A stretch of DNA of 64,000 bases, taken from contig JAFZAP010000043.1 of assembly GCA_017557185.1 (NCBI GenBank), forward strand, positions 26,982 through 90,981, in the 5' to 3' direction. How positions within the stretch are numbered: the first letter of the stretch is position 1; each line of letters begins with the position of its first letter. The notes below the pieces were generated by a model. That model was given only the letters and a program-made list of their open reading frames with translations, did no database searches and was not told the origin of the DNA. This DNA is from Prevotella sp. Its GTDB lineage: Bacteria > Bacteroidota > Bacteroidia > Bacteroidales > Bacteroidaceae. The translations under genes and the position numbers were made by a program. Positions 1-64,000 of this stretch are shown here, one piece after another.

Positions 1-1619
1 GTGAAAGGAACTCCGGCTATTTCTCCATTCAGCTCGATACTCTTTATAAGACTGTTATCCTGAAGGACTTTCACTGATGCGGGTGTTTCAGTTGACGAGT
101 GGAAAGTTCTGTCAGACTTGAAGTACCCACGTAGTTCTCCAAACGAATAATCGTCATTGTTATTCACGTAATCGGTTTGTCCGTCTTTCACTATCAGGCT
201 TAACACTGTTCCACCTTTCTGCAGATCGAACTGAATGCTATACATATTGTTTTCAACTGTGCAGCTATTCTTTTTCACAGTGATGCCATGCGTGGCTTTT
301 GCGTATGTCACATCTTCGTCTGCTATTTTGATGGAACCGAAAGCAGGTAAGTCAACAGCAAATACTTGATCGTTCTCGTTGAATACCTGCCGACGCGAAT
401 AGGGTAATGTGTTCAGAATCAGCCAACCCGTCCGACTGCCGTTCTCCTTCGTGCTGGCCTTCTCCACCTCTTCCTTCGCGATTCCGATCGACGAAGCTGT
501 CCAGAGGTTCACATTATCAGCCCACGTGCCGCGTTTGTTGAGGCCGTTATAAGGCACTATCCAGCAGTCGTGATGTTCCGACAACAGCAGCGTGCGCCAT
601 GCCTCGTTCATATTCTTCTGGCTTTCGCCATTGGTGAGCTGTGGGAACATACCTGGCGAACAGAGATTCTGAATCACCATACGTTTTTCGGCATCAACGA
701 GATAGTTCTCTGCTCTGCGCACTGCCTGAGCGAGTTTCTGCAACACTTGTGAGCCCCACATCAGTCCTGGGCATATATCTTCTTGTGACATTCTGTAATC
801 CGGCTTGGGTGCTGAAGCCGAAAACTTCTCGAAATAATCGCTCCACAGTATGTACTGAGTTCCTTTTTGCTTATCGCCATAGCCTATCCACGGTCCATTC
901 TTCCATCCTGCGTCCTGATAAGTCATTGCGATAGGATTCTGTATCTCTGCCTCAAAACATGCTTTCCAATAACGTTCGGTGTTGCCCCAGCCAGCAGTCT
1001 GCCAGACAGAGTTAGGTTCCAGTGTCTCGCATGCGTAACGTGGAACGGCAGTCATGCCTGTTCCATCTGGTCCGATAAGATTCACGAACTGCCCACCGAA
1101 GTTCCTTGCATAGCCACCCCAGCAAGTGTTAGGGCATTTCAGTGTCATGTACTTAAAGCCTAATTGCGGCAGCAGCGTCGGCAAACACGATGTGTAACAT
1201 GGTTCTTCACAAGCGTATGTCTCTATTCTTACATCGGGAAAATGCTCACGTGTCTTTGCCATTCCCATCTGGAACTGGCGTATGATGCTTTCTCCTTCAA
1301 CGCAGTAAAGGTATGACTGAGCGTAACTTGGGTTGGTATATTCCACCTGCCTGCTGCCTGCTATGCTTTTGAACAGACGGTACGCTTCGGGAGTCCGGAC
1401 TCGCACCGTATCCCACGTTTCCGGCTCTATTTCCAGTCCTATGCTCCATGCCGGGTGCTGTTTCAGCTGGTCATACATGAACTGTGTATAAGTCATCATG
1501 GGATAATGCCCATAAACACCTCCATGGTATCCATCGGCGAAATACCTCTGTGCACTGGCGTTGATTGACATCATAGCCAGCAAAATCAGTACTATTGCTT
1601 TGATGCGAGAGAAAAACAT
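1..1619 (-). CDS. GH38-like glycoside hydrolase, exported, C-terminus off the window edge
   Basis: The frame is open from an ATG at 1619 to base 1, about 539 codons, with no stop, so the C-terminal part lies outside the window. The N-terminus is a Sec signal peptide (MFFSRIKAIVLILLAMM, then NASAQ). The mature start carries ADGYHGGVYGHYP, followed by LEIEPETWDTV, and about 340 residues in is SEHHDCW. These resemble the N-terminal His/Asp metal-site region and the HHD motif of GH38 alpha-mannosidases. I do not see the classical Asp-Pro-Phe-Gly nucleophile segment, so this is a divergent branch and its activity is uncertain. It lies 65 bp downstream of the DUF4105 gene on the same strand. An alpha-mannosidase would suit the GH92/GH130 content nearby. 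Confidence 0.72.
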   Translation of the reverse strand, partial: MFFSRIKAIVLILLAMMSINASAQRYFADGYHGGVYGHYPMMTYTQFMYDQLKQHPAWSIGLEIEPETWDTVRVRTPEAYRLFKSIAGSRQVEYTNPSYAQSYLYCVEGESIIRQFQMGMAKTREHFPDVRIETYACEEPCYTSCLPTLLPQLGFKYMTLKCPNTCWGGYARNFGGQFVNLIGPDGTGMTAVPRYACETLEPNSVWQTAGWGNTERYWKACFEAEIQNPIAMTYQDAGWKNGPWIGYGDKQKGTQYILWSDYFEKFSASAPKPDYRMSQEDICPGLMWGSQVLQKLAQAVRRAENYLVDAEKRMVIQNLCSPGMFPQLTNGESQKNMNEAWRTLLLSEHHDCWIVPYNGLNKRGTWADNVNLWTASSIGIAKEEVEKASTKENGSRTGWLILNTLPYSRRQVFNENDQVFAVDLPAFGSIKIADEDVTYAKATHGITVKKNSCTVENNMYSIQFDLQKGGTVLSLIVKDGQTDYVNNNDDYSFGELRGYFKSDRTFHSSTETPASVKVLQDNSLIKSIELNGEIAGVPF

Positions 1620-1684
1620 TTATTATTTACTTATAATATATACTAGTTTAGCATGCGCTCACCTTCACCTCATCACCCTTCAAC

Positions 1685-2896
1685 TTAATTTCTTTTCTTC
1701 AAAGCTCTCGTACCACTGCGCAGAAGCAATGTCAAGGCGATGAACACATGTGGCAGCAGTATCTGAGGACTGAACGGTGCGACACAAAGATATACAACGA
1801 TGAGCGCACTGTACAGCATGAATCCTATGCGCATATACTCAGGTTTCTTTCTGAAAAGCAACACGACGAGCAGCGGCAACGGGTTCATCACCAATACGTG
1901 CCAACTGCCGTGAACGCCCTGCAATTGCGATAATGTATTGAAATACAGGGAAACAATGCCTGCTATGGTCTGTGCAGCAAGTAATGCAACGTCAAAACAT
2001 ACGACCACCTTCTTTGCGACCCCCTTGAGATACATCACCGTGATGACTAAAGCAACAACCAGCAAGGCCAGGAATGCCACGAAAGGAGTTACAGGGGAAG
2101 GGACTAACTCAGTGTGCTCATTACTTATCTGTATCGGTGCACCATCAAATACAGGGCGGATTTCCCCCGTGCTGTCATTGACAAAACTGGCATCACTCCA
2201 CACATCCGTTATTATGAATGGAGCAAGCCTTGTGTAAACCTCGCTTTCATCTTCACCCTCAGCTCCGAGTATAGTCAGCCAGAAGAACTGGTACCATGGA
2301 GTCTTCGAAAATATTTCCTTCACAAATGTGCGGTTGTCGCCCGTCAAGACAGGGTCGAGCTTACCATATTCTATCCTTTCACCAATCAGCGACTTCTCTA
2401 TAATATAGACACACATGGCCGAGCAATTGGTCTTCAGATAGTCATATTTCCAGTGAAAGCTGCTGTGAGCATTCTCATCAAGGCTCTGCCAAAGCACCCT
2501 CTTCTCATCAAGAGTCAGGTTCAGCTTGTACTCCATCACTCCACGGTGGCTTTCCTTGTATTCTTCCAGGAAGCCATTCGTGTACATAGGCACGAATGAT
2601 CCTACGCCCGTTCCATTAAAGAACTTGAACTTGTTGACAAGCGTATTGCTGAAACTGTAGGTGAAGCAATAGTCCATGTTGTGTGACGGACACTGCATTC
2701 TGATGGCACAGTGACCACAACAGCTATAAATGTCGTTGCTCGGTTCTGCTATTAATAAACTGGCGAATACATCTGTTGCAAGTCCGCCACCGTCATTTGA
2801 CACGCTGTCGGCACTCTCCATCTGAGCCTTCATTTGCAATGGCAAAAGCACAAGGCTTGCAACCAAAAGCAAAACATAATGCGTAATAGTCTTCAT
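1685..2896 (-). CDS. DUF4105 (Lnb N-terminal periplasmic domain) membrane protein
   Basis: 403 residues starting at the ATG at 2896 (MKTITHYVLLL...). A promoter -7 element at 2912-2919 lies just upstream and rules out the longer frame. A signal peptide is followed by a periplasmic domain with CCGHCAIRM and TNCSAMC, which resemble the conserved His/Cys motifs of DUF4105, a putative papain-like peptidase/acyltransferase fold. The C-terminal third holds about four hydrophobic segments (around VTPFVAFLALLVVALVITVM to the end), as is usual for the family. The function is not established. It is divergent from the GH2 gene across 240 bp and upstream of the GH38-like gene. Confidence 0.8.
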   Translation of the reverse strand: MKTITHYVLLLVASLVLLPLQMKAQMESADSVSNDGGGLATDVFASLLIAEPSNDIYSCCGHCAIRMQCPSHNMDYCFTYSFSNTLVNKFKFFNGTGVGSFVPMYTNGFLEEYKESHRGVMEYKLNLTLDEKRVLWQSLDENAHSSFHWKYDYLKTNCSAMCVYIIEKSLIGERIEYGKLDPVLTGDNRTFVKEIFSKTPWYQFFWLTILGAEGEDESEVYTRLAPFIITDVWSDASFVNDSTGEIRPVFDGAPIQISNEHTELVPSPVTPFVAFLALLVVALVITVMYLKGVAKKVVVCFDVALLAAQTIAGIVSLYFNTLSQLQGVHGSWHVLVMNPLPLLVVLLFRKKPEYMRIGFMLYSALIVVYLCVAPFSPQILLPHVFIALTLLLRSGTRALKKRN

Positions 2897-2911
2897 AAAA
2901 AATATTTTTTG

Positions 2912-2919
2912 CAAAGATA
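2912..2919 (-). promoter_or_regulatory. Bacteroidales -7 element for the DUF4105 gene
   Basis: TATCTTTG on the minus strand matches TAnnTTTG. It ends 15 bases before the ATG at 2896, giving a very short leader. No clear -33 TTTG at the right spacing was seen, so only half of the promoter is supported. Confidence 0.55.
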
Positions 2920-3072
2920 ATAATAATTAACGAATATGAAAGAAAAAAACGAACCAATAAATGTAAGAAACGAACCAAGTCGCAAACACGCATGAAAAAT
3001 AACAAAAATCAAGCAAAAAAATATCATTTTTGAGGCATGGTTCGATTTTGACAGTTTTTTTGTGAATGCATA

Positions 3073-3103
3073 TTTGCGTGTTCTTATTTTTTATATATAT
3101 TTG
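3073..3103 (+). promoter_or_regulatory. Bacteroidales promoter for the GH2/phosphoesterase-like pair
   Basis: TTTG at 3073-3076 and TATATTTG at 3096-3103 with a 19-bp spacer match the -33/-7 consensus of the Bacteroidales primary sigma factor. Transcription would start near 3109, about 25 bases before the ATG at 3134. Confidence 0.75.
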
Positions 3104-3133
3104 CAGAAAAATCAGAAAAGAAACAATGAATAT

Positions 3134-6100
3134 ATGAGAATCGCTTCACTCCTGTTTACCGTAATATGGGTTCCTGCAATAGTTCTGGCTCAGAACAATG
3201 TACTACCTCTGGACAGCAGACATACTGTCTGGCAAGTTGCCCCTCAGGCTGACATGCCTCATAGTGAGGGGGATAGAGTATCGACTGTGGGCTTCAAGCT
3301 TAAGAATTCCATCAAAGGCGTTGTGCCGGGCACTGTGTTTACGGCTTACGTGAATGCCGGCAAGGAGAAGGACCCGAACTATGGCACCAACATTCTGGAA
3401 GCCGACGAGGCCTTTTACAACCGGCCTTTCTGGTACAGGACTGAATTCCAACTACAGAAGCGCAAGGCGGGTGAACGGGTGTGGCTGTGTCTTGACAACA
3501 CCAACCGCTATGCCGATGTATGGGTCAACGGACATAAGGTGTCAGGAACGAAGGATTCGAAGCGCGACATCAGCGGTCACATGCTTCGCTCTCGTTTCGA
3601 TATCACTAACATTGTGGCAAAGAAAGGAAGGAATGCTGTAGCAGTACTGATTTACGATGCCGACCAGAAGAAAAGCCGCCATGCGAAAGGTGATTTTGCT
3701 AATGCATGCAGCCCTACTTACCTGTCGGCAGCAGGTTGGGACTGGATGCCGTACGTACCGGGAAGAATGGCTGGGATAACAGGCCATGTACGCATTGAGA
3801 TGACTGGGGGCATAAGCATGAGCAATACATGGGTACGCACCGAACTGCCAACGTTGTCGCATGCCGACCTGAGCATTCAGACTACCCTGCACAACACTAC
3901 GGGCAGTGTGAAAGACGTTTTGCTGAGCGGCATCATTCAACCTGGAAACATCTCTTTCACCAAGAAGATAACGATGAACGTGACTGACACGACAATTACT
4001 GTCACGCCCGACGATTGCCCCTCGCTCTCCCTTGACAATCCCCGACTATGGTGGCCCAACGGATATGGGGACCAGAATCTATACACCTGCACGCTCAAGG
4101 CAAACGATGATGACGTGCGCAGTACGACTTTCGGAATTAAGCGCTACGAGTATGCCTATATATATAATAAGGTCTTGCAACCTGTGCTTTACTTCTACAT
4201 CAACGGAAGAAGGCTGATGCTGAAGGGCGGTTCATGGGGCATGGCGGAATACATGCAACGCTGCGACTCTGCCGAGTATGACAAAAAGATACGTCTGCAT
4301 AAGGATCTGAACTATAACATGATCAGGTGCTGGACAGGATGCGTCACCGACGATGCTTTCTATGAAGCATGTGACCGCTATGGCATCATGGTCTGGGACG
4401 ACTTCTGGCTACATTCCGGCGAGGGGCATCCTGCGGAAATAGAGGCCTTCAAGGCGAATGCTCTCGATAAAGTGCTGCGACTGCGCAATCACCCTTGCAT
4501 TGCCTTGTGGTGTGGAGCCAATGAGTCGAGGCCTTTGAAGGAGATTGACGATTTTCTACGCGCAACAGTGGCGAAAGAGGATGGGCGCCTCTATAAGTCA
4601 AGCTCCAATCAGGATGGGCTTTCCGGTAGCAGTCCTTGGGCCAACCGCCCACCCCGTTTCCACTTTGAGACTTCATTAGGCGGACTCATTCTGCTCAATC
4701 CCCCTTATCCATACGGAATGGACTATGGCTACGGATGCCGCTCGGAGATAGGAATGGCAACAATGCCAAACTACGAAAGCGTAAAGATGTTCATACCCGA
4801 AGAGGACCAATGGCCACTGCCTGAAGACAAGGTGCTGTCGGAATTCAACGACAACGTTTGGAATCATCACTTCTACGGAGCACGTGGAGGGAACGCCGGG
4901 CCGATGTATTACAGGGACTGCATCTACGACAGATATGGCACTCCCAACTCGCTGCAGGAGTTTTGCGACAAAGCGCAATATGTCAACCTCGAAGACATGA
5001 AAGGCATTTATGAGGCATGGAATGACAAGATGGGCAACGATGCCTCAGGTGCGCTCATATGGATGAGCATGTCGGCATTCCCGTCATGCGTGTGGCAGAC
5101 TTTCGACTACTATTATGACACTACAGGCTCATACTATGCTGCCAAGAAAGCATGTGAACCGCGTCACATCCAATGGAATGTAGTGACAGATGCCATCAAG
5201 GTGGTGAATGCAACAAACGAAGACATGAACCACGTAAAGGCATCGGCATCGGTTTATGATTTCAATGGAAATGAGATAAAAGCCTTGCATAAGGAAAAGG
5301 ACGTCTCGCTGCGTGCCGCCGATGTTACCGAAGCGTTCCGCCTTGATTTTCCACATCGCAATGTTGCATTAGGCTGCAAGGCTGTGTCATCATCGGCTAC
5401 AGAGCGTTTTCCTGCTTCATTCGCAACTGACGGACTCATGAGCACCCGATGGGAAAGTGAATACAGCGACCCTCAATGGATCATGATCGACCTTGGGCAA
5501 GAGCGCAACATTGAAATGATAAGAATACTTTGGGAAGGTGCCTATTCCGCCAAATACGAGGTACAGACCTCCGACGATGCTGAAACGTGGCACACAGCCT
5601 ACAGCAATGAAAACGGGAAGGGCGGTACGGACATCATAACAATCAGTCCGACCGCAGCACGCTTCCTGCGCATCATGGGAAAGAGTCGCAACTCCTGGTT
5701 TGGACATTCCATCCATGAGATTGAGGTTTACGAGCCCAAGACCTCTGACGAGAACCCTATCCAGTTCGTCAAACTTGAGTTGAGAGACTCCGACGGCAAG
5801 CTCATCAGCGACAACTTCTATTGGCGCAACAGCGACATTGAACTTGATTACAAGTCGCTTGCCACGCTTCCTGAAGCCAACATCACTGCTACAGTAATAA
5901 GCACCGACGCTGCGAAGGGCACGGCTACGGTCATCGTAGAGAATCATTCCACGACGGTGGCATTCGGCAACCGCCTTCGCCTTGTCGTGCCAGCGACACA
6001 GGAGCGAATACTGCCAACCACGATGTCTGACAACTATTTCACGCTCATGCCTTTTGAAAAGAAAACAATAAGCATTGAGGCTCCGCCGGAATCTCTATCC

Positions 6101-6184
6101 CGAGGTGCTTCACTGTTGCTGAAACAATATCTATACAAAGAAAAGAACATTTATCACAACTTAATCAAAACTCCAAAAACATGA
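3134..6184 (+). CDS. GH2 glycosidase (beta-mannosidase type) with an inserted F5/8C (CBM32) domain
   Basis: 1016 residues. The ATG at 3134 gives a clean signal peptide ending VLAQ and follows the promoter at 3073-3103; the upstream in-frame GTG at 3062 lies inside that promoter. The order is a sugar-binding jelly roll (KNSIKGVVPGTVFTAYVNAG, FWYRTEF), an Ig-like domain, then a TIM barrel with RCWTGCVTDDAFYEACDRYG and MVWDDFW. The likely acid/base is Glu464 in WCGANES and the nucleophile Glu538 in CRSEIGMA. Residues about 740-875 are a discoidin-type domain (NVALGCKAVSS ... HEIEVYEP) set inside the C-terminal beta-sandwich. The relatives are exo-beta-mannosidases and exo-glucosaminidases; I favour beta-mannoside. 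The stop overlaps the next start (ATGA at 6181-6184). Confidence 0.9.
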   Translation: MRIASLLFTVIWVPAIVLAQNNVLPLDSRHTVWQVAPQADMPHSEGDRVSTVGFKLKNSIKGVVPGTVFTAYVNAGKEKDPNYGTNILEADEAFYNRPFWYRTEFQLQKRKAGERVWLCLDNTNRYADVWVNGHKVSGTKDSKRDISGHMLRSRFDITNIVAKKGRNAVAVLIYDADQKKSRHAKGDFANACSPTYLSAAGWDWMPYVPGRMAGITGHVRIEMTGGISMSNTWVRTELPTLSHADLSIQTTLHNTTGSVKDVLLSGIIQPGNISFTKKITMNVTDTTITVTPDDCPSLSLDNPRLWWPNGYGDQNLYTCTLKANDDDVRSTTFGIKRYEYAYIYNKVLQPVLYFYINGRRLMLKGGSWGMAEYMQRCDSAEYDKKIRLHKDLNYNMIRCWTGCVTDDAFYEACDRYGIMVWDDFWLHSGEGHPAEIEAFKANALDKVLRLRNHPCIALWCGANESRPLKEIDDFLRATVAKEDGRLYKSSSNQDGLSGSSPWANRPPRFHFETSLGGLILLNPPYPYGMDYGYGCRSEIGMATMPNYESVKMFIPEEDQWPLPEDKVLSEFNDNVWNHHFYGARGGNAGPMYYRDCIYDRYGTPNSLQEFCDKAQYVNLEDMKGIYEAWNDKMGNDASGALIWMSMSAFPSCVWQTFDYYYDTTGSYYAAKKACEPRHIQWNVVTDAIKVVNATNEDMNHVKASASVYDFNGNEIKALHKEKDVSLRAADVTEAFRLDFPHRNVALGCKAVSSSATERFPASFATDGLMSTRWESEYSDPQWIMIDLGQERNIEMIRILWEGAYSAKYEVQTSDDAETWHTAYSNENGKGGTDIITISPTAARFLRIMGKSRNSWFGHSIHEIEVYEPKTSDENPIQFVKLELRDSDGKLISDNFYWRNSDIELDYKSLATLPEANITATVISTDAAKGTATVIVENHSTTVAFGNRLRLVVPATQERILPTTMSDNYFTLMPFEKKTISIEAPPESLSRGASLLLKQYLYKEKNIYHNLIKTPKT

Positions 6185-8787
6185 AAGATTCCAAGTTATT
6201 CAAGCACAGGTTGCTCATCATTGCAGCCATCGCCATGATTTTAACATCATGCTACCGCATCGGTAAGATCTACTCTCCCACGACTGTAGATCCCAACACA
6301 GCCTATTCGGCTCGTATTGTCATCGTAAACGACAACAACAGCGACCCGCAGACCGGTTACTCAATGTTTGCCGTATGTGTTCCTTCCAACTGGACAGTCG
6401 CCGTGAAGGAAGGCGCCCTCAAGCAGTATGGCAAGGAAGGTGCCATGATCGACGGCACATGGGACGTCAATGCGCAACTCGACATGGTCTACAGCCCCAA
6501 CTACTCACGCATTTGCAACGAGGCATTCCCACGCGAAGGCTATGAGTGGGTGGGATTCCGCACAAAGAACATCTATCGCCGAAGTCTAAATCCAGGCAAC
6601 GGCGGTTGCGACTCTGTGGCTATTGACTTCGACGTTTTGAACAACGGCGTCGCAGGCGACTACGAAATCGACTATATCGTAGGAAACATCGAGTCAAACG
6701 AAGAGAACCCCGATGCCGTGGAAACATGGACAGGCGATCCGCTTAAATCAGACCTCTTCACTACAGCCACATTCGGAAAAGAAGATGCCGATTTCAAGAA
6801 GGTATATGCCGAAGGTCACTCTATCGTAACTGTAAAGGAAGGCGGCACACCTACTTACATCATTCCAAAGGTAAGCGTATCGAAGAACAGCATCGAGGCT
6901 GGTGAAAGCATCGACATCGCATACGAGAATCTTGCAAAGAACAATTGCATACAGATTTTCAAGAACTACTCGCTCGTACCGATGGCTTGCTCCGTTACTG
7001 TCACATCCGACGTCGATGAGCGTTTCTACAGCAATTCGACAACCATTGAAGGACTCGAGCCAGGCGTTTATCATGTACGGCCGGTTGCTGCCGACGGCAC
7101 TCCTATCCTCGAGGAGACAACATTCACCGTAGGCAACTATGCCGCTGTGGAGGCTCCTCTCGGAAAAGTCATGGTGATGGGTGCTCCAGGACTCATGGCC
7201 CCGGATATTCTCGTCAACGACGGCATGGCCTTCCAGACGTCAGCCGCTCTAAACGCCAACCTCTACTCCGACTCGCCTGCTCTCGTTGACTGGCAGCTGA
7301 ACAAGGTTATCGCTGCCAAGCCTCAGACGCTCCTTGTCATTGGCGACCTTACTAAGGGCGGTGACCTCATCAGCCATCAGTTGCTCGCTGGAAAACTCCA
7401 GACACTCATTGATGCAGGCATCAAAGTATGCGTAGTGCCAGGCGCAGCCGACATCGCCAACCCGACGGCAGCTGTCTATGACGGCGAAAATGCTACTCCC
7501 TCTGAGAACATCACTGCCGAGCAGTTCGCTACGCTCTATGCCAACTTCGGATTCAACAATGCTGTCTCTCGCGATGCAAATACCCTGTCGTACATGACAT
7601 ACCTGAACGACAACATTGCCCTCCTCGCCATCGACGGATGCGAATACAAAGAATACGGCGACTCACTGATGCAGAGCGGACACATTACCGAAGCTACTGC
7701 CGACTGGATAAGGACAGCGTGTGGCGACGCCCTCGCTACAGGACGTAAGATCATTGCTATCTCATCACACATCATCGCCGCTCCATTCAACGGTTATGCC
7801 ACGCTTGGCAACACGATGAACAACAACGACGCAATCAGTCTTGCCGCATTCACTGGCGGTGCAGTTGACGAAGGTCCCAAATATGCCATCGACAATGCCA
7901 CTGTGAAAGCTCTCCTCGCTGAGAGCGGTGTGACTGCAGTATTCACAGCCGGCATCAATGCCTCCGACATCCAGTGCATCAATGTCGAAGGGGACGGTTC
8001 GTTCTATCAGGTCAACACAGGCTTCGCCACTGCCTACGAATGCCCTCTGCGCACCGTTTCTTTCCAGAACGATGGCATCAGCATCACGACAGACTTCGTG
8101 AAGGATTTCGCAGCGCCTGAAGGTCTTACATTCGAGGAGTATGCCTACTACCGCACAATCTACGAACTGCCAAACGGCGTAACGACAGCTATTCTCAACT
8201 ACTGGCCACAACTGCAGTCATTCCTTACTGAGCGATTCACATTCGAGATTGACGAGACCCAGGAGATTGATTTCCTCCGCGACAGGAACCTGCTCTTCCA
8301 CCTCCCCGAGACAGGCGAAGAACTGGCAAACAACGTCAACAGCACCATCATTCCTCCACTAGTCAAGGTGATCACACTCTTTTCTCAGGGCAACGAGGAC
8401 AAGACCATGGGTCAGCAAGTCCTCGATGAGTTCCACGCAGGCGTAAATGGACTCTTTGCGTGCCTCGTAGCTCCCGACTACCTGTTCCTTAAGGACTTCA
8501 TCGTTCAGAGCGTGAAGGACGGCTTTGCTGAAGCAGGACTCGACGTTGACGCACTCATCGACATTATTGTAGGCAGCATCGTGTTCAACTATGTAGGCGA
8601 GGACGTGACCAACGTCACCAACGACCTCTACACCTTCGCCCCATACTCAACCGTCACAAATGGCATCAGAAGCATCAGCCATGCAACCACTGCATCTGAT
8701 AAAGCATACAATCTGCAAGGCCAGCGCGTTGGCAACAACTACAGGGGCATCGTCATCCGCAATGCCAAGAAATACATTGTGAAATAA
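6181..8787 (+). CDS. Lipoprotein with degenerate calcineurin-like phosphoesterase domain
   Basis: 868 residues, translationally coupled to the GH2 gene by a 4-bp overlap. The lipobox is LTSC, followed by YRIG. Residues about 25-230 form a beta-rich domain homologous to the lipoprotein at 22711-23622. Residues about 320-660 align with the Bacteroidetes metallophosphoesterases: VIGDLTKGGDLISHQLLAGK, then PGAADIANP where active relatives have PGNHDINNP, then EQFATLYANFGF and NDNIALLAIDG. The expected GHxH site reads FTAGINASDI. The first DxH motif is also absent (VMGAPGLM), so most metal ligands are gone. Only GDLTKGG survives. The tail AYNLQGQRVGNNYRGIVI is the recurrent C-terminal module. It is probably a binding or scaffold protein rather than an enzyme (inference). 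Confidence 0.85.
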   Translation: MKDSKLFKHRLLIIAAIAMILTSCYRIGKIYSPTTVDPNTAYSARIVIVNDNNSDPQTGYSMFAVCVPSNWTVAVKEGALKQYGKEGAMIDGTWDVNAQLDMVYSPNYSRICNEAFPREGYEWVGFRTKNIYRRSLNPGNGGCDSVAIDFDVLNNGVAGDYEIDYIVGNIESNEENPDAVETWTGDPLKSDLFTTATFGKEDADFKKVYAEGHSIVTVKEGGTPTYIIPKVSVSKNSIEAGESIDIAYENLAKNNCIQIFKNYSLVPMACSVTVTSDVDERFYSNSTTIEGLEPGVYHVRPVAADGTPILEETTFTVGNYAAVEAPLGKVMVMGAPGLMAPDILVNDGMAFQTSAALNANLYSDSPALVDWQLNKVIAAKPQTLLVIGDLTKGGDLISHQLLAGKLQTLIDAGIKVCVVPGAADIANPTAAVYDGENATPSENITAEQFATLYANFGFNNAVSRDANTLSYMTYLNDNIALLAIDGCEYKEYGDSLMQSGHITEATADWIRTACGDALATGRKIIAISSHIIAAPFNGYATLGNTMNNNDAISLAAFTGGAVDEGPKYAIDNATVKALLAESGVTAVFTAGINASDIQCINVEGDGSFYQVNTGFATAYECPLRTVSFQNDGISITTDFVKDFAAPEGLTFEEYAYYRTIYELPNGVTTAILNYWPQLQSFLTERFTFEIDETQEIDFLRDRNLLFHLPETGEELANNVNSTIIPPLVKVITLFSQGNEDKTMGQQVLDEFHAGVNGLFACLVAPDYLFLKDFIVQSVKDGFAEAGLDVDALIDIIVGSIVFNYVGEDVTNVTNDLYTFAPYSTVTNGIRSISHATTASDKAYNLQGQRVGNNYRGIVIRNAKKYIVK

Positions 8788-8958
8788 ATTGATCCCGAAA
8801 ATCATTTGTTTTGTAAGACTATCTGAGTAGTGGATTCATTAAGACAACTTAGACAACTTAGGACCGCTCGGCTCTGCCGCTTGCGTAGTAAACGGAGCAA
8901 GAACTTTATGTTGTCCTTTGTTGTTCGTGTTGTTTAAAAAAAAAATTACCAAATTATT

Positions 8959-9002
8959 AATCCTCCGTTCGAGTTGCTAATGCCTTGCTCGAACGGAGGA
9001 TT
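8959..9002. terminator. Bidirectional hairpin terminator between convergent genes
   Basis: A perfect 15-bp stem (AATCCTCCGTTCGAG at 8959-8973 with its complement at 8988-9002) encloses a 14-base loop. It is followed by TTCTTT on the plus strand and preceded by a long A-rich run that becomes a T-rich tract on the minus strand. It sits 170 bp after the phosphoesterase-like gene and serves the converging operon too. The rest of the 8788-9182 gap holds no gene that I can support apart from the repeat at 9042-9160. Confidence 0.8.
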
Positions 9003-9041
9003 TTCTTTGCATTTGAATTGAAATAAACATAAAAAAAAGGC

Positions 9042-9160
9042 CTCACCCCAGCCAGCTCGTAGGGGCAGACCCCTGTGTCTGCCCGCCATTTGTGCCCATT
9101 TTATGTCCGCTGTTCGGGCAGACACAGGGGTCTGCCCCTACACGTAGCGCCGCAGGCAAA
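9042..9160 (+). repeat. Dispersed palindromic repeat, copy 1
   Basis: Two perfect 27-bp inverted arms (9059-9085 and 9115-9141, outer end GTAGGGGCAGACCCC) enclose a 29-base centre. The centre and both flanks (CCCCAGCCAGCTC on the left, CGCAGGCAAA on the right) recur in reverse orientation around 54437-54557. The relation therefore extends beyond the palindrome, and this is a real repeat family. No open frame lies inside. It sits just downstream of the stop of the propeller protein gene at 9183. Confidence 0.85.
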
Positions 9161-9182
9161 TAAAAATCGTCATGGGCTCCTT

Positions 9183-10553
9183 TCACTCCTTAATCAATTC
9201 CGGTATTGCCACGAAGTTCGGTTCCTTGATCGGGCCCTCATTGGGAATGCCGTAGAGTTTCTGCCAGTTGAAGATGCGCACGAAGTGCGACTGATAGAGG
9301 TCGGCACTCTCAGGTGCATTGAAATTGCGCCAGAATCCATTGTCAACATGTTCCTCCGCAGTGCCGTCGCTCTTGGGAGTATAGCGTTTCAGGTCGGCAG
9401 GGTTCATGTTGTACGACACCACTATCTCGCCCGTCTTCGAAAGCTGTGGATGCACGCAGGTGATGTAAGCGGCAGCATGCTCGATAGGTATTTTGTAGAG
9501 ACACTTCTGCTGCGTGAAAGGTCCCCACGGATGGTCGGCTATCGATATGTAGATAGGGCTGCCGGTCATCAGCATATTCACCATGAAGTATTTCCCGGCA
9601 TACTTGAACACAGAAATATTGATGTGGAAGTCATCGGAGATACGCGAACGCTGATATTCTTCCGTTGTAGGCACCTTTGTCGTCCAACTCCAGTTACCCT
9701 GCTCGTCCTTCACATAGAACTCCCACGGAGAGAGAAGGTCGTGATTAGCCACACGTGCCACGTGCACCCATGCGCCAAGTCCTCCCGTGCCCACGCTGCC
9801 ATAGAGATATGAATATCCGTCCTCGTCCTCGAAGACACGGTCGTGGCTTGTGCCGAGGTCGGGCGTATGCCGGTGCAACTCAATGAGTTTCATATATTCA
9901 GGATCGCCTGGCTTCCCTTCGAGCGAATATTCTGCGATGGAACGTTCGTAAGGAGTCATGGTGTTGTCGACGGCTCCCCAGATATACTGCACCACGGGCT
10001 TTCCGTTCTTCATGATCACGGTGCCGTCGCCAGGCCAGTAGCAATAGTTAGAGTCGCTGCCTCCGTTGTCCACTTCCTCCTGTGAGAGGTTTCCGTCAGC
10101 GTGGCGCAGCCAAGTCTTCGCCTTGTAGTAACGGTCGCGGTCGCGAGGGTCGGTGGTGATGTATTCATTCAGGTCGATGAAGTCGTGCCAGCTCTCCTCG
10201 CCGGTTTGTATCATGCCTGCATTGCGGGCAAGGACGCATGGGCGGGTGCGGTTTCTGTCCTCGCTGATGAATCCGAAGAAACTGTCGCCGAAGCACCAGA
10301 GCGCATTGCCGTCGGGCAGTGTTGTCGACACGCAACCGTCGCCGGCAGTCCATCCTGTGGTATGGCTTGCAAAGAGGTTGAAATAGGTGAGGTCCCTATA
10401 GACGTATGCCCCCGATTTCTCTACGTCGCGTCCCACGTATTCGAGCTCCAGGTTCCGGAGCCTTTCGTCGTTGAGGTCTGGCTGCTGCGCACGCACCGGC
10501 ATTGCGGTGAGCATTGCGCAGGCGGGTAATATCATTCGAGTTAGAAAATTCAT
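9183..10553 (-). CDS. Secreted propeller-like protein (DUF4185/DUF5005-like), paralogue A
   Basis: 456 residues with a signal peptide ending VRAQ. The protein shows repeated beta-strand blocks typical of a five-bladed propeller: LPDGNALWCFGDSFFG near residue 80, an Asn then QTGEES, YYKAKTWLRH, YCYWPGDG, VFEDEDGYSYLYG, HPWGPF, and at the end HFVRIFNWQKLYG. Three other genes in the window (10569, 23647, 41862) share these blocks in the same order. The conserved Asp in FGDSFFG matches the position of FGDT in DUF4185 proteins, some of which are now known as endo-arabinanases. Function here is unproven; a glycan hydrolase or glycan-binding role fits the context. It follows its neighbour at 10569 by 15 bp, so it is the last gene of an operon. 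Confidence 0.82.
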   Translation of the reverse strand: MNFLTRMILPACAMLTAMPVRAQQPDLNDERLRNLELEYVGRDVEKSGAYVYRDLTYFNLFASHTTGWTAGDGCVSTTLPDGNALWCFGDSFFGFISEDRNRTRPCVLARNAGMIQTGEESWHDFIDLNEYITTDPRDRDRYYKAKTWLRHADGNLSQEEVDNGGSDSNYCYWPGDGTVIMKNGKPVVQYIWGAVDNTMTPYERSIAEYSLEGKPGDPEYMKLIELHRHTPDLGTSHDRVFEDEDGYSYLYGSVGTGGLGAWVHVARVANHDLLSPWEFYVKDEQGNWSWTTKVPTTEEYQRSRISDDFHINISVFKYAGKYFMVNMLMTGSPIYISIADHPWGPFTQQKCLYKIPIEHAAAYITCVHPQLSKTGEIVVSYNMNPADLKRYTPKSDGTAEEHVDNGFWRNFNAPESADLYQSHFVRIFNWQKLYGIPNEGPIKEPNFVAIPELIKE

Positions 10554-10568
10554 AACTATAGATGTTTT

Positions 10569-12167
10569 TTAATTACGTTTTACGACTTTGACAGTGTTCA
10601 TGCCCTTCACGTTCACTACGTAGATGCCATTGGGGAGATTGCTCACGCATATCTGCCTATGACCGCAGACATCGCCTTGCATCACCACCTTGCCGCCGGC
10701 CGAGCAGATGCTCCAGGCCAGTGTTTCGTTCCGGGCTGTTTCAATGTTCAGCACATCTTTCATCACGGTTGGATAGACGCGCAAGCCATCACTCTGCTGA
10801 GCTTCGATATTGTCGAACACGTCCCAGTCTTCAAGGCCCACATCGGTGATGGGCCCGATGTTCTCAGCACTCAGCAGCTTCTGCCAGTTGAAGACGCGCA
10901 GGAAGTGCGGAACGGCGAGATTCGCACTGCCCCAGCCGTAGCGGTTGCGCTGGTCGGTGGTGAGGTAGGTCTCGACGATTGGTGCGCCCGCCTCCTTTGC
11001 CGTATAAACGGTGATTGGTTCGTGATCAATGCTATACGACAGCACCAGTTCCCCGATGCGCGACAGATGCGGATGCACGGCGACTTCGCAAGCCACTTTC
11101 TCATCGCTCGTAGGCATATAGAGTCTCAGCTGAGACTTGAAGGGTCCCCAAGGGTTCTCTCCCTTGCTGATCTGTATTTGTCCGCCACGCGAAGGTTGGC
11201 TGACAAGGTAGTATGCACCTCCGTATTTGAACACTGAAGGCGAGCATATCTTCCCCACGCCGTTGATCTTCGACTTCTTGAGGTCGTCGGTCGTAGGCAG
11301 CTGCGTCTGCCACTCTTTGATGCCGTTCTGGTTCGCGACATAGTATTCCCATGTGCTCAGCAGGGAGCGTGTCTGCGTGCGTGCCACCACCAGATCGTAA
11401 CCCGTCTCACTTGTCTGCACCAGTCCGTAGAGGTAGTTATGCTCTCCGTCTTCAAGGATGGCACGACCGAAATCCACTACGAAAGGCAGTCGCGTCGTAC
11501 TGAGCAGCTGCATGTAGCCTTTCTGCTGAGGTTCGCCAGCAATGGCGTATTCTGCGAGATAGAGTCCGTCGGCCTTTTGGGCATCATTATAGGAAAGGAA
11601 CAGTATCTGCGCATGCAGCTCCCCACCGCTTCGAAGCAATGTGCCGTCAAGAGGTTTCAGCACATGCTTGTCGTCAACCAATCCCATTTGCAGGTATTCC
11701 TGCTGCAGCGTGGCATCGGGATGACGTATCCAGTCGTAAGCCATGTAGTAGGTGGCTGGATAGTTCTTGTCGGTCGAGATGTATTCATTCAGCGCTACAA
11801 AGTCGCGTGGCGACTTCTCGCCAGTCTGAATCTGCGCTGCATTGTTGACACGATTGTTATAATGCGCCCTGTCCCGTATTTCTGAGATGCGTCCGAAGTA
11901 GCTGTCGGTATGCATCCAGAGGCAGTTGCCGTCGGGCAGGGGCAACGACACGTTTCTCAATCCGCCGTTCCATCCCTTCTCTCTCATCCCGAAGAGATTC
12001 CAGTAGGTGACGTCGCGATAGACTTCCACCACCTTGTCCTTCGAGAGCGTGTTCAGGTAGTCGAGGTAGAGGTCTTTCAGCCCGTCCTGGTAGAAGTCGA
12101 ACGACTGGGCGCACGCGCTTCCTGACGTTAGTATGATTCCGAGTAGTAATGTATAAACTTTTTTCAT
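10569..12167 (-). CDS. Secreted propeller-like protein, paralogue B, with C-terminal sorting-type domain
   Basis: 532 residues, signal peptide ending ACAQ. It carries the same ordered blocks as paralogue A (VYRDVTYWNLFG, LPDGNCLWMHTDSYFG, QTGEKSPRDFVALNEYISTD, NPWGPF, HFLRVFNWQKLL). Here the motif reads HTDSYFG, so the Asp-Ser is retained and the preceding Gly is lost. The extra roughly 75 residues at the C-terminus (VYPTVMKDVLNIE ... LPNGIYVVNVKG) resemble a type IX secretion or sorting domain of Bacteroidetes. This suggests that the protein is exported to the surface or medium. It is 11 bp downstream of the gene at 12179. Confidence 0.82.
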   Translation of the reverse strand: MKKVYTLLLGIILTSGSACAQSFDFYQDGLKDLYLDYLNTLSKDKVVEVYRDVTYWNLFGMREKGWNGGLRNVSLPLPDGNCLWMHTDSYFGRISEIRDRAHYNNRVNNAAQIQTGEKSPRDFVALNEYISTDKNYPATYYMAYDWIRHPDATLQQEYLQMGLVDDKHVLKPLDGTLLRSGGELHAQILFLSYNDAQKADGLYLAEYAIAGEPQQKGYMQLLSTTRLPFVVDFGRAILEDGEHNYLYGLVQTSETGYDLVVARTQTRSLLSTWEYYVANQNGIKEWQTQLPTTDDLKKSKINGVGKICSPSVFKYGGAYYLVSQPSRGGQIQISKGENPWGPFKSQLRLYMPTSDEKVACEVAVHPHLSRIGELVLSYSIDHEPITVYTAKEAGAPIVETYLTTDQRNRYGWGSANLAVPHFLRVFNWQKLLSAENIGPITDVGLEDWDVFDNIEAQQSDGLRVYPTVMKDVLNIETARNETLAWSICSAGGKVVMQGDVCGHRQICVSNLPNGIYVVNVKGMNTVKVVKRN

Positions 12168-12178
12168 ATGTGTGCCGA

Positions 12179-12916
12179 TTATTTCCTTAGAAACTTCTTT
12201 CCATTCATGATCACAATGCCTTTATAGTCGCTGCCGACCTGAATGCCCTGCAGGTTATAGGCCTTCCCGTCGAGCGTCGGCGGTTCGCATTCCAGCTCTT
12301 CCACATCGAGTTCAAAGTCGATCGTGGGGTATAGGTCGCCCTTTTTGCGGAAGATGGCATAGACGGTGATGTCGGGACTCTCCGACCAGTTGTCGGAGGC
12401 GAACAGGTCGTCACGGCTCATGCCGTCGGAGTTCGGGTCGTTCCTGTTGCCGGTATATACGTTCAGGATGGCGCCGGTGCCATTCACGCCCATCGCGTTT
12501 GTGGCCTCAGTGAACGTGCGGGTTTCCGAGTCGAACCCCGACGCTTCCAGCAAGATATCAGGTTTTAAGTAAACGGGCCGGTCGTTCGAATAGCACTCAT
12601 ACGAGTAGCACACAAACTCATAGTCGTCATTGGCCTTCGCCGAGACTACAGCTTCGTACATACCCAATTCGTTGGCGTCCGACCCGTTCTGTTGCAGCGT
12701 TGCCTTCACCGAGGCGACAGCCCCCCACCCCGTCTGGTCCTTGGAGTATTTCTTGTCGGCCGGCTTCACATCGACATACACCACACCTGCCGCACTGGGG
12801 TATGCCTCCACGGCGAGGTAGATATTCTTCTGGTTCACTGGTGCTGCATCTGCCCGATCAGCGGCAGCCATAGCGAGCAGCGCGAGCAGGGCAAAGCGTG
12901 ATAAAAAACTTTTCAT
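12179..12916 (-). CDS. Small secreted protein sharing a domain with the 26454 GH2
   Basis: 245 residues from the ATG at 12916; the signal peptide ends ADAAP. I recognise no named family. The mature protein aligns well with the first 220 residues of the GH2 at 26454-29918: IYLAVEAYPSAAGVVYVDVK, GMYEAVVSAKANDDYEF, VYAIFRKKGDLYPTIDFELD. It ends with the recurrent tail AYNLQGIQVGSDYKGIVIMN. It is first in a three-gene minus operon with two propeller paralogues, which hints at a shared extracellular complex or substrate (inference). Confidence 0.8.
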   Translation of the reverse strand: MKSFLSRFALLALLAMAAADRADAAPVNQKNIYLAVEAYPSAAGVVYVDVKPADKKYSKDQTGWGAVASVKATLQQNGSDANELGMYEAVVSAKANDDYEFVCYSYECYSNDRPVYLKPDILLEASGFDSETRTFTEATNAMGVNGTGAILNVYTGNRNDPNSDGMSRDDLFASDNWSESPDITVYAIFRKKGDLYPTIDFELDVEELECEPPTLDGKAYNLQGIQVGSDYKGIVIMNGKKFLRK

Positions 12917-13237
12917 GTCCTTATTATATTTTTTCTTGCCTGCAAAACTACTAATTATTTCGATCATTCATGCGCAATATCGAACCAAAAAAAATCAATT
13001 CCAAACCAAATACTATCATTTTTGCATTTTCCCCGCATTTTCTGCGGTTTATTGTGTCTTTTTTTTCACGAAAGATATAACTTTGCAGTCAATAATAAGT
13101 AATTATGTTGAATTAAACCTGTGTTCAGTCGCACTTTCAGTGCTCTTTGTGTGGGCACCACGCCGGATGCATTGGTAAAATTATTTCTTGGTATAATTAT
13201 TCTAATTATGATAATTTCTTTCCGATAAAAAAAAACG
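12917..13237. promoter_or_regulatory. Divergent intergenic region with opposed -7 elements
   Basis: No gene is supported in these 321 bp, which are A/T-rich. TAACTTTG at 13078-13085 matches the -7 consensus reading toward the plus-strand gene at 13238, with a leader near 145 bases. TAGTTTTG on the minus strand at 12943-12950 reads toward the gene at 12916. Neither has a -33 box at ideal spacing. Confidence 0.5.
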
Positions 13238-14950
13238 ATGAATCTTTCCATTCGACGATATCTCATCTCTCTTTGCCTCTTGCCATTATTCTCATCGGCA
13301 CAGAGCAACTGGACCATCATGGATATGGTGCACAACAACCCGGGCGAAGCACCGACCCAGACAGAGTTCAATTCCCCCGACACACTGCGCTCCTATGGCT
13401 ACAACGCCAAAGTGTTCTTCCTCTTCGATGCCGCGCAGTTCGGCATCGACTGGACGATGCTCAATCCCGACATCATGCCCGAGGGAAGCAACGAATACAA
13501 ATGGATGATGAGCAAGCGCCATACGATCAAGGAGAAGTATGCGCAGGCGCACGCGGCAAACCTCAACGTGTATTGCATGCTCGATATGATCGTGCTGCCG
13601 AAACGACTCGTGGAGATGTATTCCGACAGTATTCTCAACGACAAAGGGAAGATCGACATCAGCCGGCCCTTCACCCAGCACTGCGTGCGTCTGATGATGC
13701 GGCAGATGTTCCAGCAGTTCCCCGACCTCGACGGACTGGTCGTCCGCACGGGTGAGACATACCTTCACGACGCCCCCTACCATCAGGGCAACAATCCCGT
13801 TCAGGGCGATGTGGTCGCCGACCATGTGACACTCATCAACATACTGCGCGAGGAAGTCTGCGACCGACTGAACCGCAAGCTCTTCTATCGCACATGGGAC
13901 TTCGGGCAGTTCCACTCCCTGCCGAAATACTACCTCGACATCACATCACGCGTAGAACCGCATCCCAATCTGCTCTTCTCCGTGAAGCACACCACAACCG
14001 ATTTCTGGCGCGGAGCCATCACGCAGGGCATCCCCGACTATGAGCACATCGATAGCTACTGGATCTACGAGACCAGCCGTCAGGGCAATCCCTTCAATCC
14101 CACAATAGGCATCGGGCAACACAAGCAGATCGTAGAGGTGCAGTGCCAGCGTGAATATGAGGGAAAGGCAGCTCACGTCAACTACATTGCCGCGGGTGTC
14201 ATCAATGGCTTCCCCGAATACAAGGATGCCGACATGCCTCACCCCTACTGCCTCAGTGACCTCAGGCAGAACAGCAACATCCGGGGCATCTGGACGTGGA
14301 CGCGAGGAGGTGGCTGGGGAGGCCCCTATCCGCAGAATGAGTTCTGGGTGGAACTGAATGCCTACGTGCTTGCACAGTGGGCCAGCGGAAATGCACGTTC
14401 CGAAGAGGAGGCCTTCCGTATGTTTGCACTCAGGAAAGGACTCCACCCACGGGATATCGACAAGTTCCACACCCTGTGCCTGCTCTCTCTCGACGGCGTG
14501 ATGATGGGGCAATACAGTAAAATGGGAGGCACATGGGTGAACTGGACGCGCGATGCCAGCGTCTTCGACAGCGCACAGCTCGGTTTCATGAAGGAAATTC
14601 TCCGGCAGGGCAGACAACGCGAATACGCCAAAGAGAAGCATGATGCCGTGAAGATATGGAAGCGCATCAACCGGCTGGCACACCAACTCCGTTTCGCCGA
14701 CCCGCAGCTCACCCTCTTCGTCCGCAACACCAGCACCTACGCGCTCCTGAAATACACATTCTTCGCCGATGCATGGGACGTCCTCATGTGCCGTGCGCAA
14801 CAGGAGCAGGGCATCCCCACCCCACACTACCAATCCCTGCTGACGAAAGCCCGCGCCAGTCTTGCCGCCTGGGATCAGTTCGTCACCGACAACGACCTCT
14901 CTTCCCTCCGCTACAACTACTCGCAATGGGAAAAAGCCGTAGAGCCATAA
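13238..14950 (+). CDS. Secreted, probable TIM-barrel glycoside hydrolase of unassigned family
   Basis: 570 residues with a signal peptide ending SSAQ. I cannot place it in a named family. It has the look of a TIM barrel with strands rich in acidic and aromatic residues: YNAKVFFLFDAAQFGIDW, LNVYCMLDMI, DLDGLVVRTGETY, KLFYRTWDFGQ, then VEVQCQREYEGKAAHVNY and NIRGIWTWTRGGGWGGPY. The Glu in VRTGETY and the acidic residues in VEVQCQREYEGK are candidate catalytic positions. The general look recalls GH67- or GH20-type enzymes, without a safe match. It stands alone between two minus operons. The region 14951-15310 behind it holds only the 22-bp array. Confidence 0.75.
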   Translation: MNLSIRRYLISLCLLPLFSSAQSNWTIMDMVHNNPGEAPTQTEFNSPDTLRSYGYNAKVFFLFDAAQFGIDWTMLNPDIMPEGSNEYKWMMSKRHTIKEKYAQAHAANLNVYCMLDMIVLPKRLVEMYSDSILNDKGKIDISRPFTQHCVRLMMRQMFQQFPDLDGLVVRTGETYLHDAPYHQGNNPVQGDVVADHVTLINILREEVCDRLNRKLFYRTWDFGQFHSLPKYYLDITSRVEPHPNLLFSVKHTTTDFWRGAITQGIPDYEHIDSYWIYETSRQGNPFNPTIGIGQHKQIVEVQCQREYEGKAAHVNYIAAGVINGFPEYKDADMPHPYCLSDLRQNSNIRGIWTWTRGGGWGGPYPQNEFWVELNAYVLAQWASGNARSEEEAFRMFALRKGLHPRDIDKFHTLCLLSLDGVMMGQYSKMGGTWVNWTRDASVFDSAQLGFMKEILRQGRQREYAKEKHDAVKIWKRINRLAHQLRFADPQLTLFVRNTSTYALLKYTFFADAWDVLMCRAQQEQGIPTPHYQSLLTKARASLAAWDQFVTDNDLSSLRYNYSQWEKAVEP

Positions 14951-15008
14951 CTACATCTCGCATCCAGAGAGACACATAACACGCAAAGCAGGCATTTTGT
15001 GCATCAAA

Positions 15009-15294
15009 AGCATTCCTTTCATGTGACAATATCAATGGTCTGGTGATGCAAGAGCAATGAGGTAGTGCAGTAAATTAAGTTAATTTATTCAGTAAATTAA
15101 GTTATTTTACTTAGCAAATTAAGTTATTTTACTTAGCAAATTAAGTTAATTTACTCATCAAATTAAGTTAAATTACTGATTAAAATAAGTTGATTAGCAA
15201 AATAAGAGCAATACTATCATTCCACCGAAGCAATACTCTAGCCATATCAAAGCAATGTTCCAGCCATATCAAAGCAATGCACCTGCCACATTAA
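15009..15294. repeat. Intergenic array with 22-bp period
   Basis: About 13 units repeat with an exact 22-bp step. An AGCAATG/AGCATT-type core occurs at 15009, 15031 and 15053. AAATTAAG cores occur at 15072, 15094, 15116, 15138, 15160 and 15182. AGCAATACT/AGCAATG cores occur at 15207, 15229, 15251 and 15273. The sequence changes between AT-rich and mixed units while the period is kept. It fills the gap between the convergent genes ending at 14950 and 15311. A second array with the same period and core is at 50943-51098. Confidence 0.85.
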
Positions 15295-15310
15295 ATTGTA
15301 TGTTTAGAGA

Positions 15311-16711
15311 TTAATTCAATAGTATTGTTATTTCTGTCCTTCCGGTTACTGACGATGGGATGAAGGGCTTTGACTCTTTGCCGTTCACCTTAAACGAACG
15401 GATGTGTGGGCCTTTACCTTTGATGGTGATGTCGAGCAATGCGTTGCGGTAAGGGATGCTTTTCACCACTACAGGCTTTCCATCCTCGAACCCAATGGGG
15501 CGGAACCTCAGTCCTGACATGACTGGCTGCATGCCAATGATGTTATTGAGGTAGATTCTCAGCATTCCCGTGGCGCACCAAGTCTGATGATTCAACGGCG
15601 GCCACAGATGTCCACACTGCCACCCTCCCGACGGTATGCCTTCGATGGTGTAGATCTCATGGAAGTTGGGCATGCTGTCAGCCTCGAGAGTCAAACGTGT
15701 AATGGCATTGACCTCGTCCCAGAATGTGTTCATCATTCCTGCCTCAGCACATGCTGCTGCATAGAACATATTCACATGAGGCCAAATCATTACGTTGTGG
15801 CGACCGGGCTTCTCCTTGCTGAAACGAGGGAAGCACGGCCAAACGGCCGGCACACCATTGGCACTGCGGAAAGAATGGGCAATGATGCTCTTTGCCTCGC
15901 TTTTGCTGACAAGACCGAATAGTATTGTGTAGGCTACACCGAGGGCTTCCTGATATTCATGCTTCCGCCCCTGATGATCGATGAGGTAATACAGCTTTCC
16001 CTCCGGCTTATTATAGAATTGGCGGCGGAAGCTGCGCTTGAGTGCCTTTGCTTTATTGCGATAAGCCTTCACTGCGGCAGGCTCGCAGATTTCCGCCATT
16101 TCAGCAAGGCAATTGTAAGCCTGGTAATAGACGGCATTCGTCGACAGGCACATGATGTGGTGCGAGTTGGGATGGTCGAGCACATAGGACTTATCGTCGA
16201 ACGATGGCTCATAGACCGGTTCATCGTAGGCAGCGATGCCGTCCTGATAGACAGCGGGGCCCGTGAATAGTCCGTACGTCTTATCAAACACGGAGTCTTC
16301 GAGCTGAAGCATCGTTGCCTTGCTGCACTCGTAAGCCTGAGTGAGGAACTGATCACGTCCGGTAACCAGATAATGATTCCACGCCGCTATCACCCAAATG
16401 ATCTTGTCCCAATACTGGTGTCCGATGGTTTTCCTGTCGTTGGTGACGCTCCATAGGGAGTATTCAGCAACATCGGGCCGAAGCAGCGATACGGCATTCC
16501 ACGAGTTGATGGAGATGTCGCGAGTCCATTCGCCTCCATAGTCGGCTCCGGCCTTCAGCAAGAGCCCGTCGGTGTTGTGATCCACGGTCCATACTGCGAG
16601 GTCGAAGACATTGGTCTTGCCTGGCGTACTGCCGGAACTCAGGCTCTGGGCACATAACAGACCAGGTGCCGTCGAGAGCAGTAAGAGAAGGATTGAAACG
16701 ATTTTTTTCAT
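15311..16711 (-). CDS. Secreted (alpha/alpha)6 six-hairpin glycosidase, GH63/MGH1-like
   Basis: 466 residues with a signal peptide ending LCAQ. The start of the mature domain has GGEWTRDISINSWNAVSLL, a typical feature of six-hairpin glycosidases. Later come HHIMCLSTNAVYYQAYNCLAEMA, an acidic YQEALGVAYT, and SGGWQCGHLWPPLNHQTWCATG. This points to the alpha-glucosidase/mannosylglycerate hydrolase-like clan rather than to one family. Its ATG overlaps the HTCS stop (ATGA at 16708-16711), so it is translationally coupled to the regulator. That is an unusual place for an enzyme and suggests that it processes the inducer (inference). Confidence 0.75.
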   Translation of the reverse strand: MKKIVSILLLLLSTAPGLLCAQSLSSGSTPGKTNVFDLAVWTVDHNTDGLLLKAGADYGGEWTRDISINSWNAVSLLRPDVAEYSLWSVTNDRKTIGHQYWDKIIWVIAAWNHYLVTGRDQFLTQAYECSKATMLQLEDSVFDKTYGLFTGPAVYQDGIAAYDEPVYEPSFDDKSYVLDHPNSHHIMCLSTNAVYYQAYNCLAEMAEICEPAAVKAYRNKAKALKRSFRRQFYNKPEGKLYYLIDHQGRKHEYQEALGVAYTILFGLVSKSEAKSIIAHSFRSANGVPAVWPCFPRFSKEKPGRHNVMIWPHVNMFYAAACAEAGMMNTFWDEVNAITRLTLEADSMPNFHEIYTIEGIPSGGWQCGHLWPPLNHQTWCATGMLRIYLNNIIGMQPVMSGLRFRPIGFEDGKPVVVKSIPYRNALLDITIKGKGPHIRSFKVNGKESKPFIPSSVTGRTEITILLN

Positions 16712-19700
16712 TCTTTGCTGTTTGCACTATCCTGGAAGTCCCTCGGCAGCAATCCGAATTGCTTATAGAAGCACTGCGTGAAATAGGATGGTGATGTGAA
16801 TCCGACATTGTAGCACACTTCGCTGACCCTCATGTTCGAGTTCTTCATGAGCAGGGCGGCATATTTCAGGCGGCTCACCTTGATGTAGTTGTTTGGCGAC
16901 ATATTGAAGATGCCCCGCAACTTTCGGTTCAGGCCTGTACGGCTCATGCACATCTCCTGCGCCAGATCGTTGATGCTGAACTCGCTGTTGCTCATGTTCC
17001 GGGTGATCACCTCCTCCAGCTTCTTGATGAATTCATCGTCGGCATTACTGATGGTCAGCGTGTCGGAAGGGAGGAACGGTGAATTGGCGTAGGCAGCCTT
17101 CGCAGTCTGGCGCTGGCGGAGCAGATTCTTGATGGAGCTGCGCAGGTAGTCCATGGAGAACGGCTTCTCGATGTAGGAGTCGGCACCGCTTTCCATTCCC
17201 TCCACCTTTGCCGAATCGAGCGTCAGGGCTGTGAGGAGGATGACGGGAATGTGACTGAAATTCACATCGTTCTTCACAGTGCGGCAGAGCTCGAAGCCCC
17301 CCATCGGCTCCATCATCACGTCGCTGACAATGAGTGCGACGTCGTCATGGTCGGCAAGCACACGCAGTGCCTCCTCGCCATTGCTTGCAGTCAGGACGTT
17401 GTAGTCGTCCTCGAGTTGTGAGTGCTCATAGTTGAGCATTTCCACATTGTCCTCGACGATAAGGATGACGGGCAGATCGGTGTCGTCGGTGCGTGTGTTG
17501 TCTTTGCGCTGGCTGCCCGACTCTTCCTGAACCTTGTGCAGCTCGATGGCTGACGACAGCTTCTGAACAGGCAGTGTGAGCACGAAGACGTTGAGCTGGG
17601 GATCGTCCTGCATCTTGAGCGTTCCCTCATGGAGCTCAGCAAGGGCGCGTGCCAGCGCAAGGCCGATGCCCGTGCCCGGCGTTGTGGAAGTCTTGCTGCT
17701 GCCGCGGTCGAAGGGCTCGAAGATGCTGTCGCGCAGCTTCTGCGGCACCAAGGGTCCGTCGTTCGAGAGGATGAGCTGTATCTCGTCGTTCTCCTTTGCC
17801 CTCAGGTCGAGTTTTATGTAGTGCTCGCAATACTTCACTGCATTATTGAGCATGTTCGACACGATCTTCGTGAAGCCTTCCTTGTCGATGAATGCGTAGA
17901 ACGGTTCGTCGGGATGCACATACTGCGAGTCGATGCCCTTCTCGCGCATCAGTGATGAGAAACGCACATAGACGCTTTCGATGATCTGGGTGATATTGCA
18001 TCGCTCGATGTTCAGACGAAGGCTGTCGCGCTCAGCACGGCGGAAGTCGAGGAGCTGATTGGTCAGGTCGAGCAGTCGCGACACATTCTTATGCATGATG
18101 CCCAGGTCTTCCTTGGCTGTAGGCTCCATATCCTTTCGTTTGAGGAGTTTCTCGAGCGGAGCCTTGATGAGTGTGAGCGGTGTGCGGATCTCGTGTGCCA
18201 CATTCGTGAAGAAGTTGATCTTCGACTGGTAGAGTTCCTGCTCCTTTTCATATTCGAACTTCTGCATGGCATTCTCGCGAAGTTCACGATCGCGGTTCTG
18301 GAAGATGCGTACGATAAAATACAACAGGGCTATTGCGCAGAGCGAATAGAGAAGGTATGCCCACCAGGAACGATAGAACGGCGGACGAATGGTGATCTCC
18401 ATCTCAAACTGCTTGCCGTCGATGTCGTTCGAACTGGCGGAGGCCCGTACACACAGTTTATATTTGCCGTCGGGCACGTTGATGAAACTGATGATGTTGT
18501 CGGCAGGAACCGGCATCCAGTTCTTGTCGAAGCCGGAAAGCATGTATTCCATCTGCACCTGCTCGTCGTTTCCGTAGAGCAGCGATGCCACCTGAATGGC
18601 GAAGGAGTTCTCGCTGTGGGCAAGGGAGAGCTTATCGGTCAGCACGATGCTCGTCGCGAGAGGCGACGCATTGCCATACTGGCGGACGGCCGTGTTGTTG
18701 ATATAGAGTTCGGTAGCCACGATTCGCGGCGTCACCGTGATATCCTGGAACTGCTCAGGGTAGAACGAAACGATGCCTTTCAGACAGCCCATATACATAC
18801 GTCCGTCCTGTGAGAGCAGTGCCGACTTGTAGTTGAAGTTGTTGTCGATGAGGCCGTTGGCAGTGGTGTAGGCATGCGACTCCTTCGTTTCCGAATCGAA
18901 CCATACGAGCCCGTGGCTGGTGCTAATCCACCATTTGTTGCTGTTGTCCTCAATCACACAATAGGTAGCAGAGTTAGGAGCAAGCGCCTTTACTTCGTAT
19001 TGCTCGAACACATCCTTCTTGGCATTGTAGCGCAAGATGCCGCTATCGTCGGTCGTTAAAAGTATTGTTCCGTCGGATAGCTCCTCCACGTTCAGCACAT
19101 TCATGGCAGGAAGCTTGGAATTGGCTGTCGAATAGGAAACCCATTTCCCCGACGATGCCTTGCGACAACTGAGGGAATTGCCGTAGATGACTGCCCAGAG
19201 GTTGCCCGCCCTGTCTTCATGGATGTCGTAGATGATGCTGTGAGGCACCTCGTCGATGTACTGCACCTCATCGTTCGACAGATATCGGCAGAGTCCTCCA
19301 AGCGTTCCAAGGTAGATACTTCCATCGTGCGTCTTCTCGATCGCAAAGATGTCGTTATCAAGCAAGGAGTGCTCCCTGCCCGCATGAGCGGTGATGGTCT
19401 GCGTGATCCTCAGTGTTCGGGTGTCGATGATTACTACTCCATAGGAATAGGTGCCCACCCAGAGTTTGTCGCCTACGACGCAAAGGCCGTGAATATTGGA
19501 GAAGACACTGCTCTCCTTGAAGAAGTTGAACTCACCCGTGGCTGGGTTGAAGCGATTGAGTCCGCCGTCCTCAGTACCGATCCAGATGTATCCCTGGTTG
19601 TCCTCCACGATCTCACGCACTCGCCTGCCGTGAATGGAGTTGCTCACGTCCATCCGGGGGAAGAAGCCATCGAAGAGCATCATCTTGTAAGGTGAATAGC

Positions 19701-20673
19701 AAACACCACCGAAATAGGTGCCTATCCATATGCCTCCCTTGTTGTCGCAGTAGAGGGACTGGATGGAATTATCGGCAAGCGACATGGGGTTGGAGGGCTC
19801 ATGCTGATAGTGGGAGGTGTTATGCGTCAGCATTTCATACACATAGATGCCGTCCTCGGTTGCCACGATGATGTCGTTTTCGCGGCGGGCAAGCGTGTGA
19901 ACCACCTTGCCTTTGTCCGACATGTCGTCGAACAGCGACGTGACAGCCATTGTGTTCAGATTGAGCATGAAAACGCCCTTGCCCTCCGTACCTATGATGA
20001 GCTGATTCTGCTCGGTAGCGATGATGCCGCGAATAGGCACTCCTTCAATATGCTGCGCATCGGCTGGCATGTTGAGTTTCTTCTCGTTTTTCAGGCTCTT
20101 GTCGACATAAAACAGCCCGCTGCCATAGAAGCCGAGCCAGATGCGCTGCTTCGCATCGCAGGTGACGGCCGTGATGTTGAGATGATTCTGGAATGAATTA
20201 TGTGTCAGCTTCTCCTCTGCCGTGTCGTAGAAGAACAGGCCCTGGCGGTCGGTTACGATCACCAAGTCATTGCCGAGCGCACAAATCTGATTCACATTCG
20301 ACCGTATCTCTACGCCGTCGGAGGCTTTCGTGACAATGCGCTTGAACGACTCGTTGCTGAAATCATACTTGTAGAGGCCCGTACCGCCACCTATCCAGAG
20401 ACTGCCATCTGCAGTTGTGAGCAATGAAGAGATGTCGTTGCCCTCAAGGCCGCCCTCTGAACGGTAATAGATTTTGAAATTATGCCCGTCGAATCGGTTG
20501 AGACCATTGCGGGTGCCGAACCACATGAATCCCATCTGGTCCTGCGTGATGGCGGCAACCATATTCCGCGACAGTCCGTCATTCATTTCGTAATGGATGA
20601 ACTGCGAATTGATCTTCGCCGAGACAGAAATGGCCAGCGTTAGCCCAAGCAACAATGAAATGTATCTTCTCAT
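16708..20673 (-). CDS. Hybrid two-component system sensor-regulator (HTCS)
   Basis: 1321 residues. I use the ATG at 20673 (MRRYISLLLGL...), which gives a clean signal peptide; an in-frame GTG lies 9 bases upstream. The periplasmic part is two Reg_prop propellers (repeats such as MGFMWFGTRNGLNRFDG, GYIWIGTEDGGLNRF) ending in a Y_Y_Y domain. A membrane helix lies at about 767-788. A HisKA domain follows with the phospho-His near 827 (NVAHEIRTPLT), then a HATPase (GTGIGLALARA), a receiver with Asp near 1118 (LIVSDVMMEP), and an AraC-type helix-turn-helix at the end (CMSRTGLNRKLRGIF, GFTSPSYFTQCF). Such proteins bind a breakdown product in the periplasm and switch on the linked susC/D operon. Confidence 0.97.
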   Translation of the reverse strand: MRRYISLLLGLTLAISVSAKINSQFIHYEMNDGLSRNMVAAITQDQMGFMWFGTRNGLNRFDGHNFKIYYRSEGGLEGNDISSLLTTADGSLWIGGGTGLYKYDFSNESFKRIVTKASDGVEIRSNVNQICALGNDLVIVTDRQGLFFYDTAEEKLTHNSFQNHLNITAVTCDAKQRIWLGFYGSGLFYVDKSLKNEKKLNMPADAQHIEGVPIRGIIATEQNQLIIGTEGKGVFMLNLNTMAVTSLFDDMSDKGKVVHTLARRENDIIVATEDGIYVYEMLTHNTSHYQHEPSNPMSLADNSIQSLYCDNKGGIWIGTYFGGVCYSPYKMMLFDGFFPRMDVSNSIHGRRVREIVEDNQGYIWIGTEDGGLNRFNPATGEFNFFKESSVFSNIHGLCVVGDKLWVGTYSYGVVIIDTRTLRITQTITAHAGREHSLLDNDIFAIEKTHDGSIYLGTLGGLCRYLSNDEVQYIDEVPHSIIYDIHEDRAGNLWAVIYGNSLSCRKASSGKWVSYSTANSKLPAMNVLNVEELSDGTILLTTDDSGILRYNAKKDVFEQYEVKALAPNSATYCVIEDNSNKWWISTSHGLVWFDSETKESHAYTTANGLIDNNFNYKSALLSQDGRMYMGCLKGIVSFYPEQFQDITVTPRIVATELYINNTAVRQYGNASPLATSIVLTDKLSLAHSENSFAIQVASLLYGNDEQVQMEYMLSGFDKNWMPVPADNIISFINVPDGKYKLCVRASASSNDIDGKQFEMEITIRPPFYRSWWAYLLYSLCAIALLYFIVRIFQNRDRELRENAMQKFEYEKEQELYQSKINFFTNVAHEIRTPLTLIKAPLEKLLKRKDMEPTAKEDLGIMHKNVSRLLDLTNQLLDFRRAERDSLRLNIERCNITQIIESVYVRFSSLMREKGIDSQYVHPDEPFYAFIDKEGFTKIVSNMLNNAVKYCEHYIKLDLRAKENDEIQLILSNDGPLVPQKLRDSIFEPFDRGSSKTSTTPGTGIGLALARALAELHEGTLKMQDDPQLNVFVLTLPVQKLSSAIELHKVQEESGSQRKDNTRTDDTDLPVILIVEDNVEMLNYEHSQLEDDYNVLTASNGEEALRVLADHDDVALIVSDVMMEPMGGFELCRTVKNDVNFSHIPVILLTALTLDSAKVEGMESGADSYIEKPFSMDYLRSSIKNLLRQRQTAKAAYANSPFLPSDTLTISNADDEFIKKLEEVITRNMSNSEFSINDLAQEMCMSRTGLNRKLRGIFNMSPNNYIKVSRLKYAALLMKNSNMRVSEVCYNVGFTSPSYFTQCFYKQFGLLPRDFQDSANSKE

Positions 20674-20728
20674 CACGGACACGTTTTTTTAAGTTCAGAG
20701 GTGTTGTTGGAATTATTACATGAGAGCA

Positions 20729-21853
20729 TCACTGATGGTTGCGCACTGCGACTGCCACGAAGGAGTCGGCGCAACCGTAGTAGAGATACCATTTACCCTT
20801 ATACGGCACCAGGCCTTCGATGAACACGGTGCCTGCAGGATACTGGCCGCTCTTCTCGAAATCAGCCTCCGGCTTGAAGAACGGGTCGTCGAGACGGTCG
20901 AGAACCTTGTAGGGGTTCTTCTTGTCGAAGAGTATCTGGCCGGCGCAATAGGTATTGGCAGTGTAGGTCTTATCGCCATTCAAGGCGTCATTCTTGCCGT
21001 TATAGAAAAGGATGATGCCGTCCTTTGTCATGATGGCAGGAGGCCCGCATTCAGTCAGCATACTGTCGAAGTAGCCCGGACGCGGCAGAATGGTTTTCTT
21101 GATTTCTCCGTTTTCATCGACTTCCGGTGTCCAGTTGATAAGGTCGTCGGACGTGGCAACGTTTACATACTGCTCGCCCCAATACATCCAATACTTGCCA
21201 TTTATCTTCGCTATGACCTGACGGCCCTGCTTGTCGATCTTCGTTACGATGGATGCCGACTTGGAGAACATATTCTCAAACTTGCCGCCGTAGGCCCTAT
21301 GGAAGGGCGAACCGTGCTTCGTCCAGTTGACAAGGTCGCGTGAGGTGGCAACGCCAAGACGTGCGCATTTGCGGTTCCATTGCGTGTACATCATGACATA
21401 GGTGCCGTCCTCGGTCATGCATACGCGGGGATCTTCACAGCCGCCGCCGTTCTCTGCATCCGCCTGGGCATCCTTTCCTGGGAACATCACCGGCGCACCG
21501 TGACGCTGGAAGTGAATTCCGTCGTTGCTCGAAGCGTAGCCTATGCGTGATGTACGCATGCCTAAACCCTTTGTGGCATCATCCTCAGCACGGTAGAGCA
21601 CGACGATTTGCCCGTTGATGACAGTCGCAGCAGGGTTGAACGTGTCGGCCGACTCCCACTTCACGGTGTTTTCCCGCATGGAACAGTAGAACGTTGACTC
21701 TGCATTGGGCGCGAGCAGAGGATTTATTCCGACAGGGCGTTCAAAGTCGAGCCATGCCCATTTCTTCTGCGCATTAGGTGTCTTTACCACCTGAGCGTGA
21801 ATCTCTGCCCCTGAAAAACAGGCAAGAAGCAAGAATAGTATTACCTTTTTCAT
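20729..21853 (-). CDS. GH130 beta-mannoside hydrolase or phosphorylase, exported
   Basis: 374 residues with a signal peptide (FSGAEIHAQ). The five-bladed propeller shows GH130 hallmarks: TFNPAATVI, VVLYRAEDDATKG, GGGCEDPRVC, LTECGPPAIM, WYLYYGCADS. Cytoplasmic GH130 members are phosphorylases of beta-1,4-mannosides. Exported ones in Bacteroides (the yeast-mannan loci) include beta-1,2-mannosidases. The signal peptide here favours a periplasmic hydrolase (inference). It is 6 bp downstream of the CE1-like gene and 55 bp upstream of the HTCS start, in one likely transcript. Confidence 0.9.
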   Translation of the reverse strand: MKKVILFLLLACFSGAEIHAQVVKTPNAQKKWAWLDFERPVGINPLLAPNAESTFYCSMRENTVKWESADTFNPAATVINGQIVVLYRAEDDATKGLGMRTSRIGYASSNDGIHFQRHGAPVMFPGKDAQADAENGGGCEDPRVCMTEDGTYVMMYTQWNRKCARLGVATSRDLVNWTKHGSPFHRAYGGKFENMFSKSASIVTKIDKQGRQVIAKINGKYWMYWGEQYVNVATSDDLINWTPEVDENGEIKKTILPRPGYFDSMLTECGPPAIMTKDGIILFYNGKNDALNGDKTYTANTYCAGQILFDKKNPYKVLDRLDDPFFKPEADFEKSGQYPAGTVFIEGLVPYKGKWYLYYGCADSFVAVAVRNHQ

Positions 21854-21859
21854 GTTACA

Positions 21860-22714
21860 TTATTTGTTGAAGTATTTCTTGAAGAATAGCAATTGATAAT
21901 CAAGGGAATTGCTCCAATACTGGTCCGTGTGACCTCCCGGGCGTGTCGTAAAGTCATGATCAATGCCAAGTGAGAGCAAACGTGCATGAAGAGCGCGGTT
22001 GACTTCGATGAAGAAATCGCTCTCGCCACAGTCGAAGGTGATGGCCACGTCACCGTTTTTCAGGTTCTTTACACATTCCATGACGGAATGTTCGTCCCAC
22101 GACTGGCGGTGGGATGCCATTTCGCCAAGCATGTCGGGAATGTTCCAATTGAGCGGGAAAAGGCGTATGTCAACGCCTCCGCTCATCGAAGCAGCAGCAC
22201 CGAAAAGGTCGATATGACGTGAAGACAGGAACAAAGCACCATGTCCGCCCATGCTCAAGCCGGTAACAGCACGGTGATTGCGGTCGGCCAATGTAGGATA
22301 ATGAGCGTCGATCCATGGGATAAGTTCTTTTGTGATGAACGTCTCGTACATGAAATCCTTGTTGACAGGGCTGTCGAAATACCATGAATTCAGCGCGTAT
22401 GGTGTAACAAAGATCATCTGCATCTCGTCGGCAATTGCGGGAAGCGTAGGCTTCACTTCAAGCCATTTATACTCATTGGCATAAGCTCCATGAAGAAGAT
22501 AAACCACAGGGGACTTCGCTACTTCCGACATCGCAGCCTTCCTCGACTTCTTGCCCTTGACAGGGCTTTGTGCTACGGTTGAAGACGGGCGCACCACCAC
22601 TACAGGAATATCGCGATTCATGACGTCGGAATGAACCTTCAGCGTGTCCACAACACCTGCCGATGCGAATAATGAGTAGGTACAGATAAGTGATAATAAG
22701 AGTTTCTTCTTCAT
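21860..22714 (-). CDS. Exported esterase of the CE1/esterase-D type
   Basis: 284 residues, signal peptide ending SAG. This is an alpha/beta hydrolase: YLLHGAYANEYKW supplies the oxyanion region, GLSMGGHGALF the nucleophile Ser, TFDCGESDFF the Asp and PGGHTDQYW the His. Family members remove acetyl or feruloyl groups from polysaccharides; which one applies cannot be told. A Lys/Ser-rich insertion (about residues 49-68) separates the first strand from the catalytic core. The start overlaps the stop of the upstream lipoprotein gene (ATGA at 22711-22714). Confidence 0.85.
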   Translation of the reverse strand: MKKKLLLSLICTYSLFASAGVVDTLKVHSDVMNRDIPVVVVRPSSTVAQSPVKGKKSRKAAMSEVAKSPVVYLLHGAYANEYKWLEVKPTLPAIADEMQMIFVTPYALNSWYFDSPVNKDFMYETFITKELIPWIDAHYPTLADRNHRAVTGLSMGGHGALFLSSRHIDLFGAAASMSGGVDIRLFPLNWNIPDMLGEMASHRQSWDEHSVMECVKNLKNGDVAITFDCGESDFFIEVNRALHARLLSLGIDHDFTTRPGGHTDQYWSNSLDYQLLFFKKYFNK

Positions 22715-23622
22715 TTCAGTATGGTTTTTTTACGGTTCATGATATACGTGCCTTTGGGAAGGTTCTTGGCATTGTTGCCATTGGAGACCTTTCTGCCATC
22801 AAGACTGTAAATGCTTGACGGCTTCGACTTGTCGTCAGTTACTGCCGTGATGGCATCCGGGGCGTCCACGACATTGATGGCACATGCCATCTGAGGCGTA
22901 TAATTGGAGGTGTTGGTTCCGTTTGGAATCTTAAACATAGCTACGGACGATGCGTTTATCATACGGTCGGTAGCAAGTTGCGAAGCCTCAGCGTATGACC
23001 TTGGACTCTCATCCTGCTCACTGTCGCCGGCAAGGAAGTCAAGGGTGTATTTGCCAACCTTCTGACCGGCGGTGACGTGGAATGTAACAACTGCAGAGTC
23101 ACAACCATTGCGCCAGCAGCTTGCCATATACTTCGTAACCTTCGTTGCACTCACAAATGCCATCCATTTATATCCGCTTTTGGGGGCGGCAGCATCATAG
23201 GCCTTAGATAATGATTCGCTGTAACGCAGTGTATATGTGGCATTCGCGGGCTTGCCGTTGGAATAGTAAACCCAATCCTCGGCATAGGAACGATAATCCT
23301 GAGCACCGCACTTCACATCCCAGTCTTCTGGAACGCGTATGGCGGCCACTGACCAGTCGGTAATCTCTTTCTGATACGCGTCGCCATTATCGACCACAAC
23401 CATTCTGACATCAAACTTCTGACCTGCAGTAACTTCCTTAGGCGCATGAGTCTTGAATATTTTGTAGCACGATGTTGCCATTACTGACACGAACATCGCC
23501 AGGAGCATAGCCTTCAGCAAATATGTGTTGAATTTCATTCGACCTTTTCTCGCCATGACAGAATTGAAGCGAGCTTCATTCTGCTCATTTGGCTTAACGA
23601 AAACGTTGCTATTATGTTTCAT
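22711..23622 (-). CDS. Lipoprotein sharing the N-terminal domain of the 6181 phosphoesterase-like protein
   Basis: 303 residues from the ATG at 23622. A later ATG at 23538 (MKFNTYLLKAMLLAMFVSVM, then ATSC) gives a standard lipoprotein signal and may be the true start. The lipobox is MATSC followed by YKIF. The body matches the first 200 residues of the protein at 6181-8787: RMVVVDNGD, AAIRVPEDWDV, SGYKWMAF, NGCDSAVVTFHV, KYTLDFLAGDSE. Here the domain stands alone with no phosphoesterase part and ends in IYSLDGRKVS ... LPKGTYIMNRKK. I know no named family for it. Placed between a propeller protein and an esterase, it is likely a periplasmic or surface accessory protein. Confidence 0.8.
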   Translation of the reverse strand: MKHNSNVFVKPNEQNEARFNSVMARKGRMKFNTYLLKAMLLAMFVSVMATSCYKIFKTHAPKEVTAGQKFDVRMVVVDNGDAYQKEITDWSVAAIRVPEDWDVKCGAQDYRSYAEDWVYYSNGKPANATYTLRYSESLSKAYDAAAPKSGYKWMAFVSATKVTKYMASCWRNGCDSAVVTFHVTAGQKVGKYTLDFLAGDSEQDESPRSYAEASQLATDRMINASSVAMFKIPNGTNTSNYTPQMACAINVVDAPDAITAVTDDKSKPSSIYSLDGRKVSNGNNAKNLPKGTYIMNRKKTILK

Positions 23623-23646
23623 ATCATTCACAGCTTGAGAGATGGT

Positions 23647-25041
23647 TTATTTGTCGAATACGGCTTCCCAGTTATAGACTCTTATGAAATAAGGGCGATA
23701 AAAGTCGGCACTGCCTGTTGAATTGAAGTTGTCGCCCCAGTCCTTCGCATCAGTGTTTGTGGAGAACACCAATTCTCCCTGGCGCGAAAGGGCCATGTGA
23801 AGATGAGGCATATAGAGATTCTGATACGTACGGGTGCCTTTCTTGTCAAGCACGTTCGGGAATATCCACAAATGTTCCTTCTCATCGAAAGGTCCCCAAG
23901 GGTTCTTTGAACGCAGCAGATACATATCCTTGCCGAAAACAAAGCCCTGCCCAGTCATATAGTACCAGTCGCCCTTTTTGAAAACCCATACCGTCGATAT
24001 GGAGTGTTGGGAAATGCCTGAGCGGTTGCGTTCCTCATCCGTAGGATACGTGTCCTGCCAATGCCAATCGCCATTGGTGTCTTTGATATAGTATTCTGTG
24101 CCGCTGTTGAGGTCATGGGTCTTTGTACGTGCGACAACAGGATGGCTGAACGCCAGGAGTTGGTCAGGAGTTTCCTTCCATTGATTGCAAGCGTATAGGT
24201 AGGTATGTCCGTCCTCATCTTCCCAAAGCTGTGAACCATACATCACAGGGTCGCTGGCAACGTGACTGTGGTCAACATCAATGATTTTCAAATAGTCAGG
24301 GTCGCCAGGCTTTCCTTCAAGGCTATACGTGGCAAGAGCTTGATTCTTGTTTTGCATGAGGTTTTGTGTTCCGTTGTAAACACCGCCCCAAAGCATCTGC
24401 ATCTTTCCATCGTAAATGGTGGCATCACCGGCCCAGTAGAGCCACTGCTGGTCAATGTCGCCACGCTCTATCTCAGCATCGCTTTTCTCACCGTTTGGAT
24501 GGCGTAGATGGGTGCGTGCATGATAATAGCGGTCGGCATTGGGGTTGTCGGTCTGCACATAGTCAGCAAGCCATACGAGATTCTCCGGTTTGGTGCCAGG
24601 CCGGCCATCCTCGCCCACTGTCTGCACCATGATTGAATTACGTGGGAAAGAGTAAGAACGACGGGCGCGCGTATTCTCATCAACCACGCCATAGAAACTG
24701 TCATTGAACGACCAGAACACATTACCATCAGGCAGCAAGGTCGTTTCTACGCCATCGCCGCCGTTCCATCCAAGGGTACGTGTAAAGAGGTCGTCGTAAA
24801 GCTTGTCCTTATATACAAACACATTGTGGTTAGGGCAGTTATGCTTCATCAGTTGAAGCCCCCACTCTTCCTTGATCTGTGGTTCAGGCCATTTGGCCTC
24901 ATCTCTGGCAACCTCACCAGGCATGAGTTCATCCTGTGCGACAACAGCCATCGGCATGATGGCAAAGGCGAATAATATGATCGCCTCTCCAAATGAGCTC
25001 ATGTGTCGTTTTTGATTGCCAAATCTTAACATGGAAAACAT
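23647..25041 (-). CDS. Secreted propeller-like protein, paralogue C
   Basis: 464 residues from the ATG at 25041; ATGs at 25032 and 25002 are alternatives, and all lead into a hydrophobic signal ending AVVAQ. The ordered blocks are shared with paralogues A, B and D: LPDGNVFWSFNDSFYGVV, an Asn then MVQTVGEDG, RYYHARTHLRHPNGE, LYWAGDATIY, EDEDGHTYLY, NPWGPFDE, HMALSRQGELVFSTN, YFIRVYNWEAVFD. It is 6 bp behind the SGNH esterase gene and 24 bp or more ahead of the lipoprotein gene, so it is within the GH2-to-HTCS operon. Confidence 0.82.
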   Translation of the reverse strand: MFSMLRFGNQKRHMSSFGEAIILFAFAIMPMAVVAQDELMPGEVARDEAKWPEPQIKEEWGLQLMKHNCPNHNVFVYKDKLYDDLFTRTLGWNGGDGVETTLLPDGNVFWSFNDSFYGVVDENTRARRSYSFPRNSIMVQTVGEDGRPGTKPENLVWLADYVQTDNPNADRYYHARTHLRHPNGEKSDAEIERGDIDQQWLYWAGDATIYDGKMQMLWGGVYNGTQNLMQNKNQALATYSLEGKPGDPDYLKIIDVDHSHVASDPVMYGSQLWEDEDGHTYLYACNQWKETPDQLLAFSHPVVARTKTHDLNSGTEYYIKDTNGDWHWQDTYPTDEERNRSGISQHSISTVWVFKKGDWYYMTGQGFVFGKDMYLLRSKNPWGPFDEKEHLWIFPNVLDKKGTRTYQNLYMPHLHMALSRQGELVFSTNTDAKDWGDNFNSTGSADFYRPYFIRVYNWEAVFDK

Positions 25042-25047
25042 CAATAG

Positions 25048-26433
25048 TTAGTTATTAACTGGAGTAAGCGAAAAATGGCGGACTTCCGGCTTGTTGATTT
25101 CATAGATACGCTTCACCATCAGGTCCATCTGGGCAATGTACGTATCGCGAACGTCCTTGTGAATCATCTTGTCGTAGATCTCACGACGCGCACCAACCCA
25201 TCCGTCAGTCTTTTGTCCCTCACGGAATACTTCAGCAGCATGCTCATCATTAACTTCAAGCAACCCCTTGCCCAGGAAGAAGTCATATTGTAACCATGCA
25301 TAATCGCGGAACTTACGCTCCAATTCCCAACGATCCTCATTAATTGCCATGATGGCGCATGCCTGCTGGTATTGAGGCGTATGTCGGTATTCTGCGAGAT
25401 TAATGCCGTTTGCGAGTTCTTCTGCTGTGAAATTAGCAATGAAAACATCGTCAATCACAAGCCGGTAGTCGCCACGCAGGCCTTTCACGCAGAGGCGCTC
25501 GTTGTCCATTTCTTCCATGAATGTAGGTACCACCTTCGTTATTTTACACTGGGCACGCTTGAACCCCCATCCATGAGCGATTGTGTCCAAAGGATATGGA
25601 AGGGAATTAGCAAGGTAGTCAAATGATATAACGCCGTGATTACTGATAAAATTGTTTATTTTGCAATTTTCTTGTTCAAGTATTTTGCCATTCTTTGCAT
25701 TTAAGGTAAAATCGGCGACCTTTTTGCCTGACATTCCCTGTGCCTTGAGGAAGAGATAAGCCATAACCATGTGTCCATCATTGTCAGGATGCACACGGTC
25801 ATTGCCACAGATGGTAAACGTAGAATCCTGCTGTTGGAAATAATGATTCATCTCGGTCATAGGGTGGTTGAAATCCACAAACTCCCATTTGTTTGCCTTT
25901 GCTGCTGAGTCCTGAAAAGCCACAATCTTCTGCATATAAGAGTTTTTGTTACGGAACACGTCCTTATTGAACTTGGACGTATCGTCATAAGGTGATGTTC
26001 CAACCAGCACGATTCGGGTATCAGTCAAACCCTTCAGGCGTTCTTCGATTTTCTTATACATACCTTTTGACCATTCAACCTTGCCGTTGCCGAAACTCTC
26101 AGCATTGTCGCCGTTGTACTCGTAATAGCCTGTGTCATTCATTCCAAATGTCAATGTGATAACGTTCGGACGCTTTGCAAACACGTCGCCGTCAAGGCGT
26201 TTCAGGATATTCTCACTAGTATCGCCACCTATGCCGCAGTTTGACATCCACATATCAGCATACGGGAAATGAGTCATGTAATAAAGCCAGATGTAACTGT
26301 GATAATGTCCGCCGTCTGTAATACTATTTCCTACGAAACATACACGGTCACCCTGCTTGAACGAGGTTACTTGCTGGGCATTGGCCGAAGCAAAGCAAAC
26401 AGCCAAAAGGATAAGAAGAATTGTTTTTTTCAT
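25048..26433 (-). CDS. SGNH/GDSL esterase with C-terminal extension
   Basis: 461 residues with a signal peptide ending ANAQ. SGNH blocks are intact: GNSITDGG with Ser37, CGIGGDTSEN, LTFGMND and GNDRVHPDNDGH. This catalytic domain takes the first 240 residues. The remaining 220 form a beta-strand stretch and a charged helical tail not found in simple GDSL esterases. An acetyl-esterase role on the target glycan is the usual one for PUL members. It lies 21 bp behind the large GH2 gene. Confidence 0.85.
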   Translation of the reverse strand: MKKTILLILLAVCFASANAQQVTSFKQGDRVCFVGNSITDGGHYHSYIWLYYMTHFPYADMWMSNCGIGGDTSENILKRLDGDVFAKRPNVITLTFGMNDTGYYEYNGDNAESFGNGKVEWSKGMYKKIEERLKGLTDTRIVLVGTSPYDDTSKFNKDVFRNKNSYMQKIVAFQDSAAKANKWEFVDFNHPMTEMNHYFQQQDSTFTICGNDRVHPDNDGHMVMAYLFLKAQGMSGKKVADFTLNAKNGKILEQENCKINNFISNHGVISFDYLANSLPYPLDTIAHGWGFKRAQCKITKVVPTFMEEMDNERLCVKGLRGDYRLVIDDVFIANFTAEELANGINLAEYRHTPQYQQACAIMAINEDRWELERKFRDYAWLQYDFFLGKGLLEVNDEHAAEVFREGQKTDGWVGARREIYDKMIHKDVRDTYIAQMDLMVKRIYEINKPEVRHFSLTPVNN

Positions 26434-26453
26434 TTTAGTATATTTTCTGTTTA

Positions 26454-29400
26454 TTACTTTACCATTATTTTTTGGGAACTCTTGGATGTTCCATGATGAG
26501 TCTCAATGATATAAATCCCTGGGGGAAGCATTACGTCGCGAGCATCCTCGTTTTTATCAAGCACTCTGAACAGTGTACCATCTATATTATACACGCGAGA
26601 AAGTCCGCCAATAGCATGATCCGACTGTATTTCGACAATATCGTCGGCGATACCTCCTTCAAACTCGTCATAGTTGTATTGCTTGATAAGCAGGTGTGTC
26701 ATGCCTGCTATGTCCTTGTTTTCAAACTCCATTGCGATAGTCTTGCTCTCTCCAGGCATGAGCGTGATGTAGTTGTCATCCATGATGACTGGGAGTATGC
26801 GCTGATTCTTATCATCAACGAGTCGAAGGCGAATGGCAAAGGCAGGCGTGCTTGAATTATTCTTAAGCGTAGCTGTTGCCCTAATGGTTGAACCATCAGC
26901 CTCTACAATACTAAACTCCGACGATACGTCAGCCTGGGGAATATCATTCAGCTTCTTATAATCATCCTTTGATGAGCCGAGGGTGGTTTTCCAATATGTG
27001 TTCTCCGAAACCATCTCGCCTTCATCGTCGAACAACGACAGCCTGAGTAAGAACATGCCCTGCATGGTGCTCAGTTTCTTCTTGCCTGAGGTATTCAGGT
27101 TATACACGTTAACGACGCTGTTAGGAGCTGCCGTTACGTCTTCTACCCTACCCGATATGTCGTTGTTTTTCAAGCCGTTGAGGTCATATACTTCAATCTC
27201 TGCTCGATATCCATTAACATCCTCAAGTGTGGTGTTTACAATGCTGATGTCGTTGTTGCTGCAGTTCCATTGAATGTGAATGGGTTCGCATGCTTTCTTG
27301 GCACCCCAGTAGTTGCCGGTCATGTCATAATAGTAGTCGTAGGTCTGCCAAAGCAATGATGGATATGCAGGTTGGCTCATCCAGTAGAGGATGCCCGTGG
27401 CTGTGTTCCAAAGGTTATAGTTCCAGCCTTCGAATAAGGCTTTTATGATTTCTATGTTGTAAAGCTGTGATTTCTCACAGAATGATTTTATGTTCTGCGA
27501 CTCACCGTAGCTTGTCTTCACTTGGTTAAAATAATTTGTAGCACCAGCGGCCCCGCCATATGCCTGATCATCGCTGAAGAAGTGTTTCTCCCAAATCTCA
27601 TTGCGAGGCCATAGCTTGTTAATAGGCATGAATTCTCTTAGGCTTTCATATGTGCAGAAGGCACCCGTGCCAAGTTCAGAGCGGAACCCCCAGTCGATAA
27701 CATCGCCTTTATCGCCGCCACCACCTTGTATTCCTTCCTTAAAGTAGTTCTCTGCCGGGAAACTCTGCCACCATCCGCTACCAGAAAGTCCCAGTCCGGA
27801 GCCATCCTGATTGTTGTAGGCTTCGGCAGTGAAATAGCCGTTGTGGCTATTAGGGATATAAACACGGTCGCCTGCATCATACGTCTTGATAGCGTTATCG
27901 ATGCTATTGTTCAATTCCTCGTAAGGCCAGCCTTCGTTGTCACCACACCAGATTGCGATGGATGGATGATTGCGCAGACGTACTATCTTGTCCTTAACAT
28001 TTGACATGAAGCATTTCTTGTCGTCTGGACCTGTAAGGCCTGTATATGGACCGGTAAGCCAAAAATCGTCCCATACCATGATGCCATATTCGTCACATGC
28101 ATCATAGAACTCCTCGTCCGTTACACATCCTGTCCAAAGGCGTATCATATCAAAATGCATATCCTTATGCAGACGTACTCTTGTATAATAGTCTTTGCCA
28201 TGACAGCGCAGCATATATTCCGACATACCCCAGTTGCCGCCTTTGCAGTATATCTTCTCGCCATTGCAATAGACCACCATTGAAGTATTCTCCTTTTTAT
28301 AATCATAGGTACGGATGCCGAATTTGGTATCTTCTGAATCAATGACCATTCCGTCAGCAACAACATCCATATTACAGTCATAGAGGGGTTGTTCTCCATA
28401 GCCATTTGGCCACCATAGGCGCGGGGCTTCCACGGTAAGCTGTCCAAGCGACACATCGATAGAATCTCCCGCATTGACAGTAGCGTCCCTCGTGAGAATA
28501 TAATTGCCTGGAGTAATCGTAGCCTTAATCTGAACTGTCTTTTGCGTTGATGTAAGGTTTACGATTGATGTCTGAAAGTTGAGAATGGCCTTGGAGTGGT
28601 CTGCCGAAAGGCTCTCAGTACGAACCCATGGATCACGCAGCGTGATGCCACCTGCGGTCTCAAGATATACGTCATTGGTTATGCCACAGTTAAGTCCCGG
28701 GACATATGGCATCCAGTCCCAACTGTGTGAAGGAATGTATGTTGGACAAACATAATTAACGAAACTGGAGTTTCTGTCAAGAACTTTATCCACTTGTGGT
28801 TTTATGAGGATGCTCAGTACATTATCCTTGTCGCGGAGCATGGAGGTAATATCATGGCGGACTTTAAGCACGTGGCCTTCTATGGTTCCAAGTTTCTTGC
28901 CGTTAAGATATACTACGGAAGAGCGGTGGGTTCCCTCAAGAACTAACTGCAAATGGTGTCCCTCAAGAAGTGCAGGCTTGTCAAACTTGGTACGATACCA
29001 GAAAGCTCTATTGTATTTTGTTTCGTCCACCTTATATATATTATCGGAAAAATTCGGGTCTTTTTCCTTGCCTGCAGCAACATATGCAGCAAACACCGTA
29101 CCTGGTACGATGCCTTCAACATAGTCGTCTGGCACAAAATCTGCATCGCGGGAGACTAACATATTCTCCGTAGTAGCGGGGAATAACTGCCAATGCTGAC
29201 CATCGTAACTGTCAAGAGAGATACGGTCGTCATCATTTGCTGGTGCTGGCTTGAATGCATCAAGTTCCACTTCTCCGCTAAAGTCAAGTGCAGGTGTTGC
29301 TTCTCCCTTCTTGCGGAAGATAGCATAAATATATGTGTCAGGTGTGTTTCTCCATGGTTTGTTTGCAAATACGTAGGGCTGCCCTTTTCCAGCGTCGCCC

Positions 29401-29918
29401 ACGACATCCTTACCGGAATCATCATCGCCGTCGGCTTCATGTCGAGGATTATTGGCATTGATGGCTAAACCATCTTCTATCCCATCGTAATTGAACGAAA
29501 AGCTATAACTGTTTCCATCGTCGCCGGTATGCACGGCATAGAGATCAGTTTTCTTATATTTGCCATCCCATGCATCAGGTGCAAGTCCTATGAACTCATA
29601 GCCTTCATTAGCCTTCGCATAAACCAATGCCTCATACATCGCAACGCCTTGTTGGCAATCACCGCCTTGCGCTTTTGCGTCATCTGCGCCTCCGTTCTCA
29701 CGTGTAGTGTATTTGAGCATCGCAGTGCTTCCAAAGGTGCTTGACTGCTCTTTGATGTAGGCATTGTCCTTGGCTTTCGGGGCAAGATAGACTACACCTG
29801 CGCCCTTCGGATATACCTCCGCATATAAATGAAGGTTTTTTATTGGCGTAGGTGCCCCATTCGCGACAAAGGAGAAAGGTGCTAAGGCAATGGTCAAAAT
29901 GAGAGCTTTAAGATTCAT
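26454..29918 (-). CDS. GH2 glycosidase (beta-mannosidase type) with a novel N-terminal domain
   Basis: 1154 residues from the ATG at 29918 (MNLKALILTIALAP); the signal peptide ends ANGAP. Residues about 20-250 are the domain shared with the secreted protein at 12179. GH2 proper begins about residue 265 with EGIVPGTVFAAYVAAG and FWYRTKF, as in the other GH2. The barrel has RLWTGCVTDEEFYDACDEYG, the acid/base Glu662 in WCGDNEGW and the nucleophile Glu748 in FRSELGTG. The C-terminal sandwich lacks the discoidin insert of the 3134 enzyme. The end (VYNIDGTLFRV ... PPGIYIIETHHG) is the recurrent tail module. Natural substrates may be beta-mannosides or beta-glucosaminides. It is 20 bp upstream of the SGNH gene. 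Confidence 0.9.
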   Translation of the reverse strand: MNLKALILTIALAPFSFVANGAPTPIKNLHLYAEVYPKGAGVVYLAPKAKDNAYIKEQSSTFGSTAMLKYTTRENGGADDAKAQGGDCQQGVAMYEALVYAKANEGYEFIGLAPDAWDGKYKKTDLYAVHTGDDGNSYSFSFNYDGIEDGLAINANNPRHEADGDDDSGKDVVGDAGKGQPYVFANKPWRNTPDTYIYAIFRKKGEATPALDFSGEVELDAFKPAPANDDDRISLDSYDGQHWQLFPATTENMLVSRDADFVPDDYVEGIVPGTVFAAYVAAGKEKDPNFSDNIYKVDETKYNRAFWYRTKFDKPALLEGHHLQLVLEGTHRSSVVYLNGKKLGTIEGHVLKVRHDITSMLRDKDNVLSILIKPQVDKVLDRNSSFVNYVCPTYIPSHSWDWMPYVPGLNCGITNDVYLETAGGITLRDPWVRTESLSADHSKAILNFQTSIVNLTSTQKTVQIKATITPGNYILTRDATVNAGDSIDVSLGQLTVEAPRLWWPNGYGEQPLYDCNMDVVADGMVIDSEDTKFGIRTYDYKKENTSMVVYCNGEKIYCKGGNWGMSEYMLRCHGKDYYTRVRLHKDMHFDMIRLWTGCVTDEEFYDACDEYGIMVWDDFWLTGPYTGLTGPDDKKCFMSNVKDKIVRLRNHPSIAIWCGDNEGWPYEELNNSIDNAIKTYDAGDRVYIPNSHNGYFTAEAYNNQDGSGLGLSGSGWWQSFPAENYFKEGIQGGGGDKGDVIDWGFRSELGTGAFCTYESLREFMPINKLWPRNEIWEKHFFSDDQAYGGAAGATNYFNQVKTSYGESQNIKSFCEKSQLYNIEIIKALFEGWNYNLWNTATGILYWMSQPAYPSLLWQTYDYYYDMTGNYWGAKKACEPIHIQWNCSNNDISIVNTTLEDVNGYRAEIEVYDLNGLKNNDISGRVEDVTAAPNSVVNVYNLNTSGKKKLSTMQGMFLLRLSLFDDEGEMVSENTYWKTTLGSSKDDYKKLNDIPQADVSSEFSIVEADGSTIRATATLKNNSSTPAFAIRLRLVDDKNQRILPVIMDDNYITLMPGESKTIAMEFENKDIAGMTHLLIKQYNYDEFEGGIADDIVEIQSDHAIGGLSRVYNIDGTLFRVLDKNEDARDVMLPPGIYIIETHHGTSKSSQKIMVK

Positions 29919-29943
29919 AAGTGTTATTTGTAAGACTTGAAAA

Positions 29944-29990
29944 GGGGCAGAAGCAAAAGTAAAATACAATTTTCAATTGCTTTCTGCCCC
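29944..29990 (-). terminator. Hairpin between the small secreted protein gene and GH2
   Basis: GGGGCAGAAGCAA at 29944-29956 pairs with TTGCTTTCTGCCCC at 29977-29990 with one bulged T. On the minus strand the stem is followed by TTTTC. It lies 26 bases before the GH2 start, so it may act as a partial terminator that lowers expression of the downstream operon relative to the first gene. Confidence 0.6.
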
Positions 29991-30047
29991 AATGTAATAC
30001 AAACCTAAGTTTCTATAAGAGTAATGATTTGAACACTCCTATATGGG

Positions 30048-30071
30048 TTCAAGTTCTAAAACGAACTTGAA
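30048..30071. other. Short perfect hairpin after the 30087 gene
   Basis: TTCAAGTTC at 30048-30056 and GAACTTGAA at 30063-30071 enclose six bases. It has no T-tract, so it is more likely an mRNA-stabilising 3' structure than a terminator. Confidence 0.45.
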
Positions 30072-30086
30072 GTGCATCGTCATAGT

Positions 30087-30800
30087 TTACTTAACTACTA
30101 CCTTGCGCACTTCACTGCCGTTGCGCACGATATTGACGCCCTTTGTGAGTTTCTGCTCACGACCGTCGAGGCCATAAATCTTTTGCTTAGATGTTGTAGC
30201 CTTAGTAACCTGCTGAATGCCTGTAGCTTCGTCAAGGAAATAGTAGTAAATGTATGCATCAGGATTGTCATTACATGATGTTCCAGCTGCAGCGGAATAA
30301 TCAGTACCGCCATAAACTCCATAAGGTGACCAAGCACCCTTTTCTTCTTCGGATAGATCATCTCCCTCTGGTGCATCACCTGGGAAGATAACTACTGAAT
30401 AAACGCCGTTTTCGACATCAGTCTCGTCAGCCTTATAATCAGCAAACGGAGCTGCCTCGACTTCATCTTCAGATGGCTCCTCTGCATCCTGAGCAACCAA
30501 GAAGACTTTCACACCCTGAAAAACATAACCTGCATCAGGTGTGGGATAGAAGAAAAGGCGGCCATAACCATTACTCAGGGTACATGCGAAGCCAGCATCA
30601 AGGTCAGTATCAAATTTTGCATACTCACCATGTGACACATCAGTCTGAGTCGTGATGTAAATTGTGCCGTTGCCAGTCATATTCTTAGCAACGACATGGA
30701 ATGTGCGATAGTAATAAGTTGCTCCTGCACTAGCATCAACTGAAACGCACAACATTGCGGCTACGAATAAGCCTTTCAAAAGAGTAAAAGATTTCTTCAT
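30087..30800 (-). CDS. Small secreted protein of unknown function
   Basis: 237 residues, signal peptide ending SAGA. I recognise no named family. It is rich in Asp/Glu in the middle and has the pattern GNGTIYITTQ ... NPDAYIYYYF, a weak echo of the domain in the 12179 and 26454 proteins. The C-terminus IYGLDGREQKLTKGVNIVRN is the recurrent tail module. It heads the GH2-to-HTCS gene run, with a -7 element 58 bases upstream, and is separated from the GH2 by a hairpin. It may be a highly expressed extracellular accessory protein (inference). Confidence 0.75.
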   Translation of the reverse strand: MKKSFTLLKGLFVAAMLCVSVDASAGATYYYRTFHVVAKNMTGNGTIYITTQTDVSHGEYAKFDTDLDAGFACTLSNGYGRLFFYPTPDAGYVFQGVKVFLVAQDAEEPSEDEVEAAPFADYKADETDVENGVYSVVIFPGDAPEGDDLSEEEKGAWSPYGVYGGTDYSAAAGTSCNDNPDAYIYYYFLDEATGIQQVTKATTSKQKIYGLDGREQKLTKGVNIVRNGSEVRKVVVK

Positions 30801-30858
30801 GTTTTTAAATTTTAAATGGTTTATAATTAATGTTATCTATTGCTCATATTATGCACTG

Positions 30859-30866
30859 CAAAGGTA
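30859..30866 (-). promoter_or_regulatory. -7 element for the GH2-to-HTCS gene run
   Basis: TACCTTTG on the minus strand fits TAnnTTTG and gives a leader of about 55 bases to the ATG at 30800. A -33 box at the right distance is not clear, which is common for regulator-dependent promoters. Confidence 0.55.
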
Positions 30867-30996
30867 CGAAAAAATTATATTGTAGAATATAAGAATGGAA
30901 CCAAATAATATAAAAATCGAACTCCACAAAGTGTTTTCATGGTAAAAACACCGGGTTTTTATGTGTTTGGCTATACATATTTCATTTGGTTTGCAA

Positions 30997-31042
30997 AGCA
31001 TGCTATTTGCCATGGACCACGTCGCAGGCAAATAGCAATGCT
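30997..31042 (-). terminator. Putative terminator at the end of the SusCD operon
   Basis: AGCATGCTATTTGCC (30997-31011) pairs with GGCAAATAGCAATGCT (31027-31042) with one bulge, about 12 bases after the stop of the esterase gene at 31054. The run after the stem is only GCTTTGC, so termination is likely but not strong. The loop side CACGTCGCAGGCAAAT resembles the flank of the palindromic repeat at 9042-9160. Confidence 0.5.
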
Positions 31043-31053
31043 TTTTAGCAACA

Positions 31054-33120
31054 TTATCTTACGAGTATTCCGATATTAGGATAGTCATCCGTGCGGAATG
31101 GAATAGCCGGAAGTCCAGCTTTATTGTAGAGATTGCATTCAGGATTGTCGCCCCAGGCATAACGTACAGCAACAGGGAACTTCACATCAGGGCAGCTCAC
31201 TACAACGCTGTTGCCTTCAATAACAGCATCAGCCCAATGGAATACTCTGTCCGGACCGCATATTGCGAAACCCTTCACCTCGCCGCCTGGAATATTCAGA
31301 CGTTCATTGCCTGTAACGAGTTGTGACTCGCCACGCTGACGTCCGCCATCGAAGAACACACGTATCTTATCGCCCTCAATCCGATAGTCTCGGTATTGAG
31401 GTCCGTTGGGATTTATTTTCTCGCCGTATGCAATGGCACGCGACTGAAGGGCGAGGCGGTAGCCTACATCTTGCTTGTTCTTTGGGTGTATATCGTTGGC
31501 TTCACCAATATCAATAATGCATGCCATGCCTGTGTTTTCAAGATGCTTTGCTGCAAGGTACTGCGCCTCGCGAAGTTCTGCCCATGATGACTCTGATGGC
31601 TCATCAAGACGCTGTTTATAATTGGCAAGCTGCACAATGAAGAATGGGAAATTGTCGTGCCACTGGCGACGCCAGTCCTTTATAAGCATAGGTTGAAGCT
31701 CGCGGTACTGCAGACTTTGGTCGCTGTTTGACTCACCCTGATACCATATCGCACCCTTCAAAGCATAGTCGCGAAGAGGATGGATCATGGAGTTATAGAG
31801 GAAAGAATGCACGTTTGGCTCACCAGCCGTATTAACAGGCATAACAGGCAGTTCCATAGTTGAGCAGCCGATATGGTAACGCCATTCTCCAACGAGGTCA
31901 ATAACGTGTTCGGTACTTTCCTTGCTATCTGTAATATAGAATGTATCGTCAGCAGGATAGAAGCCACCAAATCCGCCTGTATCCTGCACACGCACTGTAA
32001 GTATGTTGCGTCCAGCCTTTACAAGGTTGCCCGGGATAGTATAATCACGACGGTATATGACGCCTTCCATTGAACCTATCTGCTCTCCATTGAAGAAAGT
32101 GATATCATTATCATCAACGCCTCCCAAATGGATGTAAAGGTCTTTGCCGGCATATTCTGCAGGTACATCGACAACACGGCGAAGCCAGAAGAATCCATCA
32201 ATTCCGAGGATGTCCTTTGGTTCACGTGTTACTCCACGCTCATAGTATATTTTGCCCCATGCGGAGTCGTCAAAGGATGATGATGCATACACCGGCTGGT
32301 TATTATAATACCCGGCATCAATGCTACGGACTTTGTCGCCCCATTCCACTATTTCCTTATGATATTGTGCATCACGTGCAGAAGCCTCTGCTGGCAAATG
32401 CTTTACATATTCAATGTTACGGGCCTGTGACGGCTGGACAGAAAGTCCTTCGAGACTTGTCCACGCTTCAATGATAGTACCGCCCCACGATGCATCAATG
32501 AGTCCTATTGGCACGTCCAGATTCTGTTCAAGATTACGTCCGTAGAAGTATCCGACAGCTGTGAAATTCTTTGCAACATCGCCAGTACATACGTTCCAAC
32601 CATTGCCGATGGAGGTCTCGAATCCATCGAGTGGTTCGGGTGCAATATTTGTCTTAACCTTTAAAAGGCGAATGTTTGGGTGGTTGTTGGCATCAGCTAT
32701 TTCTTCCTCAGCATTATTAGAAGACGCGAGCTCGAAGCCCATATTGGACTGACCAGAGCAGAGCCACACTTCACCTATCATCACATTATTGAGAACGGTC
32801 TTTGTACCATCGTCGATGGTGATGCTATAGGGGCCGCCTGCTTTTGGTGTACTAACTTCAATGCGCCAATTGCCATCGGCTGCTGCTATGGTGGTGTATT
32901 TCTTGTCATTCCATGAAGTGATAACGGTAACTATCTTATTAGGCGTTGCTACGCCCCAAATCGGGGCATTGTCACGCTGTTGCTGCATAACCATATTATC
33001 CGTGAAAAGCGGGCAAAGTCGTTTTGTCACCTCGCTGTTCAACTTTGAATCCTTGAATGGACCAGCAAAGCACTGCGCGGCAGCTAGCACAAGGAAAGAT
33101 AAAATTGCAATCTTCTTCAT
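31054..33120 (-). CDS. Sialate O-acetylesterase-type SGNH esterase with GH2-like jelly-roll insert
   Basis: 688 residues from the ATG at 33120; an in-frame ATG 15 bases upstream is possible. The signal peptide ends QCFAG. SGNH blocks are split by an insert: GEVWLCSGQSNMGFELASSN (nucleophile Ser), then a sugar-binding jelly roll at about 255-365 (SFDDSAWGKIYYERG, FFWLRRVVDVP, GRNILTVRVQD), then GAIWYQGESNSDQSLQY and DIGEANDIHPKNKQDVG. The family removes acetyl groups from sialic acids, but many PUL members act on other acetylated glycans. It is the last gene of the SusCD operon. Confidence 0.9.
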   Translation of the reverse strand: MKKIAILSFLVLAAAQCFAGPFKDSKLNSEVTKRLCPLFTDNMVMQQQRDNAPIWGVATPNKIVTVITSWNDKKYTTIAAADGNWRIEVSTPKAGGPYSITIDDGTKTVLNNVMIGEVWLCSGQSNMGFELASSNNAEEEIADANNHPNIRLLKVKTNIAPEPLDGFETSIGNGWNVCTGDVAKNFTAVGYFYGRNLEQNLDVPIGLIDASWGGTIIEAWTSLEGLSVQPSQARNIEYVKHLPAEASARDAQYHKEIVEWGDKVRSIDAGYYNNQPVYASSSFDDSAWGKIYYERGVTREPKDILGIDGFFWLRRVVDVPAEYAGKDLYIHLGGVDDNDITFFNGEQIGSMEGVIYRRDYTIPGNLVKAGRNILTVRVQDTGGFGGFYPADDTFYITDSKESTEHVIDLVGEWRYHIGCSTMELPVMPVNTAGEPNVHSFLYNSMIHPLRDYALKGAIWYQGESNSDQSLQYRELQPMLIKDWRRQWHDNFPFFIVQLANYKQRLDEPSESSWAELREAQYLAAKHLENTGMACIIDIGEANDIHPKNKQDVGYRLALQSRAIAYGEKINPNGPQYRDYRIEGDKIRVFFDGGRQRGESQLVTGNERLNIPGGEVKGFAICGPDRVFHWADAVIEGNSVVVSCPDVKFPVAVRYAWGDNPECNLYNKAGLPAIPFRTDDYPNIGILVR

Positions 33121-33139
33121 TATATTTCGGTTCACAAGT

Positions 33140-33835
33140 TTATTTTATTTTAAGAGCTTTCTTGATAGCGGGCACTATCAATGACTCCATTACCTCATAA
33201 CCAGCATTGTTTGGGTGCACCTGCTCTGGGGTATAACGGCTGTCTAATCCCTTGCCGTCAGCTGAAAGCATTGCTTTAAAGTAATCAACGTATGGAATCT
33301 TATTGGCCTTGGCATATGCCTCAACACGGGCATTCAGGTGGCGTATCTTCTCCATTGAGTCCTTAATGCGTGGCTGCCAAGGGAAGAACTCTGCCGGGAG
33401 GCATGATGTTAGGATAACCTTAATGCCATTGGCACGAGCGATGTCAATCATTGAGAGTACATTGCCGTAAGTGTAATCTTCGTTGTATTCGCCAGTGTTC
33501 TCGGCAATGTCGTTTGTACCATAGTTGATAACTACGAGCTTTGGCTGAAGGTTCACCACGTCTTCACGGAAACGAGTTAGAAACTGGAAAGATGTCTGTC
33601 CACCTATGCCGCGACCGATATAGCCGTTCTTCTTAAAGAAGTCAGGACGCATGGATGCCCAGTTGTCTGTGATTGAGTTTCCCATGAATACAACACGCTT
33701 TTCGCCCTTAGCAGGTGCAGGAAGTTCCTTGTTTGCCTGAGCATAACGTCCAAACCATCCAAAATTGTGATGGTTGTTCTGTGCCATGACTGCAGTTGAG
33801 CAGCAAAGCATCATCATTACGATAATCTTTTTCAT
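33140..33835 (-). CDS. Compact SGNH/GDSL esterase, exported
   Basis: 231 residues with a signal peptide ending VMAQ. The blocks are FMGNSITDNW with Ser54, IGRGIGGQTS, VINYGTNDIAENTGEY and EQVHPNNAGY. This is a complete single-domain member, unlike the longer SGNH protein at 25048. A likely role is deacetylation of oligosaccharides in the periplasm. It sits 31 bp behind the GH43 gene and 19 bp ahead of the next esterase start. Confidence 0.88.
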   Translation of the reverse strand: MKKIIVMMMLCCSTAVMAQNNHHNFGWFGRYAQANKELPAPAKGEKRVVFMGNSITDNWASMRPDFFKKNGYIGRGIGGQTSFQFLTRFREDVVNLQPKLVVINYGTNDIAENTGEYNEDYTYGNVLSMIDIARANGIKVILTSCLPAEFFPWQPRIKDSMEKIRHLNARVEAYAKANKIPYVDYFKAMLSADGKGLDSRYTPEQVHPNNAGYEVMESLIVPAIKKALKIK

Positions 33836-33866
33836 TGTTATTCCTTATTTATTTGAAAGTTTTGGT

Positions 33867-35414
33867 TTATCTTTTCCACATTTTAAATTCAGAGAATTCT
33901 GCTGGTTTTTCTTTACTATTTGCCAATACAGCGGATATTACACCTGGACGGGCAACTCTGTCCCAAGGTGTGGTGTGACTTGCATCAACACTGGATGGTT
34001 CAAGTTTCTTCAAGCCATTGCCATCGTCATACATGAATGAAAGAGTTCTGCCGTCTTTCACTTCTGCCTGTAAACGGATGTTGCGTCTCTTCATTGGAAT
34101 TTCGCTCATAATGGTTTCCTTGCCGTTGCTTTTTGATATGGTTTGCAGTTTTTTGCCTCGCAAAACCAATGCAACATAGTTTCCCGCATCACCATATAGC
34201 ACTATTCCTCGCATTGACTGGCCATTATTTAATACGTTCACGGCAAAGCAGTAATCAGGATCAGGTGTACGCTGGCATAATACTGCAGCATTAGGTTCCT
34301 TGATACCATTTCCACTCAGGAGCAATTTACCTTTGCCATTCATTTCAGCTTTAACATCGCAGAATGTATAATTCCAAGTCCATGAAACACCGAGTCTGTT
34401 ACTTTCAAAATGATCCGCGAATTGCGTCCATTCGCCTTGCTTTATGCCTTCGAACGGCATCGGCTGACGACTGGTAGCGAGCCTGCCTGTCTTAAAGTGC
34501 GGCCATTGATCACTCCCAAACATGAGTTCCTGTACAATTGGTTGTCTGCCCATATAAAACTTGGCATCACGCTGATAGGAGTGACACAGGTAATATAATC
34601 TTCCATCGGGCGTTGTGGTAACAGTGCCATGCCCACAAGCCTGGAAATCATCTGAGCACATTAAAATAGGATTGTCGCTGTACTTTTGGAATGGTTCTGT
34701 AATCTTTTTAGAGCGAGCCACACGTACCTCGTAGTCGCTCCCCGGTCCGCAGCATCCTCTTGCTGAATAGAGCAGATAATACCAATCGCCATTACGGATA
34801 ATACACTGTCCTTCCATACCTATGGATTCCTCATCGGTAAGCAGAGAGAATGGTTCGCCCTCAAGATGAAGTCCATCAGAGGAAAGCTTGCAACAAAGGA
34901 TTTCTATTGGGCGTGGATCAAGTCCGTATGCCTTCCATGTGATATAGAGCTGCCCATTGTCATTAAACACGAATGCGTCAATGCATTCAGAACCTATGGT
35001 TACAAGCGGGCCTTTATCCTCAAAGGCTTTCTCTGGCGTATTGGAGACAGCTACTCCTATGTATGATTTGTGGTCACTTTTGCGTCGTGCAGAGTAATAG
35101 CAGTACACCTTGTTGTTATATACATATAACTCCGGAGCCCAGAATGAGCCTTCGGTCCAATCCGGTTTTTGTTCAAAGACGTGCCCCACCTGTATCCAAT
35201 TCACTAAGTCCGTTGACTTGTAAATAGGATAGAACGGTGCCCACTCTGATGAAGTACCAGAGGCGTAGTAAGCTCCGTCAAAACGAATAACAGAAGGGTC
35301 TGCCAAATCCGTTCTTATAACCGGGTTCTGGTAAAACCCAAGCTCTTGAGCATTGACATTACAAAGAGAAAATGCCACAAGAAGCAAGCTGATGAGGAGT
35401 CTAAGTCTATTCAT
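33867..35414 (-). CDS. GH43 glycosidase with C-terminal beta-sandwich
   Basis: 515 residues, signal peptide ending NVNAQ. Five-bladed propeller with the three expected acids: Asp in RTDLADPSVIRF, Asp in ECIDAFVFND, and Glu in IGMEGQCII. WAPELYVYNNKVYCYYSARR is typical. From about residue 315 a sandwich domain (FADHFESNRLGVSWTWNYTF) matches the GH43 C-terminal type. Known activities are alpha-arabinofuranosidase, beta-xylosidase and beta-galactosidase, and the sequence alone does not decide. In a mannose-oriented locus it probably trims a side group. It is 6 bp behind the first GH92 listed next. Confidence 0.9.
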   Translation of the reverse strand: MNRLRLLISLLLVAFSLCNVNAQELGFYQNPVIRTDLADPSVIRFDGAYYASGTSSEWAPFYPIYKSTDLVNWIQVGHVFEQKPDWTEGSFWAPELYVYNNKVYCYYSARRKSDHKSYIGVAVSNTPEKAFEDKGPLVTIGSECIDAFVFNDNGQLYITWKAYGLDPRPIEILCCKLSSDGLHLEGEPFSLLTDEESIGMEGQCIIRNGDWYYLLYSARGCCGPGSDYEVRVARSKKITEPFQKYSDNPILMCSDDFQACGHGTVTTTPDGRLYYLCHSYQRDAKFYMGRQPIVQELMFGSDQWPHFKTGRLATSRQPMPFEGIKQGEWTQFADHFESNRLGVSWTWNYTFCDVKAEMNGKGKLLLSGNGIKEPNAAVLCQRTPDPDYCFAVNVLNNGQSMRGIVLYGDAGNYVALVLRGKKLQTISKSNGKETIMSEIPMKRRNIRLQAEVKDGRTLSFMYDDGNGLKKLEPSSVDASHTTPWDRVARPGVISAVLANSKEKPAEFSEFKMWKR

Positions 35415-35420
35415 AATACG

Positions 35421-37568
35421 TTATTCCCAGGATGGAGGTTCCTTTTCGAGTCCCCAGTGTTTATTGGGCTTTGCAGAGGTCACATAATTCAATGTTGCGC
35501 CATTCGTAAGTTCGTCAAGGTTTATCCAAGTCTGATTAAAGGTCTTACCATTGAACTTAAGTGACGAGGTGAAAGGTTTCCCTTCAGCACCACCTGTTAT
35601 AACAATATTCTTGCCATTAGGAAGATGTACTATGGCCTTTGGGAACATCGGAGTGTTGAGGGCAAAGCCTCCGACGCCGGGAATCTCCGGATAAAGTCCA
35701 AGGCATGCCCAAACGTACCATGCTCCCATAGCACCGAGGTCATCATTGCCAGGCAATCCGTTTACCTTTGCCGAATACATCTCATTCAATGTACGGCGTA
35801 TTACATCTGATGTCTTCCATGGCTGCCCCACCCAATTGTAGCACCATGGTATTCCAAAGCTCGGCTCATTGCCACATGCGAACCACTCGTCGCCATATCC
35901 TGCATCGAGACGTGTAAAGTACTCATCAAGGCGTTCTATTGCCTTTTGCTTACCACCGATGATGTCAATCAGACCTTTGATATTGTATGGCACCATCCAG
36001 AAATAATCCTTATACGTTGCCTCACGCCAGTCCTCGCCCTGATTTTTCCACGATCCATCCTCGTTACGAGAGCAGAGCCAAGTAGTTTCAGGATTATACA
36101 GGTTTTTCCACGAACGAGCGAAATGGAAATATCTCCATGATGAGAACTCGTCACCAACAGCATACAAAGAGTATTGAGCGATGGCAAAATCGGCTGATGT
36201 ATATTCAAGCTGAATGGAAGCAGGGCAATATCCTTTGTCCAAGTATGACTTGAGGTGAGGACGCGTTTCATATCCTTGCGAAGCTGCTCCAGGTACTTCT
36301 GCGCCACGTTTCATTATTTCAAAGATAGGCTTTGGATCATAGTTCCGTGCACCAAATGCCCATGCGTTACATATAAGGATAGAAGAAGGGTCTCCCTGCA
36401 TGATGCCTGTTTCACAGTTAGCCATCACCCAACGTGGCAACGAACCGCCTGACTGTTCAGCGAAGTCTTTGTGAGAGATTACAATATCGCTCGCCACGTC
36501 TGGCTCCAGCATAGCCAGAACCTGTATCTGCGTGCGGTATGTATCCCAGTTAGAAAATTGAGTATATTGCTTGAAGTTAGTCTTGTGAACTTGGAAATCT
36601 GCACCCATATACTCGCCATTAACGTCATTGCATACACTTGGATGAATAAATGTGCGGTAGAGATGGGAATAGAACTGTTCCTCACGCTCTTTCGTCCCAC
36701 CGCTAATTTCAATCAGTGAGAGAACGTCATTCCATTTGCTTTCAGCGTTTTTCTGTACGGAAGCGAAGTTCCACCCTGCGTTCTCAGCCCGGAGATTAGC
36801 ACGGGCATTCTCTACGGACACATAACTCACGCCAACCTTGTATTGCAAAGGCTTACCGTTAGATGTATCAAACGTAAAATATACGCCTGAATACTGCCCT
36901 TCTGCGAATGTTTCACCTCGATGCAACTCTATCTTTTTCCATGTTCCTTTCTCTATGCAATCTGCATCAAACTCAGCATAGAAGTAAACCTTGTAATGGG
37001 TTGGCAAGCCACAGAACTGTCCTCCGTCAGCATAGCCCTCGCACGACCTTGGAGAGGTTATTACTACTACTGCCTCCTTAATGTTTGTGCCTGCAATGCC
37101 AGCGCCAATTATTACAGAACCTTTCGTAGAACCTTCAGGGTATGTGAAGCGAGCCATGCCTGTTCGCTCTGTAACAGTCATCTCGGCCTTCACGTTATGG
37201 TTTACCATTGCCTTGTAGTAGCCTGCGTGACCTTCCTCGTCACTGACCATTATCTTAGCATTGCGTATCATATCAGGAGAAGCCTTCAACTCTCCGTTGA
37301 TTGGGAACATAGGGAAGTTTCCCATGTGCTCGCACCCGGCTCCACTGGCTTGGTTTATTACAAATCCGGCATGTTTAGCAAAATATGACGGTGTGAACTG
37401 AACCATACCATGAGGATATGTAGCACCTGGATATAACTGACCTGATGCCAAACCAGCGCCTTTAGTGCCTATGAGCGAGTTTACCTTGTGAGCATAGTCC
37501 TGTGCACCGGCATTCAGTGCCACTAGCATGCAAACCAATAAAACAAATTTTTTACTCATTACTTTCAT
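35421..37568 (-). CDS. GH92 alpha-mannosidase with intact catalytic Glu
   Basis: 715 residues from the ATG at 37568, which overlaps the upstream stop; an ATG at 37559 is an alternative. The signal peptide ends NAGAQ. GH92 features: SGAGCEHMGNFPMFPI, DEEGHAGYYKAM, FSNWDTYRTQ, EYTSADFAIAQY, FACGNEPSFGIPW and LPGNDDLGAMGAWYVW. Glu568 in GNEPS is the expected catalytic acid and the GNDDLG segment carries the base. These calcium-dependent inverting exo-alpha-mannosidases trim alpha-1,2/1,3/1,4/1,6 linkages. Linkage cannot be read from sequence. Confidence 0.93.
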   Translation of the reverse strand: MKVMSKKFVLLVCMLVALNAGAQDYAHKVNSLIGTKGAGLASGQLYPGATYPHGMVQFTPSYFAKHAGFVINQASGAGCEHMGNFPMFPINGELKASPDMIRNAKIMVSDEEGHAGYYKAMVNHNVKAEMTVTERTGMARFTYPEGSTKGSVIIGAGIAGTNIKEAVVVITSPRSCEGYADGGQFCGLPTHYKVYFYAEFDADCIEKGTWKKIELHRGETFAEGQYSGVYFTFDTSNGKPLQYKVGVSYVSVENARANLRAENAGWNFASVQKNAESKWNDVLSLIEISGGTKEREEQFYSHLYRTFIHPSVCNDVNGEYMGADFQVHKTNFKQYTQFSNWDTYRTQIQVLAMLEPDVASDIVISHKDFAEQSGGSLPRWVMANCETGIMQGDPSSILICNAWAFGARNYDPKPIFEIMKRGAEVPGAASQGYETRPHLKSYLDKGYCPASIQLEYTSADFAIAQYSLYAVGDEFSSWRYFHFARSWKNLYNPETTWLCSRNEDGSWKNQGEDWREATYKDYFWMVPYNIKGLIDIIGGKQKAIERLDEYFTRLDAGYGDEWFACGNEPSFGIPWCYNWVGQPWKTSDVIRRTLNEMYSAKVNGLPGNDDLGAMGAWYVWACLGLYPEIPGVGGFALNTPMFPKAIVHLPNGKNIVITGGAEGKPFTSSLKFNGKTFNQTWINLDELTNGATLNYVTSAKPNKHWGLEKEPPSWE

Positions 37569-39859
37569 TTGCTTGTTGAAACAGAATATGGTGCTGACGC
37601 AGTAGTGTTATTGCGCTGCTTGTTTGGCTGAGGTCCCATCTGGAATGACAGTATGCCTCCATTCCACATATCATCATAGGTAATATAGTTCTTATCAAGA
37701 TTCTTACCATTGAGAGTGCCACTCTGTATGTAGCAGTTATCGAGGTTGTTGTCCTTCGCTTCAATGACGAACTTCCTTCCATTTTCCATTGTGATTGTAG
37801 CCTTACGGAATATTGGAGAGCCAATAACATACTGGTTTGTGCCTGGAGTTACAGCATAGATACCCAATGCAGAGAGAACGTACCACGATGACATACCGCC
37901 TTGGTCTTCATCGCCAGGGAATCCATCAGGAGTGCTGTTGTAAAGGCGTGACATAATCTGGCGAACCCAATACTGTGTTTTCCATGGCTGTCCTGCATAA
38001 GAATACAGGTATGTCATGTGCTGAATAGGCTGGTTGCCATGTGCATACTGTCCCATATTGGCGTTTTCCATTTCTACCATCTCATGAATCTTGCCGCCAT
38101 ACCATCCCGGGTCGACTGTATTAGGAACAGAGAATACGGAGTCTATCTTCTCGCAGAATTTCTTCTCGCTGCCAAACAAGCGAATGAGACCATCAACGTC
38201 ATGGAATACCGACCAGATATAATGCCATGCATTGCCTTCAGTATAAGGACCACCCCATTTTATGGCTGTGAAGGGTTCTGTCCATGAGCCATCGGCATCT
38301 CGTCCACGGAAGAAACCGATATTACCGTCCCAGAGGTTCTTGTAATTATACATCTGCTTGGCAAACACACGCTCGTAGAACTTATTGCCGCAAGATTTTG
38401 CGAGCTGATAAGCACACCAGTCATCATAGCAGTATTCGAGAGTCTGTGTGACGCTGCCATGCGACATTGGGAAAGGAACATAGCCAATCTCAAAGTACTC
38501 TTTCCATCCCGCACGACCATTGGCACCGCCCCACGGACCTTTGTTCATCGCTTCGTGTGCATAGGCTACAAGGGCGGAGTCAGGATTAAAGTTGCGTATG
38601 CCCTTTGCCCAGGCATCAGAAAGAAGGGATATTGCGTGATTACCGCACATGCCGCCTGTTTCTCCAGGGAAAGACCATGACGGAAGCCATCCACATTGCT
38701 TTTGTGCAGCAAGAAGGGCGTTCATGTAATGGCCCTGCTGTGTAGGGTGAAGTATGTTGGTCAGAGGGAACTGTGAGCGGAATGTATCCCAGAATCCATT
38801 GTCGGTAAACATATATCCGTCATAGATTTTCCCATCGTATGGACTATAATAATATGGTGTGCCGTCCTCACGAATCTCATAGAACTTACGCGAGAAGAGA
38901 TTGGAACGGAACAAACAGGAGTAGAATGTGCGCATCTGCTCATCAGTGCCACCCTCCACCACTATGCGTGAGAGCACTTTCTCCCACGTCTCGCGACCAC
39001 GTTGCTTTGTCTGCTCAATGCTCTTGTCCTTGCCAAGTTCGCGGGTAAGGTTTAGGCGAGCCTGGTCAAGAGAGATGTATGAAGACGCTGCCTTAGCCTG
39101 AACTTTAGCACCCTTCTTGAATTTCAGATATGCTCCATATCCATCACCTTTTCCCTTGCTTTGCTTTGCAAACGTCTTGTTATTGCGGTTTTCCCACGTT
39201 CCATAGTCAGCAAAAGGCTGATCGAACTGGATGATGAAATAGTTGAAGAAATTCTCACCATGGTTACAAAACCGGTGATTGTGTACCCAGCCGCGCACCT
39301 GACGTGCCGCAGGGTCAATCTCTATCTCACTGTCGCCATTATAACCGTCGATGATGAGCCACGAATCGCCAGTCTTCGGATAAGTGAATCGAAAGTGTAC
39401 GCCACGTTCCGTAGGGGCGAACTCTGTCTGTACGCCATTGTTGAACTTTACTGAATAATAGTGGGGCTTGCCCGTTTCGTTATCGTGTGAGAACTTTGCA
39501 CCACGTTTATTAGGGTCAACAACAAGGTCGCCTGTTTCAGGAAAGAAGGTATATACAGAATAGTCGCTGACCCATGGAGAACATTGGTGCGACTGTCCGA
39601 AGCCACGGATTTCATCGGCAGAATAGAGATACTTGAAGCCCTCGCCATTAGGTCCAGTCTGTGGTGTCCACATGTGTTGCGCAAATGGCATGGCAGTAGC
39701 AGGGAAGGTGTTGCCATGCGACAACCCGAAATTGGAATTCGTGCCCTGAAGCGTGTTAACATAATCTACCAATGAGGTTGTCCTGCTTGCAGCCTTGGCT
39801 GACATTGTGTTTGGAACCAATACTACGGCTGCGGCTAATACGAGTGATTTAATATTCAT
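37565..39859 (-). CDS. GH92 family protein with Gln in place of the catalytic Glu
   Basis: 764 residues, signal peptide ending TMSAKA. It is a full-length GH92: HQCSPWVSDYSVYTFFP, FTDNGFWDTFRSQFPL, EYCYDDWCAYQLAKSCG, QYAHGNQPIQHMTYLY, FPGDEDQGGMSSWYVLSALG. At the acid position it has Gln610 (GNQPI) where its neighbour has Glu. From the literature on a Cellulosimicrobium GH92, a Gln there goes with cleavage of mannose-1-phosphate-6-mannose, where no acid help is needed. Whether that holds here is untested, and GNQP members are also common among ordinary Bacteroidetes GH92. It is 29 bp behind the GH97 gene and overlaps the next gene by 4 bp. Confidence 0.92.
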   Translation of the reverse strand: MNIKSLVLAAAVVLVPNTMSAKAASRTTSLVDYVNTLQGTNSNFGLSHGNTFPATAMPFAQHMWTPQTGPNGEGFKYLYSADEIRGFGQSHQCSPWVSDYSVYTFFPETGDLVVDPNKRGAKFSHDNETGKPHYYSVKFNNGVQTEFAPTERGVHFRFTYPKTGDSWLIIDGYNGDSEIEIDPAARQVRGWVHNHRFCNHGENFFNYFIIQFDQPFADYGTWENRNNKTFAKQSKGKGDGYGAYLKFKKGAKVQAKAASSYISLDQARLNLTRELGKDKSIEQTKQRGRETWEKVLSRIVVEGGTDEQMRTFYSCLFRSNLFSRKFYEIREDGTPYYYSPYDGKIYDGYMFTDNGFWDTFRSQFPLTNILHPTQQGHYMNALLAAQKQCGWLPSWSFPGETGGMCGNHAISLLSDAWAKGIRNFNPDSALVAYAHEAMNKGPWGGANGRAGWKEYFEIGYVPFPMSHGSVTQTLEYCYDDWCAYQLAKSCGNKFYERVFAKQMYNYKNLWDGNIGFFRGRDADGSWTEPFTAIKWGGPYTEGNAWHYIWSVFHDVDGLIRLFGSEKKFCEKIDSVFSVPNTVDPGWYGGKIHEMVEMENANMGQYAHGNQPIQHMTYLYSYAGQPWKTQYWVRQIMSRLYNSTPDGFPGDEDQGGMSSWYVLSALGIYAVTPGTNQYVIGSPIFRKATITMENGRKFVIEAKDNNLDNCYIQSGTLNGKNLDKNYITYDDMWNGGILSFQMGPQPNKQRNNTTASAPYSVSTSK

Positions 39860-39888
39860 AAATAAAATAGTTTAGTTTAGTTTTTGTG

Positions 39889-41856
39889 TTATTCAATTAC
39901 GGCAGTAAAACCGCCATTGCGTACCATTTTGATGTTCAATACTTCAGCGCTTGTAACGCTCTTAACCTCACGGCGATAATCCATAGCCTGCACATCTGCA
40001 TTGAAACCATCGGTGAAAATAGTCATCTGATGTGCACCTGGTGTAAGGAATGAGAGCGGAACATTAAACTGGCGGACCTTCTCCTTACCGTTGCATATAC
40101 CGGCTACGAACCACTTCTGACCATGGCGCTTGGCAATAATGAGATATTCACCGAACTTTGCCTCAATGGCATGAGTTTCATTCCACGTAACCGGCACCTT
40201 ACTCAGGAAGTCAATGCAATCGGGGTTCTTACAGTACTGCGTAGGAGAGTCAGCCAGCATCTGCGTGCCAGTTTCAAGTACAGTAAAGAGAGCCATGTGA
40301 TAAGCACGAGTACCAACGGCAGAACAGTTCGGATCTGACCATTTGTCATATTCCGGCTGAGTATTAATCATTGCACCTGGGGTAAAGTCAGCAGGTCCAA
40401 CAGCATTGCGCAAGAAAGGTATGAACAATGTGTTATCCGGCCGGCAACCACTCATCTGCTCCAATCCGCGGACACCTTCATAGGCCAAAAGATTAGGATA
40501 GCGTATCTCAAGACCTGCAGGTTTCATGGCACCATGGAAGTCAACAACAAGATGATGCTTTGCAGCCTCCTTGATGGTACGTTCATACCAATTAATCATC
40601 CACTGATCCTGACGGTCCATGAAATCAATCTTCGTGCCGACAATGCCCCATTTTTCGTATGTGTCGAATATCTTGTCAAGGTTGCGTTCAACACATATCC
40701 ACGTAAGCCAGAGTATAATTCCTACACCCTTTTGCTTACCGTATCTTATACATTCATGAAGGTCGAGATTAGGATTTGCCTCAAACGGCTCAAATGTTCC
40801 TTTGGCCCAGCCTTCGTCCATGATAATATACTTGATGCCATACTTGGCGGCAAAATCAATGTAGTACTTGTAAGTCTCTGTGTTACAACCAGGTTTGAAG
40901 TTAACATCGGGACCATATATGGACTTGTGATTCCACCAGTCCCATGACACCTGACCTGGCTTTATCCAACTTGTGTCGTCGATTTCGCACTTACCGGCAA
41001 GTTGCGCAGTAAGCGTCTGTTCAAGTATTCCCTTGGAATCAGAAATAACAACATAGCGCCATGGGAGTGAACGCTTTCCTATAGTACGCACGGCATAAGG
41101 TGCAAGTTCCTTGATTACCGTTCCTCTATCCCAAAAGAGTTCCCATTCCTTGTAATATGGCACAAGGTTTCCAGAAAGGCAATTCTTGTCTCCATTGCCC
41201 TTGATGTAAAGTCCGGCATAGTCGCGAAGGTCGCTTTCGGAGATCAGAAGATGCAGGTCGCGCTTTGTTGAGGAGAGCGCCATTGGTAGTACAGACATAT
41301 CGTGCTCATACTTCCATTCCTTCAGCATGCAACTTATGTAAGGTGACTCTGAGCCAGTTCCCCATCCTCCAGTCGGTTGGTAATGCACTACCATTTCATC
41401 TGCAGGCTTGAGATTGAAAGTTTCATCAACTATGTTGATTGAGTCCCTTTCATTCAGTATGAAACGATATGCAACTGCATTGTTGAAAACGCGGAATTCA
41501 ACAGAGTACTTCTCACCCATTGAAAAGGCTGCTTTCGTATAGTGATTGGCGATGTTTGCCTGCTTAAGAGGCACCGTTAGCCTAAGGTCCTCTTTCACGC
41601 TTGAAATCTTGACAGACTTGATCTTGGTTTTGGCGCCAACAGATTTGTTCTGCAGCTTGACCATGAGATCTGTTTGAGTGAACAGTTTTTCACCGTTGAG
41701 AGATGTGGTATAGGACAAACTGCCCCCTGCATCAGAAATCAAAACAGATATCTTTCCATCGGGAGATGTAACCTTTACGTCTTTCGCATTGACAGATAAG
41801 GTTGAGAAGATAGCAACCAATGCAATAGCTGCATTTAAGCATATAGGGTGTTTCAT
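39889..41856 (-). CDS. GH97, retaining alpha-galactosidase type
   Basis: 655 residues with a signal peptide ending VNAK. It has a complete GH97 plan: N-terminal super-sandwich (TSPDGKISVLISDAGGSLSY), barrel with QVSWDWWNHKSIYG, IIMDEGWAKG, GIILWLTWICVERNLD and KIDFMDRQDQWM, and a C-terminal sandwich. Asp411 in KIDFMDR takes the place of the nucleophile of the retaining branch; inverting SusB-type alpha-glucosidases use Glu elsewhere. I therefore favour alpha-galactosidase. That would fit galactose-capped mannan (inference). It is 6 bp behind the propeller lipoprotein gene. Confidence 0.92.
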   Translation of the reverse strand: MKHPICLNAAIALVAIFSTLSVNAKDVKVTSPDGKISVLISDAGGSLSYTTSLNGEKLFTQTDLMVKLQNKSVGAKTKIKSVKISSVKEDLRLTVPLKQANIANHYTKAAFSMGEKYSVEFRVFNNAVAYRFILNERDSINIVDETFNLKPADEMVVHYQPTGGWGTGSESPYISCMLKEWKYEHDMSVLPMALSSTKRDLHLLISESDLRDYAGLYIKGNGDKNCLSGNLVPYYKEWELFWDRGTVIKELAPYAVRTIGKRSLPWRYVVISDSKGILEQTLTAQLAGKCEIDDTSWIKPGQVSWDWWNHKSIYGPDVNFKPGCNTETYKYYIDFAAKYGIKYIIMDEGWAKGTFEPFEANPNLDLHECIRYGKQKGVGIILWLTWICVERNLDKIFDTYEKWGIVGTKIDFMDRQDQWMINWYERTIKEAAKHHLVVDFHGAMKPAGLEIRYPNLLAYEGVRGLEQMSGCRPDNTLFIPFLRNAVGPADFTPGAMINTQPEYDKWSDPNCSAVGTRAYHMALFTVLETGTQMLADSPTQYCKNPDCIDFLSKVPVTWNETHAIEAKFGEYLIIAKRHGQKWFVAGICNGKEKVRQFNVPLSFLTPGAHQMTIFTDGFNADVQAMDYRREVKSVTSAEVLNIKMVRNGGFTAVIE

Positions 41857-41861
41857 TGTTG

Positions 41862-43166
41862 TTACTCTTCAAATATACTTTCCCAGTTGAATATGCGGTA
41901 GAAATATGGGCGTACGTAATCAGCACTTCCAGGATATGTGAAGTTATCAGCATTCGCTGCGGCTGTCTGTGAAGTGGAGAATACCAGTTCTCCATTTCTT
42001 GACAAACTCTGATGAAGCACTACTCTCGTCAGTGCAGAATAGTTGCGGTTGCCCAGTTTATCAACAGATGTAGGAACGACAAACAGAGTCTTCTGCTCAG
42101 CAAAAGGACCGTATGGGGTCTTGGAACGCCATATATATACCGTATTCCCATCCTTGTACTGCTGACCGATGATATAATAATAATCACCGCTCTTGATAGC
42201 TTGTGGGTTTTGGCAGCTACCATTGTCAGCAAGTACGTTTGAACGAGGTGCGGCAAGTTTTGAGTCTGGCATTTCCGTAACCCATTCGTAATTACCATTG
42301 GTATTGAGAACCCAGTATTCAGGCTGGCTGTTGTAGTTGTCATTAGCAAAACGTGACACAAGTATCTGGCTGTTGCTGTTGAGCACATTCGAAGCATACA
42401 TGTACGTATAACCATCATTATTTACAAGCTGGCTATGCTCAAACGTCAGCGTGTTGGAATTGAGCTCTTCATTTGTGTTGACGACACGCAGATATCCTTG
42501 ATCACCAGGATTCCCCGTAAGCGTATAGTCAACAAGTGCCGTTGAATAGCGTGGAGCTGTTGGTGTAGTGCCGTAATATCCATAAAGCACATGCATCTGT
42601 CCGTTGCTGTAATTGGCGAGCAAAGGATAATATCTGCGGTTTGACTTGCTTGACGGCATGAGTTCTACGCCGTTATAATATGTTTTCTCAGTTGGGGCAT
42701 CCGTCTGAACGAGCTCATTCAGAGCAAAGAGATCGCCCGGCTTTGGATTCTCAATATCACCTGACTGTATAAGCAATGCAGTACGCACGGTGTTGGCATT
42801 TGCCTGGCGTGCACGTGTCTCTGCATCCACTATGCCAAAGAAGCTGTCCCTTGCTCCCCACACGACTTTGTTGTCAGGCATACGGTATGAGAAAACAATG
42901 TCACCGCCCGTCCAGCCCTTTGTTGTTGTAAACAGAGCGTTGTACAATCTGTCTTCATATACAAATATGCGCTTATCAAACTGACCGTTGTTGTACACGA
43001 CTTTAAGCTGCCATGAAGGGTCAACAGAAGGAGGCGTAGGCTCTACTTCTTCATCATCGGCAGGAGCCTCATAGCCTATGGCAGTAGTGTCATAGTCGTT
43101 ACATGCAGTAAATGATGCAGCCAACAATAAGAGGCCGATTATCATGTTTATATGATTCTTCTTCAT
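41862..43166 (-). CDS. Propeller-like surface lipoprotein, paralogue D
   Basis: 434 residues. The lipobox is SFTAC followed by NDYD and an acidic Pro-rich linker (DDEEVEPTPPSVDP), which fits surface export in Bacteroidetes. The propeller blocks match paralogues A-C but are more divergent: MPDNKVVWGARDSFFGIV, RTALLIQSGD, NDGYTYMYAS, TPYGPFAEQ, RNGELVFSTS, YFYRIFNWESIFE. The Asp of RDSFFG is kept. Its position directly behind SusC, SusD and the DUF1735 protein is where surface endo-enzymes or glycan-binding proteins usually lie. It is the best candidate in the locus for a surface enzyme of a new family (inference). Confidence 0.83.
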   Translation of the reverse strand: MKKNHINMIIGLLLLAASFTACNDYDTTAIGYEAPADDEEVEPTPPSVDPSWQLKVVYNNGQFDKRIFVYEDRLYNALFTTTKGWTGGDIVFSYRMPDNKVVWGARDSFFGIVDAETRARQANANTVRTALLIQSGDIENPKPGDLFALNELVQTDAPTEKTYYNGVELMPSSKSNRRYYPLLANYSNGQMHVLYGYYGTTPTAPRYSTALVDYTLTGNPGDQGYLRVVNTNEELNSNTLTFEHSQLVNNDGYTYMYASNVLNSNSQILVSRFANDNYNSQPEYWVLNTNGNYEWVTEMPDSKLAAPRSNVLADNGSCQNPQAIKSGDYYYIIGQQYKDGNTVYIWRSKTPYGPFAEQKTLFVVPTSVDKLGNRNYSALTRVVLHQSLSRNGELVFSTSQTAAANADNFTYPGSADYVRPYFYRIFNWESIFEE

Positions 43167-43178
43167 ATCTTCACTCTT

Positions 43179-44183
43179 TTATTGTTTCAAAGGAGATAAA
43201 ACTTCATACATAAAATGCCACTTCTTCTCAGTTGAGAGTCTGTAACGATAGTTGATAGTAAAGGTCTGGGTTTCCGGGTCATAATAGCTTTGCTCGCCTT
43301 CAACATCACCAACAACTACAGAAGTGCTGGAGTAATCCCAACTTCCGACAGTTACCTTCTGGCGTTGGAGGTACTGGCCTGTTGGTATTCCCTCGTTAAG
43401 AACCGGAACATCTACAATCTCATCAGGATGAACAGTCAGAACGATATTCTTGTTGCGTTCATCAACTTCATTCGCACTTATCAAAGAACCTGGCATCATG
43501 CGTACGGAAGTCTCACCTGCCGGCTTGAGCAGTTTCGTAGAATTCATGCCTGTGCCCGGGGCGTCGGGTGTGAATACGCCATTCGACTCAGAATAAATCT
43601 GCTCAAGACCAGCCATGTTATAATAGCTGTTCGACTTGGACGTGGCATAGTCATTCTTTACGTAAATGCGGAAGAGAACCACACGACGTGTAGGCGAAAT
43701 CATGTATTTTGAAACAGACTTAATGCGGAGCGGAATATAATATTCCTCGCCATCAATGAGGTTTGATACATTCACTTTGATAGGCAACATCACATTAGGC
43801 TTCGGATTGTCCTTGGAAATGGTTACCCTCCAGTTCTCTATCACATAATTCTCCGGGGCAAGCTGCTGAACATAGTTAGCGTAGTTCTCACCATGTATGC
43901 GCTGATTGTATGAGCGCAGAGCCTGAGGATAGAGTTCAAGTTCAACGTCCACATCTTCCTCAATGGCAGTGGTGCCACCGACATATATTGATATGTAGCC
44001 TACCGACTCCTTTCCGAATGCATATTCCTGCCCGAAGATATTCTCATCACCACTGACGATATATACCTCCTTGCGATACTGCTCTTCTTCATAGAAATTC
44101 GTTTCGCATGACGTAATGGTTGTCAGTGCCGTGGTGCCGGCAGCAATGAGCCAGCAACAGTTTATGATATTCTTGATTTTCAT
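43179..44183 (-). CDS. DUF1735/DUF4361 surface glycan-binding lipoprotein
   Basis: 334 residues, lipobox TITSC followed by ETNFYEEEQ. The order is an N-terminal Ig-like DUF1735 domain (VYIVSGDENIFGQEYAFGKE, PIKVNVSNLIDGEEYYIPLRI, RRVVLFRIYV) and a C-terminal lipocalin-like part (DPETQTFTINYRYRL, KWHFMYEVLSPL). Proteins of this make-up next to SusD act as accessory surface binders, for instance in N-glycan and mannan loci. It is 29 bp behind susD. Confidence 0.82.
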   Translation of the reverse strand: MKIKNIINCCWLIAAGTTALTTITSCETNFYEEEQYRKEVYIVSGDENIFGQEYAFGKESVGYISIYVGGTTAIEEDVDVELELYPQALRSYNQRIHGENYANYVQQLAPENYVIENWRVTISKDNPKPNVMLPIKVNVSNLIDGEEYYIPLRIKSVSKYMISPTRRVVLFRIYVKNDYATSKSNSYYNMAGLEQIYSESNGVFTPDAPGTGMNSTKLLKPAGETSVRMMPGSLISANEVDERNKNIVLTVHPDEIVDVPVLNEGIPTGQYLQRQKVTVGSWDYSSTSVVVGDVEGEQSYYDPETQTFTINYRYRLSTEKKWHFMYEVLSPLKQ

Positions 44184-44212
44184 TGTCTTCTATATACCTA
44201 ATTAATATTATA

Positions 44213-46216
44213 CTACTTCTCCCAACCAGGGTTCTGGTCAAGTGTCGGAGCCTTGCGCACCTCATTGAGGTTAAGCGGCAAGAGAATCATCTTGTCTTTC
44301 CATACACGCTCGCGTATGGTTGAGTGCTGGATGACGCATGGCTGATAGAAGCCGTTCCATTCTCCCAGATTGACATTGAGGCCTGTGAGCGGTTCTTTCT
44401 CGAGTTGATCAACAATGCCCCAACGGCGTATGTCGTAGAAGCGATGACCTTCGTGGAATAGTTCAATGGCACGTTCACGCTGAATAATCTGGTCGAATGT
44501 CTCAACATTGGCAAGTTCCTCATCGCTGACGCCAGGGAGTCCTGCACGATAGCGGATTCGGTTGAATGCGCTCTTAATCTCATCCGTATTGCGGCTAACC
44601 TTGATGCCGTCGATATCCCATTCCTGTGTAAGGTGGTTAAGTGCCTCGGCATAGGTGAGAAGCACTTCAGCATAGCGGATAAGCGGAAGTACCTTTGAAA
44701 TGGTACGTGCGCTCTCACCCGACAATGCATCCGTAGGATGTACATACTTGGTACAAACGTATCCCGTAGTGCAATAGACGTTATTCGTTGAAAGTTGAGG
44801 ACCATTATTGCCACCGCGGAAGTAGGTCACCTGGATATCATGCTTACCTGTAACATTCGTGGAAGACATTGTCCAAAGACGATTTGAGAAACCGATATTG
44901 GCATAGAAGCGTGGTTCACGGTTATCATAAGCCGCATACGTGCCTCCCTTGAGGACATAGTTCTTCGACAAAGTCTTGTCAGCCTGAGTTATACAGGTGT
45001 TGTCATAGGGACGATTGTTGTATGGATATTCAGCACTTGCATTCTTGATGTCCCTGCCGTCCACCATGTAGAAATAGTCAACCATGCGCTGTGGCACGCT
45101 CATTGCCCCCCATCCGCCAAGCGTCATCGGGAAATGATTACCGAGCTGGTCATTGACGCCTTCTGTAGTTCCCCAGATGAGTTCCGGATTTGTCATAGCT
45201 ACTGCCTCACCTGTAAACTGCTCTGAATATGAACGGAACGGATCAATGCCGCCGGCCCCGTTAGGATATTCTGCAGAAGGAACGTTTGCCGGGAGTTCCA
45301 CCGTGTACTGGTCGGCAGGTACGGTGTAGAGATCGTAGCGCTTCATGTCGATTACCTTCTTGGCTGCAGCTGCTGCAACGGCCCATTTGCGTTCATCGTA
45401 TGTCTGCGAAACATAGTATTCGCCATCAGATTTACGCTTGAAATCGCTGAAGTAACGACGAGCGGCTGGTCCGCCATTATACAATGGAGATGCTGCTGTC
45501 AGGCGGATGCGTGCTGCAAGAGCAAGTGCAGCGCCCTTTGTTGGAGCATACAACTCATTCTGATTATGTTCCTCCGGCATGTATTCAGCAGCCTCGGTTA
45601 ACTCGGTGCAAATATAGTCGACGGTCTCATCCATCGTGTTTCTTGAATGGGAGTAATACTCTGTACTCTCGTTGCTACTGAGTATCTCATCACCGAGAAT
45701 CACTACAGGCCCCTGGTTACGTAGAATCCAATAATAGGCATAAGCACGAAGGAAACGTACCTGGCAACGGAATTGCATCTTTTCTATACTGTTCATGTCA
45801 GGCACAGCGCTGATATTCGACAGCAGAGTGTTGCATTTGCGCACAATCTTGTAGCATGGGTCCCACACATTGAAATCCCACGTCCAGCCTGCCATTGATG
45901 ATGCTGTAACCTGATTTGTGGTGAGCATTGTCCCGGAATACTGAATATCCAGGAAACCACCGTTCCATGTACCGCACGATACAGCTTCGTCGCTGCCTGT
46001 GAGTCCGGGAGTGCTACCATAGTGCCAAAGTCCTCCTTCCTTAGGCAGAAGGTTTACAGCACCATTATAATAGCGCGTAATATTATATTTATTGGCAAAA
46101 ATAGAGTCTTCGCGGAAGGTGTCAGCGAAATAGTCGTCGACATTCAGGTAATCGGTGCAGCTGCCCATTCCGAACATCATTGCCATTAATGAAGAAAACA
46201 ATAATATCTTTTTCAT
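44213..46216 (-). CDS. susD: SusD/RagB outer-membrane lipoprotein
   Basis: 667 residues, lipobox GMGSC then TDYLNVDDYFADT. Tetratricopeptide-type helices typical of SusD are seen at QFRCQVRFLRAYAYYWILRNQG and RYAEVLLTYAEALNHL. The C-terminal IIQRERAIELFHEGHRFYDIRRWG is the most conserved SusD_RagB block. It forms the lid over the SusC transporter and captures oligosaccharides. It is 21 bp behind susC. The gene symbol denotes the family; the glycan is not starch as far as the context shows. Confidence 0.96.
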   Translation of the reverse strand: MKKILLFSSLMAMMFGMGSCTDYLNVDDYFADTFREDSIFANKYNITRYYNGAVNLLPKEGGLWHYGSTPGLTGSDEAVSCGTWNGGFLDIQYSGTMLTTNQVTASSMAGWTWDFNVWDPCYKIVRKCNTLLSNISAVPDMNSIEKMQFRCQVRFLRAYAYYWILRNQGPVVILGDEILSSNESTEYYSHSRNTMDETVDYICTELTEAAEYMPEEHNQNELYAPTKGAALALAARIRLTAASPLYNGGPAARRYFSDFKRKSDGEYYVSQTYDERKWAVAAAAAKKVIDMKRYDLYTVPADQYTVELPANVPSAEYPNGAGGIDPFRSYSEQFTGEAVAMTNPELIWGTTEGVNDQLGNHFPMTLGGWGAMSVPQRMVDYFYMVDGRDIKNASAEYPYNNRPYDNTCITQADKTLSKNYVLKGGTYAAYDNREPRFYANIGFSNRLWTMSSTNVTGKHDIQVTYFRGGNNGPQLSTNNVYCTTGYVCTKYVHPTDALSGESARTISKVLPLIRYAEVLLTYAEALNHLTQEWDIDGIKVSRNTDEIKSAFNRIRYRAGLPGVSDEELANVETFDQIIQRERAIELFHEGHRFYDIRRWGIVDQLEKEPLTGLNVNLGEWNGFYQPCVIQHSTIRERVWKDKMILLPLNLNEVRKAPTLDQNPGWEK

Positions 46217-46237
46217 GTCTTTATTCCTTTCCTATAT

Positions 46238-49200
46238 TTAGAAGTTCAGTTGCAATTGCAGAGTGTAGCGTCCGGTAAGAGGATATGCACGACCGGTCGA
46301 TGTAGCCTGTTCCGGGTCATATATCTTGACTGAATCCCATACGCCGAGATTCTCGCACATCAGTTGGATATCAACAGACTGCATGCCAATCTTGGTGATG
46401 AAAGGCGCTTTCAGCCTATAGTTCAAGCTGACTTCCTGCAGACGCAGGTAGCGTGCGTCGCCTTTCCAGAATGTAGACGGCTTCGTGTTGTTGGAACTGT
46501 TTCCGTAGTGCAGGCGTGGGAAACGGGCATTAGGATTCTCGGTTGAAGGGTCTCCAGAGTACTCTGCCGATGTCCAACGATTATTCTGGTCATAGGCAAT
46601 CGCCAGCACATTGCCTTGATAGCCTCTGTTGAATGGCATATAGCCGTCGAAGTTATCTCCATTGCCACCGCCGTAGAGGAAGTAGTTGTGGCCTGTGCCT
46701 TTGAACAATACGTTCAGCGTAAGGCCTTTATAGTCAGCAGAGAATCCAAGACCGTACATGAACTGAGGAATACCTGAGTATGCGAAGAGAGGTACTCTGT
46801 CATCGTCGTTGACAACACCGTCGCCATTGACATCCTTGTACTTGATGTCGCCAGGAAGGACAGTACCGAACTGTGAAGGACTCATGTCGATTTCTTCCTG
46901 TGACTCAAACAATCCAAGCGCTATGAAACCACGCTGTACGTTGTTGGCAAAACCGTTCTTCTCAAGGTAAGGATATGGCTGACGTGCTTCTTCCCAATTA
47001 AGAATCTTGTTCTTTGACAAGGTGAAGTTGCCGCGAAGCGTAAGGAAGAAGTCCTTGCCGAACTTCTGGAAGAACTCGAAGTTACCGTCACCACCCCAGC
47101 TCTTCATGCTACCCACGTTGCCGTAAGGCATGCTTGTCAGACCTACGTATGCAGGAACCTGTGTACGCTGCTGGAAGATAGCATCACGACGGTCGAGGAA
47201 GTAATCAAGCGTAACTCTGAATTTGTCATTAAAGAGGTGGAGGTCCATACCTGCGTCGAACTTCTTTGCCTTCTCCCAGACAAGGTTGTCGGCACCTACC
47301 TGACTCTCGCTGAGGATGCCCACGCCGCCCCATTTGGTCGTTCCGTCACTCTCGTTGATGAGCGTGATGTACGGGAAGCGAGTCGAGGCTATCTGGTCAT
47401 TACCTACAATACCGTAGGATGCACGCAGTTTCAAGAATGAGAGCCAAGGTAAAGTATTCTGTACGAACTTATATTGTGTTGGAATCCAGGCGACGGCAGC
47501 CGATGGGAAGAAACCATACTGTCGGCCCGGCTGGAAATTCTCAGAACCTGTGAGACCGAAGTTTGCATCGATGAAGTATGTATCCAGGTATCCATAGTTG
47601 ATACGTCCGGAAAGCGACTGGTAGCGTTTTGGAATAGCGTTCATACTGCTGGATGCGCCCGACTCACTTGTATCCTGACAATAATAGAAGAGCAGAGCAC
47701 CGATGCTGTGGTCATCAAACTTGCGGTCGTAGTTGATATTTGCATCGAAATACCACTTACGCCATGCCCACGATGCGCTATTATAGCCTACGCTCTTGGA
47801 AATCACGCGGTTCGACAATATCAGGTCGCCTGCTGAGTTACGACCTGTGGCCATATAGAGTGCAGGCATCTTGAAGCGGCTTTCACCATACATCGACTGA
47901 TTATCGAACGAACCCTGAATCTTTGCACGAAGTCCCTTTGTGATCATAGCCAGATCCTGCTCCAGAGCTATTGTTATCATGTTACGATAGTTCTGCTGGC
48001 GGGTAGTACCTGTGTAGTTCAGCAAAACGTAAGGAGAAATTTCATCACCATCGTTAGTTGCAGGAAGATAGCCGTTCGAGTAGCGGAGCGGATACATGAC
48101 AGGCGTTGTCTTTGCCTGTGAGGACCATATCCAGTCGGTCATGCTGATGGAACTGAAGCCACTGCCCATACTCGGACGGTCGTTGATTGACACGTAGCTC
48201 GTCCCGCCGAGATAAATCTTTGTAGTCTTCGTGAGATTGATGTCCAGATTCATTCGGAAGTTGTAAGTTTTGTAACCTACGCCGTTCTTATATGGGCTAT
48301 CGTCGGCCATCTTGTAGGCAGAAGATTCATCCGACATGCCAAGGGATGCAAAATAACGGGCAATGGAGCCACCACCCTGGGCACTTACATAGTAAGTCTG
48401 CTGGAAGGAATTCTTGTGAAGGAGCTCATCCTGCCAGTTCACGTTTGGATAAAGGTCGGGGTCGAGGTTGTAGCGCAGGATATCCATTTCAACGTCGCTA
48501 TAGACAGGCGGCATGGAGGATTGCACGGCTGCCTCGTTGGCCAGTTCCGCATAGCGTGTGGCATCAAGGTATTCAGGAACGCGCTTCAAATGGGATATCG
48601 TGTAGTTGGCGCGCCCGGTAATGCGGAGCTTCTGCTCAAGGCCGCGCTTCGTAGTTACGATGATAACGCCATTAGCACCACGGTTACCATAGACAGCTGT
48701 AGCAGATGCGTCCTTCAGTACAGAGAAACTCTCCACGTCGGCTGCCTCCACCTGGCTAAGGTTACCCTCAAGTCCGTCAATAAGAACGAGCGCAGAGCTG
48801 TTAGCGCCGAATGTGCCGATACCGCGTACCCAGAACTCTGAGATATTTTTTCCAGGTTCGCCGCTGCTTTGCACTCCGATCACACCGGCCACACGGCCTG
48901 CGAGTGTGTTGACAATGTTCGTGGCAGGCTTCACCAGCTCTGACGGATCAATCGTAGTGATGGCACCGGCAACGCTGACTTTACGTTGCGAGCCCATACC
49001 TACAACCACCACTTCATCGACATCAGCACCTTTTTCATGAAGGACAATGTTGATGGTCTCGTTCTCTTTTATGATACGGTGTGTCACCTGTTCAAAACCG
49101 ATGAATGAAACCACAAGATTGTCATACATATTTACTTTTATAGAGAAATTACCGTCGATGTCGGTAACGGTACCCACACCCGGTTTGTCCTTTATCACCA

Positions 49201-49333
49201 CGGTGGCACCGATAACCGGTTCGTTGTTGGCATCCACTACCACACCCTTGGCTGTAAACGATTTCTCATCCTGTGCGTAGACTGACTGCATAGCCAGCAA
49301 CAGCATAAATATGAGTGAAAGATATTTTTTCAT
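46238..49333 (-). CDS. susC: SusC/RagA TonB-dependent outer-membrane transporter
   Basis: 1031 residues, signal peptide ending VYAQ. It has an N-terminal carboxypeptidase-regulatory-like domain (KGVVVDANNEPVIGATVVIK, VTDIDGNFSIKV) and a TonB box area DVDEVVVVGMGSQRKVSVAG. The plug follows with GRVAGVIGVQSSGEPG, GIGTFGANSSALVLIDGLEG and VLKDASATAVYGNRGANGVI, then a 22-strand barrel ending LTGRYTLQLQLNF. There is no STN domain, which agrees with control by the HTCS rather than by an ECF sigma/anti-sigma pair. It takes up fragments in complex with SusD. Confidence 0.97.
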   Translation of the reverse strand: MKKYLSLIFMLLLAMQSVYAQDEKSFTAKGVVVDANNEPVIGATVVIKDKPGVGTVTDIDGNFSIKVNMYDNLVVSFIGFEQVTHRIIKENETINIVLHEKGADVDEVVVVGMGSQRKVSVAGAITTIDPSELVKPATNIVNTLAGRVAGVIGVQSSGEPGKNISEFWVRGIGTFGANSSALVLIDGLEGNLSQVEAADVESFSVLKDASATAVYGNRGANGVIIVTTKRGLEQKLRITGRANYTISHLKRVPEYLDATRYAELANEAAVQSSMPPVYSDVEMDILRYNLDPDLYPNVNWQDELLHKNSFQQTYYVSAQGGGSIARYFASLGMSDESSAYKMADDSPYKNGVGYKTYNFRMNLDINLTKTTKIYLGGTSYVSINDRPSMGSGFSSISMTDWIWSSQAKTTPVMYPLRYSNGYLPATNDGDEISPYVLLNYTGTTRQQNYRNMITIALEQDLAMITKGLRAKIQGSFDNQSMYGESRFKMPALYMATGRNSAGDLILSNRVISKSVGYNSASWAWRKWYFDANINYDRKFDDHSIGALLFYYCQDTSESGASSSMNAIPKRYQSLSGRINYGYLDTYFIDANFGLTGSENFQPGRQYGFFPSAAVAWIPTQYKFVQNTLPWLSFLKLRASYGIVGNDQIASTRFPYITLINESDGTTKWGGVGILSESQVGADNLVWEKAKKFDAGMDLHLFNDKFRVTLDYFLDRRDAIFQQRTQVPAYVGLTSMPYGNVGSMKSWGGDGNFEFFQKFGKDFFLTLRGNFTLSKNKILNWEEARQPYPYLEKNGFANNVQRGFIALGLFESQEEIDMSPSQFGTVLPGDIKYKDVNGDGVVNDDDRVPLFAYSGIPQFMYGLGFSADYKGLTLNVLFKGTGHNYFLYGGGNGDNFDGYMPFNRGYQGNVLAIAYDQNNRWTSAEYSGDPSTENPNARFPRLHYGNSSNNTKPSTFWKGDARYLRLQEVSLNYRLKAPFITKIGMQSVDIQLMCENLGVWDSVKIYDPEQATSTGRAYPLTGRYTLQLQLNF

Positions 49334-49377
49334 TTACAATAATCTGTTTAGTATTATTACGATTGGCTGCGCATTTA

Positions 49378-50766
49378 TTATTCTATGGCAAGACGACGGA
49401 TAGCATGGTTGTCACAGTCGCCAACGTAGATGATGTCATCCTTGTCGATGCAGATGCCGACAGGACGGTTGAATTTTGCCACCTCACTTACGCCATTCAC
49501 ATAGCCTGCCTGCTGAGGCAAGCCTGCTACTGTCGAAACGTAGCCAGTTGAGAGATTGATTTTGCGAATGCAGTGGTTATCTGTGTCGCAGACGTAAAGA
49601 TTGCCTTCGCTGTCCTTTACCATTCCGTGAGGGCCGTTAAACTGAGCCTGTGCGAGCGTACCGTCAAGATGGCCTGCTCCCGTCATCGATGCACGGCCGG
49701 TCAGAATGCTTATCTTGCAAGTGGCTACGTCCAACTGGTAAATGCAGTTCTGACTTGAATTGGTGTAGTAGAGAATCGTAGGATTGTTCTTGTCGAACAC
49801 CATTCCGAACGTCTCTCCGTCCTTCGTATCAATAGGTGAGCCTTCTGTCTGGCCATTTGCCCTGTTATAGACGAGAGTCAGACGGTTGCCGATAGCAGTA
49901 ACAGGGTCGAAACAATAGAAATCGCCACCGAGCACTCTCGAATAGAACTTACCGTCGGCAGGGCACATGGCAACAGCACGACGCGCACCCCAGATACCCA
50001 TGCCATCTACAATGTATTTCGTGTCATCGTAGGTCACGTTAGCCTTGCCAAGCTGAGCAAAGTTGTTATTCGGGTCATAATACCAATACTCATTATTGGC
50101 GATGTTTGCCTGCATGTGATAAACGCGGTCGTTGACATCATCATAGACAACGATCGGACGCGTCAGGAAAATACCGAGTTCGTCGATGAGCACAAGCTGT
50201 CCCGACTCAGGATTTGCTACGTAACGGAGGAAACTGCTGTTGTGGCTGTCAATCTCGAAGTAAATATTGCCAGCCCTGTCAACGCAGAGACCGCCGTCGA
50301 TACTTGAGTTGAACTGCACCTCCGAAAGATTCTCAATAGCACTCGGGTTGGTCTGCGCACTCGCGTCACCACCGCAGATGGTACTGATGTTGGTCTGAAT
50401 CTGGTAGTCGAACTCTCCGTCGAACGTTGCCTCCTGGTCACCGATGCAAACCTTAATCTTCACATGCTCACCAGGGAGACGCGGAGCAAGAACCAGAATA
50501 TGGTCCTCGTTCACATTAATCACAGGAGCTTCCTTCGCATTGAAAAAAACGCGGACGGCATCCTTGTCTGATCCGAAGTTGGAACCCCGAAGGATAACCT
50601 GTGTGGAAATCGGGCCGCCACTTGGATAGAACGACTCACAAACGATAGGCTTGTTCGGGTCGAATGTGTTCACTTCTTCGCTTTCGCTGCCGCAAGAGAA
50701 CAACATGAACACGAAACCAGCCACACAGCCCATGAGCCGAAGTGTCTGTAATTTTTTGTTCTTCAT
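49378..50766 (-). CDS. IPT/TIG and NHL-repeat surface lipoprotein
   Basis: 462 residues from the ATG at 50766 (MKNKKLQTLRLMG); a longer frame begins 36 bases upstream. The lipobox is MLFSC then GSESEEVN. Residues about 35-110 are an IPT/TIG Ig domain (SFYPSGGPISTQVILRGSNF). The rest is a propeller of NHL repeats (GLCVDRAGNIYFEID, GMVKDSEGNLYVCDTDNHCI, GICIDKDDIIYVGDCDNHAI). Such proteins precede or follow SusC/D in several Bacteroides loci and act as glycan binders. It is the first gene of the SusCD operon, 44 bp before susC. Confidence 0.88.
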   Translation of the reverse strand: MKNKKLQTLRLMGCVAGFVFMLFSCGSESEEVNTFDPNKPIVCESFYPSGGPISTQVILRGSNFGSDKDAVRVFFNAKEAPVINVNEDHILVLAPRLPGEHVKIKVCIGDQEATFDGEFDYQIQTNISTICGGDASAQTNPSAIENLSEVQFNSSIDGGLCVDRAGNIYFEIDSHNSSFLRYVANPESGQLVLIDELGIFLTRPIVVYDDVNDRVYHMQANIANNEYWYYDPNNNFAQLGKANVTYDDTKYIVDGMGIWGARRAVAMCPADGKFYSRVLGGDFYCFDPVTAIGNRLTLVYNRANGQTEGSPIDTKDGETFGMVFDKNNPTILYYTNSSQNCIYQLDVATCKISILTGRASMTGAGHLDGTLAQAQFNGPHGMVKDSEGNLYVCDTDNHCIRKINLSTGYVSTVAGLPQQAGYVNGVSEVAKFNRPVGICIDKDDIIYVGDCDNHAIRRLAIE

Positions 50767-50822
50767 TTTGTAATTATTTAATGTTAGTGTAATTTTTTTC
50801 ATGAATAATAATAAATACAGGG

Positions 50823-50830
50823 CAAAGATA
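50823..50830 (-). promoter_or_regulatory. -7 element of the SusCD operon
   Basis: TATCTTTG on the minus strand, about 57 bases before the ATG at 50766. No -33 box at standard spacing is visible, which would fit activation by the HTCS AraC domain bound further upstream. The 22-bp array starts 110 bp upstream. Confidence 0.55.
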
Positions 50831-50942
50831 CAAAAAACTTTAATTATTTATTATAAAATATGTACACAATAATGTAAAATTTGAACCAACTGCCCGTTTT
50901 ATATAAAATATGAACCGATATTTACTTTTTTCTAAGCTGTGG

Positions 50943-51098
50943 AGCGGTACTCTCTTTGGTCGGGAGCAGTACTCCGTACCATCGGGAGCAGTGCTCCATA
51001 GGTATATAGAGCAATACTCCGTATCATCTGGAGCAGTGCTCTGTATCATCGGGAGCAGTACTCTCTTTGGTCTAAAGCATTGCTCTCTTTGGTCGGGG
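50943..51098. repeat. Second intergenic array with 22-bp period
   Basis: AGC cores of the unit AGCAGTACTC/AGCAGTGCTC fall at 50943, 50965, 50987, 51010, 51032, 51054 and 51076, a 22-bp step with one 23. The core AGYAVTRCTC is partly palindromic. The spacer halves alternate between CTCTTTGGTCGGG and CGTATCATCGGG types. It lies in the upstream region of the SusCD operon, and its core is close to AGCAATACTC in the array at 15009-15294. Confidence 0.88.
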
Positions 51099-51120
51099 GA
51101 CGCGTTTTTTGTGCCTCTAT

Positions 51121-51348
51121 GAGAGTAAAATTGCAAAGTTGCAAATTGCAAATAACTTTACGTAAATCCGAATGGAGCCAAAAAGAGTATAATTAGATAT
51201 ATATATTATATAAAGTATTATATATCAATAAGTTATATATATTATTATAATATTTATCACCTCCCTTTGATTCCTTCCAAAATCCAAAAACTGAAATGCA
51301 ATTGCAACTTTGCAACTTTTCACCGTGCTACCGAATCCTCAATAGAAA
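51121..51348. other. AT-rich spacer with a 14-bp inverted repeat
   Basis: TTGCAAAGTTGCAA at 51131-51144 has its exact reverse complement TTGCAACTTTGCAA at 51302-51315. Between them is a run of TATA-type sequence (about 51195-51255). No gene is supported. With the array next to it this makes a 668-bp gene-free stretch from 50767 to 51434. Confidence 0.6.
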
Positions 51349-51379
51349 TATAGCGGCGAAAACAATTCTCACCGCTATA
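51349..51379 (-). terminator. Terminator of the DUF4923 gene
   Basis: TATAGCGG (51349-51356) pairs with CCGCTATA (51372-51379). On the minus strand the stem is followed by TTTCTATT. It lies about 55 bp after the stop of the gene at 51435, so the SusCD operon starts afresh downstream. Confidence 0.65.
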
Positions 51380-51434
51380 TAAACTACCCCCTTGTCAACC
51401 CAGAGGTTTTACTTAGTCTCAGAAAAGAGTTCTC

Positions 51435-52058
51435 TTATTTTGTAAGCTCAAAGCCTACACGGGCACCGTCGGCACTCTTTGCGAGCTTGCTGACAGCCTG
51501 AACAGCAGCTGAGTTGCTGACCTTACCCTCTTTCTGAAGGATGTTGGCCATCTGCATGGCGTCGAACATCAATCCAATTCCCTTCTCGGTCTTCGTTACG
51601 TTGCCCTTAATGGTCTCAGTAGCTGTCTTGAGGGAGATTTCGCCGTTCTGGGCATTATAGGCATAGGTTCCGCTGAATGGGATGCCGTTCACCTTAGCCG
51701 AGAACTTGTTGCCTTCAAGGAACGAGAAAGAAGTGTTGTTGCGATTGATTCCGATGTTGCTGTAGTTACTTGCCAGCGACGAAGCGATGTTGGCAACTGT
51801 AGCAGCACCTCCGGCCTTTGTCAGAGCCTGTTCGGTCGTAAAGGCAGCACTTGGGGCATTGTAGTTCCAGCTACCCAGAAGGCTCGACTGATCGAGCGAC
51901 ATTCCACCCAACAACACATTACTCAACACACTACCCAGTACAGCACCCAGCACATTGCCGGTTGAACTGGTGGAAGATGTATTTCCGAATCCCGTTGATA
52001 AGCAGCTCGACAGCAACAGTGTCATAGCTGCAAGAAGTGTCAAAGTTGTTTTCTTCAT
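51435..52058 (-). CDS. DUF4923 family lipoprotein
   Basis: 207 residues, lipobox LLSSC then LSTGFGNTSS. A Ser/Thr/Gly-rich linker is followed by LLGSWNYNAPSAAFTTEQAL, SFLEGNKFSAKVNGIPFSGT and GLMFDAMQMANIL, which match DUF4923 proteins common in Bacteroides and Prevotella. The function is unknown, and it is probably not part of the glycan system. It has its own terminator. The GH89 gene ends 114 bp upstream. Confidence 0.82.
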   Translation of the reverse strand: MKKTTLTLLAAMTLLLSSCLSTGFGNTSSTSSTGNVLGAVLGSVLSNVLLGGMSLDQSSLLGSWNYNAPSAAFTTEQALTKAGGAATVANIASSLASNYSNIGINRNNTSFSFLEGNKFSAKVNGIPFSGTYAYNAQNGEISLKTATETIKGNVTKTEKGIGLMFDAMQMANILQKEGKVSNSAAVQAVSKLAKSADGARVGFELTK

Positions 52059-52172
52059 ATTGCCATAGATTAATTAGTGAATAGATTTTCCGACACAAAG
52101 TAAAAGAAAAATAATGAAAACTCCAAAGATTTTCCTATTTATTTTGGCAATTATATACTATTTTTCAGTTTC

Positions 52173-54413
52173 CTATTTCATATGTGCCCATTTGCATTCG
52201 AAGTCCCAAATCTCATCATTCAGCTTCAGGGCTCGCTCACATTCCTCTTTCGTACGCCCATTAGGGACATTCGGACCTCTGAGATTGACGAACGGCTCGC
52301 CGGCATCGTAGGCCGCCAGAACAGCATCGAAGAACATCTGCCAGCGAACCTTGTAGTAGGTCTCTACCAGTCCGTCCCAGTCGCGATTGGCATAGTCGAG
52401 AAGCGTATATGTGTCGCCCCATACAGTAATAATCGTGCGGGCATTCATCTCGAAATAGTCTTTCTCTGCTTCGTCCTTACCCCACGAGCGGGCATCACGA
52501 ATCCAGTCGTCGAGCGAGAACTCGCGGCAGGTCTTCAGCACAGCGACAAGCTGGTCGCACATCCCCAGAAACTCCTTCGAAGCCGCCACCATTCCGTCTC
52601 TGTCGCCAGCCTGATAGGCATCGGCGAAGCGTTTTCTCACGGCCAACGCCCTGTTGCCAATCGACTGACGGCGTGTGTTGGCAAGGTCGAATTTGAAATA
52701 GGAAGACGAGCCCTTCACCGTTTCTAGAATAGCCAGCGCCTCCTCCAGATTGGCGATGTCGTAGCCTTTTCTGAGTTCGGTCGTCCAGTGCCATTGGCCT
52801 TCCAGGTTGGGATGAGCAACGATAATACTCGATGCTCCTGTACTGGTGTGAGTGGTGCACACCTTATCAGCCATCGTGTGCCAATAGGCCCTGAACGATG
52901 GATCAACCCGTCCCAGATGGCGGTCGGCGATGTTGTCGATATACTCCTCAAGTCCTACGCCTGTGTTCCAAGCCTGAGCCATCACAGCTTCATAGACAGG
53001 TTCGTTGACGCCAAACCCTTCAAGGGTAGAGCCGATGCCCACGAATTCCGGTCCGCCCTCGGCCTTGGTGGCGGCAATCAGCTTAGCGTTCAACTTGTAG
53101 TCGCCTTCAATCTCGGTCATTCCGCCGAAATTGCCCAGGTAGCACCAGATGAACTGCTGACCGTAGAAATGTTCCGTGCGCCGCCATATCTCGATGTAGT
53201 CGCTCTCGTAGTCGAGTATGATCATCCTGCCCAGTGGGACGGCGGTGAGATAGGCCTTGATCCTCTCGGGCGTCCAGGCTTTCTGGTTGTTGATGAAGAG
53301 CCACCCCATCTGAAGCCAGATGGCCTCGGGGTCGACACTCGTCATCGATTCGAACACCCCGGCAGAAATCTTCGCCAGCGAATCGGGTTCCCACGATGGA
53401 GGAGAAACCTCATTGAACAGGTCGACGCCGTACACGTGGTCGGTGCCGTACATACGAGTCTGCTCCTCGAGGAAGTCCTTCTGGATGCGGGCAAAAATGG
53501 GGTCAGAGGGGTTCAGGTAAGTACACTGGTACTTCTCGTCGAAACTACACCAACGGCTCACGCGTGATGTCTTGATTCCGGGAACGGCCTGTTCCAGTTC
53601 TGCAGGAATATGTCCAGAGAAGGCTGGGAGGGCAGGCGTCATATTCAGTTCGCGCTCCCGTTTCAGGATTTGCTTCTGCAGCTCCGCCTGTCCGTCGATC
53701 CAGCTTTGAGGCAACGGACCCTGCCAGCGGTCGATATTGATCATTCGCTGCCAAGGAAGGTGGGCAGGACCGGTGAAATAGGCGCGTATCTGCTCGTCGG
53801 TCAAGCCGTACTTGCGCCAGACCTTCTGCCAGACGGCCTCCTGACCTGTGATGGCAAGCGGCATATTCACGCCGTTCAGCGCCATCCAGTCGATGAAGCG
53901 TTCCCATTGCGGCCACTTCCACCAAGGCATCGTGTAGCCGAATGTGCAATAGTTCAGGAAGAACCTGATGGGTACCTCTACCCTACCCGACACCTTTGCG
54001 GGAACCCTCGGCATTGTTTCGGGCAGTTCGACGGGGTTGAAGTCGTACCAGCTCACATTGGCAAGACAAAACTGTTGGATGTAGCGGTTCAGGCCTACCG
54101 CCATCGAATTGGCGTTGTTTCCCCTGATGAGGACTTTCCTGCCCTTTTGTAGCAGTTCGTAGGAGTCGGTCTTTTCGCCGGTCTGTTCAAAGACGACGGC
54201 CGAGGCTTTGCTCCCCATCACTCTTCGGGCCAATGCTTCAGCAGCACGTACATCGGCTGTCTTGAAAGCTGGCTCACCCGCAGCCTCTATCGACATCAGG
54301 GCAAGTGATACCACCAGAAGCACGACTGATTTTAAGAACAGGAACCCACCCCCAGCCCCTCCCGAGGGGAGTGGGGTCTGATTACTCTTGCTATTTGTAT
54401 TGCTGTTGTTCAT
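52173..54413 (-). CDS. GH89 alpha-N-acetylglucosaminidase
   Basis: 746 residues from the ATG at 54413. The family blocks are clear: FFLNYCTFGYTMPWWKWPQW, LNGVNMPLAITGQEAVWQ, LPQSWIDGQAELQ, PAFSGHIP, HVYGVDLFNEVSPPSW with the putative catalytic Glu, and WLQMGWLF. The enzyme removes terminal alpha-GlcNAc, as found on mucin O-glycans and heparan. The N-terminus is odd: 28 residues of Asn/Ser/Gly (NQTPLPSGGAGGG) precede the hydrophobic segment FLKSVVLLVVSLALM. That stretch is encoded by repeat DNA (54341-54557), so the original signal-peptide start was probably replaced. Confidence 0.9.
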   Translation of the reverse strand: MNNSNTNSKSNQTPLPSGGAGGGFLFLKSVVLLVVSLALMSIEAAGEPAFKTADVRAAEALARRVMGSKASAVVFEQTGEKTDSYELLQKGRKVLIRGNNANSMAVGLNRYIQQFCLANVSWYDFNPVELPETMPRVPAKVSGRVEVPIRFFLNYCTFGYTMPWWKWPQWERFIDWMALNGVNMPLAITGQEAVWQKVWRKYGLTDEQIRAYFTGPAHLPWQRMINIDRWQGPLPQSWIDGQAELQKQILKRERELNMTPALPAFSGHIPAELEQAVPGIKTSRVSRWCSFDEKYQCTYLNPSDPIFARIQKDFLEEQTRMYGTDHVYGVDLFNEVSPPSWEPDSLAKISAGVFESMTSVDPEAIWLQMGWLFINNQKAWTPERIKAYLTAVPLGRMIILDYESDYIEIWRRTEHFYGQQFIWCYLGNFGGMTEIEGDYKLNAKLIAATKAEGGPEFVGIGSTLEGFGVNEPVYEAVMAQAWNTGVGLEEYIDNIADRHLGRVDPSFRAYWHTMADKVCTTHTSTGASSIIVAHPNLEGQWHWTTELRKGYDIANLEEALAILETVKGSSSYFKFDLANTRRQSIGNRALAVRKRFADAYQAGDRDGMVAASKEFLGMCDQLVAVLKTCREFSLDDWIRDARSWGKDEAEKDYFEMNARTIITVWGDTYTLLDYANRDWDGLVETYYKVRWQMFFDAVLAAYDAGEPFVNLRGPNVPNGRTKEECERALKLNDEIWDFECKWAHMK

Positions 54414-54556
54414 ATTTTTTGTTTGATTGTTTTGCCTGCGGCACCACGTGTAGGGGCAGACCCCTGTGTCTGCCCGAACAGCGGACACGAAATAATGGGC
54501 ACAAATGACGGGCAGACACGGGGGTCTGCCCCTACGAGCTGGCTGGGGGTGGGTTC

Positions 54557-54557
<1 letters not shown>
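54341..54557. repeat. Composite repeat with 17-bp terminal inverted repeats
   Basis: GGAACCCACCCCCAGCC (54341-54357) is exactly inverted at 54541-54557. The unit spans 217 bp from inside the GH89 signal-peptide region to the stop codon of the CE1 gene. The left end includes a small GC-rich hairpin (CCCCTC/GAGGGG, 54356-54369). The centre holds the large palindrome, copy 2. No transposase is present; the make-up resembles a miniature non-autonomous element or two nested repeats. Confidence 0.7.
54450..54535 (-). repeat. Dispersed palindromic repeat, copy 2
   Basis: 27-bp arms at 54450-54476 and 54509-54535 with one mismatch enclose 32 bases. The centre is the reverse complement of that of copy 1 at 9086-9114 with small changes, and the outer flanks match too (TTTGCCTGCGGC, GAGCTGGCTGGGG). 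The two copies lie 45 kb apart in opposite orientation. In the transcript the palindrome would form a strong hairpin between the CE1 and GH89 genes. Confidence 0.85.
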
Positions 54558-55981
<1,424 letters not shown>

Positions 55982-55999
55982 CTAAAAGCATAAAAGAAC

Positions 56000-57712
56000 A
56001 TGAAAAAAAGATTACTATCAACAGTCTGCACGCTGTTGTTCGCGCTGGCCCTCGGCGCACAGAACACGGACGTGACACCCGACAAGACGGGAATGACCCT
56101 TTCGGCACAGGAATGGGACAAGAATGTGGTGATGGGATGGAACCTCGGCAACTCCCTGGAGAGTAGCGGAGGCGAGACGGGATGGGGCAACCCCGCAACG
56201 ACGAAAGCTATGATTCAGTTCGTCAAGTCGCAAGGTTTCAACGCCATTCGTATTCCCGTCAGGTGGACGGAGCAGCTTTCCGACCAGACGAATATGATTG
56301 TGAAGGACACGTGGCTCAAGCGCGTGAAGGAAATCGTCGACTGGTGCCTGGATGAGGATATGTACGTCATCATCAACACACACCACGAGGCGTGGCTCGA
56401 CCGCAATCCTTTCTACACGCAGCAGACGGAGAACAACCGGAAGCTGGCTGCCCTGTGGAAATGCATCGCTACCTACTTCCGCGACTACGACCAGCGTCTG
56501 GCTTTTGCCGGAACCAACGAGACCGTAGCAAAGGTGAACGGACAGGAGAACTGGGGTACGCCAACCGCCGAATGGCAGGCTGTGCAGAACAGCTACAACC
56601 AGACATTCATTGATGCCGTACGCGCCACAGGCGGCAAGAACTACTACCGTCATCTCGTGGTGCAGACATACGCCTGCAGCGGTTGGTCGGGCCTTAGCGG
56701 CTTCATCATTCCCACCGACAAGGTGGAGAGCCGACTGAGTGTCGAGTTCCACGATTACGACCCTTACGACTACGCTGGCGGCGGCACCTACTACTATTGG
56801 GGAAAGAAGTACAGGGACATGGGCAAGCGTACTCCCAACGACGACGAGACAGCTATGAAGAACTACTTCGACCGCATCGTCAACTCGTGGTGGAAGAAAG
56901 GACTCGGCGTCGTCTTGGGCGAGTATGGAGCCACCTGCCACTATACCAACGACGACAAACAGACGCAGATGGAGAACCTGCAGTACTACTACAAGTGTAT
57001 GGTGAGCGCAGCCCGCGAACGCGGCTTTGCTGCCTTCGCCTGGGATAACAACGCATTCGGCAACGGAACGGAGAAGTTCGGTATCTTCAGACGCGCAGGC
57101 GGTACGATGACCGTAGGAAACACCTACTCCCTGCAGGGCATCTGCGAAGGAGCGGGAGTTGAATACCACGAGCCCGAAGATCCGGGTGGAGGCGACGACC
57201 CTGCTGAAGGCACCTTGTTTTGGGAAGGCAACTCCCTCATGGACTGGGGAAACGGCCTGCAGCTCACTATCCCCGCTTCCGAATTCGAGGCACAGGGAAA
57301 GGATGTGCGGCTCATCTTGCAGTTCACCCTCGACTACACCGACTATAACATGATTCAGTTGTTTTACGGCGACTGGAGCACGAATCCGTCGTTCATCATC
57401 AACGGTGAAACCTACGAGAAGGAGTATATTCCCACCAACCTCTATCCTGTGGGCAACGGCGAGAGTTGCACCTCTACCCTCACCTTCGACGAGTCTATCT
57501 ATAACATCATCATCCAGAAGGGTATCGTCATACAAGGTCACGGTGTACGTCTGAACAAGGTGTTGTTGGCTAATGGAACGTCAGGCATCCAGCCCGTCGA
57601 CGCCCAGTCCGCCTCCGACCCCTACTATTATTCCATCGACGGTCGCCGCACCGTCTCCCCCACCCGCGGCCTCTACATCCACAACGGCCAGAAGATGGTG
57701 ATCAAGAAGTAA
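56000..57712 (+). CDS. GH5 endo-beta-glucanase-like enzyme with C-terminal module
   Basis: 570 residues, signal peptide ending LGAQ. The catalytic domain (about 30-365) has VVMGWNLGNSLES, WGNPATT, AIRIPVRW, VIINTHHEAW, FAGTNET and VLGEYGAT. The acid/base is Glu174 and the nucleophile Glu308, as in the cellulase/xyloglucanase-type GH5 of rumen Prevotella. NET replaces the common NEP. A Pro/Gly/Asp linker (EPEDPGGGDDPAEG) leads to a roughly 110-residue beta module that looks like a carbohydrate-binding domain. YYSIDGRRTVSPTRGLYIHN closes the protein as the recurrent tail. It stands alone with its own promoter and terminator. Confidence 0.92.
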   Translation: MKKRLLSTVCTLLFALALGAQNTDVTPDKTGMTLSAQEWDKNVVMGWNLGNSLESSGGETGWGNPATTKAMIQFVKSQGFNAIRIPVRWTEQLSDQTNMIVKDTWLKRVKEIVDWCLDEDMYVIINTHHEAWLDRNPFYTQQTENNRKLAALWKCIATYFRDYDQRLAFAGTNETVAKVNGQENWGTPTAEWQAVQNSYNQTFIDAVRATGGKNYYRHLVVQTYACSGWSGLSGFIIPTDKVESRLSVEFHDYDPYDYAGGGTYYYWGKKYRDMGKRTPNDDETAMKNYFDRIVNSWWKKGLGVVLGEYGATCHYTNDDKQTQMENLQYYYKCMVSAARERGFAAFAWDNNAFGNGTEKFGIFRRAGGTMTVGNTYSLQGICEGAGVEYHEPEDPGGGDDPAEGTLFWEGNSLMDWGNGLQLTIPASEFEAQGKDVRLILQFTLDYTDYNMIQLFYGDWSTNPSFIINGETYEKEYIPTNLYPVGNGESCTSTLTFDESIYNIIIQKGIVIQGHGVRLNKVLLANGTSGIQPVDAQSASDPYYYSIDGRRTVSPTRGLYIHNGQKMVIKK

Positions 57713-57733
57713 AGCAACCAATCAGGTTAATAG

Positions 57734-57826
57734 CGGCCTGTAAGGCCACAAGCAAACAGCCCAGGGCACTCGCCCTGGTTTTTTGTGTATGCCAAAAATA
57801 GTCGCCCTGAAAGGGCAAAAGCTTTT
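57734..57826. repeat. Probable dispersed Bacteroidetes intergenic repeat
   Basis: A run of short palindromes: GGCCTGTAAGGCC near 57735, CCAGGGCACTCGCCCTGG at 57761-57778 and GCCCTGAAAGGGC at 57803-57815. Strings such as GCCCTGAAAGGGC occur in many Bacteroidetes genomes as intergenic repeats (from memory). No second copy was noticed inside this window. Confidence 0.5.
57761..57784 (+). terminator. Terminator of the GH5 gene
   Basis: A 7-bp perfect stem (CCAGGGC/GCCCTGG, 57761-57767 and 57772-57778) with a 4-base loop is followed by six T residues. It lies 48 bp after the GH5 stop. Confidence 0.85.
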
Positions 57827-57933
57827 GAAATCATGTACATTTCGCCCCCTTCTATTTTTTTATGATTATCAAGAAATAGAGAATTTAGAGAATTTTTGAT
57901 ACACTCTCTGAATTTATAAGAATTATTCGTGCA

Positions 57934-58659
57934 TTATTTATTGAACGAGCGAGTCTCAAGAAAGTTGCGGAAAGATTGCAGGTAGCCGTCAGGGATATGG
58001 ATGATCTCCTCTCCTATATACACACAATCGTTGCGGTCTACTTTCTGAATCTTGTCAACAGCAACGATATAGGAGCGGTGAATACGCAGGAATTTGTCAG
58101 AAGGCAACATCTCCTCGACAGCCTTCATCGTCAGATGAGAAATCAACGGCTTTCTCTCGCCGTCGAGATAGAACATGACATAGTCTTTCATACCGCTGAC
58201 ATAGATAATCTGAGCTACGGGGATATTCCTCCATTCTCCATCGACGCGGACGAAAACGGTATTAAGCTGCTGTTTGGGCTCGATGGCAGTCGGTTGGACA
58301 TCAAACACCTTTCTTGCCTTTTCTATTGAACCCAGGAACTTGTTATATCTGATAGGCTTCAGGAGGAAGTCGAGGGCATTCACCTCGTAGCTCTCGAAAG
58401 CATATTCCTTGAAGGCTGTGGTAAAGACCACACGTGTCCCCTCGGGCAGGCTATGTGCCAACTCCATACCATCGATATTCGGCATCTGGATGTCAAGAAA
58501 CAGCAAGTCGGGCTTTTGCTCCTTCACGGCATTGATGGCTGTGATAGAGTCAGTAAACGAGGCCAACAGCTGCAAGTCGGGTGTCTTCTCTACGTACGAT
58601 TCCAGCAGGCGCACAGCCAACGGCTCGTCATCGACAATCATACAGGTGAGAGTTCTCAT
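57934..58659 (-). CDS. LytTR-family response regulator
   Basis: 241 residues. A receiver domain with acidic pocket Asp10-Asp11, phospho-acceptor Asp56 (LLFLDIQMPNIDG), and the switch residues TTAF and KPI. A LytTR DNA-binding domain follows (VFVRVDGEWRNIPVAQIIYV, FLRIHRSYIVAVDKI). It is the cognate regulator of the kinase whose stop overlaps its ATG (58656-58659). Targets are not evident. The small helical protein gene just upstream has a separate promoter and could be one. Confidence 0.95.
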   Translation of the reverse strand: MRTLTCMIVDDEPLAVRLLESYVEKTPDLQLLASFTDSITAINAVKEQKPDLLFLDIQMPNIDGMELAHSLPEGTRVVFTTAFKEYAFESYEVNALDFLLKPIRYNKFLGSIEKARKVFDVQPTAIEPKQQLNTVFVRVDGEWRNIPVAQIIYVSGMKDYVMFYLDGERKPLISHLTMKAVEEMLPSDKFLRIHRSYIVAVDKIQKVDRNDCVYIGEEIIHIPDGYLQSFRNFLETRSFNK

Positions 58660-59660
58660 AGGCTGATGGTGATTTTGACGTGATAGATATTCTCAGGGGT
58701 GACAGTCTGTTCCCACGTGTAGCGACCAGAATAGAGCAGATCCAGCCGGCGACGGGTGTTTTCGAGTCCGATGCCTGAGCCGCTGCGGTCTTTCGTTGGC
58801 TTGGGGTTATTCGTGTTGTCGCAGTTGAAGACCAGGGTTTCCCCCTGCTGTTCCAAACGGATGTCAATGGTGGCAGGGGCGTTGCTGTTCATACCGTGCT
58901 TGAAAGCGTTTTCAATAAGAGATATGAATAAAAGCGGAGCAATTTCTAACTGTAAACTATGAATTATGAACCCTGAACTTACCTTGGTCATCTCATTACA
59001 ACGCAGTTTCATCAGTTCGATGTAGTTGCGCATAAACTCCACTTCGCCGCCAATGGGCACACGGGGCTTGTTGGTCTCATACATCGCATAGCGCAGCAGG
59101 TCGCTCAACTGCATAATGGCTTCCTGCGTCTCGTCGGCGTCAATCTGTGCAAGACTGGAAATGTTGTTGAGCGTGTTAAACAGAAAATGCGGATTGATCT
59201 GGTTCTTCAGCCACGCCAACTCTGCCTCCACCTCTTTTTGTTTCCGCTCCTGCTGGCGCATCACGTAGCGAATGCTTATGGCAATGCCGATTGCCATAAA
59301 ATTGATTATCATGGCGATACTGGCAAACGAGGAGAAGCCCGCGCGGAAAACTTCAGGCATTGTTGTTGTATCATTAAAGAGGATGTGGCTGTTGCAAGCG
59401 CATACCAATACCACATTCACCAGCAGAAATTGCCAAACTCTGCGTTTGAACCAAAGAAATGGCACCAACAAATAGAAATTCACCAGATAGACCACTACCA
59501 TTGGTGCCAGCCAATAGAATGATACAGAAAGCGACGTTGTCAATTGGACACTATCGTGGCTGATCACGTAGCTGATGAGTCCTGGTGAGAGCACAATGAG
59601 CGACAGTAGCAGTACTTGCGCAACAAACAGCCAGATGTCTTTTGCCTGTATCTTCTTCAT
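58656..59660 (-). CDS. LytS/YpdA-type membrane histidine kinase
   Basis: 334 residues from the ATG at 59660. Four hydrophobic segments (LFVAQVLLLSLIVLS, FYWLAPMVVVYLVNFYLLVPF, FLLVNVVLVCAC, IAMIINFMAIGIAI) are followed by a coiled stretch with EAELAWLKNQINPHFLFNTL, the phospho-His motif of the His_kinase family. A HATPase ends the protein (LISLIENAFKHGM, GSGIGLENTRRRLDLLY). There is no extracellular sensor domain. The promoter puts the transcription start at or next to the ATG, so the mRNA may be leaderless. Confidence 0.93.
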   Translation of the reverse strand: MKKIQAKDIWLFVAQVLLLSLIVLSPGLISYVISHDSVQLTTSLSVSFYWLAPMVVVYLVNFYLLVPFLWFKRRVWQFLLVNVVLVCACNSHILFNDTTTMPEVFRAGFSSFASIAMIINFMAIGIAISIRYVMRQQERKQKEVEAELAWLKNQINPHFLFNTLNNISSLAQIDADETQEAIMQLSDLLRYAMYETNKPRVPIGGEVEFMRNYIELMKLRCNEMTKVSSGFIIHSLQLEIAPLLFISLIENAFKHGMNSNAPATIDIRLEQQGETLVFNCDNTNNPKPTKDRSGSGIGLENTRRRLDLLYSGRYTWEQTVTPENIYHVKITISL

Positions 59661-59665
59661 GTGTG

Positions 59666-59696
59666 CAAAGGTAAGCATATTAATTGAAAAAACAAA
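59666..59696 (-). promoter_or_regulatory. Promoter of the kinase-regulator pair
   Basis: TTTG at 59693-59696 and TACCTTTG at 59666-59673 with a 19-bp spacer form a consensus promoter on the minus strand. The expected start is near 59661, only a base or so from the ATG at 59660. Confidence 0.75.
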
Positions 59697-59727
59697 ATCT
59701 CTCCCGCATTATCTCTATGCAGGAGAG
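59691..59727 (-). terminator. Terminator of the small helical protein gene
   Basis: CTCTCC and GCAT in the left arm (59699-59709) pair with ATGC and GGAGAG (59717-59727) around one mismatch. On the minus strand ATTTTGTTTTTTC follows. Its T-tract contains the -33 box of the next promoter. Confidence 0.75.
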
Positions 59728-59759
59728 TAAAATCTATCATGTTAGCGGGAGCGATACTA

Positions 59760-60125
59760 TTATTTGGCAGCAGTCGTCCTATCCATGATTCTCTCGGCAG
59801 TATTCTTAGCCGTCAGGTCAAGCATCTGGGTGTACTTGTTGTACTGCTTCTCATCGAGAATCTTCTTCATCGTTTTTTTGTGGTTGGCCTGAATCTTCTC
59901 CCAAGCCTCACCACCCTGAGAGGCATCCTGCAGTTGATAATAAGCTTCCATAGAGCTGTTGAACTGTGCCATAGCTGTTTTGACAAGTTCAACCTGATCT
60001 ATTGTCAGCTCCAGATAGCTGCTCATGCGGTCGAACGACAGCTTGCTATTGTTGTTTACACTCTGTGCGTTAGCACTCATTGTCATCACAAACATTGCTA
60101 CGAGGGCGATCATCATTTTTTTCAT
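59760..60125 (-). CDS. Small exported helical protein, Spy/CpxP-like
   Basis: 121 residues, signal peptide ending SANAQ. The mature part is almost wholly helical: YLELTIDQVELVKTAMAQFN, then KKTMKKILDEKQYNKYTQML. The LT-x-x-Q and LDEKQYNKY pattern recalls the LTxxQ repeats of Spy/CpxP periplasmic chaperone-like proteins. This is a resemblance, not a firm match. It has its own promoter (60219-60249) and terminator and lies upstream of the LytTR pair. Confidence 0.7.
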   Translation of the reverse strand: MKKMMIALVAMFVMTMSANAQSVNNNSKLSFDRMSSYLELTIDQVELVKTAMAQFNSSMEAYYQLQDASQGGEAWEKIQANHKKTMKKILDEKQYNKYTQMLDLTAKNTAERIMDRTTAAK

Positions 60126-60218
60126 ACCTTTTTACTTTTTAAATTGTTAATATTGAATTTTGTTCTCTTTTGTCTTACACCGCTTTCCCGATTGGCGGGA
60201 TTAGCTCTTTCGACGATG

Positions 60219-60249
60219 CAAAGGTATGAAAAATGGGGGCACGTTCAAA
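60219..60249 (-). promoter_or_regulatory. Promoter of the small helical protein gene
   Basis: TTTG at 60246-60249 and TACCTTTG at 60219-60226 with 19 bp between them. The leader to the ATG at 60125 is about 90 bases and holds GGCGGGA/TCCCGAT-type inverted sequence. Confidence 0.75.
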
Positions 60250-60331
60250 ATCACTTTCGACGTTTACCCCCACGTGTTTCGACGTTTCCGTTAAAAAAAA
60301 CTTCTGTCCGCCTGTTCATATGTCTCCCCTT

Positions 60332-60372
60332 CTTGGCTCCCCTCCTTTTGGAGGGGTCGGGGGAGGCTTTTA
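60332..60372. repeat. Short GC-rich palindrome related to the one in the GH89 start region
   Basis: CCCCTCC (60339-60345), TTTT, GGAGGGG (60350-60356), then TCGGGGGAGGCTT. The reverse complement reads CCTCCCCCGACCCCTCC, close to CCCACCCCCAGCCCCTCC at 54345-54362. It touches the stop codon of the carboxylesterase gene, just as the other touches the CE1 stop. It may also act as a terminator for that gene. Confidence 0.6.
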
Positions 60373-62013
60373 TTTCTTATAAAACTTCTCCAGCGTGCGA
60401 TAGGCGTTCTCCTTTTCGGGCGACGCCACTTCCTTCGACTCCACATCGATGATCATCACAGGTGCGGCATCGAGATTCTCCTTCGTGATGGGCGACCATT
60501 TGGGAAGTCCCTCTCCGTTCGGATTGCCGGTCTTGCAGAAGTTGGCATAGTAGCTGAGGAACAGCTTCGAGATGGCGTAGTCCTCCTCTTGCCAGTCGTA
60601 GAACTCGTTGGTGTCGAGTGTTCCCATCGCATACTCGATGTCGGCAGAGTGCACGGCACCGGGTGCGATATCCGGCTGTTTGGCCTTCTTCTCCTCAGCT
60701 GTCTTCTCGCGCACACCGCCAGCCAGCGCTCCCGTCATATCGCCCATCTTCTCCGACACCTGCGGACGCGGGTGCATGTAGTGATAGCGGTACACGGGCT
60801 GCGAGGAGTTCTTCACGTGATAGTCGCACGCCTTCCAGGTGGGGAAGCCCGTGAAGAGGTCGGACACGAGGTTGAAGCCCTTCTGACTCATCACATCCTC
60901 GTCAGTCGTGATGCCGTAGGCCTCGAAGATCTCGTCGGTCATATCGCCAAACTGACCCTTCAGCACGTTCTTATAGTTCTGCACCGTGGGAGCCTGACCC
61001 TGCAGAGCCTGCATGGGATGTGCCTCCAGCGAGTTCCAGCCTGCCAGAAGCGGCACCTGTGCCTGCTCGCCTTTCTCGAACACCGCGTCGGCACTCTCGC
61101 TCATGAAGTATCCGTCGAGCACCACGTTCGCCATTCCTCTGGGCGGCAGCAGCTTCTGCAGCGAGTCGGCATCAATCGCCATCGCGTCGGCCAGACTGGC
61201 AATACCAGCCTCCTTCAGCAGAGCGGCGCCGGCAGCGTCGGCATCAGCCTGCGTACTCGGCTCGTAGGGCAGCACTTCCGCTCCCGACGAGAGCATGGCG
61301 CCAGCGATGAGGTCCTTCGAGAGGGGCGAACACATCAGCAGCGACACAGAGAACGAACCTGCCGACTCGCCCACGATGGTGATACGGTCGGGATTGCCGC
61401 CGAAGGCAGCGATGTTCTCCTTCACCCACTTAATGGCAGCCACCTGGTCGAGGAAACCGTAGTTACCGCTGCCTTTGTAGTCGGAAGCTGCCGTCAGCTC
61501 CGGATGGGCGAAGAATCCGAACACGCCCTCACGATAGTTGGCCGTCACGCCGATGACGCCTTCCTTCGCTATCGAGCTGCCGTCGTAGCGCGGTTCGCTA
61601 CCCGACCCCGCCATCAGTCCGCCGCCGTTGAAATAGATGAGCACAGGCAGGCGGTCGCCCGTAGTCTTCGCTGTCGTCCAGATGTTCAGGTACAGACAGT
61701 CCTCGCTGCGGCCCGAGCCGCGGAAGTTCATATCGCCGAATATGTTGGGCTGCATCGGGTCGTCGCCGAACGCCTTCGCCTCGCGCACGCCCTCCCAAGC
61801 CTGAACGGGCTGTGGAGCCTTCCACCTCAACTCGCCGACGGGAGCCTGGGCGAACGGTACGCCGAGGAATTTCTTCACGCCGTCTTCCTCGATGCCCTCC
61901 ACGACGCCATACTTCGTCTCCACCTGCAGCGTCACCTCTTTCTGTGTGCAAGCACTCAACATCGCGATACCTGCAACAGCAAGCATCGTCACTTTTCTGA
62001 TTCTTTTAGTCAT
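60370..62013 (-). CDS. Type B carboxylesterase lipoprotein
   Basis: 547 residues, lipobox MLSAC then TQKEVT. It has the full carboxylesterase/para-nitrobenzyl-esterase plan: GVVEGIEEDGVKKFLGVPFA, SEDCLYLNIW, LIYFNGGGLMAGSG (oxyanion hole; GGGL where HGGG is usual), IVGESAGSFSVSLL with the Ser, and GAVHSADIEYAMG with the His. Such PUL-associated lipoproteins cleave acyl esters of sugars or phenolics. GNGGG in place of HGGG may alter the acyl pocket. It is 6 bp behind the GH3 stop. Confidence 0.88.
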   Translation of the reverse strand: MTKRIRKVTMLAVAGIAMLSACTQKEVTLQVETKYGVVEGIEEDGVKKFLGVPFAQAPVGELRWKAPQPVQAWEGVREAKAFGDDPMQPNIFGDMNFRGSGRSEDCLYLNIWTTAKTTGDRLPVLIYFNGGGLMAGSGSEPRYDGSSIAKEGVIGVTANYREGVFGFFAHPELTAASDYKGSGNYGFLDQVAAIKWVKENIAAFGGNPDRITIVGESAGSFSVSLLMCSPLSKDLIAGAMLSSGAEVLPYEPSTQADADAAGAALLKEAGIASLADAMAIDADSLQKLLPPRGMANVVLDGYFMSESADAVFEKGEQAQVPLLAGWNSLEAHPMQALQGQAPTVQNYKNVLKGQFGDMTDEIFEAYGITTDEDVMSQKGFNLVSDLFTGFPTWKACDYHVKNSSQPVYRYHYMHPRPQVSEKMGDMTGALAGGVREKTAEEKKAKQPDIAPGAVHSADIEYAMGTLDTNEFYDWQEEDYAISKLFLSYYANFCKTGNPNGEGLPKWSPITKENLDAAPVMIIDVESKEVASPEKENAYRTLEKFYKK

Positions 62014-62019
62014 AGTCTG

Positions 62020-64000
62020 TTATCTCTTTAAAAGGTTTAGTTTCACCACAGGTTTCATCACGTCGTTAACCTTCGTCTGCTGGTTCTTCACCGCAGCAGT
62101 AAGCGTGGCCTTGACGTCCTGCACCGAAGCGGCAACGAGGAACTGGTAGTCGCCCTCCGTGACCACCCACGCCGAAGCGGCCTCGTCGAACGAAGCAAGC
62201 TGGTCGGCGGTGATGCTCATCGTCAGCGTCTCCTTCTCGCCGGGCTTGAGGTTCTTCGTCTTGGCAAAGGCCTTCAGCTCCTTCGCGGGCTTGTTGGCAG
62301 CCTGTGCGTCGGGAGCGGCCACATAGAGCTCCACGACCTCCTTGCCCTCGCGGTCGCCTGTGTTCTTGATGGTCACCGTCACGTCGTAGATGTCGTTTTT
62401 CTGGGCAATCTTCGCATCGCTATACTCAAACGTGGTGTAGCTCAGACCGTAGCCGAACGGATAGCTCACGGGCACGTCGAATGAGTCGAAGTAGCGGTAG
62501 CCCACGTAGATATCCTCCTCGTACTCGGTGTAGTCGACATTGCGCACGCTGCCCTTCTTGCCCTGATTCATCATATCGATGCGCGGGTCCTCGTCGATGG
62601 GGAAGTTCTTCGACGAGTAGGCATCGGTGAACTTCACCGGCCACGTCATCGTGAACTTACCCGACGGCGACTGCTTGCCGCTGAGCACGTCGACAACGCT
62701 GTTGCCGCCCTCCTGCCCTGCCTGCCAGGCACACAGAATGGCATCGGGCAGCGCCTTCCACGAGTCGGTCTCGATGACACCGCCGATGTTCAGCAGCACC
62801 ACCACCTGCTTTCCGGCCTTGTGATAGACGTCGCACACCTGCTCGAGCAACTGGCGCTCGGAGGCGCTCAGGTTGAAGTCGGCAGCCTTCCGGTCGAGGA
62901 ACTCACCCGAGATACGTCCGATGGTGATAATGGCGACATCGGAAGCCTCAGCCTGAGCCGTCAGCTCGTCAGCAGTAAACTGCTTCTCGGCAGGTAGCGT
63001 GCCAGGCATGAAGCTGGCGAGCATAGCAGCCTGCTTGTCTTTCTTCGCCAGCTCCTCAAGGGCTTTCTTCTTTGCCTCCTTCGCATCGGCGATATATTTC
63101 TCGTAGGTGGTCTTCAGGTCTTCCGACACCGTGTAGCCGCCATTCTTCAAGCCGTCGAGCAGCGACACCACGTAGGCGTGGTTCACATTGCCTGAACCCG
63201 TGCCGCCAGCGATGAAGTCATACGAGGTCACACCATAGAGGGCGACATTCTTCACGTTCTCCGCAAAGGGCAGAACTCGGGGATCGTTCTTCATGAGCAC
63301 CATACCTTCGGCAGCCGACTGGCGCGTGATCTTCGCATGTCCCTCGAGGTCGGGCTTGTTGCTGTATTTGTACCCTTGGAAGCGCGGACTCCGCTCCACC
63401 AGATTCAAGGTGCGCGAAACGCTGCGGTCGAGGTCGGCCTCTGACAACTTTCCGCTCTTCACGCCATCCACGATGGAGTCGAACTGCTCCTTCTTTCCTG
63501 GCTGCAGCATGTCGTTGCCTGCCCACATCTGCTTCGCGCCGTCCTTGCCGCCGAACCAGTCGGTCATCACGGTTCCCTCGTAGCCCCACTCGTCGCGCAG
63601 GATGGTCTCCACAAGGTCCTTGCTCTCCGAGGTGTACGTGTCGTTGATGTAGTTATACGAGGTCATCACCGTCCAGGGCTTCGCCTCCTTAATGGCAATC
63701 TCGAAGCCCTTCAGGTAGATCTCGCGCAGGGCGCGCTGCGACATTCGGGCATCGTTGTTCATGCGATTCGTCTCCTGGTTGTTGGCGGCGAAGTGCTTGA
63801 TGCTCGTTCCCACATCGTTCTTCTGCACACCGCTGATATAGGCGGCAGCCGTCTTTCCAGCCACCACAGGGTCTTCCGAGTAGTACTCGAAGTTACGTCC
63901 GCACAGCGGGTTGCGCATGATGTTCAGGGCAGGAGCCAATAGCACGTCGGCACCATATTCCTTCACCTCCTCGCCGATGGCCTTGCCCACCTCGCCAATC
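62020..64000 (-). CDS. GH3 beta-glycosidase, N-terminus off the window edge
   Basis: 659 codons are present and the frame stays open to base 64000, so the start is outside. GH3 blocks: LAPALNIMRNPLCGRNFEYY, SIKHFAANNQETNR, TVMTDWFGG with the nucleophile Asp (codon at 63559-63561), and PFGYGLSYTTFEYS leading into the fibronectin type III-like end. Length and order fit beta-glucosidase/beta-xylosidase of the bacterial three-domain type. Together with the esterase 6 bp downstream it is likely a unit for finishing esterified oligosaccharides. Confidence 0.93.
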   Translation of the reverse strand, partial: IGEVGKAIGEEVKEYGADVLLAPALNIMRNPLCGRNFEYYSEDPVVAGKTAAAYISGVQKNDVGTSIKHFAANNQETNRMNNDARMSQRALREIYLKGFEIAIKEAKPWTVMTSYNYINDTYTSESKDLVETILRDEWGYEGTVMTDWFGGKDGAKQMWAGNDMLQPGKKEQFDSIVDGVKSGKLSEADLDRSVSRTLNLVERSPRFQGYKYSNKPDLEGHAKITRQSAAEGMVLMKNDPRVLPFAENVKNVALYGVTSYDFIAGGTGSGNVNHAYVVSLLDGLKNGGYTVSEDLKTTYEKYIADAKEAKKKALEELAKKDKQAAMLASFMPGTLPAEKQFTADELTAQAEASDVAIITIGRISGEFLDRKAADFNLSASERQLLEQVCDVYHKAGKQVVVLLNIGGVIETDSWKALPDAILCAWQAGQEGGNSVVDVLSGKQSPSGKFTMTWPVKFTDAYSSKNFPIDEDPRIDMMNQGKKGSVRNVDYTEYEEDIYVGYRYFDSFDVPVSYPFGYGLSYTTFEYSDAKIAQKNDIYDVTVTIKNTGDREGKEVVELYVAAPDAQAANKPAKELKAFAKTKNLKPGEKETLTMSITADQLASFDEAASAWVVTEGDYQFLVAASVQDVKATLTAAVKNQQTKVNDVMKPVVKLNLLKR

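Follow-up and report, generated by a model that had tools for sequence, protein, structure and literature searches.

The window analysed here, 64,000 nucleotides of a Prevotella sp. genome, contains four related propeller-family proteins in one glycan locus, a sugar-harvesting locus of a gut-type bacterium. All four belong to the Pfam family DUF5005 (PF16396), and the copy that starts at position 41,862 (hereafter 41862; other genes are likewise named by their first position) has, judged from its sequence, an even chance of being an anomer-retaining surface hydrolase that resembles GH183 and acts on a mannose-containing glycan.

The four open reading frames all lie on the minus strand: 41862 (41862-43166, 434 aa), 23647 (23647-25044, 465 aa), 9183 (9183-10553, 456 aa) and 10569 (10569-12167, 532 aa). 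Their whole-protein PF16396 scores were far above the cut-off of 29.6 bits, i.e., 368.2 for 41862 (E = 7.4e-110), 514.9 for 23647 (2.2e-154), 270.6 for 9183 (3e-80) and 193.7 for 10569 (6.5e-57). E-values this low indicate that the mutual resemblance of the proteins is not due to chance; their pairwise identity was 28–37%, with 36, 31 and 30% between 41862 and the other three. A W-x3-D-S-[FY]-[FY]-G motif was present in each (WGARDSFFG, WSFNDSFYG, WCFGDSFFG and WMHTDSYFG). The four paralogues with a Trp and an Asp-Ser-aromatic motif, first noticed in a preliminary description of this DNA, were thus recovered by both the family matches and the motif. No fifth DUF5005 protein was detected in the genome (89% complete), in which five matches corresponded to four proteins, 41862 being split in two. 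The family is uncommon, reaching the cut-off in 7 of 395 genomes of the class and 18 of 399 genomes of the bacterial family, both samples including the genome studied here.

The preliminary description saw in 41862 a possible founding member of a new family, which does not hold given that Pfam already lists DUF5005 and the structure of one member, 4HBS, has been solved. This protein matched 23647 with an E-value of 3.8e-142 and 41862 with 9.6e-78. A title cited in PMC9671378 identifies 4HBS as the hypothetical protein BACOVA_04882; it is annotated as a "putative hydrolase". No function for DUF5005 was located in the literature searched. The family has a known structure and distant kinship to arabinan-cutting enzymes. 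Among the matches listed for a whole-word search for "4HBS", which misses forms such as 4HBS_A, none was titled on that protein. PMC5742341 reports DUF5005 attached to a predicted CBM32.

Kinship with GH183 is already in print, in one sentence of PMC10509167, where the catalytic five-bladed propeller of the endo-D-arabinanase EndoMA1 is likened to BACOVA_04882. By analogy with 4HBS, which aligned with a profile of the four window proteins over residues 14-411 of 416, these would also be five-bladed propellers. Several Bacteroidota proteins hit both the DUF4185 (PF13810) and DUF5005 models, and two exceeded both cut-offs (39.5 and 29.6 bits, respectively), with 41.4 and 32.2 bits at locus L009 and 52.4 and 29.9 bits at L018. 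Profile comparison gave 100% for DUF5005 versus these intermediates, 97.9% for the intermediates versus GH183 (in an alignment that begins just ahead of the acid/base Asp and leaves the nucleophile uncovered) and 91.5% for DUF5005 versus GH183, with both Asp paired up; the GH183 profile comprised only four rows (L092, L105, L106 and L107). The comparison with DUF4185/GH183 proposed in the preliminary description therefore bears out the kinship, through the dual-model proteins, the profile comparisons and the shared fold of 4HBS and EndoMA1. The resemblance to DUF4185 claimed there stands as a distant one, whereas the proteins are DUF5005 itself. Unlike the GH183 endo-D-arabinanases, they fall below the PF13810 cut-off: the best DUF4185 score in the genome was 22.1 bits, to part of 9183, and a whole-protein scan of all four at E ≤ 1 gave no match to DUF4185. 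Similarity to GH43/GH32-like five-bladed propellers was local, limited to one blade of about 40–75 residues (4qqs, 4.8e-07; 3kst, 9.1e-07), and the comparison given in PMC10509167 places the GH43 acid, a Glu, at another position than in EndoMA1.

We then considered the acidic residues on which GH183 depends. D33 is the nucleophile and D51 the acid/base of EndoMA1, with D33N, D51N, E243A and E243Q nearly abolishing activity (PMC10509167), and in the D. gadei GH183 enzyme D170A and D188A were dead while the Glu mutant was broadly active (PMC10115798). The nucleophile and acid/base aligned with an Asp pair in three window proteins, D89/D107 of 41862, D97/D115 of 23647 and D72/D90 of 9183, and in three MAFFT modes with 52 proteins the GH183 pair fell on D89/D107 of 41862 each time. 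In these three copies the two Asp are 18 residues apart near the propeller N-terminus, matching the GH183 arrangement (spacing 17–18); 10569 differs, its first Asp being replaced by Leu70. Paired acids, whose absence the preliminary description had named as evidence against an enzyme, are retained in 41862, 23647 and 9183. Given a pair kept in three copies and lost in the fourth, the locus appears to encode one likely pseudoenzyme alongside three candidate hydrolases. E243 of EndoMA1, the third acid of GH183, fell in a column that was unstable over the three alignment modes and was mostly not Glu in DUF5005. The lack of a stable counterpart would argue against hydrolysis, E243 being essential in EndoMA1, though its equivalent is broadly dispensable in D. 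gadei.

To count conservation, we discarded matches with E > 1e-9, proteins shorter than 330 aa and exact duplicates, leaving 85 rows, which were reduced to 62 once rows at least 92% identical had been removed; the four window proteins are included, whereas some loci, among them L025, L045, L046 and L048, contributed no row. Groups were defined on a tree of the 51 core rows, with the 11 distant rows termed F. Clades A (100/100) and D (100/99) were strongly supported and C less so (93/84), while A0 and B0 are grades rather than supported clades (the A0 pair had 81/51). Both Asp were present in all rows of A (7/7, including 41862), B (13/13, including 23647), B0 (6/6) and E (4/4), in the eight scorable rows of C (nine rows, one truncated; including 9183) and in 10 of 11 F rows, as opposed to 1/10 in D (including 10569) and 0/2 in A0. 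Their spacing was 18 in all scorable core rows and 25–27, through an insertion, in 4 of the 11 F rows. 4HBS also retains the pair.

The N-terminus of 41862 carries a lipobox (SFTAC-NDYD), identified by a regular expression that picks up some ordinary signal peptides as well, and the protein is thus predicted to be exposed at the surface. The same expression found a lipobox in all seven A and both A0 rows, all nine of which start with C-N-D-Y after cleavage. The gene directly follows those for SusC (TonB-dependent receptor, 46238-49333), SusD (44213-46216) and a DUF4361-type lipoprotein (43179-44183; BT_3987-like N-terminus, BT_3044-like C-terminus, the DUF4361 name being taken from a B. finegoldii homologue) that is probably glycan-binding, all on the minus strand. 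Its earlier designation as a surface lipoprotein by SusD therefore agrees with both the lipobox and the gene order. An IPT/TIG and NHL lipoprotein gene (49378-50802, minus strand) is the first of this conserved cassette. DUF5005 came straight after DUF4361 in 13/13 DUF4361-bearing loci, 11 scored by script and two (L033 and L034, for which the script had picked an overlapping reverse frame) from the order of the genes and the coordinates of the matches. Since 41862 keeps the presumed catalytic pair at the surface, it is a good candidate for the enzyme making the first cut.

Beyond 41862, the minus strand encodes a GH97 protein (39889-41856) whose nearest model is a retaining alpha-galactosidase (NF053844, 552 bits, below the cut-off of 800), two GH92 proteins of the alpha-mannosidase family (37565-39859 and 35421-37568), a GH43 (33867-35414), a GDSL esterase that recurs as a neighbour in 11 of 42 loci (25048-26433), and a GH130 beta-1,2-mannosidase of the BT3780 type (20729-21853; NF058598, 602.9 bits, cut-off 550). 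Two GH2 proteins are also among the neighbours in the window, where the esterases are of the GDSL and SASA types. Separately, the product of 13238-14950, an exported protein of 570 aa, shares 52% identity with a protein from the neighbourhood of the B. faecis DUF5005 gene (L031) and had no Pfam or PDB match; it is a possible orphan glycoside hydrolase. Just to the left of the window (L108, 9104-18617) lies a separate cluster with SusD, GH78-type and GH2 genes and a further GH92, beside the Lnb gene.

GH92 occurred in the vicinity of DUF5005 at 16 of 42 loci (41 located by pattern plus L104), and in only 4 of the 19 stretches around A- or B-type matches in the family sample, in which labels came from blastp to the window proteins only. 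Because this linkage is not universal, and with the same labelling no SusD-like gene was found in the 15 B-type stretches, a mannose-containing substrate is proposed for the SusCD-linked copies only. In B. reticulotermitis (L048, 10086-11252) DUF5005 lies in two frames, seemingly like the SusC-like genes of the same locus, reflecting either decay or assembly errors.

Taken together, the most likely reading is that 41862 is an enzyme in which D89 would be the nucleophile and D107 the acid/base, as suggested by the alignment with the mutagenised GH183 pair. Next to SusCD it would probably make the first cut, perhaps of the endo type, in a heteroglycan that contains mannose, and its products would be trimmed by the two GH92, GH97, GH130 and GH43 proteins and the esterases. 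Copies 23647 and 9183, with the same pair, could take either the polymer or later fragments as substrate, and 10569, with its nucleophile gone, would be a probable non-catalytic partner of 9183. For 41862 itself we infer the retaining mechanism, hydrolysis and the endo mode. The wider proposal, in which DUF5005 is a hitherto unassigned glycoside hydrolase family in a clan with GH183 that shifted from D-arabinan to a mannose-containing glycan, with a surface first cutter and an active–pseudoenzyme tandem of 9183 and 10569, is put forward tentatively.

The main rival reading is that 41862 is a surface glycan-binding protein, a recruited propeller enzyme that holds the glycan beside SusCD without cutting it; we consider this possible, if on the unlikely side. 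Sus loci commonly carry binding lipoproteins at the position of 41862. The principal support for a binding role comes from losses of acidic residues. The loop Asp (D207 of 23647) is gone in clade A (Leu in six rows, Val in one), unlike in 4HBS, and is retained in all 38 rows of B (13/13), B0 (6/6), C (9/9) and D (10/10), so that the clade A pocket may have been remodelled. This loss would count against hydrolysis, though its meaning is unsure, the residue being patchy elsewhere: it is absent from 3/4 E rows, in which the pair is intact, from 1/2 A0 rows and from 6/11 F rows. In the two A0 homologues from B. faecis (L031) and Bacteroides sp. (L032), surface proteins whose genes hold the corresponding place in their loci, the first catalytic Asp is Ile and Ser, respectively, which, like the partial GH92 linkage, would also speak against the leading reading. 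The dN/dS of the 41862 pair (0.15) was the highest among the four pairs measured (others 0.025–0.075), and clade D sets a precedent for DUF5005 proteins kept without the pair. Against binding, both Asp persist in every clade A row, though they are easily lost elsewhere, and the binding slot is already filled by the separate DUF4361-type lipoprotein.

Less probable is a role of DUF5005 proteins as furanosidases that work in exo or debranching fashion, removing for example galactofuranose or arabinofuranose, rather than as endo-acting enzymes, with identity to GH182 as a special case; we regard this as rather improbable. Fungal galactomannan has galactofuranose joined to alpha-mannose. The GH183 relatives act on furanosides, and the founding member of GH182, according to PMC10115798, is the B. 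finegoldii exo-galactofuranosidase BACFIN_04787. This species has a simple DUF5005 locus with GH92 and GH130, and fungal galactomannan would fit both the GH182 source and such a locus. BACFIN_04787 is, however, linked to DUF5005 by species only, the consulted passages of PMC10115798 do not assign it to a protein family, and the cleft of EndoMA1 is of the endo type according to PMC10509167. That DUF5005 proteins are D-arabinanases like GH183 is highly improbable despite the common catalytic pair: the neighbours of the window copies, GH92, GH130 and GH97, differ from those of GH183, a context mildly against D-arabinan, and a search for DUF2961/GH172 in the genome (89% complete) was empty, as was its control.

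Next to 23647 is a lipoprotein gene of no named family (22711-23631, minus strand), and in 12 of 15 B-type neighbourhoods a lipoprotein of the 22711 type adjoins the DUF5005 gene. In the remaining three, L123 carries a fusion (the same gene as L078, in which a 22711 homologue is fused to DUF5005; 9.7e-14), L110 stops just past the gene, and L109 has none in 1.6 kb. The 22711 protein is possibly a surface anchor or partner of 23647, which may therefore also be held at the surface. Together with the T9SS sorting domain of 10569, this makes the absence of any other surface endo-enzyme from the locus, assumed in the preliminary description, less certain. A further gene (6181-8787, 868 aa, with a lipobox) has an N-terminus resembling 22711. 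Its middle part matches Lmo2642 (2xmo, 6.3e-27), which we take to be a metallophosphoesterase, and the usual metal motifs are seemingly absent by eye.

The preliminary description regarded the exported copies as enzymes, a view compatible with the pair in 23647 and 9183, both exported, but not with 10569, which, having lost the first Asp, is probably not a GH183-type catalyst. Its T9SS sorting domain, Por_Secre_tail, scored 29.7 bits (cut-off 27), and a PorV-type gene is present in the genome. 10569 is under purifying selection (dN/dS 0.075, a rough value as dS is about 1). In clade D the pair is broken in 9/10 rows, by Leu, Asn, Thr, Glu with Pro, or a change of the second Asp to Ser, while other invariant residues remain; the differing replacements suggest several separate losses. 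Both here and in 11/11 loci with a D-type gene, that gene adjoins one of C type (the script flagged 10, L029 was added on reading, and the tree places the L050 gene in D), and of these tandem partners only D shows decay of the pair. Transcription of the window tandem (9183-12167) runs D then C, as in five loci, the order being C then D in six.

The hypothesis now names two residues of 41862, D89 and D107, as targets for mutation. If 41862 hydrolyses its glycan, DUF5005, a family with a solved structure, would gain a function, the relation to GH183 would show a pair of the D33/D51 type reused on another sugar, and the Bacteroidales cassette of SusCD, DUF4361 and DUF5005, partly with GH92 and GH130, would gain its missing first enzyme. 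Should BACFIN_04787 prove to be the B. finegoldii DUF5005 protein, the function of the family would be partly known already and the novelty less. The recurrent tandem of active and inactive copies in clades C and D is well suited to testing what pseudoenzyme partners do in the degradation of glycans.
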